Part shown: positions 1 to 36,791 of the stretch, in pieces
Numbering within the stretch: position 1 is the stretch's first letter
How the letters are laid out: each line of letters opens with the position of its first letter
Assembly (NCBI GenBank): GCA_035574235.1
Contig: DATLZA010000176.1
Location: 1-36,791 of the forward strand
Reading direction: 5' to 3'
Length of the DNA: 36,791 nucleotides
Origin: Planctomycetota bacterium
Lineage (GTDB): Bacteria; Planctomycetota; MHYJ01; JACPRB01
Notes under the pieces: model-generated
What the model was told of the DNA's origin: nothing
What the model saw: only the letters and a program-made list of their open reading frames with translations
Databases searched by the model: none
Program-made: the position numbers and the translations under genes

Positions 1-132
1 GAGACGGAACAGGATCTCTTCCCCAAAGCGGAGCAGCGCCTGGCTCCCGAGCGGCTCGAAGCGCTGGCCCGCCACCTCCGCGAGTACAAGCGCAGCCTCA
101 CGCGCGTCCTGCTCCGCCGGCGCCCCGCGTGA
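1..132 (+). CDS. 3' end of a hemerythrin-like protein (partial)
   Basis: An open frame enters from the left edge and ends at TGA 130-132, giving the last 43 residues of a protein whose start lies outside the window. The fragment has an acidic Glu-x-x-Asp-Leu-Phe-Pro segment near its start, followed by a charged amphipathic helix rich in Leu, Arg and Glu. This resembles the last helix of hemerythrin HHE-type four-helix bundles, where a His/Glu iron ligand sits next to such an LFP motif. The visible part is too short to prove this. The reading frame and high-GC codon use fit the neighbouring genes. The next gene has its own promoter about 45 bp downstream, so this one probably belongs to a separate transcript. 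Confidence 0.5.
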   Translation, partial: ETEQDLFPKAEQRLAPERLEALARHLREYKRSLTRVLLRRRPA

Positions 133-174
133 TCCGAACCTCGCCCGCCGAAGCGGCCCCGTGCCGCGTCCTCG

Positions 175-210
175 AATTGCTTGACAATTTCCCGGCGCCC
201 GCCCGATAAT
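175..210 (+). promoter_or_regulatory. Promoter of the 234-7322 operon, with a dyad over the -35
   Basis: A perfect -35 hexamer TTGACA (181-186) and a -10-like GATAAT (205-210) are separated by 18 bp, just ahead of the start at 234. The -35 sits inside a perfect dyad, AATTG-N5-CAATT (175-189), which looks like an operator. The sequence is much more AT-rich than its surroundings. A related AATTGTTTGACA element lies ahead of the MFS permease at 10686-10697. Predicted only from sequence. Confidence 0.6.
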
Positions 211-233
211 GGCCCGCCCTGGAACCAACGCCG

Positions 234-1481
234 ATGCCGGAAGGCGCGCCGATCATCGTCCTCATCGGAACCCTCGACACGAAGGGACGTGAGATCGCCT
301 ACCTGCGCGACCGCATCCGCGAGCACGGCCTGGGGACCCTCGTTCTGGACTCCGGCATCCTCGGCGGACCGGTGGACATCGTCCCCGACATCCCGCGGGA
401 GGAGGTCGCCCGCGCCTCCGGTTCCGACCTCGAGAAGATCCGCCACGCGGGCAGCCGCGGGGCCGCCGTCGAGCAGATGATGAAGGGCGTGGCGGCCACC
501 TGCGCCAGGCTCCACCAGGAGGGCCGCCTTCACGGAGTCGTCAGCCTGGGCGGCGCGGAGGGCGCCGTCATGGCCGCCGCCGCGATGCAGGTCCTCCCCG
601 TGGGCGTCCCCAAGCTCATCGTCACGCCCCTGGCTTCCGGCCGGCGCGTCTTCCATCCCTTCGTCGGCATCCGCGACATCATGGTCATGCACTCGGTGAT
701 CGACATCCTGGGCATCAACCAGGTGAGCCGGCTCATCTTCGACCAGGCCGCCGGGGCCATCGCCGGAGCGGTCAAGGGCATGGCCGAGGCCTCGCGCCGC
801 GCCCCCGCGGCCGCCGGGGAACGCCGCAAAGTAGTGGCGCTCACCATGCTCGGCAACACCACCAAGGCCGTCGAGCACATCAAGCCCAGGCTCGAAGCCC
901 GCGGGTTCGAACCCATCATCTTCCATTCCAACGGCGTCGGCGGCGCGGCGATGGAGGAGATGATCCGCGAGGGACGCGTGGACGCCGTCATCGACTACAC
1001 CACCGACGAGCTGACCGATCACCTCGTGGGCGGCTTCCACGACGCGGGCCCCCGGCGCCTCGAGGCCGCCGGAGAGCGCGGCCTTCCCCAGGTGGTCGTC
1101 CCCGCCTGCGTGGACTTTTTCGTCCAGGGACCCCGCAACGCCATCCCCGACAAGTGGAAGGACCGGAAGGCCTATTACCACAACCCGAGCTTCACGCTGC
1201 TGCGGACGAGCCGGGAGGAGATGCTCGAGGTCGCGCGGATCATGGCCCGCAAGCTCAACGCCGCGCGCGGGCCGGTCGCCGTGGCGATTCCCACGGCGGG
1301 GCTTTCCATCCCCAACAAACCCGGCGGGGAATTCTGGGATCCCGAGGGGGACGCCCGCTTTCGCCAGGAGCTCAAGCGAAACCTTCGCCCGGAGATCCGG
1401 GTCGTCGAGGTCGACGGCCACGCCAACGACCCCGCCTTCGCCGAGAAGGTGCTCGAACTTTTTCTGGAAACCGTGCGATAG
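234..1481 (+). CDS. UPF0261 / Tm-1-like ATP-binding domain protein
   Basis: The 415-residue protein matches the length of bacterial UPF0261 proteins. The signature GTLDTKG lies at residues 12-18, right after the first hydrophobic strand, and a second glycine-rich loop, SLGGAEG, is at 104-110. The family takes its name from the N-terminal half of the tomato Tm-1 resistance protein, which binds ATP. The biochemical role of the bacterial members is not established. No signal peptide or membrane segment is visible, so it should be cytosolic. It is the first gene of a seven-gene operon with a creatininase-like protein, a FAD oxidase/Fe-S pair and an epimerase. A role in processing a small metabolite is therefore plausible but inferred. 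ATG 234 is the first start after the promoter; the Shine-Dalgarno sequence is weak. Confidence 0.88.
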   Translation: MPEGAPIIVLIGTLDTKGREIAYLRDRIREHGLGTLVLDSGILGGPVDIVPDIPREEVARASGSDLEKIRHAGSRGAAVEQMMKGVAATCARLHQEGRLHGVVSLGGAEGAVMAAAAMQVLPVGVPKLIVTPLASGRRVFHPFVGIRDIMVMHSVIDILGINQVSRLIFDQAAGAIAGAVKGMAEASRRAPAAAGERRKVVALTMLGNTTKAVEHIKPRLEARGFEPIIFHSNGVGGAAMEEMIREGRVDAVIDYTTDELTDHLVGGFHDAGPRRLEAAGERGLPQVVVPACVDFFVQGPRNAIPDKWKDRKAYYHNPSFTLLRTSREEMLEVARIMARKLNAARGPVAVAIPTAGLSIPNKPGGEFWDPEGDARFRQELKRNLRPEIRVVEVDGHANDPAFAEKVLELFLETVR

Positions 1482-1514
1482 CGAACCCGTTGCTCGATTT
1501 TTGGGAGGACGGCC

Positions 1515-2384
1515 ATGGCGTTCAATCCGGTCTCGTGGTGTCTGGCGGACCTCTGCGTCCCCGACGTGCAGGAGTATCTCAAGGAGAAGGACATCATCCT
1601 CATCCCCATCGGCTCGATCGAGCAGCACGGCCTGCATCTGCCGCTGGTGACCGATGCGGCCCAGGGACTCGAAATCGCCCGGCGCGCCGCCGCCAAGGCC
1701 CGCGTCCTGTACACCCCGGTCGTCTGGTTCGGCTACTCGCCCCACCACCTCGGCCGCGTCGGCGAAGGGACCGGAACGATCACCCTGCGCGCCTCCACCC
1801 TGCATGCGGTCCTGTACGACATCGTCCGCAGCCTCATCCACTCGGGCTTCAAGAAGTTCGTCATCGTCAACAACCAGGGCTCCAACATCAAGGTGATGGA
1901 TCCCATCCTCCGCAAGCTCCACTACGACACGGGGGCCTTCATCTGCATGAGCAAGCTCTACGCCGAGCGGTACATCGGCATCATCAAGGAAGTCATGGAG
2001 AATCCGCCGGAGGAAACGCCCGGATGGCACTCCAGCGAGCTTGAGACGTCCCAGATGCTGGCCTACAACGAGAAGCTCGTGCGCATGGAGCGCGCGAAGA
2101 AGGAGCTGGCCCACGCCCCCAAGTGGCTGCCCCCCTCCTTCCAGAAGAACGACGGCATGCCGGAAGTGAAATTCAAGGGCTACGAGTACTTCGTCTTCCC
2201 CATGGAGCACCGGGACTTCTCCGACACGGGCACGATCGGCAACCCCCTCCGGGCCACCCGGGAAAAGGGCGAAAAAACCTACGAGCTTTATTCCGACCAC
2301 CTCGCCGAGGCGCTCAAGGAATTCGAGAAGGTCAAGGTGGAGCTCAAGCCGGGCGTCCAGGAATTCGTGGACCGGGCGCTGTAA
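1515..2384 (+). CDS. Creatininase family protein (putative amidohydrolase/lactonase)
   Basis: The 289-residue protein carries the creatininase-family opening block PIGSIEQHGLHLPLVTD (31-47), with the metal-binding residues Glu36, His38 and Asp47. The later block HSSELETS (172-179) matches the family HAGExETS motif. The usual NGHGGN block is replaced by NNQGSN (119-124), so the central His is Gln. This may change metal binding. Family members hydrolyse cyclic amides or convert small cofactor precursors, and the substrate cannot be read from the sequence. A good ribosome-binding site (GGGAGG, 1502-1507) precedes ATG 1515. The gene lies 33 bp after the UPF0261 gene and 3 bp before the FAD oxidase gene. 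The context suggests opening a ring or removing an ester or amide from a sugar-derived compound; this is inference. Confidence 0.87.
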   Translation: MAFNPVSWCLADLCVPDVQEYLKEKDIILIPIGSIEQHGLHLPLVTDAAQGLEIARRAAAKARVLYTPVVWFGYSPHHLGRVGEGTGTITLRASTLHAVLYDIVRSLIHSGFKKFVIVNNQGSNIKVMDPILRKLHYDTGAFICMSKLYAERYIGIIKEVMENPPEETPGWHSSELETSQMLAYNEKLVRMERAKKELAHAPKWLPPSFQKNDGMPEVKFKGYEYFVFPMEHRDFSDTGTIGNPLRATREKGEKTYELYSDHLAEALKEFEKVKVELKPGVQEFVDRAL

Positions 2385-2387
2385 CCC

Positions 2388-3836
2388 ATGTCCCCCCGAA
2401 TCCTGGCCCGGGACGTCCTTCTCAGCGAAGTGGCCGACGTGGTCGGCGACGGCGACGTCACTGTCCGCGAGGTGGACCGGCTGGCCTACGCTCAGGACTA
2501 CTTCTGGCTGGGCCAGATGTGGATGGACCGGGGCGAGGAGCCCGCGCGGCCCGACCTCGTCTGCTACCCCGAGTCCACCGAAGAGGTCAGCCGCCTCCTC
2601 AAGATCGCCACGCGCCACCGCGTTCCGGTCATCCCCTACGGCGGCGGCAGCGGCACCCAGGGAGGCGTGGTCCCGCTCTACGGCGGAATCGTGCTCGACC
2701 TCAAGAAAATGAACCGCATCGTGCGGCTCGACGAACAGTCCCTCACCGTCCGCGCCCAGGCCGGCATCAACGTGATGCACCTCGAGGAGGCGCTCAACCG
2801 GCGCGGACTCACCTGGGCGCACTACCCCGCCTCCGGTCCCGTGGCCACTCTCGGCGGCTGCATCGCCGCCCGCGGAACGGGCACGATCTCCACGAAGTAC
2901 GGCAAGGCGGAGGACATGGTCGTGGCGCTCCAGGTCGTGCTGGCCGACGGCCGCGTTCTGGAGACGCTTCCCACGCCCAACCACGCCTGCGGACCCGGGC
3001 TCCTGCAGCTTTTCGTGGGCTCCGAAGGGACGCTCGGCGTCATCACCGAGGCGGTCGTGCGCCTGGATCCGCTGCCGCCCGTGCGGCGCTTCCGGGGGTA
3101 CCTCTTCGAGGACCTGCGCAACGCGCTGGAGGCCGGGCGCCGCATCATGGTCCGGCGCCTGCATCCGTGCACCCTGCGCCTGTACGACCCGCCGTCGACC
3201 AAAAAATTCGTCAAGCGGGTCCTCCATCTCGACGTCGAGGGCTCTTTCCTCATCACCGGCTGCGACGGAGAGCCGGAGATGGTGGACCTCGAAGAGCGGC
3301 TGATCCACGAGATCTGCACGGGCCTCGGAGGCAAGGACGCCGGCCGCGAGGCCGGCGAGCACTGGTGGGCCCACCGGTACGACTTCTACTACCCGCCCTT
3401 CGCTCCGGCGCTTCCCACCCTCTTCGGAACCGTCGAGAGCACCACGACGTTCGACCGCATCTACGAGCTCTACCTTGCCAAGAAGAAGGCGATCGAGGAA
3501 GGATTCAAGGAGTGGCAGGCCCATTACACGGGCCACTTCTCCCACTGGTATCCGTGGGGCACGATGGTGTACGATCGCTTCTACATCGAGAAGCCCCCGC
3601 AGGACGCCCGGGAGGCGCTCCTCCTGCACAACCGCGTCTGGGCCACGGCCGCCCGCACGAACCTGGCGCACGGCGGCACGCTCAACGACCACCACGGGAT
3701 CGGCTTCAAGCTGGGATGGCTCATGCCCGAACAGTACGGCGCGGGGTGGGAGGCGCTGTGCCGCATCAAGGACGCCCTCGACCCCCTCGGGATCATGAAC
3801 CCCGGCAAGCTCGGCTTCGGACCTCCCAAGGCTTGA
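2388..3836 (+). CDS. FAD-binding oxidase, GlcD/AGPS-like (VAO/PCMH fold)
   Basis: This 482-residue flavoprotein has the FAD_binding_4 core. PYGGGSGTQGG (83-93) is the pyrophosphate loop, and GSEGTLG (211-217) is a further hallmark. The C-terminal half resembles alkyl-dihydroxyacetone-phosphate synthase and glycolate/D-lactate oxidases: it has an HHG motif at 435-437 and ends with DPLGIMNPGK, close to the usual LDP-x-x-x-x-NPG signature. It probably oxidises a 2-hydroxy acid or sugar-derived alcohol and passes electrons to the Fe-S protein encoded 12 bp downstream, as GlcD does with GlcF. The start is 3 bp after the creatininase gene, so translation is probably coupled. No export signal is seen. 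True ether-lipid synthesis is unlikely in this sugar-related operon, although it cannot be excluded. Confidence 0.88.
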   Translation: MSPRILARDVLLSEVADVVGDGDVTVREVDRLAYAQDYFWLGQMWMDRGEEPARPDLVCYPESTEEVSRLLKIATRHRVPVIPYGGGSGTQGGVVPLYGGIVLDLKKMNRIVRLDEQSLTVRAQAGINVMHLEEALNRRGLTWAHYPASGPVATLGGCIAARGTGTISTKYGKAEDMVVALQVVLADGRVLETLPTPNHACGPGLLQLFVGSEGTLGVITEAVVRLDPLPPVRRFRGYLFEDLRNALEAGRRIMVRRLHPCTLRLYDPPSTKKFVKRVLHLDVEGSFLITGCDGEPEMVDLEERLIHEICTGLGGKDAGREAGEHWWAHRYDFYYPPFAPALPTLFGTVESTTTFDRIYELYLAKKKAIEEGFKEWQAHYTGHFSHWYPWGTMVYDRFYIEKPPQDAREALLLHNRVWATAARTNLAHGGTLNDHHGIGFKLGWLMPEQYGAGWEALCRIKDALDPLGIMNPGKLGFGPPKA

Positions 3837-3848
3837 GAGAGACCAACC

Positions 3849-4961
3849 ATGCCTTTCACCGAGGACGATTACAGGACGGCGGTCCGGTCCTGCCGCTTCT
3901 GTCCGATGTGCCACCACGCGGACCTCGTGACGACGCTCACGCGCCGCGAAACCACCTCGCCCCGCGGGCGGGGGCTGACGCTCTTCGCCCTGGAGCAGGG
4001 CAAGCTCTCCTGGGACGCGTCCGTCGCGGACGTCCTCTACCGCTTCACCGCCGACGGCCTCTCCCGCCACGTCTGCGCCGGGCACATCAACCACGACGAG
4101 ATGGTGATCGAGGGGCGGCGTCGCGTGGCCTCCGCGGGAGCGGCCCCCGAGGCGGTCGGGCGCGTCCGGGCCAACATCGAAAAAACCGGCAATCCCTGGG
4201 GCGAAGCGGATCCGGGCCCCGAACGGGCCCTGGGCATCAAGGCGCGCCGCCGGGACGCCGCGGTCCTCGTCGTGCTCGGACCGGCGGCGCGCGTGCGCCG
4301 TCCCGAAGCGGCCCGCGCCTTCGGACGCCTCCTCGAGCGCGCGGGCCTCGTCCCCGCCGTGCTCGACGAGGAGGGCGATCCCGGCCTCCTTCTCTATCAG
4401 CTCGGTTTGCCCGAGCCGGCGCACGCCGCGGCCCGAACGCTGGCGGAGAAAATCCGCGCCTCCGGGGCCCGCGAGGTCGTCACCCCCGACCCCGACGTCT
4501 ACCGGACGCTGACGGCGGGCTTCGGCGATTTTCCCGGCCTCGGCAAGGCCGCCGCGGTCCGGCACGCCGCGGAATTCCTGGAGACGCTCGCGCGGGAGGG
4601 CCGCCTCAAGTTCCGGCCGCCCGCCGCGAAGACGGCCTACCACGATCCGTGCGCGCTGGCCCGGTTTTCGCCCTTGATCGCGCCGCCGCGCGCGCTGATC
4701 AAGGCCGTTTCGGGCCGGGATCCCCTGGAGCTTCCCTGGAACCGCGAGGCGGCCGCCTGCTCCGGCGAGTGCGGCGGCCTTCCCTTCACGTACCCGGATC
4801 TGGCCCGCGCGGCCGCCGAGCGGCGCGCGGCCCAGGCGCGCGAGACCGGCGCCGAGGTCCTCATCACGGCCGGTCCCGGGACCGCGCACCACCTGGCGCA
4901 GGCCGGCGGAGGGTTCGCGAAAGATTTGACGGAATGGACGGCGGAGTGTCTAGTGGGATAA
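3849..4961 (+). CDS. GlcF-like Fe-S/CCG-domain protein with missing cysteines
   Basis: The 370-residue protein looks like the Fe-S partner of a GlcD-type oxidase. It has an N-terminal ferredoxin-like region and a C-terminal cysteine-rich (CCG) region. The first block, CRFCPMC (Cys15, 18, 21), is followed by the typical SPRGRG segment (38-43), but the fourth cysteine position reads Asp. Where a second four-cysteine cluster is expected, only Cys76 remains. The CCG region keeps HDPC (Cys268) and CSGECGG (Cys304, 308). Its final Cys-Pro-x-Cys motif reads GPGT at 342-345. It may hold only one cluster, or mainly act as a structural partner. It is encoded directly after the FAD oxidase, supporting a two-subunit oxidoreductase. 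The domain assignment is solid; the redox function is uncertain. Confidence 0.85.
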   Translation: MPFTEDDYRTAVRSCRFCPMCHHADLVTTLTRRETTSPRGRGLTLFALEQGKLSWDASVADVLYRFTADGLSRHVCAGHINHDEMVIEGRRRVASAGAAPEAVGRVRANIEKTGNPWGEADPGPERALGIKARRRDAAVLVVLGPAARVRRPEAARAFGRLLERAGLVPAVLDEEGDPGLLLYQLGLPEPAHAAARTLAEKIRASGAREVVTPDPDVYRTLTAGFGDFPGLGKAAAVRHAAEFLETLAREGRLKFRPPAAKTAYHDPCALARFSPLIAPPRALIKAVSGRDPLELPWNREAAACSGECGGLPFTYPDLARAAAERRAAQARETGAEVLITAGPGTAHHLAQAGGGFAKDLTEWTAECLVG

Positions 4962-4984
4962 ACGCGCCTTCGGAGGGTAGAACG

Positions 4985-5965
4985 ATGGGGATGAAAATCG
5001 CCAGCCACCATTGGATGCGCATGGTCGACCCGCTCGAGAAGGTTTTCGCGCGCCTGGCCCGCTGCGGCTACGACGCCATCGAGCTCAGCGGCGAACCCCA
5101 TAAGCCGGGCTACTCGGTGCCCGAAATCAAGAACCTGATGGAGAAGTACAAGATCGAGGTCTGGGGCGCCGTCACCCTCATGGTCCAGGGCCGCGACCTC
5201 GTCAGCCATCTGCCCGAAGTCCGCGCCAAGAGCATCCAGTACTGCATCGACATCCTCGACTGGCTGAAGCCCCTCGGCGGCAAGGAAATCACGGTCGTCC
5301 CCGGCGAGGTCGGCCGCATCAAGTCCGTGGCCGACCCCGACGACGAGTGGAGGTGGGGCGTCGAAGCGATGCGCAAGATCGCCGCGCACGCGCGCGAGCT
5401 CAAGATCAAGGTCGCCATCGAGCCCCTGAACCGCTTCGAGACGAACTTCATCAACAACCACAAGCAGGCGCTCCTCCTGGCCCAGGAGGCCGGAGACGAC
5501 GTGGGCGTCTGCCTGGACGCCTTCCACATCAACATCGAAGAAGAGGACCCGGTCGCCGCCATCAAGGCCGTGGGCAAGAAGCTCTACGACTTCCACGTGG
5601 CCGACACGAACCGCCGCCCCCCCGGCCAGGGACACCACGACTGGGACGCGATCCTCGGCGCCATCGCCAAGACCGGCTACGAAGGATGCCTCACCAACGA
5701 GTTCGTGATCCCCGACGACCGGACGCCGCTCAATCCCTCGAAGGGAGATCCCGCCGCGCTCAAAGGGATGACGCCGGAGGAGATCAAGTTCTACGTGGAC
5801 CATGCGATGGCGGTCCTGAACGACGAGGAGTACGAAAAGCACGTCCGCGCCACGGGCGACTTCCTGAACCGCTGGCTCCGCAAACACGGCCTCAAGGGCG
5901 GCGGCGGCGCGCCGGCGCCGAAGAAGAAGGCCCGGCCGGCGGCCGCGAAGTCCCGGAGGCGGTAG
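4985..5965 (+). CDS. D-tagatose/D-psicose 3-epimerase-like sugar isomerase
   Basis: This 326-residue TIM-barrel protein belongs to the AP-endonuclease-2-like sugar epimerase group. The block EPLNRFETNF (146-155) is typical of D-tagatose 3-epimerases. The metal/catalytic set Glu146, Asp178, His204 and Glu239 has nearly the same spacing as in characterised ketose 3-epimerases. HVADTNRRPPGQGHHDW (204-220) is another family block. It should invert C3 of a ketose in the cytosol. ATG 4985 is chosen because GGAGGG (4973-4978) lies 6-7 bases upstream; an ATG at 4991 is less well placed. The last 25 residues form an unusual Gly/Ala/Pro/Lys/Arg tail ending in SRRR, outside the catalytic fold. It is the fifth gene of the operon, 23 bp after the Fe-S gene. 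Confidence 0.9.
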   Translation: MGMKIASHHWMRMVDPLEKVFARLARCGYDAIELSGEPHKPGYSVPEIKNLMEKYKIEVWGAVTLMVQGRDLVSHLPEVRAKSIQYCIDILDWLKPLGGKEITVVPGEVGRIKSVADPDDEWRWGVEAMRKIAAHARELKIKVAIEPLNRFETNFINNHKQALLLAQEAGDDVGVCLDAFHINIEEEDPVAAIKAVGKKLYDFHVADTNRRPPGQGHHDWDAILGAIAKTGYEGCLTNEFVIPDDRTPLNPSKGDPAALKGMTPEEIKFYVDHAMAVLNDEEYEKHVRATGDFLNRWLRKHGLKGGGGAPAPKKKARPAAAKSRRR

Positions 5966-6004
5966 GGCCCGCCTCCGTCCGCGCGGCGCGGCGGGAGGAC
6001 CGTC

Positions 6005-6682
6005 ATGAGAAGCATCGCGCTGGCCGTCCTGGGGGCGCTGTCCTGGGCGTGGCCCGCCGCGGGCCAGGACCCCGCGCCCTCGAAGTTCCCCGCCGAGCTT
6101 CACCCGTGGCGGCGCTTCAAGCCCGGCACGAGCGCCCGCTACCGTCTTGTGCAGCAGGTCCAGGAACAGAAGCAGGAGGGGGAGATGGTCTTCACCCTCC
6201 ACGATTCCGGCCCCGACGCCTTCGTCGTGCGCGTCAAGGTGACTCTTCCGGGGTTCGAGCAGGAGCGCGCCGAGCGCGAGAGCGTCGCCGTCCGGGCGGC
6301 CGAGGAGCCCGTGCGGGTCGGCGACCGGGATCGACCCTGCGTCGTGTGGACCTCCCGCGGCGAACGCGGAACGCTTGTCCTGGAGCGGCGCGCCTGGATC
6401 CCGCCGGGGCGCGGCCTTCCCCTCCGCCTCCTGTCCACGTCCAAGGACGAAGAGCTCGAACTTCGGGCGGAACGCGAGGACGAGGAGCTCACCGTCGCGG
6501 GCAGGACCTACTCGTGCGTCCGCCTCCGGGGCCGCATGAAAACGGCCGAGCAGGGGGAGGTCGAGGTCACCCTCTGGATGGCCGAGGGGATTCCCGGCGG
6601 GGTGGCCCGGATGGAGACCTTCGCCCTCGGCCGGCGCGTCCGGGCCTCGATCGAACTGGTCGAAATCCAGGAGGCGAAGTAA
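6005..6682 (+). CDS. Secreted protein of unknown function
   Basis: The 225-residue product begins with a clear signal peptide, a hydrophobic stretch of about 17 residues ending in AAG-Q, so it should be exported. The mature part has alternating charged and hydrophobic beta-strand-like segments with many Glu and Arg. It contains three tryptophans in short conserved-looking contexts and only two cysteines. I recognise no family with certainty. GGGAGGACC just ahead of ATG 6005 is a good ribosome-binding site. It is encoded 39 bp after the epimerase and 4 bp before the DUF1080 gene, so it is almost certainly co-transcribed with both. An extracytoplasmic partner or substrate-handling protein for the DUF1080 product is possible, but this rests on position alone. 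Confidence 0.75.
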   Translation: MRSIALAVLGALSWAWPAAGQDPAPSKFPAELHPWRRFKPGTSARYRLVQQVQEQKQEGEMVFTLHDSGPDAFVVRVKVTLPGFEQERAERESVAVRAAEEPVRVGDRDRPCVVWTSRGERGTLVLERRAWIPPGRGLPLRLLSTSKDEELELRAEREDEELTVAGRTYSCVRLRGRMKTAEQGEVEVTLWMAEGIPGGVARMETFALGRRVRASIELVEIQEAK

Positions 6683-6686
6683 GGCC

Positions 6687-7322
6687 GTGAGGCGGCGCGC
6701 GGCGGCCTTCGGAGCGCTCCTGGCGGCGGCCTGCTCGGTCTCCCCGGAGGAGCCCGGCTGGCGGGATCTCTTCAACGGCCGCGATCTCGAAGGCTGGGAG
6801 GTCGTGGGCACGGCCGTCTGGCGCGTGGAAGACGGCGAAATCGTCGGCGGCCAGGAGGGCGACCCGCGCCGGTCGGGGCTCCTGGTCACCCGCGAGACCT
6901 TCGGCGACTTCGAGCTGTCGCTCGAATTCAAGATCGACGAGCACGGAAAGTACAACAGCGGCGTCTACCTGCGCCACCCGCCCGGCCGCGCCGCGCGGGC
7001 GGGTTATCAGGTCAACATCGGTCGCGGCGCCGCCGGCGAATACTGCGGCGGGCTCTTCCTCAAGGACTGGCTGGCCAAGGGGGACGAACACGACCGGATC
7101 CGCCGGCCCGGGGACTGGAACCGGCTCTTCATCCGCGCCCGGGGACCCCGCATCACGGTTCGCCTGAACGGCGTCGAGGTCGTGGACTACACGGATCCCG
7201 CTCCCGAGCCGAGGCTTCTGGAACCCGGGGCGATCGCGCTTCAGACCTACGGCGCGGAGGGGCACGCCGGCTGGGTGCGGTTCCGCCGCCTCCGCATCCG
7301 CCCGCTTCCCCCGCCGGGCTAA
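6687..7322 (+). CDS. DUF1080 (3-keto-disaccharide hydrolase-like) lipoprotein
   Basis: This 211-residue protein has the DUF1080 pattern almost in full. WRDLFNGRDLEGW lies just after the signal sequence. It is followed by the FELSLEFKID strand, the NSGVYLR motif, a WNRLFIRARG segment and the NGVEVVDY strand near the end. The family has a concanavalin-like beta-sandwich and includes enzymes cleaving 3-keto-glycosides, and it is abundant in planctomycetes. The start is GTG 6687. The N-terminus ends in LLAAAC, a plausible lipoprotein cleavage site though not a perfect lipobox. It closes the seven-gene operon. Its stop overlaps the stop of the opposing Gfo/Idh gene by 4 bp. Together with that dehydrogenase it suggests 3-keto-sugar chemistry, an inference from family knowledge. 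Confidence 0.88.
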   Translation: MRRRAAAFGALLAAACSVSPEEPGWRDLFNGRDLEGWEVVGTAVWRVEDGEIVGGQEGDPRRSGLLVTRETFGDFELSLEFKIDEHGKYNSGVYLRHPPGRAARAGYQVNIGRGAAGEYCGGLFLKDWLAKGDEHDRIRRPGDWNRLFIRARGPRITVRLNGVEVVDYTDPAPEPRLLEPGAIALQTYGAEGHAGWVRFRRLRIRPLPPPG

Positions 7323-8506
7323 CCCCGGGCGCGGGCTTTCGCGGAACGCGCCTTCCGGACGCGCGCGGCCTTCCCGCCCTTCCGCAGCGTCCAGGCCGGC
7401 ATCCGGAGCACCTTCCCGCCCAGAAGCGCCGACTGGTGCGCCAGGATCCCCACCATCGTGATGTTGGCGGACTCCACCGCGTTCGGATAGGGATCCCGTC
7501 CCTCGACGACCGCGCGGACGAACTCGTGCGCCAGATGCGGGTGCGAGCCGCCGTGCCCGGAACCCTGGATGAACGAGAGATGCCGGTTTTCCTTGGAATC
7601 GTAGACTCCCTGCGTCGTGAAGCGCCGGATGCCTTCGGGCAGCAGATGCGCGAAATCCGGCACCTTGACGCGCTCGGGAATTTCAGGCTCCGGCTTCTTG
7701 GCGGTATGGATCACCGGATCTTCGCCCTCGATGAGCGGCCATTCGAAGGATTTCTTCGACCCGTAGACGTCGAAGCTCTCGCGGTACTGGCGGGCCGTGT
7801 CGAACAGCGAGCGGTAGATCCGGGCGGACAGGTCGCTCTCGCGGAACTTGATGTGGCAGGTTTCGACGGCGAAGGGGGAGTTGTAGCGGCGCACGAGCTC
7901 CGGCCGGATCGTCCCCGAGCCGAAACAGGAAACCGCCTCCGCCTCCGAGCGCAGGAGCCCCAGGCAGGGCCCCACGCAGTGGGTCGCGTACCACATCGGC
8001 GGCAGCCCCGGCCAGTAATTCGGCCATCCGTCCATGTCCTGCTGATGCGAGGCCTGGACGAACTGGATCTTGCCGAGGTCCCCGCGAAGGGCGAGCTCGC
8101 GGACGAAGAGAAACTCGCGGGCGTAGACCACGGTTTCGGCCATCATGTACGTCAGGCCCGTCTTCTTCTGGAGCTCCACGATCCGGCGGCATTCGGCCGA
8201 CGACGTCGCCATGGGCACGGTGCACATCACGTGCTTGCCGGCCTCCAGGCCGGCGATCGACATCCAGCCGTGGTCCGGAATAGGGGTGTTGATGTGGACG
8301 GCGTCCACGTCGCGGTCCCGGAGGAGCGCCCGGTAGTCCTCGTAGCGCCGGGGAACCTTGAAGGCGTCGGCGATCTCCGCCAGGCGCTTCGGGTTGCGCT
8401 GGCACACCGCCACCAGCTCCGCGTCCGGATGATTCTGGTAAATCGGGATGAACTCGGCCCCGAAGCCCAGCCCGACGATCGCGACCCTGACTTTCCTGGC
8501 GCCCAT
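7319..8506 (-). CDS. Gfo/Idh/MocA family oxidoreductase
   Basis: The 395-residue protein has an N-terminal Rossmann fold with GLGFGAEF (12-19) as the dinucleotide loop and the conserved GKHVMC segment at 90-95. The usual Glu-Lys-Pro motif after it reads TVP (96-98), so the conserved lysine is absent. The C-terminal domain has the GHGGSHPHLAHEFVRAV pattern used in this family to hold substrate. It should be a cytosolic NAD(P)-dependent sugar dehydrogenase or a related enzyme. ATG 8506 is preferred because a GGAGGACGAAGCC stretch precedes it; an upstream ATG would add an Arg/Pro-rich leader. The last 23 or so residues form a Lys/Arg/Ala tail, as in the epimerase. It is divergent from the XylR-like regulator. 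Confidence 0.87.
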   Translation of the reverse strand: MGARKVRVAIVGLGFGAEFIPIYQNHPDAELVAVCQRNPKRLAEIADAFKVPRRYEDYRALLRDRDVDAVHINTPIPDHGWMSIAGLEAGKHVMCTVPMATSSAECRRIVELQKKTGLTYMMAETVVYAREFLFVRELALRGDLGKIQFVQASHQQDMDGWPNYWPGLPPMWYATHCVGPCLGLLRSEAEAVSCFGSGTIRPELVRRYNSPFAVETCHIKFRESDLSARIYRSLFDTARQYRESFDVYGSKKSFEWPLIEGEDPVIHTAKKPEPEIPERVKVPDFAHLLPEGIRRFTTQGVYDSKENRHLSFIQGSGHGGSHPHLAHEFVRAVVEGRDPYPNAVESANITMVGILAHQSALLGGKVLRMPAWTLRKGGKAARVRKARSAKARARG

Positions 8507-8537
8507 GGCTTCGTCCTCCGCAAAAAGCGACCCCGGC

Positions 8538-8543
8538 ACCCTA
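8538..8543 (-). promoter_or_regulatory. Candidate -10 of the Gfo/Idh gene
   Basis: TAGGGT reads on the minus strand 31 bases ahead of the Gfo/Idh start. The same hexamer followed by a similar G-rich stretch (TAGGGTG then CGGG) lies at the mirrored place ahead of the divergent regulator (8622-8627). No good -35 is seen. Low-confidence prediction. Confidence 0.3.
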
Positions 8544-8580
8544 TCCGGGCGGCGCCGCGGGCGCCATGAGAACGGACGCA

Positions 8581-8627
8581 CTTTTTTTGAGATTTTTGAC
8601 GCGGGCGCCCCGGAGCCGGGGTAGGGT
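8581..8627 (+). promoter_or_regulatory. Regulator promoter region with T-tract repeat
   Basis: Two T-runs separated by GAGA (8582-8597) form a short direct repeat of TTTTTGA type, followed by TTGACG (8596-8601) and TAGGGT (8622-8627). The 20-bp spacing is long for a sigma-70 promoter. The T-rich repeat is the only AT-rich block between the divergent Gfo/Idh and XylR-like genes. It is the likeliest site for the AraC-type DNA-binding domain to act on both promoters. Inferred from position and composition. Confidence 0.3.
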
Positions 8628-8655
8628 GATCGGGAGCCGCTGAGATTCCTTACCC

Positions 8656-9801
8656 ATGCGCCGCCGCCGCGCCGTCGCGCTGCTCGTCGAAACCTCGAAC
8701 GCCTACGCCCGGGGGGTGCTGGCGGGGATCGTGGCCTACGTGCGGGGCCACGAACCCTGGTCGCTTCACCTTCCGGAACTGGGCCGCGGGGACACGCCGC
8801 CCGCCTGGCTGGCCCGCTGGCGGGGGGACGGCATCATCGCCCGGATCGAAACGCCCGAAATCGCCCGGGCGGTGGCCCGCACGGGGCTTCCGGTCGTGGA
8901 TGTGAGCGCCGGGCGCCACCTTCCCTCGGCGCCGTGGGTCGAGACCGACGACCGGGAGATCGCGCGCCTGGCGGTCGAACACCTCCTGGAGCGCGGGTTC
9001 CGGACGCTGGGCTACTGCGGCGATCCCCGCTTCAACTGGTCGCGCTGGCGGGAGGAGCATTTCGCGCGCCGGGCGGCCGAGGCCGGCGTCGAGGTGCGCC
9101 TCTACCGCTCCCGCTCCCCGGCGCCCGACCGCGAGCGCCGGGAGCTCGGGGAGTGGGCCCGGCGGCTGCCCAAGCCCGCCGGGGTCCTGGCCTGCTACGA
9201 CATCATGGCGCAGCGGCTGCTGGACGCCTGCCGCGACGCCGGCGTCGCCGTGCCCGACGAAGTGGCCGTCCTCGGCGTGGACGACGATCCGCTCCTCTGC
9301 GACCTGGCTTCGCCTCCGCTTTCGAGCGTCATTCCCAACACGCGCCGCACGGGGTACGAGGCGGCGGCGCTCCTGGCGCGCCTGATGTCCGGGGAGCGCG
9401 TGCCCCCCCGGGCGGTGCTCGTGCCGCCCCTCGGAATCCACACCCGCCACTCCACCGACGTTCTGGCCCTCGAGGATCGGGAGATCGCCGCGGCCGTCCG
9501 CTTCATCCGCGAACACGCCTGCGACGGGGCGACGGTCGCCGATCTGCTCAAAGCGGTGCCGCTTTCACGGCGGGTGCTGGAGAGCCGCTACCGGAAGGCG
9601 ACGGGGCGGACCCCCCACCAGGATCTCCTGCGGATCCGGATCGAGCGCGTCCAGCAGCTCCTGGTGGAGACGGACCATTCCCTCGAACGGATCGCGTCTC
9701 TGGCCGGCTTCAATCATCCGGAATACATGAGCGTGGCGTTCAAGCGCGAAACGGGGATGACGCCCGGCCGCTACCGGCGCCGCGCCCGCCCGAAGGACTG
9801 A
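8656..9801 (+). CDS. XylR-type regulator: LacI-like sensor plus AraC HTH
   Basis: The 381-residue protein joins a periplasmic-binding-protein-like ligand domain (about 5-270) to a C-terminal AraC/XylS DNA-binding domain (about 275-375). The sensor shows GVLACYDIMAQRLLDACRD and VAVLGVDDDPLLC, both typical of LacI/XylR sugar sensors. The HTH part ends with the AraC signature: LERIASLAGFNHPEYMSVAFK, then ETGMTPGRYR. This architecture is known from the xylose regulator XylR and from many planctomycete regulators. It should bind a sugar or sugar derivative in the cytosol and control nearby genes. The divergent Gfo/Idh gene is the most obvious target, and the alpha/beta hydrolase and permease genes downstream are others. 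A stem-loop follows the stop codon. Confidence 0.9.
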   Translation: MRRRRAVALLVETSNAYARGVLAGIVAYVRGHEPWSLHLPELGRGDTPPAWLARWRGDGIIARIETPEIARAVARTGLPVVDVSAGRHLPSAPWVETDDREIARLAVEHLLERGFRTLGYCGDPRFNWSRWREEHFARRAAEAGVEVRLYRSRSPAPDRERRELGEWARRLPKPAGVLACYDIMAQRLLDACRDAGVAVPDEVAVLGVDDDPLLCDLASPPLSSVIPNTRRTGYEAAALLARLMSGERVPPRAVLVPPLGIHTRHSTDVLALEDREIAAAVRFIREHACDGATVADLLKAVPLSRRVLESRYRKATGRTPHQDLLRIRIERVQQLLVETDHSLERIASLAGFNHPEYMSVAFKRETGMTPGRYRRRARPKD

Positions 9802-9804
9802 CGC

Positions 9805-9827
9805 CCAGGGGGCGGCGAATCCCCTGG
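9805..9827 (+). terminator. Hairpin after the regulator gene, no T-tract
   Basis: CCAGGGG (9805-9811) and CCCCTGG (9821-9827) form a perfect 7-bp stem with a 9-nt loop, 3 bases after the regulator stop codon. No run of T follows, so it is not a classical intrinsic terminator. It could protect the 3' end or assist a factor-dependent stop. Confidence 0.35.
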
Positions 9828-9881
9828 CGCGTCCCGCTCCGCCCGGATAAACTCCGACGCCGAACGGAAGGAGGAGGAGCC

Positions 9882-10673
9882 ATGGAAGTCGCCGTCCGCG
9901 GAACGCGCCTGCACTACGAAGTCTTCGGAGAGGCCGGTCCGGGAATCCTTTTCTCGCACGGGCTGGGGGGCACGCGCCATCAGTGGCGGGCCGTCGCGCA
10001 GATCCTGGCGGGCTCGTGTCGCGTCGTCACCACAGACCTGCGGGGCCACGGCGACTCGGCCAGGCCCGCGGGTCCTTACTCCGTGAAGGGCTGGGCGGAG
10101 GATCTCGCGGAGGTGGCGCGGGCGGCGGGGCTCGAACGGTACGTGGCGGTGGGAGCCTCCGTGGGGGGACCCATCGTCCTTCAGCTGGCGGCGGACCGCC
10201 CCGACCGGGTGCGCGCGGCGGTGAGCGTCGGAGGCTTCGCGGCGCTCCCGCCGGCCGGCCGGGAGCGGATGCTTCAGCGGGCCGCGGCCGTGGAAGCGCA
10301 GGGTCTGGCGGCGGTGGCCGACGCGGTCGTCGCGGCGCAGCTTTCGCCCCAGACGCACGCCGCCTCGCCCGCCCTGGCGGCCCACGTGCGGGCGGCGCTT
10401 CTCGGCAACGATCCGGCCGCCTACGCGGCGGCCGCCCGCGCCGTCGCGGAGGCCGACGTGACGAACGCCGCCCGGACGCTCGCCTGCCCGGTGCTTCTGG
10501 TCTGGGGCGTCGAGGAGAAGGTGGCGCCCTTTCCCGTCCAGGCCGCGCTCAAGCGCCTGATCCCCCACGCCGCGCTGCGGGCGATTCCAGGGGCGGGGCA
10601 TCTTCCCTTTCTCGAACGCCCGCAGGAATTCGCCGCGGCGCTTCAGGAGTTCCTGGCCGGGCTGGCGGAATGA
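9882..10673 (+). CDS. Alpha/beta hydrolase
   Basis: This 263-residue alpha/beta-hydrolase-fold protein has the oxyanion motif HGLGG (26-30), the nucleophile elbow GASVGG with Ser93, and the catalytic His240 in GAGHLPF. At the place where the acid residue usually follows WG-x-x there is Glu212 rather than the common Asp. The length and the TTDLRGHGDS segment (50-59) are typical of the 3-oxoadipate enol-lactonase and haloperoxidase-like subgroup. Sequence alone does not decide between esterase, lactonase and C-C hydrolase. No signal peptide is seen. The start at 9882 is supported by a very strong purine-rich ribosome-binding site, AAGGAGGAGGAG. It lies between the sugar regulator and a sugar permease, so a lactone or sugar ester is a reasonable guess. 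Confidence 0.85.
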   Translation: MEVAVRGTRLHYEVFGEAGPGILFSHGLGGTRHQWRAVAQILAGSCRVVTTDLRGHGDSARPAGPYSVKGWAEDLAEVARAAGLERYVAVGASVGGPIVLQLAADRPDRVRAAVSVGGFAALPPAGRERMLQRAAAVEAQGLAAVADAVVAAQLSPQTHAASPALAAHVRAALLGNDPAAYAAAARAVAEADVTNAARTLACPVLLVWGVEEKVAPFPVQAALKRLIPHAALRAIPGAGHLPFLERPQEFAAALQEFLAGLAE

Positions 10674-10685
10674 GCCCCGCCCCCC

Positions 10686-10734
10686 AATTGTTTGACATAT
10701 TTGTTTGACAGCACCGGCGGCCGCTCCGCATAAT
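10686..10734 (+). promoter_or_regulatory. Promoter of the MFS permease, tandem TTGTTTGACA
   Basis: TTGTTTGACA occurs twice (10688-10697 and 10701-10710), offset by 13 bp, giving two overlapping -35 elements. The second TTGACA (10705-10710) is 18 bp from CATAAT (10729-10734), the same spacing as in the promoter at 181-210. The shared AATTGYTTGACA block suggests common control of both transcripts. Prediction from sequence. Confidence 0.6.
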
Positions 10735-10788
10735 TGGCGGGTCGCCGTCGTCGATAGCCGGGGGATCTTTTAGGGGGAGGACGACGCC

Positions 10789-12426
10789 ATGGTCAACCGC
10801 AACCGCCTCTTGTGGGCCGGGTTCACCGCCATTCTGGCCGCGGGCGTGGGCTTCGCCATCCGCGGGGGGATTTTCGACAACTGGGGCGCCGAATTCGGCT
10901 TCACCGGAAGCCAGCTCGGCAACATCGGCGGAGCCGGATTCACGGGCTTCTGCTTCGGCATCATTCTGGGCGGCATCGTCGCCGACAAGATCGGTTACGG
11001 AAAGCTCGTCATCGCCGCCTTCCTCTTCCACACCGTATCTTATTTCGTCGCCGCCGCGGCGAACCCTGGAATGTCCCAGGAAACCGCCTACCTTACGCTC
11101 CTCTGGGGCATGTTCCTGTTCTCCTTCGCCAACGGCGTCCTCGAAGCGGTGGCCAACCCCCTGGTCGCCACCCTCTACCCCGAAAACCGTACGCACTACC
11201 TCAACATCCTTCACGCGAGCTGGCCCGGCGGCATGATCCTCGGCGCCATCGTCGGATGGGTGCTGGACGACGTTTACAAGATGCATTGGAAGCATCAGCT
11301 CGCTCTCTACCTCATTCCCACGATCGTCTACGGGCTCATGTTCCTCGGACAAAAAATGCCCAAGTCCGAAGCGTCCGAGAAGGGTCTGACCCTCGGAGAG
11401 ATGTTCAAAGACGTCGGGCTTCTCGGCGGGCTGGTCGTATGCTTCCTCCTGGCTCTCTTCTTCGGAACCAACGTTTTCAGCGCCTTCCGCATGTCGGCGG
11501 ACACCGCCTCCACCCTGGGTTATGTGGTCGCCGGCGTTCTCCTCGTCGCCGTGGGGATTATCACGCGGGGCTCGATGGGTTCCTTTCTCCTCTTCGCTCT
11601 CTTCGTGGCGCACGGGCTGGTGGGAGCCGTGGAGCTGGGCACCGACGGCTGGATTCAGAACATCACGGGCAATATCCTGACGTCCGGTCAGGGCAAGGCC
11701 CTCTTCATCTGGACCAACATCATCATGTTCACCCTCCGCTTCTGTGCCCATTTCATCGAGAAGAAGCTGGGACTGTCGCCCGTCGGAATCCTTCTGACGT
11801 GTTCGATCCTGGCGGTCGTGGGACTGAACCTCACGAGCGGAGTGAATTCCTTCGGCTTGGCGCTTCTGGCGTTGGCGGTTTACGGCATCGGAAAGACCTT
11901 CTTCTGGCCCACGATGCTGGCCGTAGCCTCCGACCGATTCCCCCGCACGGGAGCCGTCGCGATCAGCATCATGGGCGGAATCGGCATGCTTTCGGCCGGC
12001 CTCATCGGAAGCCCCGGCCTGGGATACGCCAAAGACCGCTTCGCCGGGGAAGACTTGCGGAGGAGCCGCGCTGATCTCTACGAGCAGGTCAAGGCATCCT
12101 CGGCGAGTAAGTTCCTCTTTTTCCAGGAGGTTCACGGTATCGACGGCAAGCGGCTCGGAGAAGCGGATGCCCGTCTCAAAGCCGCCCGGGAGGAGCTCGC
12201 CAAACAGGGCGTCACCGACCCCAAGGCCGCCTATGAGAAGCTGAGCCCCGAAGATCGTGCCATCCTCGAAGCCAACATCGTCGGCGACCGAAAGACCCTC
12301 AAGGCCGACTCCGTCATCCCCGCCCTTATGGCCGTAATCTACTTGCTCATCCTCCTCTACTTCAAAACGATCGGCGGCTACAAGCCCGTCACCATCGAGG
12401 CGCAAGCTTCCGCGCCGACGTCGTAA
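10789..12426 (+). CDS. MFS transporter, FucP/glucose permease-like
   Basis: The 545-residue protein has many hydrophobic segments of the major facilitator superfamily. The long conserved stretch around [18 protein letters not shown], followed by [15 protein letters not shown], is typical of FucP-like hexose/fucose symporters. It sits in the inner membrane and probably imports a monosaccharide with protons. It is longer than the usual 400-450 residues because a charged, helical, soluble stretch of roughly 90 residues (about 418-510) lies before the final membrane segment. The start follows GGGGGAGGACGACGCC, a strong ribosome-binding site. It has its own promoter, which resembles that of the 234-7322 operon, so it may supply that pathway. 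Codon use looks slightly less GC-rich than in its neighbours. Confidence 0.87.
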
Positions 12427-12440
12427 CCGAAACGCTTCCG

Positions 12441-12471
12441 CTCCCGCCGGGCGCGCCCCGCCCGGCGGGAG
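12441..12471 (+). terminator. Strong hairpin after the MFS gene, no T-tract
   Basis: A perfect 13-bp stem, left arm 12441-12453 and right arm 12459-12471 with a 5-nt loop, begins 14 bp after the permease stop codon. The arms are almost entirely G and C. No T-run follows, so it is a terminator-like or RNA-stabilising hairpin and not a textbook intrinsic terminator. It separates the permease from the next transcript, whose -10 lies at 12496. Confidence 0.55.
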
Positions 12472-12495
12472 CCCCCGCTCCGGTCCCGCCGCGCG

Positions 12496-12501
12496 TATAA
12501 T
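12496..12501 (+). promoter_or_regulatory. -10 element of the FG-GAP/ENPP gene pair
   Basis: A perfect TATAAT stands 26 bases ahead of ATG 12528 in otherwise GC-rich DNA. No recognisable -35 hexamer lies 16-18 bp upstream. Together with the hairpin just before it, this marks the likely start of a new transcript. Confidence 0.4.
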
Positions 12502-12527
12502 CTCCGAGCCCCTTTGGAGAGCCGCTC

Positions 12528-13709
12528 ATGTCCCTCTTGGCCGCCGTCCTCCTCGCCTCCGCTCCGACCGCCCCGCAGGACCGGCTCCCCCGCTTCCGCG
12601 AAGAGACCATCGACCCGGACGCCGGCGTGGGCTACGCCGTCACCGCCGCCGACCTCAACGCCGACGGCCGAACCGACGTCGTCGCCGTCACCGAACAGCC
12701 GGACCGCGTGCTCTGGTACGAAAACCCTTCCTGGAAACGCCGCGTCGTCGTCGAGAAGGAGCCTCGCCTGCCGGTCTGCATCCAGCCCCTGGACGTCGAC
12801 GGCGACGGCACCCTGGAGCTCATCCTCGGGGCGGACTGGCAACCGGCCAACACCCGTTCGGGCGGCTCCGTGTGGCTGCTCCGGCGCGGAGCCGGCCTCG
12901 ACGAACCCTGGACCGCGCGGAAGATCGACGAGGAACCCACGATGCACCGCATGCGCCTCGTGCGCGTCGGAGGGCGCGCGGAGCTGGCCTGCAAGACCCT
13001 CCACGGCCGCGACGCCCGCCCCGGAGAGGGCGCGGGCGCCTCCCTCTACCTCCTGCGCCGTCCGCCCGATCCCTTCACGGGCGCGTGGACCCGCCAGATC
13101 GTCCAGAACGAACTCCACATCACCCACAACTTCTGGCCCGTGGATTGGGACGGCGACGGAACCGACGAAATCCTCGTGGCCGCGCTCGAAGGAATCTTCC
13201 TCTTCCGCAAATCGGCGGACCGGTGGGTCCCGCGGAAACTGGCCGACGGAGACCCCGAGAAGCGCGGCGCCGGGGAAATCAAACCGGGCCGCCTCCCCGG
13301 CGGCAAGCGCTATCTGGCGACCATCGAGCCCTGGCACGGCCACCAGGCCGTGATCTACACGGAGCCCGAAACCGCCGACGGACTCTGGAAACGCCGCGTC
13401 CTCGTCGAACGCCACAAGGGGGGACACGCCGTCTGGACCGCCGACCTCACGGGAACCGGCGTGGACTCGCTCGTCGTGGGATTCCGCGGCGTTCCGGAAG
13501 GCAAAAAGGACGAGTGCGTCGTCTACGTCTTCCATCCGCTCGACGACACGGGCGAGCGCTGGGAAAGAAAAGTCCTCGACGAAAAGGGACTCGGATGCGA
13601 AGACGCCCTCTGCGCCGACCTCAACGGCGACGGCCGCCCGGAGATCATCGGCATCGGACGCAGCACCCGCAACGTGAAGATCTACTGGAACGAAGGGAGA
13701 TCGCCATGA
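12528..13709 (+). CDS. Secreted FG-GAP/VCBS repeat protein
   Basis: The 393-residue protein starts with a short signal-like hydrophobic segment and is built of repeated beta-propeller-like blades. Calcium-binding-type loops recur: DLNADGRTD (about 43-51), DVDGDGTLE, DWDGDGTDE and DLNGDGRPE near the end, with a degenerate DLTGTGVD copy. These are hallmarks of FG-GAP/VCBS repeats, an integrin-alpha-like seven-bladed propeller common in exported planctomycete proteins. A role in binding a surface partner or polysaccharide outside the cytoplasm is likely; no catalytic residues are apparent. Its TGA overlaps the ATG of the next gene in ATGA, so the two exported proteins are translationally coupled and may act together. 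Confidence 0.85.
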   Translation: MSLLAAVLLASAPTAPQDRLPRFREETIDPDAGVGYAVTAADLNADGRTDVVAVTEQPDRVLWYENPSWKRRVVVEKEPRLPVCIQPLDVDGDGTLELILGADWQPANTRSGGSVWLLRRGAGLDEPWTARKIDEEPTMHRMRLVRVGGRAELACKTLHGRDARPGEGAGASLYLLRRPPDPFTGAWTRQIVQNELHITHNFWPVDWDGDGTDEILVAALEGIFLFRKSADRWVPRKLADGDPEKRGAGEIKPGRLPGGKRYLATIEPWHGHQAVIYTEPETADGLWKRRVLVERHKGGHAVWTADLTGTGVDSLVVGFRGVPEGKKDECVVYVFHPLDDTGERWERKVLDEKGLGCEDALCADLNGDGRPEIIGIGRSTRNVKIYWNEGRSP

Positions 13710-15094
13710 TCCCGGCGCGCCGCGCGTTCCTCGCGCTCGTTCTCCTGGCCGCCGCCTGCGCCGCCCCCGGCCCGGGCTCCGCCGCCCCCCGCAAGGCCGA
13801 ACACGTGATCCTCATCAGCGTGGACGGCCTGGCGGGCTCCTACCTGGACGACCCGCAGGCGCTCATGCCCACGCTGCGCCGCCTGGCGTCCGAGGGCGCC
13901 CGCGCCCGGGGGATGCTCTGCTCCTTCCCCACCGTGACCTGGCCCAATCACACGACGCTCGTGACGGGCGTCTCCCCCCGCCGGCACGGACTGATCGGCA
14001 ACAGCTACTTCGACCGCGCCGCCGGACGCAAGATCGACTTCCTCCCCGACCCCCTCTTCGACAAGGAGGAAATCGTCAAGGCCCCGACGATCTACGACCT
14101 GGCCCATGCGGCGGGGCTCAAGACGGCGGGAGTGATCTGGCCGGCCACCCGCAACGCCCGCACGCTCACCTGGGGCGTCCCCGACTGCGGCACGCGCGAG
14201 CTCTGGGAAAAATACACCACCCCGGGCTGGCTGGACGAACTCCGCCGCGAAGGCATCCCCGTGGACATGCAGGAGCCCTGGTGCAAGTCCAACGGCGGCC
14301 CCCAGCGCGACTGGATGTACGCCCGTATCGCGGCCCACCTCCTGCGGCGCCACGCCCCGAACCTGACGCTCCTTCACCTGGTCGAGACCGACCACGTCCA
14401 GCACGCCCGCGGCCCGCGGACGCCGGACGCCTATTGGGCCTGCTCCTTCGCGGACGACCGGCTCCGCGACGTCGTGGAATCGGTCCAGGCGGCGGGCCTG
14501 GCCGGGAAGACGGCGATCTTCGTCGTCTCCGACCACGGTTTCTTCGAATACCGCAAGACCATCCTTCCCAACGTGATCTTCCGGCGCGAAGGCCTCGTGC
14601 GCCTCGGACCGGACCGGGCGGTCGAGTCGCGCGAGGCGTGGTGCCTCCCGCAGGGCGGCGCAGCCTACATCTACGTCCTCGACCGCAACCGGCGGGCGGA
14701 GCTCCTGCCGCGGCTCAAGGCGCTCCTGCGGAACGTGGAGGGCGTGCAGGCGGTTCTGGAGGAGCCCGAGTTCCCCGGCGTGGGACTCCCGACCCTCCAG
14801 GAAGACCCGCGGATGCCGGATCTCATCCTGGCGGCGCGTGACGGATACGCGTTCGGCGATTCGGCGGCCGGCGACGCGCCGATCGTCGAGGGAACCGTCC
14901 GGGGAAGCCACGGGGCCCTGCCCGAAGATCCCCGCATGCACGCGACCTTCGTGGCCTGGGGCGCCGGCATCCGCCGCGGCGCCGCGGTGGAGATCATCCG
15001 CAACGTGGACGTCGCGCCGACCGTGGCGCGCCTGCTCGGCCTGCGCCTGGAAGGGGCGGAGGGACGGGTTCTCGAGGAGATCCTGGAGCGCTGA
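13706..15094 (+). CDS. Alkaline phosphatase-family ENPP-like phosphodiesterase
   Basis: The 462-residue enzyme has the nucleotide pyrophosphatase/phosphodiesterase core. A metal Asp40 lies in ISVDGL. The nucleophile Thr78 lies in FPTVTWPNHTTLVTG. Further metal ligands are in ETDHVQH and SDHGFF, and a late GSHGALP supplies the last His. These match the two-metal alkaline phosphatase superfamily in its ENPP branch, which cleaves phosphodiesters or pyrophosphates. The N-terminus ends in LLAAAC (Cys18), so it is probably a lipoprotein facing outward. The start codon at 13706 overlaps the previous stop by 4 bases and is preceded by GGGAGATCGCC. The 3' end lies 10 bp from the convergent homoserine kinase gene. 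The natural substrate is unknown. Confidence 0.88.
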   Translation: MIPARRAFLALVLLAAACAAPGPGSAAPRKAEHVILISVDGLAGSYLDDPQALMPTLRRLASEGARARGMLCSFPTVTWPNHTTLVTGVSPRRHGLIGNSYFDRAAGRKIDFLPDPLFDKEEIVKAPTIYDLAHAAGLKTAGVIWPATRNARTLTWGVPDCGTRELWEKYTTPGWLDELRREGIPVDMQEPWCKSNGGPQRDWMYARIAAHLLRRHAPNLTLLHLVETDHVQHARGPRTPDAYWACSFADDRLRDVVESVQAAGLAGKTAIFVVSDHGFFEYRKTILPNVIFRREGLVRLGPDRAVESREAWCLPQGGAAYIYVLDRNRRAELLPRLKALLRNVEGVQAVLEEPEFPGVGLPTLQEDPRMPDLILAARDGYAFGDSAAGDAPIVEGTVRGSHGALPEDPRMHATFVAWGAGIRRGAAVEIIRNVDVAPTVARLLGLRLEGAEGRVLEEILER

Positions 15095-15104
15095 ACGGCC
15101 GCCC

Positions 15105-16022
15105 TTACTCCAGGGGCTCCACGCGGGCCCCCGCCGCGGGGATGTCGAGCACGAGGCTGCGTCCGGAAACCTTGAGTCCGGCCGCCCGCTCGCGCAGAGC
15201 GCGCGCCACCGGCTCCGCCTTCTCCGCGTGGGCGATCGCCAGGACCGCCGAGCCCGCTCCGCTCAGGCACGCCCCCCAGGCGCCCCCGTCCAGCCCCGCC
15301 TGAATCAGGGGCTCCATCTCGGGAAAGAGCTTCGCCCGGTACGGCTGATGGAGGCGGTCCTGCATGGCCACGCGCAGAAGCTCCGGCCGCTGCTGAAGAA
15401 TCGCCGAAACCAGAAGCCCCACGCGGCTGTGATTGAAGACGGCATCCCCGCGCGGCACCGACGCAGGCAGGATCGCCCGCGCCTGCCGGGTGGGAATGAC
15501 GAGGTCCGGAACGTAGAGGACCGCCTTCCAGTCTCTCGGCACGCCGAAGGGAACCACCGTGAGCGGGCCGTCCGGGCGCCCCTCGTTCTGGACCGTCAGC
15601 ACGAATCCTCCGTGGATCGCGGGGGCCACGTTGTCCGGATGCCCTTCCATGGGCACCGCCAGTTCCAGGAGCCTCAGGCGGGAAAGCCCGGCCCCCGTCA
15701 GGGCGTCGGCCGCCAGGAGCCCGCCCACGATCGCCGCCGCCGAGCTGCCCAGACCGCGCCCGAACGGGATCCGATTGACGAGCGTGAGCCCGTGCGGAGG
15801 CACGGCGCGCCCCGTTTCGGCCGAGAAGCGCTCGTACGCCTGGCGAACAAGGTTGGGTTCCCCGCGCCGCAGAAGCTCCGCCCCCTCCCCTTCCACGGCG
15901 AACTCGCCGGGCCGGGACGTGTCGACGAGCACCTCGTTGTAAAGCCCGAAGGCCAGCCCCAGGCTGTCGAAGGCACACCCGGTGTTGCCGGCCGAGGCGG
16001 GAACCACCACGCGGAGCTTCAT
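15105..16022 (-). CDS. thrB: Homoserine kinase
   Basis: The 305-residue protein is a GHMP kinase with the homoserine-kinase pattern. PASAGNTGCAFDSLGLA lies at 8-24, the ATP-binding GRGLGSSAAAI loop follows, and EGHPDNVAPAIHGG lies in the middle. It phosphorylates L-homoserine to O-phosphohomoserine in threonine synthesis in the cytosol. The length is normal. The start at 16022 puts the core PASAG motif eight residues in; the longer open frame upstream adds only an Arg-rich stretch with no homology. The ribosome-binding site is weak. No other threonine gene is nearby, so it is isolated between a secreted phosphodiesterase and a desaturase. Family assignment is firm. Homoserine kinase is more likely than other GHMP kinases because of the EGHPDN block. 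Confidence 0.92.
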   Translation of the reverse strand: MKLRVVVPASAGNTGCAFDSLGLAFGLYNEVLVDTSRPGEFAVEGEGAELLRRGEPNLVRQAYERFSAETGRAVPPHGLTLVNRIPFGRGLGSSAAAIVGGLLAADALTGAGLSRLRLLELAVPMEGHPDNVAPAIHGGFVLTVQNEGRPDGPLTVVPFGVPRDWKAVLYVPDLVIPTRQARAILPASVPRGDAVFNHSRVGLLVSAILQQRPELLRVAMQDRLHQPYRAKLFPEMEPLIQAGLDGGAWGACLSGAGSAVLAIAHAEKAEPVARALRERAAGLKVSGRSLVLDIPAAGARVEPLE

Positions 16023-16050
16023 AGCGCGCGGCCATCTTAACTTCCGTCCC

Positions 16051-16066
16051 CTCCTTCGCCAAGGAG
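16051..16066 (-). other. Small hairpin in the thrB leader
   Basis: CTCCTT (16051-16056) and AAGGAG (16061-16066) form a 6-bp stem with a 4-nt loop, about 29 bases upstream of the thrB start. It contains an AGGAG-like run that could be hidden in the stem. A role in leader control is possible but unsupported beyond the structure. Confidence 0.25.
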
Positions 16067-16161
16067 TTCGGGAACGCCCGCGCAATTGGGGATGCGTTCG
16101 GGCGCTCCATGGGGTATAGTAGGAGCAGATACTTTATAAGGAAGGCGTCCATCCCCCTCGC

Positions 16162-16179
16162 CCCGGGAACCCTCCCGGG
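16162..16179 (+). other. Hairpin upstream of the desaturase gene
   Basis: CCCGGGA (16162-16168) and TCCCGGG (16173-16179) make a perfect 7-bp stem with a 4-nt loop. It lies in the 226-bp region between the divergent thrB and desaturase genes. That region also holds AT-rich TATAGT (16115-16120) and TTATAA blocks that may be -10 elements. Function unknown. Confidence 0.3.
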
Positions 16180-16248
16180 ACGTCGGCCACGCCTGCGGAA
16201 AGGATCCCCATCGCGACCCGAACGCCCCTCCCCCTGGCTTGGGAAAAT

Positions 16249-17142
16249 GTGATCTTCCTGGCCGCCGTCCATCTCGCCGCCGCCGCGGCGGTCGTCCACG
16301 CCTGCGGGGCGGGCCTGCGCGGCGCCACGGCGGGCCTGGCGGCCGCCTGGTTCGTCCTGTGCGGCCTTTCCATCACGGGCGGCTACCACCGCCTCTTCGC
16401 GCACCGATCCTACCGGGCCGCCCTGCCCCTGCGCCTCTTCTACCTTCTCTTCGGCGCGGCCTCGTTCCAGAACTCGGCCCTCCGGTGGTCGGCCGATCAC
16501 CGCACGCACCACCGCTACACCGACCGCGACGAAGACCCCTACGACGCCCGCCGCGGCTTCTGGTGGTCTCATATCGGCTGGGTCTTCTACCGAACCCCCG
16601 AGCCCGACTTCCGGAACGTCGCGGACCTCCGCGCCGACGTCTGGGTGCGCCTTCAGGACCGGGCGTACCTCCCGATCGGCCTGCTCGTGGGGTTCGCGCT
16701 GCCGACCCTCATCGCCGCGACCTGGGGAGACGCCTGGGGCGGCCTCCTCCTGGCGGGGTTCCTGAGACTCGCCCTTCAGTATCAGGCGACCTTTTCAATC
16801 AACTCCCTGGCCCACCGCGTGGGCCGCCGGCCCTACTCGACCCGAACCTCCGCCCGCGACAGCGCCCTGGCCGCCGTGATCACCCTGGGCGAGGGCTACC
16901 ACAACTTCCATCACCGCTTCCCGGCCGACTACCGCAACGGCGTGCGGTTCTTTCACTTCGATCCCACAAAGTGGTGGGTCTGGACGATGAGCCGCGTGGG
17001 GCTGGCGCGGGACCTGCGCCGCACCCCGCCCGAAGCCATCCTGCAGGCCCGCCGCTCCGTGCAGCCGGCGGCCGACCGTCAATTCCCCCGCGGCCAGTCG
17101 TCCGTCCGGAAGGGGGAAGCCGGCAGCCCCTCCTTGTTGTAG
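16249..17142 (+). CDS. Membrane fatty acid desaturase (delta-9 acyl desaturase type)
   Basis: The protein has all three histidine boxes of acyl-CoA/acyl-lipid desaturases: HRLFAHR, HRTHHRYTD and HNFHH in GEGYHNFHH. These bind the di-iron centre. Four hydrophobic stretches fit an inner-membrane enzyme that inserts a double bond into acyl chains. With GTG 16249 the product has 297 residues. The reading frame is open back to 16123, and the upstream residues LAWENVIFL look like the usual start of the first membrane segment. The real start may therefore be a CTG at 16234 or another rare codon. The C-terminal 21 residues are encoded antisense to the sialate esterase gene (overlap 17079-17142) and do not look conserved. 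It may have lost an earlier stop. Confidence 0.88.
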   Translation: MIFLAAVHLAAAAAVVHACGAGLRGATAGLAAAWFVLCGLSITGGYHRLFAHRSYRAALPLRLFYLLFGAASFQNSALRWSADHRTHHRYTDRDEDPYDARRGFWWSHIGWVFYRTPEPDFRNVADLRADVWVRLQDRAYLPIGLLVGFALPTLIAATWGDAWGGLLLAGFLRLALQYQATFSINSLAHRVGRRPYSTRTSARDSALAAVITLGEGYHNFHHRFPADYRNGVRFFHFDPTKWWVWTMSRVGLARDLRRTPPEAILQARRSVQPAADRQFPRGQSSVRKGEAGSPSLL

Positions 17143-18548
17143 AGCGTCGCCTCGGGATTGTCCGCCCACGCGTACCGGACCGCGACCGGTTTGGAGACGG
17201 AGGGATGCCGGACCACGACGGTCTCCCCGTCGATCTCGGCCTGCGCCCACACGAACTTCCGGTCTTCGCCCGCCACGGCGAACCCGAGGAGCTTGCCGCC
17301 CCGGGCCACCAGCCCGCCGCCCACGTGTTTAAAGGAGATCCGGATCCGATCTCCTTCGGCCTTCATGCCGTCGTACAGCGGTCCGGAGAAGACGATGGCC
17401 CGGTCGTACACCGTCCCCAGCGCGGCCCGCGCCAGCCGCTTCCCCACGTCCTGTTTGTTGCGCGGATGAATGTCCTTCTCCTCGCCGATGTCGATCGCCA
17501 CGGCCATCGCCGTGCGCGGCACTTCCGCCAGCGTCCGCAGCTGCGCCTCGCGAAGCTCCGCCCAGGCGCTCTCCGAAGGCTCGGGTTTGCGGGCCATGAA
17601 GTTGGCCAGCTGCACGAAGAGGAACGGGAAGTCCCCCTGCCCCCAGTCCTTGCGCCAGTTGCGAATCAGGGCGGGGAAAAGCGTGCGGTAGAGTCCCGCG
17701 CGGGAAGCGTTGGATTCGCCCTGGTACCAGATCGCGCCCCGGATGCCGTAGGGCACGAGCGGGGCGATCATGCCGTTGTACAGGGAAGACAGCGCCAGCG
17801 GCGCCCGCGGCGCGGGCTTGCCCTCGGCGCGCGCCTTCTCCGCCGCCTTCTCGTGCGCCGCCCGGCGCCGGGCGTCTTCTTCCACGCAGGCCCGGAGCTC
17901 CGCGACTTCGTCGAAGATCTCCCTTCGCGTCCAGACCTCCGCGGGCGTCCCGCCCCATGAGGCGTGAATGAGCCCCACGGGAACGCCGAGCGCCTCATGC
18001 AGCTCGCGACCGAAAAAATAGGCCACGGCCGAAAATCCCGCCACGGATTCGGGGGAACATTCCTTCCAGGCTCCCGCGACGTCCCGCTCGGGCGCGTCCG
18101 AGGCCCGCCGGGGCACGGTGAAAAGACGGATTTTCGGATGCCGCGCGCGCCGGATCTCCTCGTCCGCGTCCGCCGAGCTCCGAACCGGCCACTCCATGTT
18201 CGACTGGCCGCTGGCCAGCCACACCTCGCCCACAAGAACGTCCCGCACGACGACGGAACGGCCGCCCGCGGAGACCGTAAGCTCGTGAGGCCCGCCGGGC
18301 GCAAGAAGGTCCAGCCGGACCCGCCAGCGTCCCTCGCCGTCCGCGGCGGCGACCTTCTTCTGCCCCCCGAACTCCACGGCGACCTCCTCTCCGGGCTCTG
18401 CGGTTCCCCAGACCGGAACCATCATCCCGGCCTGGAGGACGGCGCCATCCGAGAAGAGCGCGTGGAGCCGGAGCGGGGCGCGCGGCCGGGCCGCCGCCGA
18501 TGGAACCGCCAGAACGAAAAGGAGCAGCATCGGAACGAAGCGCTTCAT
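17079..18548 (-). CDS. Sialate O-acetylesterase (SGNH-type)
   Basis: This 489-residue exported protein begins with a signal peptide ending in AAA and carries the sialate O-acetylesterase pattern. VWLASGQSNMEWP holds the catalytic Ser116, IWYQGESNA follows in the middle, and an acid-His pair is formed in IGEEKDIHP. An N-terminal beta domain (about 25-105) precedes the catalytic part, as usual. It should remove O-acetyl groups from sialic acid or other acetylated glycans outside the cytoplasm. ATG 18548 is supported by GAGGGAGAACGGC ahead of it; the longer open frame upstream is shadow sequence. It has a -10 element of its own and follows the DUF1501 gene on the same strand after 86 bp. Confidence 0.9.
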   Translation of the reverse strand: MKRFVPMLLLFVLAVPSAAARPRAPLRLHALFSDGAVLQAGMMVPVWGTAEPGEEVAVEFGGQKKVAAADGEGRWRVRLDLLAPGGPHELTVSAGGRSVVVRDVLVGEVWLASGQSNMEWPVRSSADADEEIRRARHPKIRLFTVPRRASDAPERDVAGAWKECSPESVAGFSAVAYFFGRELHEALGVPVGLIHASWGGTPAEVWTRREIFDEVAELRACVEEDARRRAAHEKAAEKARAEGKPAPRAPLALSSLYNGMIAPLVPYGIRGAIWYQGESNASRAGLYRTLFPALIRNWRKDWGQGDFPFLFVQLANFMARKPEPSESAWAELREAQLRTLAEVPRTAMAVAIDIGEEKDIHPRNKQDVGKRLARAALGTVYDRAIVFSGPLYDGMKAEGDRIRISFKHVGGGLVARGGKLLGFAVAGEDRKFVWAQAEIDGETVVVRHPSVSKPVAVRYAWADNPEATLYNKEGLPASPFRTDDWPRGN

Positions 18549-18575
18549 CGCCGTTCTCCCTCGAGAAGTCGACGT

Positions 18576-18581
18576 ATTATA
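18576..18581 (-). promoter_or_regulatory. -10 element of the sialate esterase gene
   Basis: On the minus strand a perfect TATAAT lies 27 bases ahead of the esterase start, in an otherwise G/C-rich 86-bp gap. No convincing -35 is found 16-18 bp upstream. It suggests that the esterase is transcribed apart from the DUF1501 gene before it. Confidence 0.4.
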
Positions 18582-18634
18582 GCGCGCTCCGCCGGCGGCG
18601 TTTCCCCTTTCCCGCGCCGAAGCCGTCCGGACCG

Positions 18635-20026
18635 TCAGGCCAGGATCTCTTCGATCACCCGACCGGATACGTCCGTCAGCCGGTACCGGCGGCCGTTGTG
18701 CCGATAGGTCAGCCGGCGATGGTCCATCCCGAGCAGGTGCAGGATCGTCGCGTGCAGATCGGGCACGGAGACGGGATCGCGGGCGATCTTGTATCCCAGC
18801 TCGTCGAGCTCCCCGTAGGACGTTCCCCCCCGGACGCCCCCGCCGGCCATCCAGACGAGAAACCCGTGGGGATTGTGGTCCCGCCCGAGCCCCCCCTGCG
18901 ACACGGGCATGCGGCCGAACTCGCCGCCCCAGACCACCAGCGTCGTCTCGAGCAACCCCCGCCGCTTGAGATCCTTGAGCAGTCCGGCGATCGGGACGTC
19001 CGTCTCCTCGCAGCGGGCGTCGTGGTTCTTCTTCAGATTCTCGTGAGCGTCCCACTGGTCGTCCACGTACGCCTGGACGAACCGTACCCCCCGCTCCACA
19101 AGCCGGCGGGCCAGGAGGAGCTTTTCCCCGTATGGCCGCGTCTCCTCGCGATCCAGTCCGTACAGCCGCCGCGTCTCCTCGGTTTCGCGGGACAGATCCA
19201 CCGCCTCGAGCGCCTCGGTCTGCATCCGGTAGGCCAGTTCGAAGCTCTCGATGCGGGCCCGAAGCGCCTCCTCGTCGGGATGCCGCCGCCGGTGCTCTAC
19301 GTTGAGCCGCCCGAGCAGGTCAAGCTGCGCCCGCTGATCCGGCGCGCTCATGTCCGCCGGACGCGCCAGGTTGAGGATGGGCGTCCCCTGCGTGCGGAAC
19401 ACCGTGCCCTGGTAGGACGACGGCAGGAACCCCGCCCCCCAGTTGAGGGGTCCCCCTTTCGTTCCGATCCGGTTGCCCAGAACGACGAAACCCGGCAGAT
19501 TCCGATTTTCCGTTCCGAGCCCGTACGTCACCCAGGCGCCCGCGCTCGGGAATCCCGGCCGGATCACGCCCGTGTTCATCTGGAACATGGCGGGCGCATG
19601 GCTGTTGGACTCGGCGTGCACGGACTTGATGAAGGCGATGTCGTCCACGCACTCCGCCAGGGCGGGATATTTCTCGCACACCCAGGCTCCGCACCGTCCG
19701 TGCCGGCGAAACCGGTAGGGGGACCTCAGAAGCGGGCCGGGCCTTCCGAAGAAGACTTCGACCCCTTCGAGGCGCTTCCCATGGGCCCGGTCCAGCTCGG
19801 GCTTCGGGTCGAAAAGATCGAAGCCGCTCGGCCCTCCCTCCATGAAAAGCCAGATGACCGATCGGGCGCGGGGAACGTGATGCGGGCCGGGCGGGGAACC
19901 TCCCGCCGGGGCGGCCTCGAGAAGCCCCTCCTCCCCCAGGAGGTGCGCCAGGGCGGCCATCCCGAAGCCGAGCCCCGCCCGTCCCAGGAGCTCCCGCCGC
20001 GTCGGCCCTTCGCGATTAATCCACAT
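18635..20026 (-). CDS. DUF1501 protein, Tat-exported (first copy)
   Basis: The 463-residue protein opens with TRRELLGRAGLGFG, a twin-arginine signal, so it should be folded before export. The body has the DUF1501 pattern: SVIWLFMEGGPSGFDLFDPKPEL, an ESNSHAPAMFQMNTG block, then WGGEFGRMPVSQ and GRDHNPHGFLVWMAGGGVRGG near the C-terminus. DUF1501 proteins belong to the alkaline phosphatase/sulfatase-like clan, and their role is not established. The gene starts inside the end of the PSCyt1/DUF1553 gene (11-bp overlap), so the two are translated together. This pairing is common in planctomycetes. It is the last member of the sigma/anti-sigma/PSCyt/DUF1501 unit. Confidence 0.9.
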   Translation of the reverse strand: MWINREGPTRRELLGRAGLGFGMAALAHLLGEEGLLEAAPAGGSPPGPHHVPRARSVIWLFMEGGPSGFDLFDPKPELDRAHGKRLEGVEVFFGRPGPLLRSPYRFRRHGRCGAWVCEKYPALAECVDDIAFIKSVHAESNSHAPAMFQMNTGVIRPGFPSAGAWVTYGLGTENRNLPGFVVLGNRIGTKGGPLNWGAGFLPSSYQGTVFRTQGTPILNLARPADMSAPDQRAQLDLLGRLNVEHRRRHPDEEALRARIESFELAYRMQTEALEAVDLSRETEETRRLYGLDREETRPYGEKLLLARRLVERGVRFVQAYVDDQWDAHENLKKNHDARCEETDVPIAGLLKDLKRRGLLETTLVVWGGEFGRMPVSQGGLGRDHNPHGFLVWMAGGGVRGGTSYGELDELGYKIARDPVSVPDLHATILHLLGMDHRRLTYRHNGRRYRLTDVSGRVIEEILA

Positions 20027-22493
20027 AGGCGAATTCGTTCGTCATGAAAAGCGTATGTCCCAGATCCGCCAGACCCCGCCGCTCGTCCGCCGCCCTCCCG
20101 AGAAACTCCTCCGCCGCCTCGCGCTCGCGCGGCGTCGGGGCGCGCCCCAGCGCCAGCGCCCAGGCCCGCTCGATTCGAGCGCCCGCGCCGGGCCCCGCCT
20201 CGCGAAGCACCCGATCGGCGAAGTCCCATGCGCATCCGCGCACGAACGGATCGTTCAGCAGCGCCAGAGCCTGCGGCGCCACCGTCGTCGATACCCGGCG
20301 CCCGCAGCTCGCGCTGGGCGAAGGCGCGTCGAAAACCTCCGTCAGCGGATAGGGCACCGACCGCTTGACGAAGACGTATACGGTCCGGCGCCAGACTTCC
20401 GGGCTTTCCCGGACATCCCGCGGGTAATGATGCTCCCCTTCGGTGCGCGTGATGATGGCCTCCGCGGGAATGGGCACCTTGACCCCCGGTCCGTACATCT
20501 TTGGATTGAGCCGGCCGCTGACGGCCAGAAGCGCGTCGCGCAGGGCTTCCGCTTCGAGCCGCCGGGGACGGCGGCGCGCCAGAAGGCGGTTCTCGGGATC
20601 CTCGCGGACCGGCCCCGGGGACGCGGAGGTGTCCTGGACGTACACGGCGCTCGTGAGAATGAGCCGGTGAATCTCCTTCAGCCGCCAGCCGCGGCGCACG
20701 AGCTCCGAAGCCAGCCATTCGAGAAGTTCGGGGTGCGTGGGACGCTCGCCCTGGGCCCCGAAGTCGTTCGGGGTCCGCACGAGTCCCTCGCCGAAATGAT
20801 GCTGCCAGAGGCGGTTGACGATCACGCGGGCCAGAAGCGCCCCGGCCCCCCGCTCGACGTCGGTGAGCCATTCCGCCAGGGCCGCGCGCTGAAACGACGT
20901 GCGGGCCCCCGGCGGACGGCTCAGGCGCGGCTCCGGATCCCCCAGGGCGCTCAGGAATCCGAGCGTCAGAAGCTCCTTCTTGGCGTCCACCTCGCCGCGC
21001 TCCAGGAGCGGGCTGCGCGAAGGTTCCGGCCCCGCGTCGGTCAGAACGAGCCCGAACGGCGGCGCGGGAGGACGCCCGCGCTCGGCCTCCCGGATCGCGG
21101 CGGCCCGGCGGTCCCACTCCGCGCGTTCCGCGGGACTCAGGGAGCCGCGCAGCTCCGCCTCCGAAACGCGCAGCTCCTTCTGATGCACCGTCAGGAGTTC
21201 CTGTTGCCGCTGGTTGGACGGGTCGCGGGGCGCCAGCAGAATTTCCCGGTCCTCCTCGCGGATCCGGAGCGCCTGGACCTTCCGCCGAAAGAGGGGTTCG
21301 CGCGCGCGGCTCAGGAAGGCTTCCAGTTCCCGGCGCAGGGGCGCCACCCGCGCCTGGTACTCTTCCTCGAGCCGGCGCCACGCCTCCGCCTCCGCGGGCG
21401 GAACCAGCGGCACCTCGCGACGGCGCGTGTCGATGAACGCCGCCAGCATCCGGTAGTACTCCCGCGTCGGAATCGGATCGTACTTGTGATCGTGGCAGCG
21501 GGCGCACCCGAGGGTGAGCCCCAGAAATCCCTGTCCGAGGGTCGATAACACGTCGTCCAGCTCGTCGTACCGGTTGCGCTCCTGGTTGCGGGGGGCGTCG
21601 GCGGACTGGCGCTCCTGGACGGGCCCGGCCGTGCAGAAGCCCGTGGCCGCCGCGGCCAGGGGATTCCCGGGAGCCAGTTCGTCCCCCGCGATCTGCCAGC
21701 GCACGAACGTGTCGAAGGGCAGGTCCTCGTTGAAGGCGCGGATCACGAAATCCCTGTAGGGCCAGGCGTGTTTGCGGTCGTTGTCGAAACGGTACCCGTC
21801 GCTGTCGGCGTACCGGGCCACGTCCAGCCAGTGGCGCGCCCAGCGCTCCCCGAAGGCCGGCCCGGCCAGGAGACGGTCCACCAGGCGCTCGTACGCCTCC
21901 GGCGCGGGGTCGTTCACGAACGCCTCAATTTCCTCGGGCGAAGGCGGCAGTCCCCAGAGGTCGAAGAAGACGCGCCGAATCAGCCGCCGGCGGTCTGCGG
22001 GAGCCGAAGGCGTCCAACCCCGCGATTCGAGAGCCGCCAGGATGAAGCGGTCCACGGGTGTGCGGACCCAGGAAGCATCGCGCACCTCGGGAGGCTCCGG
22101 CCGCGCCGGCGGCCGAAACGCCCAGTGGCGCTCCGCGGGCGCCTCGGGCACCTTCAAGGGGGACCGCGCGTACGGAGCCCCCGCCGCCAGCCATTCCCGC
22201 AACGCCCGCAGCGACGCCGGCGGGAGCTTCGGGGCCCGATGCGGCATGAAGGGCTCCTCCTCGTGGGCCACGAGCCGCCAGAGCAGGGTTCGCTCCGGCG
22301 GACCGGGTTCCACCGCCGGTCCGCTTTGGCCCCCTTTCCGAAGGCCCTCGCGGGTGGTCAGGTCGAGCCCGCCCTTCCGCTTGGCCGGATTGTGACACTC
22401 CACGCAGCGGCGTTCCAGGATCGTCGAGGGATCCTCCTGCCCCGGGCGGACCGCCGCCAGAAGCGCGACCCCAACCCACGCCATCCCATTCAT
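20016..22493 (-). CDS. PSCyt1-DUF1549-DUF1553 (PSD1) protein
   Basis: The 825-residue protein combines three planctomycete domains. A cytochrome-c-like PSCyt1 part holds the heme motif CVECH at 30-34 and a possible axial Met in FMPHR near residue 82. A DUF1549/PSCyt2 part follows (about 135-340; PVDRFILAALESRGW, then GERWARHWLDVARYADSDGY). A DUF1553 part lies in the C-terminal half (VIVNRLWQHHFGEGLVRTPNDFG). A signal-like hydrophobic start implies export, where heme c could be attached. The partner DUF1501 gene overlaps its end. Its start ATG overlaps the previous stop in ATGA, confirming 22493 over the ATG at 22484. Function is unknown; an oxidative step on polysaccharides has been suggested for such modules, which I cannot verify here. 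Confidence 0.92.
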   Translation of the reverse strand: MNGMAWVGVALLAAVRPGQEDPSTILERRCVECHNPAKRKGGLDLTTREGLRKGGQSGPAVEPGPPERTLLWRLVAHEEEPFMPHRAPKLPPASLRALREWLAAGAPYARSPLKVPEAPAERHWAFRPPARPEPPEVRDASWVRTPVDRFILAALESRGWTPSAPADRRRLIRRVFFDLWGLPPSPEEIEAFVNDPAPEAYERLVDRLLAGPAFGERWARHWLDVARYADSDGYRFDNDRKHAWPYRDFVIRAFNEDLPFDTFVRWQIAGDELAPGNPLAAAATGFCTAGPVQERQSADAPRNQERNRYDELDDVLSTLGQGFLGLTLGCARCHDHKYDPIPTREYYRMLAAFIDTRRREVPLVPPAEAEAWRRLEEEYQARVAPLRRELEAFLSRAREPLFRRKVQALRIREEDREILLAPRDPSNQRQQELLTVHQKELRVSEAELRGSLSPAERAEWDRRAAAIREAERGRPPAPPFGLVLTDAGPEPSRSPLLERGEVDAKKELLTLGFLSALGDPEPRLSRPPGARTSFQRAALAEWLTDVERGAGALLARVIVNRLWQHHFGEGLVRTPNDFGAQGERPTHPELLEWLASELVRRGWRLKEIHRLILTSAVYVQDTSASPGPVREDPENRLLARRRPRRLEAEALRDALLAVSGRLNPKMYGPGVKVPIPAEAIITRTEGEHHYPRDVRESPEVWRRTVYVFVKRSVPYPLTEVFDAPSPSASCGRRVSTTVAPQALALLNDPFVRGCAWDFADRVLREAGPGAGARIERAWALALGRAPTPREREAAEEFLGRAADERRGLADLGHTLFMTNEFAYVD

Positions 22494-23701
22494 TCCGTCA
22501 CCGTGAAACGCAGCGTCCGCGACTCCCCCCGAATCCCGTTTCCGTACGTCCCCGTGAACGGAGTGACCGTCACGGAGTGCGGGCCCGGCTCCGGGTTCCA
22601 GACCGGTCCGCGCCGGCCGTCGTTCGGCACGAGCGTGTAAGGCCGGATCAGCTCCGTGTTGAAGTTGTCCCGGCCCCGGTACGCGAAGCGCACGCTGCCC
22701 ACGTGGGGCGGATCGGTGTGCACCTGGAGATTGATCCTTCGCGTCGGCAGCCGAGACAGCGACAGGACCGCCCCGTCCCGCAGGTCCTCGAATCCGGGAA
22801 TCGGGCGCCGCGGAGCGTCCAGATGGATCAGCGAGAACCCCACGATGCGGGGCGGGACGGCCGGAGACGGCGGAACGGGCTCCGGATCCAGCCCCGCTTC
22901 CGGCCCCGCCAGCGTGAAATGGCGCGGCGGGACGATGACCGAGCGCCCATCCTCCTCGCGAACGAGCCGCACCCGCCCTTCTTCGACTTCCAGACGCGTC
23001 GCCTCGTCGGTGGCGGAGAGCTTCAGCCGCGTCCCCAGAACCTCCGCCCGCGCATGCGGGGCGCGGATGAGCATCGGCCGCCCCGAAGGCTGCGGAGCCA
23101 CGCGGGCGCGGATCTCGCCGCGCGCCAGCTCGATCACTTTACGGCCGCCTTCGCTCAGGATCCGCAGTTCCGTTCCGGCTTCGATCTCCAGGCGCGTCTC
23201 CTCGCCGGCGTATCCGATCACGGCGCCGCCCGTCCCGGCGGAGCGCACCCGGTCGCCGTTGTGCAGAACCGCCCCGGGCCGCGCCGGGACCGTCACGCCT
23301 CCGCGGACGACGGCAACCCCCGGACCCGTCTGAAGAAGCTCGGCCGAGCCCGGAACGCGCACGGTCGCCCAGATCACCAGCGCCCCGGCGACCGCCGCCG
23401 CCAGCCCCGCCGCGGTCCACCCCGGACGCCGCCGGGGCCGTGCGGAGGAGCGGATCTCGCCCATGACCCCCGCGACGAACGGACCGCCGTTCTCCTCGAT
23501 CTCCTTCATCACGCCCCGAGCGAAATCCTCCGGCGGCCGGGAATCCAGCACGCGGGCCAGCGCCCGCCCCTGCCGCACCAGGTCCGCGAACGCGCGGCGG
23601 CGCTCCGGGTCGGCCTCGAGCAGGGCCGCCAGCTCCTGCGCTTCCGCCGGAGAAAGGCTCCCGTCCAGATACTCCGAGGCCAGCGTGTCGAACCGTTCCA
23701 T
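22490..23701 (-). CDS. FecR-like transmembrane anti-sigma protein with extra C-terminal domain
   Basis: The 403-residue protein has three parts. Residues 1-90 are a cytosolic anti-sigma-like region starting YLDGSLSPAEAQEL. A membrane segment lies at about 95-115. A FecR-type extracytoplasmic region of repeated beta strands spans about 130-260 (VLHNGDRVRSAG, ELARGEIRARV, VLGTRLKLSATDEATRLEVEEGRVRL). A separate domain at about 285-403 has the pattern DGAVLSLSRLPTRRINLQV, VGSVRF and a late TPFTGTYGNGIRG. It resembles an Ig-like beta domain found in secreted carbohydrate-related proteins. It should hold the neighbouring ECF sigma factor until a signal arrives. Its ATG shares one base with the sigma stop codon (TGATG), and its own stop overlaps the next start. 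Confidence 0.85.
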   Translation of the reverse strand: MERFDTLASEYLDGSLSPAEAQELAALLEADPERRRAFADLVRQGRALARVLDSRPPEDFARGVMKEIEENGGPFVAGVMGEIRSSARPRRRPGWTAAGLAAAVAGALVIWATVRVPGSAELLQTGPGVAVVRGGVTVPARPGAVLHNGDRVRSAGTGGAVIGYAGEETRLEIEAGTELRILSEGGRKVIELARGEIRARVAPQPSGRPMLIRAPHARAEVLGTRLKLSATDEATRLEVEEGRVRLVREEDGRSVIVPPRHFTLAGPEAGLDPEPVPPSPAVPPRIVGFSLIHLDAPRRPIPGFEDLRDGAVLSLSRLPTRRINLQVHTDPPHVGSVRFAYRGRDNFNTELIRPYTLVPNDGRRGPVWNPEPGPHSVTVTPFTGTYGNGIRGESRTLRFTVTE

Positions 23702-24279
23702 CACGCGCGCTCCCAGGCGAGCCGGCGGTCCACGCAGTCGCGCAACCGCCGCCGCAGATCGAAAAGGCGGACCTTCACCGCGGTTCCGCTGCGTCCCGTG
23801 CGGCGGGCGATCTCCGCAATGGAAGCGTCGCGGGAGTACCGCATCTGGAGAAGTTCTCGAAGCTCCGCCGGGAGGCGGCCCAGGCATTCCTGCAGCGCGC
23901 GGACCCGCCGCTCGACCAGATCGTCGCCGCCTTCGAGATCCGCCTCCGCAGCCTCCGTCACGACGCGCTCGAGATAGCGCTCCCGTCGGACGGCCTCCCG
24001 CCGGATCCGCCGCAGCTCCCCCCGCACGAGCGCGCGCGCGATCGCCGAAAGCCACGCATAGAAATGCGTTCCGGGGCGGTACTCGTCGATCCGGCGGAAT
24101 GCCTCGACGAAGGTCCGGTGGGCGATCTCATCGGCGTCCACGCCGGGGGGCGACAGGTACGCCACCGAGGCGCGCAGGCGGGCCTGGAAGGCGCGCACGA
24201 CGGTCTCGTAGGCCTCCGCGCGCCCCTCCCGAACGCGCCGGATCGCCTCTTCGGCGTCGGAGAGAGCTTCCGGATCCAT
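23701..24279 (-). CDS. ECF RNA polymerase sigma factor
   Basis: The 192-residue protein has the two-domain ECF architecture. Region 2 (about 20-95) includes DADEIAHRTFVEAFRRIDEY and FYAWLSAIARALVRGELRR. Region 4 (about 125-185) includes LPAELRELLQMRYSRDASIAEIARRTG and a helix-turn-helix ending in VRLFDLRRRLRDC. There is no C-terminal extension. It should direct RNA polymerase to its regulon in response to the membrane protein encoded immediately after it. It heads a chain of four overlapping genes that ends at 18635. The start at 24279 is the first ATG, preceded by GGGGATGAAGC. I see no clear autoregulated promoter in the 134 bp shared with the pyruvate carboxylase gene. Confidence 0.92.
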   Translation of the reverse strand: MDPEALSDAEEAIRRVREGRAEAYETVVRAFQARLRASVAYLSPPGVDADEIAHRTFVEAFRRIDEYRPGTHFYAWLSAIARALVRGELRRIRREAVRRERYLERVVTEAAEADLEGGDDLVERRVRALQECLGRLPAELRELLQMRYSRDASIAEIARRTGRSGTAVKVRLFDLRRRLRDCVDRRLAWERA

Positions 24280-24344
24280 GCTTCATCCCCTTATTGCCGC
24301 CCCCGGCTCAAGGTTAGCCGAAATCGGCGGCGGGCGGTCGACTC

Positions 24345-24373
24345 TTGCCGGTCCTGGAAGACGGCGTTATAAT
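24345..24373 (+). promoter_or_regulatory. Promoter of pyruvate carboxylase
   Basis: TTGCCG (24345-24350) and a perfect TATAAT (24368-24373) are 17 bp apart. This fits a housekeeping sigma-70 promoter. Transcription would begin near 24380, so a start codon at 24345 is excluded and the ATG at 24414 is supported. Confidence 0.65.
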
Positions 24374-24413
24374 TTGCCGCTCTTCGGGGAAGCCGGAGCG
24401 CCGCGAGAGACCG

Positions 24414-27400
24414 ATGCAGAAGATCCTGGTCGCCAACCGCAGCGAGATCGCCATCCGCGTCTTCCGGGCGGCCGCGGAACTCGGCATCCGCACCGTGGCG
24501 ATCTACGCCTGGGAGGACCGTTTCTCCCTCCACCGCTTCAAGGCCGACGAATCCTACCTCATCGGGCAGGGCAAGGGCCCGGTCGCCGCGTACCTCGACA
24601 TCCAGGGGATCGTGGACCTGGCGCGGCGGGTCAAGGCGGACGCGATCCATCCCGGATACGGATTTCTTTCGGAGAACGCGAACTTCGCCCGGGCGTGCCG
24701 GGAGGCCGGAATCGCGTTCATCGGGCCGCCGACCGAGGTCCTGGAGCTCTTCGGAGACAAGGTGGCGGCGCGGCGGCTGGCGATCGAAGCGGGCCTGCCG
24801 GTGCTCCCCGGGACCGAGGGCCCCGTCCGTCCGGGCCCCGCCCTGAAGAAGGAAGCCCGCCGGATCGGCTTCCCCCTCATCATGAAGGCGAGCTTCGGCG
24901 GGGGCGGCCGCGGCATGCGCGTGGTCCACCGTCCGGAAGACCTCGAACCGCTCCTCGAGGAAGCCCGCCGCGAGGCGGGCGCCGCCTTCGGCAACGACGC
25001 GGTTTTCCTCGAGCGCTACGTCCCCCGCGCCAAGCACATCGAGGTGCAGGTCCTGGGCGACGTCCACGGCGAGATCGTCCACCTGTGGGAACGCGACTGC
25101 TCCGTGCAGCGCCGTCACCAGAAGGTGGTGGAGATCGCGCCGGCGCCCCGTCTGGACCCCGGGGTGCGCCAGGCGCTTTGCGACGCGGCGGTGCGCCTGG
25201 CCGCGCGGGCGGGCCTCGTCAACGCCGCTACGGTCGAGTTCCTGGTGGACGTCGACCGCAACGAATTCTATTTCATCGAGGTCAATCCCCGCATCCAGGT
25301 GGAGCATACGGTCACCGAGATGGTGACGGGCGTGGATCTCGTGCGCGCGCAGATCCTGATCGCGCAGGGCGTCGCCATGCACGAGGCGCCCCTGGGGGTC
25401 CCTCCGCAGGATCAGATCCGGACCAGCGGCTTCGCCCTCCAGTGCCGCGTGACGACGGAGGATCCGGAAAACCGCTTCATCCCCGATTTCGGGCGGATCA
25501 CCCACTACCGATCCCCCGCCGGTTTCGGAATCCGTCTGGACGGCGGGACCGCCTACAGCGGGGCGACCATCACGCCCTACTACGACTCGCTCCTCGTCAA
25601 GGTCACCGCCTGGGCGCCCACCTTCGACCAGTGCATCCGGCGCATGGACCGGGCGCTGCGCGAATTCCGGGTGCGCGGCGTCAAGACGAACATCCCCTTC
25701 CTCGAGAACCTCCTTCAGCACCCCGCCTTCGCCTCGGGCGAGGCGACGACGACCTTCGTGGACTCGACGCCGGAGCTCGTGCGCTGGCATCCCCGGCGCG
25801 ACCGGGCCACCAAGCTCCTGAGCTTCATCGGAGACGTCGTCGTCAACGGGAACCCCGAGGTCAAAGGCCGGACGGACGGCCGCGCGATTCCGGAACCCGA
25901 ACTTCCCGCGATCGACGAGAGCGCCGCTCCGCCCCCGGGCACGCGGGACATGCTCCTCGAGATGGGCCCCCGGAAGTTCGCCGAATGGGCCCGCAGCCAG
26001 AAGCGCCTCCTCCTGACGGACACCACGTTCCGGGACGCGCACCAGTCGCTCCTGGCCACGCGGGTGCGGACGTACGACATGCTGCGCATCGCCCCCTACG
26101 TGGCCCGCACGCTGTCGAACCTCTTCAGCCTGGAAATGTGGGGCGGAGCGACCTTCGACGCGGCCATGCGGTTCCTGAAAGAGGATCCCTGGGAACGCCT
26201 CGTCGCGCTGCGCCGGGCGATTCCCAACATCCTCTTCCAGATGCTGCTGCGGGCCGGAAACGCCGTCGGGTACACGAACTACCGCGACGAGGTCGTCGCG
26301 GCCTTCGTGCGCCACGCCGCGCAGGCGGGCATCGACCTGTTCCGCGTCTTCGACTGCTTCAACTGGGTCCCCAACATGCGGCCCTCCCTCGAAGCGGTCC
26401 TGGAATCCGGGGCGATCTGCGAGGCCACGATCTGCTATTCGGGGGACCTGCTGGACCCGGCGCGGGACAAGTACACGCTCGAGTACTACGTCAAGCTCGC
26501 CAAACAGCTCGAGCGGATCGGGGCCCATATGCTGGCCATCAAGGACATGGCCGGCCTCTGCAAGCCCTACGCGGCCCACCGGCTGGTTTCCGCGCTGACG
26601 CAGGAGGTGGGAATCCCCATCCACTTCCACACCCACGACACCGCCGGCATTCAGGCCGCCAGCCTCGTCAAGGCCGCCGACGCGGGCGTCCACATCGTCG
26701 ACGGCGCGATCGCTTCGATGAGCGGCCTGACGAGCCAGCCGAACCTCAATTCGATCGTGGAGGCCTTCCGCAACACCGAGCGGGACACGGGGGTGGACAT
26801 CGACGCCCTCAACCGCTGCGCCGAGTACTGGGAGAGCGTGCGCGAGGCCTACTACCCGTTCGAGTCGGGCATGCTCGCCGGCACGGCGGAAGTGTACCGG
26901 CATGAAATTCCCGGCGGGCAGATCACCAATCTCCGGGAACAGGCCAAGAGCCTCGGCCTGGCCTCCCGCTGGCGCGAGGTGCTGCGCGCGTACGCCGACG
27001 TCAACCGCCTGTTCGGGGACATCATCAAGGTGACGCCTTCGAGCAAGGTGGTCGGGGACATGGCGCTCTTCCTCGTGGCCAACAACCTCAAGGCCGAAGA
27101 CGTCCTGGACGGGCGGCGCGAGCTGTCGTTCCCGAAATCGGTCGTGGAACTCTTCGAAGGACGGCTCGGGCGCCCCGTGGGCGGTTTCCCCCGCAAGCTC
27201 CAGAAGATCATTCTCAAGGATCGGGAGCCCCTCAAGGGCCGTCCGGCGGACGCCCTTCCGCCGGTCGATTTCGACGCGGTCCGCGCGGAGCTCAAGGCCA
27301 AGATCAAGGCCGCTCCCACCGACGCCGACGTCCTGAGCTACCTCATGTACCCCCGGGAATTCATCGAGTTCGACGGCCACCGGCGGCACTTCGGAGACAC

Positions 27401-27899
27401 GTCGGTGCTTCCCACGGACGTGTTCTTCTACGGCATGAAGCCGGGGCAGGAAATCACCGTCGAGATCGACCCGGGCAAGACCCTCATCATCAAGTTCATC
27501 GCCGTGGGCGAGCCCGACGGCGAGGGCCTGCGGCCGGTCTTTTTCGAGCTCAACGGGGTGCCGCGCGAAGTCCGCGTGGCGGATCGGACGCTCAAAGCCT
27601 CCAAGGAAACGCGCCCGAAGGCGGATCCGGACAACCCCGGCCACGTCGGCGCCCCGATGCCCGGCAAGGTCGTCCAGGTCGTCGTCGGCGCCGGGGAGGC
27701 GGTGGCGCGCGGGCAGAAGCTTCTCTCGATCGAGGCGATGAAGATGGAGACCTCGGTGTACGCGCCCCTGGCCGGCCGCGTCAAGGAGGTCCACGTCCGG
27801 CCCGGATCCGCGGTGGAGGCCAGGGATCTCCTCGTGGTCCTGGAGCCCGCGCCCCCGGAGCCGGCCCCCGAGGCCCGGAAGGAAAGCGCGATCGCCTGA
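24414..27899 (+). CDS. pyc: Pyruvate carboxylase
   Basis: The 1161-residue protein has all domains of single-chain pyruvate carboxylase, in the usual order and length. The biotin carboxylase part starts at ILVANRSEIAIR, with the ATP loop GGGGRGM near 162-168 and EVNPRIQVEHTVTE near 290-303. The carboxyltransferase part begins near 531 with DTTFRDAHQSLLATR and includes HFHTHDTAGIQ. The biotin-carrier part has EAMKMET with the biotinylated Lys1110. It makes oxaloacetate from pyruvate, bicarbonate and ATP in the cytosol, feeding the TCA cycle and gluconeogenesis. ATG 24414 is chosen because the preceding promoter overlaps any earlier start and homology begins here. Two small genes follow on the same strand after 73 bp and may share the transcript. 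Confidence 0.96.
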   Translation: MQKILVANRSEIAIRVFRAAAELGIRTVAIYAWEDRFSLHRFKADESYLIGQGKGPVAAYLDIQGIVDLARRVKADAIHPGYGFLSENANFARACREAGIAFIGPPTEVLELFGDKVAARRLAIEAGLPVLPGTEGPVRPGPALKKEARRIGFPLIMKASFGGGGRGMRVVHRPEDLEPLLEEARREAGAAFGNDAVFLERYVPRAKHIEVQVLGDVHGEIVHLWERDCSVQRRHQKVVEIAPAPRLDPGVRQALCDAAVRLAARAGLVNAATVEFLVDVDRNEFYFIEVNPRIQVEHTVTEMVTGVDLVRAQILIAQGVAMHEAPLGVPPQDQIRTSGFALQCRVTTEDPENRFIPDFGRITHYRSPAGFGIRLDGGTAYSGATITPYYDSLLVKVTAWAPTFDQCIRRMDRALREFRVRGVKTNIPFLENLLQHPAFASGEATTTFVDSTPELVRWHPRRDRATKLLSFIGDVVVNGNPEVKGRTDGRAIPEPELPAIDESAAPPPGTRDMLLEMGPRKFAEWARSQKRLLLTDTTFRDAHQSLLATRVRTYDMLRIAPYVARTLSNLFSLEMWGGATFDAAMRFLKEDPWERLVALRRAIPNILFQMLLRAGNAVGYTNYRDEVVAAFVRHAAQAGIDLFRVFDCFNWVPNMRPSLEAVLESGAICEATICYSGDLLDPARDKYTLEYYVKLAKQLERIGAHMLAIKDMAGLCKPYAAHRLVSALTQEVGIPIHFHTHDTAGIQAASLVKAADAGVHIVDGAIASMSGLTSQPNLNSIVEAFRNTERDTGVDIDALNRCAEYWESVREAYYPFESGMLAGTAEVYRHEIPGGQITNLREQAKSLGLASRWREVLRAYADVNRLFGDIIKVTPSSKVVGDMALFLVANNLKAEDVLDGRRELSFPKSVVELFEGRLGRPVGGFPRKLQKIILKDREPLKGRPADALPPVDFDAVRAELKAKIKAAPTDADVLSYLMYPREFIEFDGHRRHFGDTSVLPTDVFFYGMKPGQEITVEIDPGKTLIIKFIAVGEPDGEGLRPVFFELNGVPREVRVADRTLKASKETRPKADPDNPGHVGAPMPGKVVQVVVGAGEAVARGQKLLSIEAMKMETSVYAPLAGRVKEVHVRPGSAVEARDLLVVLEPAPPEPAPEARKESAIA

Positions 27900-27972
27900 A
27901 GGCCCGGTACCTCCCGCCGGACCCTGGGCGACACGTCTTTCGATGGCGGAAGCGGTAAGGAGGAAGCGACCC

Positions 27973-28275
27973 ATGTACGTCGTCCTCGTGCGCCTGGAGG
28001 CCCGGCCGGATACGGCGCAGAAGCTCTTCGAGCTGGCCCGCTACAACTCGGAGCAGTCTCGCAAGGAGCCGGGAAACCTTCGCTTCGACGTCCTGCGGGC
28101 GGTGGACAACCCGCTCAAGTTCGCGCTCGTCGAGGTCTACCGCGACGAGGCCGCCTTTCAGGCGCACCAGCAGACCCCGCACTACGCGCGCTGGCGCGCC
28201 GAGGTGGGCGATCTCCTGGCCGCGCCCCGGACGAGCGAGAAGTACGTCCTCGCGGCCCCCGCGCCGGGGGCGTAG
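27973..28275 (+). CDS. LsrG-like antibiotic biosynthesis monooxygenase (ABM) domain protein
   Basis: The 100-residue protein is a single ABM-fold domain. Its arrangement matches LsrG-type proteins: a first strand YVVLVRLEARPD, then EPGNLRFDVLRAVDNPLKFALVEVYRDE, and HQQTPHYARW around residues 63-72. LsrG isomerises phosphorylated autoinducer-2, and other relatives act as small quinone or flavin-independent oxygenases. The conserved His and the PHY motif are present, but I see no other AI-2 gene here. The start at 27973 has a strong AAGGAGGAAGCGACCC ahead of it. It lies 5 bp before an iron alcohol dehydrogenase gene, so the two are very likely co-transcribed and may handle one reactive carbonyl or hydroxy compound. 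That function is inference. Confidence 0.85.
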   Translation: MYVVLVRLEARPDTAQKLFELARYNSEQSRKEPGNLRFDVLRAVDNPLKFALVEVYRDEAAFQAHQQTPHYARWRAEVGDLLAAPRTSEKYVLAAPAPGA

Positions 28276-28280
28276 ACGCC

Positions 28281-29402
28281 GTGCCGTTCGCGTTCCTCGC
28301 GCCGCCCGAAATCCGCTTCGGATCCGGCGAGTCGCGCCGGCTCCCGGAGATCCTGGCGCGCTTCGGCCGCCGGCCCTTTCTCGTCACCGGCGCCCGCACG
28401 GCGGACCGCTTCGCGTTCCTGGCCGCTCTCGGAAACGTTCCCCGATTCGCCGTGTCCGGCGAGCCGGACGTGGCAACCGTGGACGAGGCCGCGCGGCGGG
28501 CGCGCGAGGCGGGCGCGGACGTCGTCTGCGCCGTGGGCGGAGGAAGCGCCCTGGACACCGGCAAGGCCGTCAGCGCCATGGCCGTCCACGAGGGAAGCGT
28601 CCTCGAATATCTTGAACAGGTGGGCACGGGCCGGACGCTCGATCGCCCTCCCCTGCCGTTCGTGGCGGTCCCCACGACCGCCGGAAGCGGGTCCGAGGCC
28701 ACCAAGAACGCCGTCCTCCGCGTTCCCGAGCGCCGCGTCAAACGGAGCCTGCGGCACGACCGGCTCATGCCCCGCACGGCGATCGTGGATCCCGACCTGG
28801 CCGCCGCGGCACCGCCGGCGGTGGCCGCTTCGGCGGGGCTCGACGCGCTGACGCATCTCCTCGAAGGATTCGTCTCCACCGGCGCCGGGCCGATGACGGA
28901 CGCCCTGGCGCGGCCCGGGCTGGCGCGGGCGGCGCGGGGCCTGGAGGGGCTGGCCCGGGGCGCTCCGGACGCGGAGTCCATGGCGCTGGCCTCTCTCTGG
29001 GGCGGGCTGGTTCTGGCCAATGCGGGGCTCGGGGCGGTGCATGGACTCGTGGCCCCGCTGGGGGGCCGCTTCGCCATCCCCCACGGGCTCGGCTGCGCCG
29101 CCCTCCTCGTGGACACGCTGCGCGCCAACCTCCGCGCGCTCCGGACGCGCGCGCCCGCCTCGCCCGCCCTCGAGCGATATGCGGAAGCGGCCCGCCTCTT
29201 CGGCGCCCGCGATCCGGAGGAGCTCCTGGAGCGGCTGGCGGACCTCCGGCGGCGTCTCGGGGTCCCCCGACTGGCCGCCTACGGCGTTTCCGAAGCCGAC
29301 GTCGAGCCCATCGTGCGCGACTCGCGCGGCGGCAGCATGCGGTTCAATCCGATCGAGCTCTCCGACGGGGAGCTCGCCGAGGCCGTGCGCGCGGCGCTCT
29401 GA
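28281..29402 (+). CDS. Iron-containing alcohol dehydrogenase
   Basis: The 373-residue protein has the group III (iron-dependent) alcohol dehydrogenase pattern. An NAD(P)-binding GGGSALDTGKA segment lies near 93-103 and PTTAGSGSEAT near 131-141. Metal ligands are Asp188 and His192 in DALTHLLEGF, a further His in GAVHGLVAPLGG, and a last His in FAIPHGLGCA. It should interconvert an alcohol and an aldehyde or ketone in the cytosol with NAD(P)H. The start is GTG 28281, 5 bp after the LsrG-like gene. Its 3' end overlaps a minus-strand gene by 124 bp (29279-29402). The substrate is unknown; related enzymes use lactaldehyde, glycerol or maleylacetate. Confidence 0.9.
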   Translation: MPFAFLAPPEIRFGSGESRRLPEILARFGRRPFLVTGARTADRFAFLAALGNVPRFAVSGEPDVATVDEAARRAREAGADVVCAVGGGSALDTGKAVSAMAVHEGSVLEYLEQVGTGRTLDRPPLPFVAVPTTAGSGSEATKNAVLRVPERRVKRSLRHDRLMPRTAIVDPDLAAAAPPAVAASAGLDALTHLLEGFVSTGAGPMTDALARPGLARAARGLEGLARGAPDAESMALASLWGGLVLANAGLGAVHGLVAPLGGRFAIPHGLGCAALLVDTLRANLRALRTRAPASPALERYAEAARLFGARDPEELLERLADLRRRLGVPRLAAYGVSEADVEPIVRDSRGGSMRFNPIELSDGELAEAVRAAL

Positions 29403-29761
29403 AGGTCCGTCTCCTCGGTCTCGACTTCGAGCGCTTCGGCGCGACCGGGACCCCGCCCTTCCGGCCAGATGTGAAACCCTCCGTGCCCGAACGGAGGGAT
29501 TTCCCAGGTTCCCCAAATGCCGCGCGCATCCCGGCAGCCCTTGTAAAAGACCGAGTGACGGCCGACGTACGTCTTGGTCCAAGAGATCCCCTTCGTCTCC
29601 GCGTCATAGCGGCCCAGGACGCCGAAAGGACCCACCGGATCGCGGCCCGCGCCCGAAACGACGCCCTCCCGGAAGCTGAGCGACAGGTCCATGCGTTCGC
29701 GACGCCCGTCCGAATAGGTGTAGAACCCCGTCCACGGACCGGAGGTGAACTCGTCCTCCAT
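29279..29761 (-). CDS. Conserved-looking Trp/Gly-rich protein of unknown function
   Basis: This frame of 160 residues looks real. It begins with an aromatic, glycine-rich beta-sheet-like segment, WTGFYTYSDGRRERMDLSLSF, with short strands punctuated by Gly, as in small beta-barrel domains. Then come SWTKTYVGRHSVFYKG, GIWGTWEIPP and GGFHIWPEG. The part after about residue 120 is Ser/Ala-rich and is encoded opposite the dehydrogenase tail, so it may be an unselected extension after loss of a stop. ATG 29761 is chosen for homology-like content, but a GGAGG lies only 1 base ahead, too close for good initiation. An upstream ATG at 29830 is an alternative. I know no function. No signal peptide is seen. 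Confidence 0.65.
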   Translation of the reverse strand: MEDEFTSGPWTGFYTYSDGRRERMDLSLSFREGVVSGAGRDPVGPFGVLGRYDAETKGISWTKTYVGRHSVFYKGCRDARGIWGTWEIPPFGHGGFHIWPEGRGPGRAEALEVETEETDLQSAARTASASSPSESSIGLNRMLPPRESRTMGSTSASETP

Positions 29762-29834
29762 GCCTCCAGGATAGCGGGCGCCGCGCCGCAAGAACAGAGG
29801 ACGCCGAACGCACGGCTTTCGTCCGCGCAATCTC

Positions 29835-29871
29835 TTGCATCGGCCGCCGCTTCGTCATAACATCGGCGGCC
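29835..29871 (+). promoter_or_regulatory. Possible promoter/operator of the sigma-70 factor gene
   Basis: GGCCGCCG (29842-29849) and CGGCGGCC (29864-29871) form a perfect 8-bp inverted repeat with a 14-nt spacer. The spacer holds CATAAC (29856-29861), a -10-like hexamer, and TTGCAT (29835-29840) lies 15 bp upstream of it. The arrangement looks like a promoter inside an operator, but the spacing is short and the evidence is weak. Confidence 0.3.
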
Positions 29872-29966
29872 CTGCGGGATCCCAGAGGGGACGACCCCCG
29901 GTTGCTCCCGCGCCTCTTTCACTCTTTTCGTCGCGGGAGGAGCGTCTGTCCCCGATCGAAGCCGTC

Positions 29967-31394
29967 ATGAAGGAAACTTCCGAGAGCGCCGGCTTGCGCT
30001 CCGCCGCCCGGACGCCCGAGGAGCCGGCCGACCGCGTGGAGGCCCTGCTTCGCGAGCTCGACGAGCTGGAGCCGCAGGGCCGGGACGAGTCGGCCCGCGG
30101 TCCCGCCTCCCACGGCCGGGAGGACGCGCTCGCGCTTTACCTCGAGCAGATGGGCCGGATCCCGATGCTGGGCCGCGAAGAGGAGCGCCGGCTGGCCGCG
30201 GAGATCCGCGACGCCCGCCGCCGCTTTCGAAACCGCCTGTTCGAATTTCCGTCCGCGGTGGCCGAGGCCGCCGCCCTCCTGGAGGAGATCCGGGCCGGAG
30301 AAGCTTCGGCGGATCGGGTGTTGCGCAGCGCCGGTCCGGAAGGGGCCGCGCGCGCGGAGACCCTGGCGGCCCTTCCGGAGGTCCTTCGCGCCGCCGCCGG
30401 CCGGTCGCCCCGGGCGCGCGCCCAGGCGGCGGCCCTCCTGGAGGAGATCGATTTCGACACCGAGCTTCTGATCCCGATCGTCCGCACGCTCGAGGAAGCC
30501 GCCCGCCGGCTGGAGGAACTCGGCCGCGCCGGAGCCCCGGCGCGCCGCGAGCGGGAACGCCGGCTCGCCGAGCTGGGCGAGACGGATGCCGACCGCTTCG
30601 CGGCGCGGGTCCGCGAGCTGCAGGCCCGGAAGACCGAGTACGAGCGCGCCAAGTCGCGCCTCGTGGCCGCCAACCTGCGCCTCGTCGTCGCCGTCGCCAA
30701 GAAGTACCGCCATCGGGGGCTCTCGTTCCTCGATCTCATCCAGGAGGGCAACACGGGTCTCCTCCGGGCCGTCGAAAAGTACGATCCGGACCGCGGCTAC
30801 CGCTTTTCGACCTACGCCACGTGGTGGATCCGCCAGTCCATACAGCGCGCGATCGCGGATTTTTCGCGCACGGTACGGATCCCGGTGCACGTGCTGGACG
30901 CCCTGTACCGCCTCCATGTCGCCTCGCGGCGCCTGGCCCAGAGGCTGGGCCGGGAGCCCTCCCTTCTGGAGCTTTCGGCGGCCGCGGACATGGCCCCCGA
31001 GGAGGTCGGCCGCGTGCTCCGGGTGGCGGAGCGGCCCGTGTCGCTCGACCGGCCCGTGCGGCCCGGCGAGGAGCATTCCCTGGGCGCCCTGGTCGAGAAC
31101 GCTTCCTCGGAAGCCCCCGACGCGGCGGCCGGCCGGCGTCTCCTCCGGGAACGCGTGGAGCGCCTGCTGGAAACTCTTTCCCCGCGGGAGCGCGACGTCC
31201 TGCGTCTCCGGTTCGGAATCGGCACCGACCGGCCCCTCACGCTGGAAGAGGTGGGACGGCGCTTCGGCCTGACGCGCGAGCGGATCCGCCAGATCGAGGC
31301 GAAAGCCCTGCGCAAGCTCCAGCATCCCCGCCGGGCGCGCGATCTTCAGGAGTTTCTCGAGGGGCCGCTCCCCTCCTTCGCGGAACGGCGGTGA
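29967..31394 (+). CDS. Sigma-70 family factor, RpoD/SigA-like (group 1 or 2)
   Basis: The protein, 475 residues from ATG 29967, has the primary-sigma layout. Region 1.2 is [16 protein letters not shown] (53-68). A long Arg/Glu-rich non-conserved segment follows. Region 2 has [22 protein letters not shown] and [13 protein letters not shown]. Region 3 follows, and region 4.2 is [21 protein letters not shown] near the end. It binds core RNA polymerase and recognises -35/-10 promoters. It lacks the long acidic region 1.1 of typical RpoD and may be an alternative group 2 factor. GGGAGG (29935-29940) is 26 bases before the ATG but 5 bases before an in-frame CTG at 29946, so the true start may be CTG. 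The stop overlaps the DUF488 start in GTGA. Confidence 0.9.
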
Positions 31395-31894
31395 GCGCAG
31401 ACGTCCCCGGACGGCGCCTCTGGACGGTCGGCCATTCGACCTTGACGCTCGAGGAGTTCCTGGAGCGTATCCGCAACCTCGACGTCGTGGCCGACGTGCG
31501 GCGTTATCCCGTCTCGCGCCGCTTTCCCCATTTCAACGCGGAGGCTCTCGCCCGGGTCGTGGAATACCGCTCCTTTCCGGCTTTGGGAGGCCGGCGCCGC
31601 GGCGGCGGCGATCGGCACCGCGCGCTTCGGTCGGCCGCCTTCCGGGCCTACGCGGCGCACATGGAAACGCCGGAATTCCAGGCCGCCCTGGCCGACCTGG
31701 AAGCGCTGGCCGAACGGCGGCGCACCGTCCTCCTGTGCGCCGAAGCCGTCTGGTTCCGCTGCCATCGGATGCTCCTTTCGGATCTCCTGACGGCGCGCGG
31801 CTGGACGGTGCTGCACCGGCCGGGGGACCGTCTCCACCGCCTGAGTCCCGCCGCCCGCCTCGAGGGCGGCGGGCTGGTCTACGATCGGGGATAG
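31391..31894 (+). CDS. DUF488 domain protein
   Basis: The 167-residue protein shows the DUF488 signature. [15 protein letters not shown] lies at 11-25 and [15 protein letters not shown] at 35-49, followed by [13 protein letters not shown] near 117-129 with its conserved Cys and His. Family members are small cytosolic proteins of uncertain role, with the CE-x-CHR-like motif suggesting a metal or nucleic-acid-related site. The start is GTG 31391, overlapping the sigma factor stop by 4 bases, so translation is coupled. The length matches the family. The 3' end lies 1 bp from the opposing lipoprotein gene. A connection to transcription or RNA is suggested only by its neighbour. Confidence 0.87.
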
Positions 31895-31895
31895 C

Positions 31896-32222
31896 CTAAG
31901 GAGTAGTTCCCTGGGGCGTCGGCTCGGCGGGGCCGGGTGAAGGCTCCGGGGCGGGAGGCTGCGGGCGTTCCCGATCCTCCTCTTTAGGCGCCGGCGCGGG
32001 AGCTCGGTCCTGCGGGGCCGGAGGCGTCGTGTCGGGCGCCGGCGGAGCGGTTTCCCGATCCTGCGGGGGCGGCGCCGTCTCGGGGCGCTGCGGCTCCTCG
32101 GGCGCGGGCGCCCCGTTGCGCCGTTCGCGCTCCTGTCGATCCTCGCGTTCGCACCCGAACCCCGGCGCCAGGAACGCCGCTAGGAGCGCCAGGGCAAGTC
32201 CGGTTTTCAGGGCTCGAAGCAT
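31896..32222 (-). CDS. Small proline-rich lipoprotein-like protein
   Basis: The 108-residue product has an N-terminal hydrophobic segment ending in GFGC, a plausible though non-ideal lipoprotein cleavage site. A low-complexity tail of Pro, Ala, Glu, Asp and Arg follows; PP and AP pairs dominate. Such tails are flexible spacers that may cross the cell wall or hold a partner. ATG 32222 follows GAGGTGATCTC, a fair ribosome-binding site; a longer start at 32276 is possible. No enzymatic motif is present. It lies between era (117 bp upstream on the same strand) and the convergent DUF488 gene. The tail composition is unusual enough to support a real gene, but a conserved family cannot be named. Confidence 0.6.
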   Translation of the reverse strand: MLRALKTGLALALLAAFLAPGFGCEREDRQERERRNGAPAPEEPQRPETAPPPQDRETAPPAPDTTPPAPQDRAPAPAPKEEDRERPQPPAPEPSPGPAEPTPQGTTP

Positions 32223-32341
32223 GAGATCACCTCGTCGGGCGGAAGAAAGGCTCTTCGAACGAACGGGAAAAAGCACGATGCGCTTCCACCCGAATGGAGG
32301 CCCGGAAGGGGGCGCCCGTTACGCCTTTCGGAGAAAGCCGG

Positions 32342-33250
32342 CTAATAACCGAGATGCCGGAGAAACCCCGGATCTTTGCGCCACCGCGGGCGGGTCTTGA
32401 CCCACACTTCGAGGAACACGGGACGCGCGAGGATCGCCTCGATGTCCCGTCGGGCGGCGGCCCCGAGCTGCTTGAGGGCCTGCCCTCCCTTGCCGATGAG
32501 GATCGGCTTCTGGGATTCCTTGTTGACGTAGACGACGGCGCGGATGTAGTCCTTGTTCTTGCCCTCCTCGGGTCGCGCCTCGCGGTATTCTTCGATTTCG
32601 ACCGCCGTGTCGTAGGGGATTTCCTCGCCGTACAGCGCGTAGATCTTCTCGCGCAGCGCCTCGGCCGCCAGGAAACGGTCGTCCCGATCGGTCACCTGAT
32701 CGGCCGGGTACAGGGGCTCCCCCGGCGGGAGATGCCGCACGAGCGCGTCCCGGAACGCGTCCACGCCTTCGCCGCTCAGGGCGCTCAGGGCCAGCGTCTC
32801 GGCGAACCCTCCCGACGCGGCGTGCGCCTCCACCGCGGCGGCCCGCGCGTCGGCCGGAACGGTGTCGATCTTGTTGACGGCGAGGATGACCTTCCGTGCC
32901 GCCGCCGCCACGCGCGCGGCCAGGTCGCGGTCGGCGGGCTCCGGCGGGCGGGGTTCGACCAGAAGCGCCGCGACATCGGATTCCTTGAGGGCCTCCTCGG
33001 CGCGACCGAGCATGCGCCGGTCCAGCTCGTCCCGGGCCTTTTCCATGAGGCCCGGAGTGTCCAGGAGCAGCGCCTGGTAGCCCGGTCCCGTGAGAATGCC
33101 CAGCACCTTGTGCCGCGTCGTCTGGGGCTTGGGGGAGGTGATGGCGAGCTTCTCTCCCACCAGTCGGTTGAGAAGCGTGGACTTGCCGACGTTGGGCCGC
33201 CCCACCAGGGCGACGACGCCGGCACGATGCGGAACGGCCGCGTCCGTCAT
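32342..33250 (-). CDS. era: GTPase Era
   Basis: The 302-residue protein has the Era layout: an N-terminal GTPase domain and a C-terminal KH RNA-binding domain. The G1 loop GRPNVGKS lies at 17-24, G2 is present in KPQTTRHK, G3 is DTPGL, and G4 is NKID. The KH part has PILIGKGGQALKQLGAAARRDIE near 245-270. Era binds the 3' end of 16S rRNA and helps assemble the 30S ribosome. The length is normal. It has no clear operon partner: an exported DUF1501 gene lies 55 bp upstream on the same strand and a lipoprotein gene lies downstream. TAAACT just ahead of the start could be a -10 element. Confidence 0.96.
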   Translation of the reverse strand: MTDAAVPHRAGVVALVGRPNVGKSTLLNRLVGEKLAITSPKPQTTRHKVLGILTGPGYQALLLDTPGLMEKARDELDRRMLGRAEEALKESDVAALLVEPRPPEPADRDLAARVAAAARKVILAVNKIDTVPADARAAAVEAHAASGGFAETLALSALSGEGVDAFRDALVRHLPPGEPLYPADQVTDRDDRFLAAEALREKIYALYGEEIPYDTAVEIEEYREARPEEGKNKDYIRAVVYVNKESQKPILIGKGGQALKQLGAAARRDIEAILARPVFLEVWVKTRPRWRKDPGFLRHLGY

Positions 33251-33305
33251 GCCCGGAAGTTTAGCGACGCGGCCCTCGCGGCGCCAGTCCTCTTCCGGAG
33301 CGCGC

Positions 33306-34667
33306 CTACAGAAGCTCGCGGATCGGCTCCCCGCCGTCCAGAGCCGGCACGGGCCGCCCCTGGTGGTTGAGGAACTGGACGTGCGGATCGACTCCCAGCA
33401 CGTGGTAGATCGTGGCGTGGAGGTCCGCCGGCGTCAGCGGCCGCTCCTTGGGGTATTCGCCCCGGGCGTCCGTGGCGCCCACGACGCGGCCGCCCTTCAC
33501 TCCGCCGCCTCCCAGGACCGCGAACATCGCGTTGCCCCAGTGGTCGCGCCCGGGGGTTCCGCGGCCGCTTCCGTCGTTCATGCGCGGCGTGCGGCTGAAC
33601 TCGCCGCAGATGACGACGAGCACCTTCTCCAGAAGCCCGCGGCTCTCGAGGTCTTCGAAAAGCGTGGCCACGGCGGCGTCGTACCGGGGCAGGTAGTTCT
33701 CCATGCCCTGCTTGAGATCCCAGTGGTGATCCCAGCCGCCCATCTGAACGGTCACGAACGTGACGCCCGCTTCGGCCAGACGCCGCGCCAGCAGGACCGA
33801 CTGGCCCCACGTGTGGCGGCCGTAACGCTCCCGAAGCTTGGCGTCCTCGGCGCCGATGTCGAAGGCGCGGCGGACCTCGGCGCTGGTGACCAGATCGAAG
33901 GCCTGCTGCTCGAATCGGTCCATCGTCTCGAGCAGCCCGCCGGCGTCCGCCTCGCGGCGCAGGGTGTCGAACGAGCGGCGCAGCTCGCGCCGGTCCTGGA
34001 TGCGCTCCACGGTGAGGCCCCCGGGGAGCCGGAGGTTGCGGACCTGGAAATCCGCGCGGTTCGGATCGCCTTCGGTCTCGAAGGGATCCAGGTGGCGTCC
34101 CAGATAGTTGCCGCCGAAGTAGCCGGGACGGAGGCCCACGCTGGCGGCGTGGGGCACGGCGACGTACGCCGGCAGGCCGGGACGGCGCGCGCCCAGGACC
34201 TTCGTGGCGATCGACCCGAGGGAGGGGTACTTTCCGGTCGTGTCGGCCCCGCTGGCCCCCGGCCGCCCGGTCAGCATGAGATGGGCTCCGCCGAAATGGT
34301 CCCCGTCCCCATGGTGGAGCGACCGGACGATGGAGAACGTATGGGCGACCCGCGCCTGGCGGGGGAGAAGTTCCCCGATCTGCATTCCCGGGACGTTCGT
34401 CGGAATGGGGCGCCAGAAGCCGCGGTACTCGGCGGGCGCATCGGGCTTGAGGTCGTAGAGGTCCATGTGGCTGGGTCCGCCGTCCAGCCAGATGAGGATC
34501 ACCCGGGCGTCGCGGGACGCCCGGCCGGCCCGGGCCGCTTCCTCGCGGGCGCGCAGCAGCCCGGGAAGCCCGAACGAGGCCATCCCGGCCACCCCGAGCT
34601 GAACGAAGCTCCGACGGGTCATCCCGTCGCAGTACCGCGAAGCGCCGCCGGCATCGACGCGCAGCAT
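33306..34667 (-). CDS. DUF1501 protein, Tat-exported (second copy)
   Basis: The 453-residue protein has a twin-arginine leader, MTRRSFVQLGVAGMASFG, starting at residue 16. The DUF1501 body follows: VILIWLDGGPSHMDLYDLKPDAP, then GGAHLMLTGRPG, QMGGWDHHWDLKQGMENYLP, VICGEFSRTPRMN and GRDHWGNAMFAVLGGGGVKGG. It differs clearly from the first copy, so the two are not recent duplicates. It probably folds before export and belongs to the sulfatase/alkaline-phosphatase-like clan; its function is unknown. Unlike the first copy it has no PSCyt/DUF1553 gene beside it. A GGGGGGTATTC stretch precedes ATG 34667, and an AT-rich island (34706-34722) upstream probably holds the promoter. Confidence 0.9.
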   Translation of the reverse strand: MLRVDAGGASRYCDGMTRRSFVQLGVAGMASFGLPGLLRAREEAARAGRASRDARVILIWLDGGPSHMDLYDLKPDAPAEYRGFWRPIPTNVPGMQIGELLPRQARVAHTFSIVRSLHHGDGDHFGGAHLMLTGRPGASGADTTGKYPSLGSIATKVLGARRPGLPAYVAVPHAASVGLRPGYFGGNYLGRHLDPFETEGDPNRADFQVRNLRLPGGLTVERIQDRRELRRSFDTLRREADAGGLLETMDRFEQQAFDLVTSAEVRRAFDIGAEDAKLRERYGRHTWGQSVLLARRLAEAGVTFVTVQMGGWDHHWDLKQGMENYLPRYDAAVATLFEDLESRGLLEKVLVVICGEFSRTPRMNDGSGRGTPGRDHWGNAMFAVLGGGGVKGGRVVGATDARGEYPKERPLTPADLHATIYHVLGVDPHVQFLNHQGRPVPALDGGEPIRELL

Positions 34668-34705
34668 GAATACCCCCCTCGAACGAACCCGCGCGTCCCG
34701 CTCCT

Positions 34706-34722
34706 CTATAAAATATGTACAA
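34706..34722 (-). promoter_or_regulatory. AT-rich island upstream of the second DUF1501 gene
   Basis: In GC-rich DNA, the minus strand reads TTGTACATATTTTATAG just 39 bases ahead of the DUF1501 start. It contains a TTGTAC and several TATA-like words, so a promoter is likely, but the hexamers are too close together to define -35 and -10 elements. Confidence 0.35.
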
Positions 34723-34755
34723 CGCTTCCGTCCGTGAGTGACGCCGCGCCGGAAT

Positions 34756-35646
34756 TTATTTCGCGGAATCGAGCAGCCCCCGGCGCTTCATCCAGTCCTC
34801 GCACCGCCGCGGCCACGACGCCGCCGGGTGCGGAATCGGCCGGATTCCGAACCCGTGGCCGCCGGATTCATAGAGGTGAAGCTCCGCGGGAACGCCCGCC
34901 CGCCGAAGCTCCAGATAATAGCGGACGCTGTTTTCGACGGGCACGCGGTCGTCCCCCGCGTGCACGAGAAAAGCGGGCGGAGTCTCCGCCGTCACGCGGA
35001 GGCGGGGCGAAAGAACGTCGGTTTTTTCGCGATCGACGATCCCGCCCGGATAGACGAGAATCGCGAAGTCGGGCCGGCAGGAAACGGCGTCGGCCTCATC
35101 CACGGGCTCATAGGCGCGCGAGGCGAAGTTCGTGGAGAGATGGGCGGCCAGGTGTCCCCCCGCCGAGAATCCCAGGATCCCGATCCGGCCGGGATCCACG
35201 CCCCACTCCGCGGCGCGGCGGCGCAGGAGCCCCAGCGCGCGCTGGGCGTCCTGAAGGGGGAGAAGCTTGTCCGGATCGTGCGGCCGCTGCGGCACCCGAT
35301 ACTTGAGCACCGCCGCGGCGATCCCGAGCCCCCGGAGCCAGGCGGCGACCTCCTTTCCCTCGTGCCCGATCGCCAGCAGGCGGTATCCCCCGCCCGGACA
35401 GACGAGGACCGCGGCGCGGACGCTCCGCTCCTTCGGCGGAAGGTGGACCTCGATCGTCGGCCGGGACACATCGGTGAGCCGCGGAACGTCCGTCTGTCCC
35501 GGCCTGGACTCCAGGAACCGCTCGGGACCGATCTCTTCCCGTTCCCCCGGCGGCCGGCCCGGCCAAAGCTCGATGATCGTGGGCTTGCTGTCTTCCTGCG
35601 CCGCCGGCGCCCAGGCCACGGCGGCCGCCGCGATGAGAAGCACCAT
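34756..35646 (-). CDS. Exported alpha/beta hydrolase, acetyl-esterase/xylanase-esterase-like
   Basis: The 296-residue protein starts with a signal peptide of about 16 residues (hydrophobic, ending APAA) and has the fold of BD-FAE-like carbohydrate esterases. PGGGY supplies the oxyanion hole, and GFSAGGHLAAHLS holds the serine nucleophile. HAGDDRVPVENS carries the acid and GGHGFGIR the catalytic His. It probably removes acetyl or other acyl groups from polysaccharides or oligosaccharides outside the cytoplasm. A GGAGACGAAGGAC ribosome-binding site supports ATG 35646 over longer frames. It is divergent from the Tat-exported isomerase gene, 112 bp away, and fits the other glycan-directed exported enzymes in this window, such as the sialate esterase. 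Confidence 0.87.
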   Translation of the reverse strand: MVLLIAAAAVAWAPAAQEDSKPTIIELWPGRPPGEREEIGPERFLESRPGQTDVPRLTDVSRPTIEVHLPPKERSVRAAVLVCPGGGYRLLAIGHEGKEVAAWLRGLGIAAAVLKYRVPQRPHDPDKLLPLQDAQRALGLLRRRAAEWGVDPGRIGILGFSAGGHLAAHLSTNFASRAYEPVDEADAVSCRPDFAILVYPGGIVDREKTDVLSPRLRVTAETPPAFLVHAGDDRVPVENSVRYYLELRRAGVPAELHLYESGGHGFGIRPIPHPAASWPRRCEDWMKRRGLLDSAK

Positions 35647-35726
35647 GTCCTTCGTCTCCTTCTCTCCTGCAACGCCGCTCCCGGGACCGGAGTTTCGCAA
35701 CCCTGGCGAAGGAACGCCGCGGCCCT

Positions 35727-35732
35727 TATACT
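35727..35732 (+). promoter_or_regulatory. Candidate -10 of the exported isomerase gene
   Basis: TATACT lies 26 bases ahead of ATG 35759, with TGGCGA (35704-35709) 17 bp upstream as a poor -35. A GGAGGA ribosome-binding site follows. Weak prediction. Confidence 0.3.
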
Positions 35733-35758
35733 GAGCCCCCATCGGAGGAAAATCGACG

Positions 35759-36640
35759 ATGGCGGACCTGAGCCGGCGTTCGTTCCTGGGCACGGCCGCG
35801 GGCGCACTGGGCGCCGCGGGCCTGCGGGCCCCGCAGGCGCCCGGGCTTCCGGAGCCCCGCTACGTCCTTTCCTGCAACCTCGAGCTCATGTTTCCGCGCG
35901 ACCTCCCCCACGAGCGCCGCCTGGAACTCATCGCCTCCGAGGGCCTGAAGGCCTACAGCTTCTGGAACCCGCGGGGCAAGGACCTGGAAGCCCTGGCGCG
36001 GACGGCGGAGCGGCTGGGACTGACCTGCGGGAGCATCAGCGGCACGAGCCGCACCGGCTGGTCCACCGGCCTCACCCGGACGGGCGCCGAGGCCGCGTTC
36101 CTCGAGGACATCGAGGAGCACGCCCAGGCCGCCGTGCGGGTCGGCGCGCGGAACCTCGTCTGCTTCGTCGGACAGGTCCAGAAGGACATTCCCTGGGAGA
36201 TCCAGGAACGGCAGATCGTGGAGGGCCTGCGGCGGGCCGGCGACCGGGCGGAGAAGTACGACGTCTATCTCTGTCTCGAGCCGCTCAACCCCGTGGAGTC
36301 GCCGCAGATGTCCGTGCTGTCGGCCCGGGAGGGATTCCGGATCATCGCCGCCGTGAATCACCCGCGGGTCCGGATCGACTTCGACCTCTACCACCTTCAG
36401 CTCGGCGAGGGCAACCTCATCAACAACCTCCGCCGGGGGCTCGGCCAGGGCTGGATCCGCTTCGTGGAAATCGGGGACGTCCCCGGGCGGCGCGAACCGG
36501 GAACGGGCGAGGTGAACTACGCCAACATCTTCCGCGTCCTGCGCGAGCTGGGCTACGCGGGCTTCGTGGGCCTGGAACACGGAACCTCGTCCACCCCCGA
36601 GCACGCGATGCGCGCCGTCCGGTCCGTCGCCGGAGTCTGA
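35759..36640 (+). CDS. Tat-exported hydroxypyruvate isomerase-like TIM-barrel protein
   Basis: The 293-residue protein begins with SRRSFLGTAAGALGAAG, a twin-arginine leader. The body is a TIM barrel of the hydroxypyruvate isomerase group, with VGQVQKDIPWEIQERQIVEGLRRAGD (138-162) as a strong family block in two parts. Candidate catalytic/metal residues are Glu174 in CLEPLNP, Asp209 in IDFDLYHLQ and Glu272 in GLEHG. At the usual HVQI position the sequence reads FVEI (Glu237), which alters one ligand. Export of a sugar isomerase is odd but occurs in planctomycetes. The start at 35759 is 8 bases after GGAGGA. It is divergent from an exported esterase, which hints at a shared extracytoplasmic sugar task. 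Confidence 0.87.
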   Translation: MADLSRRSFLGTAAGALGAAGLRAPQAPGLPEPRYVLSCNLELMFPRDLPHERRLELIASEGLKAYSFWNPRGKDLEALARTAERLGLTCGSISGTSRTGWSTGLTRTGAEAAFLEDIEEHAQAAVRVGARNLVCFVGQVQKDIPWEIQERQIVEGLRRAGDRAEKYDVYLCLEPLNPVESPQMSVLSAREGFRIIAAVNHPRVRIDFDLYHLQLGEGNLINNLRRGLGQGWIRFVEIGDVPGRREPGTGEVNYANIFRVLRELGYAGFVGLEHGTSSTPEHAMRAVRSVAGV

Positions 36641-36791
36641 GCCGTTCCGCACAGGAATTGCCCATGCAGGGGCTCCGGCCCGACGTAAGTCCTCCGGGGC
36701 CAGGACGATGAGCCAATCCGGCGGGTCTCCCGCACGCTGCGGGCGTACGATGATTGTCTCCGCACGCCGCGGTTCCTCGTGGACGCGCATT
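36641..36791. other. Right-edge region without an assigned gene
   Basis: The last 151 bp hold a 6-bp hairpin with a 3-nt loop (36729-36743) with no T-run. A minus-strand frame stays open to the edge and reads PDWLIVLAPEDL in the middle. That frame might be the end of an opposing gene, but it also continues antisense through the isomerase gene without a stop, so it is not called. Confidence 0.3.

Follow-up and report, generated by a model that had tools for sequence, protein, structure and literature searches.

Seven open reading frames, all on the forward strand, occupy positions 234-7322 of the window, the 36,791-nucleotide stretch of a Planctomycetota bacterium (contig DATLZA010000176.1) that was analysed here. 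Their intergenic gaps measure, in order, 33, 3, 12, 23, 39 and 4 bp. Together with Pfam matches to the UPF0261 N- and C-terminal domains, Creatininase, FAD_binding_4 plus FAD-oxidase_C, CCG, AP_endonuc_2 and 3keto-disac_hyd (DUF1080), these coordinates bear out the original prediction of a tight, co-directional run of seven genes with spacings of 3-39 bp. The window begins at the contig's first base, which places the operon start near the contig end and leaves sequence further upstream out of view. A sigma-70-type promoter-like site on the forward strand (TTGACA-N18-GATAAT, 181-210; a consensus match only, with 11/12 matches) ends 23 bp ahead of the first ATG of the operon and is the sole such site in 9 kb, where 0.3 would be expected. 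At the other end, a Gfo/Idh/MocA dehydrogenase gene (7319-8581, reverse strand; PF01408) is convergent to the operon and overlaps its end by 4 bp; this possible accessory protein had no close homologue among the 22 related loci. Two further forward-strand genes encode a candidate regulator of the XylR type, combining a LacI sensor with an AraC HTH (8656-9801; Peripla_BP_3 and HTH_18), and an MFS transporter as a candidate uptake protein (10789-12426; PF07690).

Proteins encoded by the operon

The first gene (234-1481) encodes a UPF0261 or Tm-1-like protein of 415 aa, in which both Pfam domains score above cut-off (PF06792, 181 bits; PF23189, 261 bits versus 27). The plant virus-resistance protein Tm-1 belongs to this family and is, with Saro_1862, a solved relative of the gene product, yet no function is assigned to UPF0261 in family databases or in the literature found. 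A single-sequence structure model of low confidence (mean pLDDT 60) reliably matched only Tm-1 and Saro_1862 and no kinase, a kinase fold such as that of DUF1537 being neither shown nor excluded by it. Searching viral contigs for UPF0261 gave no match.

Gene 2 (1515-2384) specifies a creatininase-family metal hydrolase of 289 aa (PF02633, 206 bits against a gathering score of 31.3). The core metal ligands Glu34, His36 and Asp45 are kept as Glu36, His38 and Asp47, which, like His172 and Glu177, are invariant among the relatives aligned. The position of His120, a metal ligand in Pseudomonas creatininase, is Gln in the window protein and in its counterpart from the same-phylum genome G127 and His in the other aligned relatives, so that the metal centre of the window hydrolase may differ. 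Its best NCBIfam model is creatininase (125 bits of a 235 cut-off); against IolN (NF041098, 3-dehydro-scyllo-inosose hydrolase) it reaches 86 bits, below the cut-off of 245, and a Thermus relative reaches 100 bits. A search of 398 genomes from the phylum of a gammaproteobacterium, which carried no positive control, returned no match to this hydrolase.

The third gene (2388-3836; PF01565 and PF02913) encodes a FAD-linked dehydrogenase of the VAO/GlcD/ADPS superfamily with 482 aa, carrying HFSH and DHHG motifs and scoring 200 bits with the GlcD glycolate oxidase model TIGR00387, below its cut-off of 567.9. Its GlcF/HdrD-like Fe-S partner (3849-4961; 370 aa, CCG domain) keeps Cys15, 18, 21 and 76, the ligands of one [4Fe-4S] cluster only, those of the other cluster being lost; a search of genome contigs with this protein recovered only distant GlcF-like proteins. 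Gene 5 (4985-5965; PF01261) encodes a TIM-barrel ketose or keto-acid epimerase of 326 aa. IolO (NF041099, 5-keto-L-gluconate epimerase) is its best NCBIfam model at 136 bits, below the cut-off of 300, followed by D-psicose 3-epimerase at 129 bits, both scores lying far under the respective cut-offs. The closest solved structure is TM_0416, that is, IolO. The motifs IEPLNRF, LDAFH, DFHVAD and TNEF align with TM_0416 and D-psicose 3-epimerase and keep the Glu, Asp, His and Glu metal or catalytic positions of the D-tagatose 3-epimerase/IolO superfamily. The same transcript continues with an exported protein (6005-6682) that has no Pfam or NCBIfam match and an exported DUF1080 or 3-keto-disaccharide hydrolase-like protein (6687-7322; PF06439).

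A conserved five-gene module

Genes 1-5 recur in identical order in G127, a distant genome of the same phylum, with identities of 69, 86, 75, 52 and 62%. Beyond this nearest relative the set is kept and its order altered (the phylum given for each coded genome is that of the locus that led to it). All five genes are present in four Bacteroidota genomes (4/4 genomes with matches), each time with a rearranged FAD-FeS-UPF0261-creatininase operon; their TIM-barrel orthologue is single-copy, lying beside the module in two genomes and elsewhere in the other two. G813 and G850, from a Desulfobacterota-type phylum, hold four genes in the order UPF0261-creatininase-FAD-FeS and lack a TIM homologue, and in G813 a ribose-type (RbsBAC-type) sugar ABC transporter sits inside the module operon. 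Three genomes of the window's own phylum (G128, G157 and G303) carry TIM-UPF0261-creatininase-FAD, without the Fe-S protein. Given the same order in G127 and a gene set that recurs in three phylum-level samples, genes 1-5 are a real conserved module whose recurrence exceeds chance. The expectation of a conserved gene order, whose failure was to count against the original prediction, thus holds for genes 1-5 in G127 and gives way elsewhere to a conserved set.

Genes 6 and 7 are outside the conserved module. No homologue of the secreted protein or of the DUF1080 protein was found in the 327 kb of 22 related neighbourhoods, and a DUF1080 orthologue (66%) in the sister genome G001 lies at a locus of the sulfatase/DUF1553/DUF1501 type that does not carry the module. 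The pairing of creatininase and UPF0261, on the other hand, is nearly fixed across the related loci. In the UPF0261 tree, sequences group by partner, creatininase or PEP_hydrolase, in separate supported clades, and the window protein falls within a supported clade of creatininase-paired members. The window's UPF0261 gene has creatininase, and no PF09370 gene, next to it, while the source genome's other UPF0261 copy adjoins a PF09370 gene. The 86% identity of the window creatininase to that of G127, against at most about 49% for pyruvate-carboxylase-like matches, hints at horizontal transfer, a reading that is suggestive only because the latter comparison is not between clear orthologues.

A candidate oxidation, epimerisation and hydrolysis pathway

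Relatives of the FAD protein (52% and 36-37%) adjoin genes for xylulokinase, a LacI regulator and sugar ABC transporters; mannonate dehydratase and idonate dehydrogenase genes are also among the neighbours of FAD relatives. With the ribose-type transporter in one module, this context sustains the sugar-oxidation theme first proposed for the locus. As anticipated, no described pathway with this gene set was found, and undescribed sugar oxidation by the operon is plausible; the five genes shared by three unrelated phyla probably form a so far undescribed oxidise/epimerise/hydrolyse pathway for a sugar-like compound. Our best explanation, tentatively drawn from domain content and gene context, is that genes 1-5 serve the catabolism of a sugar or sugar acid, a polyol or a cyclitol and that genes 6 and 7 are a lineage-specific exported addition. 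The FAD enzyme would turn a secondary alcohol into a ketone, with its Fe-S partner taking up the electrons; the TIM barrel, similar to IolO and ketose 3-epimerases, would epimerise the carbon adjoining the ketone; and the creatininase-like hydrolase, together with UPF0261, would open the resulting keto compound and leave an acid. For this last step, attack of water on a bond of beta-dicarbonyl or lactone-like character is the likeliest mechanism, after the manner of IolN in Thermotoga inositol catabolism. Another cluster type, that of the sister clusters, speaks for this explanation too: it joins the creatininase/UPF0261 pair to an IolM-like dehydrogenase (225 bits), a TIM barrel, a class II aldolase and TctABC. 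We infer the order of reactions, the substrate, the reactions of creatininase and UPF0261, and the cleavage of a C-C rather than an amide or lactone bond. Counted against this explanation are the low IolN and epimerase scores, the TIM-less modules of G813 and G850, the replacement of His120 by Gln, and the kinship of the FAD protein to alkyl-DHAP synthases.

The neighbours of the FAD relatives would also suit ordinary polyol or uronate catabolism, a rather unlikely but serious alternative in which the TIM barrel epimerises a ketose or keto acid formed by the FAD/Fe-S pair, the creatininase-like protein acts as a lactone or ring hydrolase without C-C cleavage, and UPF0261 takes an ATP-dependent, kinase-like step. 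A TIM relative in Sinorhizobium adjoins an enolase-superfamily gene, in keeping with such a route. The class II aldolase of the sister clusters is OtnC-like (109 bits); aldolases of this type normally require a phosphorylated substrate, yet the Thermus cluster has no other annotated kinase gene. Against this alternative, we know of no lactonase activity in creatininase-family proteins, the ligand named in the title of a solved bacterial UPF0261 structure (9mpy) is an aryl ketone and not a nucleotide, and the low-confidence UPF0261 model gave no reliable kinase match.

The pathway originally envisaged, in which a dehydrogenase-made extracellular 3-keto-glycoside is cleaved by the DUF1080 protein and then epimerised, oxidised and hydrolysed, now appears improbable. 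It draws on the DUF1080 gene in the transcript, the convergent Gfo/Idh gene next door and the ThuA-domain genes that flank the Bacteroidota modules, but its first step fits poorly with the absence of both exported proteins from 22/22 neighbourhoods and the unrelated locus of the G001 orthologue. A link to 3-keto sugars may exist nonetheless. Degradation of a nitrogen-containing ring compound resembling creatinine or hydantoin, which the top NCBIfam model of the hydrolase might suggest, is set aside as very improbable, since the conserved set has no amidase, transaminase or nitrogen-uptake gene and its partners are sugar-type enzymes and sugar transporters. We likewise set aside, with hardly any credence left to it, an ether-lipid operon with the FAD protein as alkyl-DHAP synthase, which had been named as a refutation of the sugar pathway: these synthases are its best solved relatives and the HFSH/HHG region is alignable, but module enzymes have Asp or Glu in place of the first His of their HHH motif (DHH in the window), and the context is one of tight linkage to a sugar epimerase, a sugar transporter and a GlcF-like partner, without a recognised lipid gene in the conserved set.

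Comparison with known systems

The Bacteroides BT2157-2160-type 3-keto-glycoside pathway resembles the locus in the DUF1080 gene of the transcript and its Gfo/Idh neighbour, but both lie outside the conserved module. With GlcD/GlcF-type and LctD-type 2-hydroxyacid dehydrogenases the module shares FAD_binding_4/FAD-oxidase_C and a CCG Fe-S partner; the GHVGDG and GEHG motifs of the GlcD/D-LDH type are replaced by HFSHWY and DHHG in gene 3, and gene 4 lacks the ligands of one of the two Fe-S clusters. The DUF1537/OtnK-OtnC pathways for four-carbon acid sugars have an OtnC-like class II aldolase, a dehydrogenase, a TIM barrel and a Tct transporter in common with the sister clusters, whereas the Thermus cluster has creatininase and UPF0261 in place of an annotated DUF1537 kinase.

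Co-evolution of UPF0261 with PEP_hydrolase (PF09370, TBST) as a gene pair has been reported (PMC5028733). The likeness is a UPF0261 gene beside a hydrolase-like partner; the difference is that the window's partner is of the creatininase family and that the UPF0261 clades are separate. For UPF0261 this means a second partner gene and a role open to testing. It might, though we consider this unlikely, be an exchangeable partner of the unrelated PEP_hydrolase/TBST and creatininase hydrolases in two-protein enzymes that cleave beta-dicarbonyl C-C bonds; the window's operon would then serve a new pathway for a sugar or cyclitol, respiratory and driven by FAD, with creatininase as the partner of UPF0261.

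The inositol pathway of Thermotoga maritima (TM0411-TM0416) comprises the IolG and IolM dehydrogenases, the IolN hydrolase and the IolO epimerase, and its logic of a dehydrogenase, a creatininase-family hydrolase and an IolO-family epimerase is shared by the module. In contrast to it, the module has a FAD/Fe-S pair in place of NAD dehydrogenases and UPF0261 as an extra component, and its proteins miss every NCBIfam equivalog cut-off. One operon has thereby led to a five-gene module that is defined and conserved, has relatives in several phyla and, we predict, follows the IolM-IolN-IolO route in a respiratory form.

Extent and distribution of the module

The open reading frames, strands and gaps of the seven-gene operon (234-7322, forward strand) matched the original prediction, and Pfam backed six of the seven gene names, while protein 6 fell into no family. 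Ahead of gene 1 stands a strong promoter-like site; any upstream neighbours are not visible, since the contig starts 233 bp before that gene. At its 3' end, the operon overlaps convergently by 4 bp with a Gfo/Idh dehydrogenase gene (7319-8581), beyond which lie genes for a XylR-type regulator (8656-9801), an alpha/beta hydrolase (9921-10673) and an MFS transporter (10789-12426); these four and the operon could form one sugar-use locus. Named by sequence look, a PSD1/DUF1553-like and DUF1501-like gene pair (18635-22493) and another DUF1501-like gene (33306-34667) belong to types common in Planctomycetota-like genomes. The window also encodes a second TIM-barrel protein, hydroxypyruvate-isomerase-like and with a Tat-like leader (35759-36640).

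Whole-genome sampling with the creatininase-like protein as bait (E<1e-40) gave matches in 6 of 392 genomes of the window's phylum (its own genome counted), 10/198 in the phylum to which a Desulfohalobiaceae MAG belongs and 4/247 in that of a Bacteroidaceae MAG, and none among 398 genomes from the phylum of a gammaproteobacterium. One sampled genome, G127, carries the UPF0261, creatininase, FAD, Fe-S and TIM-barrel genes in identical order to the window, with no counterpart of genes 6-7. Three others (G128, G157, G303) have all of these except the Fe-S gene, and a second TIM barrel is also present in G128 and G157. UPF0261, creatininase, FAD and Fe-S genes occur in G813 and G850; in G813, a second creatininase gene and an RbsB-like sugar ABC transporter (Peripla_BP_4, ABC_tran, BPD_transp_2) are inserted between module genes, and a DeoR-type regulator is divergently encoded. 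The four Bacteroidota genomes share the order FAD, Fe-S, UPF0261, creatininase, and their single-copy TIM-barrel orthologue adjoins the operon in two and lies elsewhere in two. ThuA-domain genes adjoin the Bacteroidota module at three loci (L111, L113, L114) and lie ∼1 kb upstream at a fourth (L112), which suggests a possible 3-keto-sugar link. By hand count, UPF0261 is near this hydrolase subfamily in 22 of 24 loci.

The secreted protein and the DUF1080 protein, the latter envisaged as the initial glycoside-cleaving enzyme, had been tentatively counted with the pathway. Both are absent from 22 related loci (327 kb). G001, a genome of the same family as the window, carries the DUF1080 orthologue elsewhere, flanked by a sulfatase-like gene on one side and a locus of DUF1553/DUF1501 type on the other (named by sequence look). 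Given these neighbourhoods and the G001 context, genes 1-5 are the unit and genes 6-7 a local addition.

Features of the encoded enzymes

In the alignment of the hydrolase subfamily, which reached no NCBIfam cut-off, Glu36, His38, Asp47, His172 and Glu177 are invariant. The position of the creatininase metal ligand His120 is Gln in the window (VNNQGSN, 1866-1886, in the creatininase gene) and G127 only, and His in the other aligned relatives. The epimerase keeps the four ligand motifs and has IolO and D-psicose 3-epimerase (NCBIfam) as best matches, as well as TM_0416.

The FAD enzyme is a member of the VAO/GlcD/ADPS superfamily, its solved relatives being alkyl-DHAP synthases first and D-lactate dehydrogenases next; the HHH motif of the former corresponds to D/E-HH in the module. 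On alphaproteobacterial plasmids, FAD relatives adjoin genes for xylulokinase, LacI regulators and ABC transporters, the latter of the sugar type in Roseibium and Paracoccus. On a Mesorhizobium plasmid, a 52% FAD relative and xylulokinase are followed by a degenerate Fe-S homologue in which nearly all cluster cysteines are lost (L100:10368-11492). The Fe-S partner retains Cys15, 18, 21 and 76; copies from the window's phylum and Desulfobacterota-type genomes have lost the ligands of the other cluster, and those from Bacteroidota have lost most of them. As cysteine ligand patterns indicate [4Fe-4S] cluster number in ferredoxins, the protein is predicted to carry one such cluster.

UPF0261 partners and further cluster types

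In the window's phylum, the majority of the remaining UPF0261 genes, among them this genome's second copy, adjoin PEP_hydrolase (TBST, PF09370), and UPF0261-TBST co-evolution has been published (PMC5028733). Creatininase-paired members formed two supported clades in a maximum-likelihood tree (9 rows, 99/97; 4 rows, 100/99), and partner labels required 2 changes vs 9.3 in shuffles (0/500 as low). UPF0261 would thus work with a hydrolase-like partner. One solved bacterial member was found, Saro_1862, crystallised with acetovanillone; the sole hint at ATP binding is the family's naming from Tm-1, which suggests such a function.

A second cluster type, found on Thermus plasmids, in the sampled genome G329 and in further Desulfobacterota-type genomes, combines creatininase, UPF0261, class II aldolase, Zn-dehydrogenase, TctABC and mostly a TIM barrel. 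It was seen on a Thermus thermophilus plasmid (L057) and at L056, L087, L089 and L091, the TIM barrel not being seen in L056. Its dehydrogenase is IolM-like (225 bits) and Tdh-like (245 bits), and the cluster likely encodes an undescribed sugar-acid pathway. At two Desulfobacterota-type loci (L083, L085), a DUF169 gene beside creatininase-like and UPF0261 genes marks a further cluster type.

Proposed reaction and likeness to inositol catabolism

Searches of the literature, mostly without subscription papers and hence weak evidence of absence, returned no description of this gene set. The main competing explanation is plain polyol or uronate catabolism. Our own, tentative proposal, somewhat short of an even chance, is a module in which the FAD/Fe-S pair would oxidise a sugar, polyol, cyclitol or sugar acid, and epimerisation and hydrolysis by the creatininase-like protein would follow. 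Its gene set, linkage and residues are observed; from these, we infer the reaction order, the substrate, the bond cleaved and the role of UPF0261. The proposal was drawn because the gene set matches the logic of Thermotoga inositol catabolism, with which the IolM-like dehydrogenase of the second clusters fits as well. That pathway, reportedly described by Rodionova in 2013, likewise uses a dehydrogenase, a creatininase-family hydrolase and an IolO-family epimerase. The Thermotoga cluster and IolO activity are cited in PMC5931981 and PMC12632266, respectively.

Follow-up and report, generated by a model that had tools for sequence, protein, structure and literature searches.

A GlcF/EtfD-type subunit with one predicted [4Fe-4S] site in a Planctomycetota flavoprotein gene cluster

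The window, i.e. the whole stretch of 36,791 nucleotides from a Planctomycetota bacterium that was analysed here, carries near its start a cluster of five genes. It begins with a UPF0261 (Tm-1-like) protein (234..1481, +) and a creatininase-family hydrolase (1515..2384, +), continues with a flavoprotein containing FAD_binding_4 and FAD-oxidase_C domains (2388..3836, +) and the 370-residue GlcF/EtfD-type subunit P0001 (3849..4961, +), and ends with a xylose-isomerase-like TIM barrel (4985..5965, +). The first two genes and the last were assigned by domain matches and are conserved at the ortholog locus L051. The TIM barrel was nearest to the IolO and psicose-epimerase models and the creatininase-family protein to the creatininase and IolN models, in both cases below cut-off. 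A 3-keto-disaccharide hydrolase (PF06439; 6687-7322) is encoded just downstream of the cluster, together with a protein (7319-8581, -) that we take, by its look, to be a Gfo/Idh/MocA-type oxidoreductase. Neighbouring genes and nearest models therefore suggest a catabolism of oxidised sugars or of the inositol type, a substrate class that we infer from gene content. An FG-GAP protein (12528-13709) with a match to the beta-propeller of aldos-2-ulose dehydratase is possibly a further sign of oxidised-sugar metabolism. A PSCyt1/PSCyt2/PSD1 protein and a DUF1501 protein are encoded at 20016-22493 and 33306-34667 (-); both are presumably typical of Planctomycetota. No bacterial function of UPF0261 was found among the literature matches listed, as far as their text was available, nor was literature found that links any two of UPF0261, creatininase and FAD-linked oxidase, and a 'Tm-1-like ATP-binding' protein gave no literature match.

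The original prediction had paired P0001 with a FAD oxidase. A FAD flavoprotein is indeed encoded at 2388..3836, while the oxidase part of the label held less well, as the best matches by sequence among solved structures were alkyl-DHAP synthases (2UUU and 4BBY with E 2.8e-52 and 3.4e-46), followed by a mitochondrial-type D-lactate dehydrogenase (E 1.2e-41), and GlcD, the best NCBIfam model, stayed below its cut-off (200.2 vs 567.9 bits). In the alignment, all 13 rows of the flavoprotein branch contain HxSHx[YF] and HHG in place of the HAGDGN and EHG of E. coli GlcD. HHG is common to 2UUU and 4BBY, whereas HxSHxY is shared with 2UUU only, 4BBY having no HxSH at this position. The flavoprotein is thus alkyl-DHAP-synthase-like by sequence, but it adjoins an iron-sulfur-type subunit, unlike alkyl-DHAP synthase (AGPS) itself. 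The AGPS reaction has no net redox. Taken together with the AGPS-like matches, this means that the electron acceptor may matter less than the GlcD annotation suggests. A bacterial AGPS-like case is found in the available part of PMC8151288, where it is proposed in silico that the flavoprotein of the P. aeruginosa PA3026-PA3024 operon makes alkyl-glycerone phosphate.

The reading frame of P0001 is intact. The protein contains eight cysteines in total, namely C15, C18, C21, C76, C268, C304, C308 and C367, and the residues named in the original prediction, Cys15, 18, 21 and 76, CSGECGG (304-310) and GPGT (342-345), were all present. It had also been described as GlcF-like, which agrees with a match to the CCG model PF02754 (38.8 bits vs a cut-off of 20.6) in one stretch at residues 263-344 and with the fold described below. 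The scores with the GlcF model NF008434 (30.2 bits) and the TfrB model (51.6 bits) lay below the cut-offs of 333 and 385, respectively, and the Fer4 dicluster models gave no match at E <= 1. By alignment, the protein is divided into a helical ferredoxin domain (residues 1-98 with borders set by the analyst; 3849..4142, +), which keeps one cubane site, a first CCG domain (about residues 136-258; 4254..4622, +), in which all D1 cysteines are absent, and a second CCG domain (about residues 259-370; 4623..4958, +), in which C268 and C304 are kept.

A structure model was built from six sequences, P0001 and five relatives, and reached a pLDDT of 82.2 and a pTM of 0.85, with values near 70 for residues 11-30. 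Its top fold match was EtfD (Foldseek E 1.0e-13), onto which residues 4-370 were superimposed at EtfD positions 290-747 (Z 28.0, rmsd 2.8, 352 residues). According to this comparison, the ferredoxin and two-CCG fold is present in P0001. LutA and HdrB chains followed as matches to the CCG half. In the phmmer search of solved structures with P0001 alone, only weak and unrelated matches were obtained (best E 0.25); EtfD was recovered with the profile A1 (E 1.2e-33). A hypothetical protein of Helicobacter pylori (PDB 3KWL) also resembled the model (Z 21.0, rmsd 3.3, 309 residues, 9% identity) and possibly represents a further protein with this fold.

The cluster sites were assigned with the ligands given for the cryo-EM structure of Mycobacterium smegmatis EtfD (PDB 9OJN) in the available part of PMC13083937, which are Cys301, 304, 307 and 422 for D4 and Cys311, 412, 415 and 418 for D3. 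In alignments with relatives and E. coli GlcF, C15, C18 and C21 of P0001 fall on cysteine positions 1 to 3 of motif I, with C76 at position 4 of motif II. They correspond to EtfD Cys301 (C15; 3891..3893, +), Cys304 (C18; 3900..3902, +), Cys307 (C21; 3909..3911, +) and Cys422 (C76; 4074..4076, +), so that the D4 ligands are complete with four of four. The D3 ligands are missing altogether, with D25 at the fourth position of motif I and F, D and S at the first three of motif II. On the same partial source, none of the four D1 ligands is left in the first CCG domain and two of the six D2 ligands (five Cys and one His) remain, C268 and C304, the other positions being S305, G342, T345 and D216. C308 is an additional cysteine that is retained in the ortholog L051. 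The kept cysteines are therefore the full D4 set and the lost ones the full D3 set. A random loss of four out of eight ligands removes exactly one cubane's set in 2 of 70 choices. A shift of cysteine positions was considered as well and ruled out, since the flanks align without shift and other residues occupy the D3 positions; the cysteines reported as lost are really missing. The original prediction had seen the four N-terminal cysteines as the leftover of two clusters and a possible non-canonical site, and here it has to be corrected, as they form the full canonical D4 set of EtfD in the ligand lists mentioned. Judged from sequence, P0001 retains one complete and ordinary predicted [4Fe-4S] site.

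P0001 shares its fold and the D4 ligand positions with EtfD, but EtfD additionally has D1, D2, D3, a haem and a membrane region according to the available text of PMC13083937. With the iron-sulfur subunit GlcF of E. coli glycolate dehydrogenase it has the pairing with a FAD protein and the CCG family in common, while GlcF contains CxxCxxCxxxC twice and most CCG cysteines, unlike P0001. The second CCG protein of the same genome has both ferredoxin motifs in full and CCG positions like those of E. coli GlcF, and the organism thus also makes an ordinary GlcF-like CCG protein.

Locus L051 of genome G127, which belongs to a different class of the same phylum, has all five genes in unchanged order. 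The identities to the window are 69% for UPF0261, 86% for the creatininase-family protein, 75% for the flavoprotein, 52% for the subunit and 62% for the epimerase. The ligand cysteines and the losses of P0001 recur in the ortholog, and seven of its eight cysteines are present there, C367 being the exception. With segment borders chosen by the analyst, the identity is 67% (66/98) in the ferredoxin domain, 40% (14/35) in the linker, 46% (57/123) in the first and 42% (47/111) in the second CCG domain. The predicted one-cluster pattern is thus conserved across two classes of the phylum.

Related proteins were surveyed in 71 distinct rows, which were taken by similarity to P0001 and A1 and are not a random sample; two of them (L048 and L050) are pieces of one protein. 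Motif II was readable in 64 rows and unreadable in seven. The D3 tally was based on motif II because the script detected no motif I pattern in 8 of the readable rows. Motif II was CCCC in 48 rows and CC[STAQ]C in nine, and at least two of the first three cysteines were missing in seven, namely P0001, L051, L052-L055 and the Mesorhizobium protein. An eighth is L112 (G561), which the search profile did not include and which was inspected visually. The D4 set is complete in all of these D3-poor proteins except that of Mesorhizobium; as the remaining seven form two lineages (P0001 with L051, and L052-L055 with L112), this invariance counts little more than twice. The loss reported for P0001 was hence common to its ortholog and to further relatives. 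In the nine CC[STAQ]C rows (L009, L025, L029, L075, L076, L078, L079, L081 and L082), motif I is CxxCxxxCxxxC and the third cysteine of motif II is missing. Serine replaces the third cysteine of motif I in L061 and L062. D1 loss occurs in other rows as well, e.g. L028, L088 and L095.

The genes are rarely found within the phylum. Matches to the flavoprotein at E <= 1e-90 were obtained in 9 of the 392 genomes sampled (best four candidates per genome scored) and matches to P0001 at E <= 1e-25 in 5 of 392, its own included (best five scored); with the best four, five or seven candidates scored per genome in these large searches, absences count as weak. At E <= 1e-25, P0001 was matched in 3 of the 23 genomes in the class of the organism, and the two besides its own carry the full-cysteine type L061/L062. 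A scan of genome contigs gave six relatives and no close ortholog; the best showed 27% identity along most of the query. Searches of plasmids with P0001, L053 and L056 yielded 37, 16 and 19 records; the 20, 16 and 15 listed were Fe-S proteins, heterodisulfide-reductase-type proteins or unannotated. The plasmid records H1, H13 and H38 do not belong to the P0001 subfamily by their motifs. The Mesorhizobium subunit found only itself on plasmids.

Further stages of cysteine loss were observed in the wider branch. The subunits L052-L055, which adjoin flavoproteins 47-49% identical to that of the window, retain C1-C3, C3' and C4', whereas C4, C1' and C2' are missing; L112 shows the same pattern. All eight ferredoxin cysteines are present in L056 of the same branch. 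A plasmid of Mesorhizobium sp. B2-1-8 encodes a flavoprotein with 53% identity (FJ970_RS33130) and, 11 bases further on, a GlcF-type homolog annotated as a 'hypothetical protein' (FJ970_RS33135, L097:10368-11492), which aligns with P0001 (24% identity in pairwise blastp, E 4e-11). Only one of its eight ferredoxin cysteines is left and D4 is lost, too. This pair of subunit and AGPS-like flavoprotein adjoins a xylulokinase. UPF0261, creatininase, flavoprotein and epimerase occur together in genomes G128 and G157, where a PQQ-repeat (BamB-like) protein is encoded directly after the flavoprotein, at the site expected for the iron-sulfur subunit (L057:3553-6105 and L058:3907-6384, -). A close relative of the subunit was absent from both in a profile search, which returned distant ones only (best E 2.2e-20); with this profile, the subunits of G127 and G351 reached E values of 1e-124 or lower. 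No such subunit was found within 12 kb around the locus of G400, whose flavoprotein is 43% identical. The flavoprotein of G303 lies at a contig end, where a missing neighbour is uninformative, and only the whole-genome profile search speaks for this genome, which is 79% complete.

In the flavoprotein tree, L056 groups with L052-L055 and apart from P0001. The subunit tree, from which 17 cysteine-rich columns were removed, agrees with weaker support (82/95). Both trees were calculated without AGPS rows. Holding the D3-poor rows together was not rejected, with p-AU values of 0.192 for the subunit and 0.067 for the flavoprotein, and a loss of D3 in two separate lineages is favoured by the trees, though not shown. 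The proteins can tentatively be arranged as a natural series, which we hold to be somewhat less probable than its opposite, and in which the wire subunit would lose one cluster after another and yet remain associated with its flavoprotein. It would lead from L056 with eight cysteines via D4-only proteins to the single cysteine of Mesorhizobium and finally to the absence of the subunit in G128 and G157. The D4-only stage consists of P0001 and L051, with L052-L055 and L112 having one spare D3 cysteine. Along this series the flavoprotein would have moved to another acceptor or to redox-neutral chemistry, the subunit would have become a cofactor-poor scaffold, and D3 may have been lost twice.

The reading that we prefer, at slightly better than even odds (probability about 0.55), is that P0001 is a GlcF/EtfD-type subunit in which only the D4 [4Fe-4S] cluster, bound by C15, C18, C21 and C76, is left of the four-cluster wire D1-D2-D3-D4. 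The CCG half would have retained its fold without the ligands for its usual clusters. P0001 would stay paired with the flavoprotein, whose substrate is probably an oxidised sugar or a sugar acid, and electrons would most likely pass from the flavin directly to D4 and from there to a separate acceptor. The sequences themselves show which ligands are present, conserved or lost and how the genes are paired, whereas assembly and redox activity of the cluster, as well as the substrate and the acceptor, are inferred. The unusual electron route that had been proposed for the pair may exist. A flavin docked on the CCG half may be out of reach of D4 once D1-D3 are missing, which speaks against a relay from flavin to D4.

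A structural or regulatory role of P0001, with one D4 [4Fe-4S] cluster or none, is the strongest alternative, less probable than the relay but well worth considering. The flavin electrons would then be passed to another acceptor, such as oxygen, ETF or a cytochrome, or there would be no net redox. The homolog with a single ferredoxin cysteine beside the Mesorhizobium flavoprotein and the gene clusters of G128 and G157 without the subunit are in line with it, and indicate that the flavoprotein can probably work without D4; the AGPS matches among solved structures and the common HHG motif point in the same direction. On the other hand, all D4 ligands are kept in seven proteins while other sites erode, GlcD is the best NCBIfam model, and AGPS sequences are absent from the trees. 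It is improbable that the four cysteines hold a single metal, e.g. zinc, instead of a cluster. Four cysteines generally suffice for zinc and a zinc-finger model gave a sub-threshold match to residues 9-23 (E 0.096), but the positions are those of a cubane site in the solved homolog EtfD, as far as its ligands are listed in the available text, and L056 of the same branch has the complete ferredoxin set. Decay of the gene, a sequencing error or a misassembly is very unlikely, since the frame is intact, the same cysteines and losses occur in the other genome and the ferredoxin domain is best conserved, even though conservation is lower for the subunit than for the other four genes (52% vs 62-86%).

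For the preferred one-cluster subunit, a precedent is given by the EtfD homologs FadF and DgcB, in which the D1 cysteines are absent; this passage in the available part of PMC13083937 covers D1 loss only and does not describe a loss of D3 as in P0001. Loss of D3 in this family was not found among the literature matches listed, including the parts available of PMC13083937, PMC13416013, PMC5296606, PMC4481167 and PMC8151288. No ligand numbers for SdhB were found in the literature. Fold, family and the loss of single clusters are thus known, while no description was found in these partly available sources of a wholesale D3 loss with D4 kept, or of a branch running to one cysteine and no subunit.

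The findings suggest that this widespread subunit loses a cubane with all of its ligands together, and that it can retain D4 by itself. This provides a natural experiment on which of the clusters is required by a flavin partner. Proteins annotated as '(Fe-S)-binding proteins' or as hypothetical are also flagged as possible carriers of a single cluster or of no cluster.
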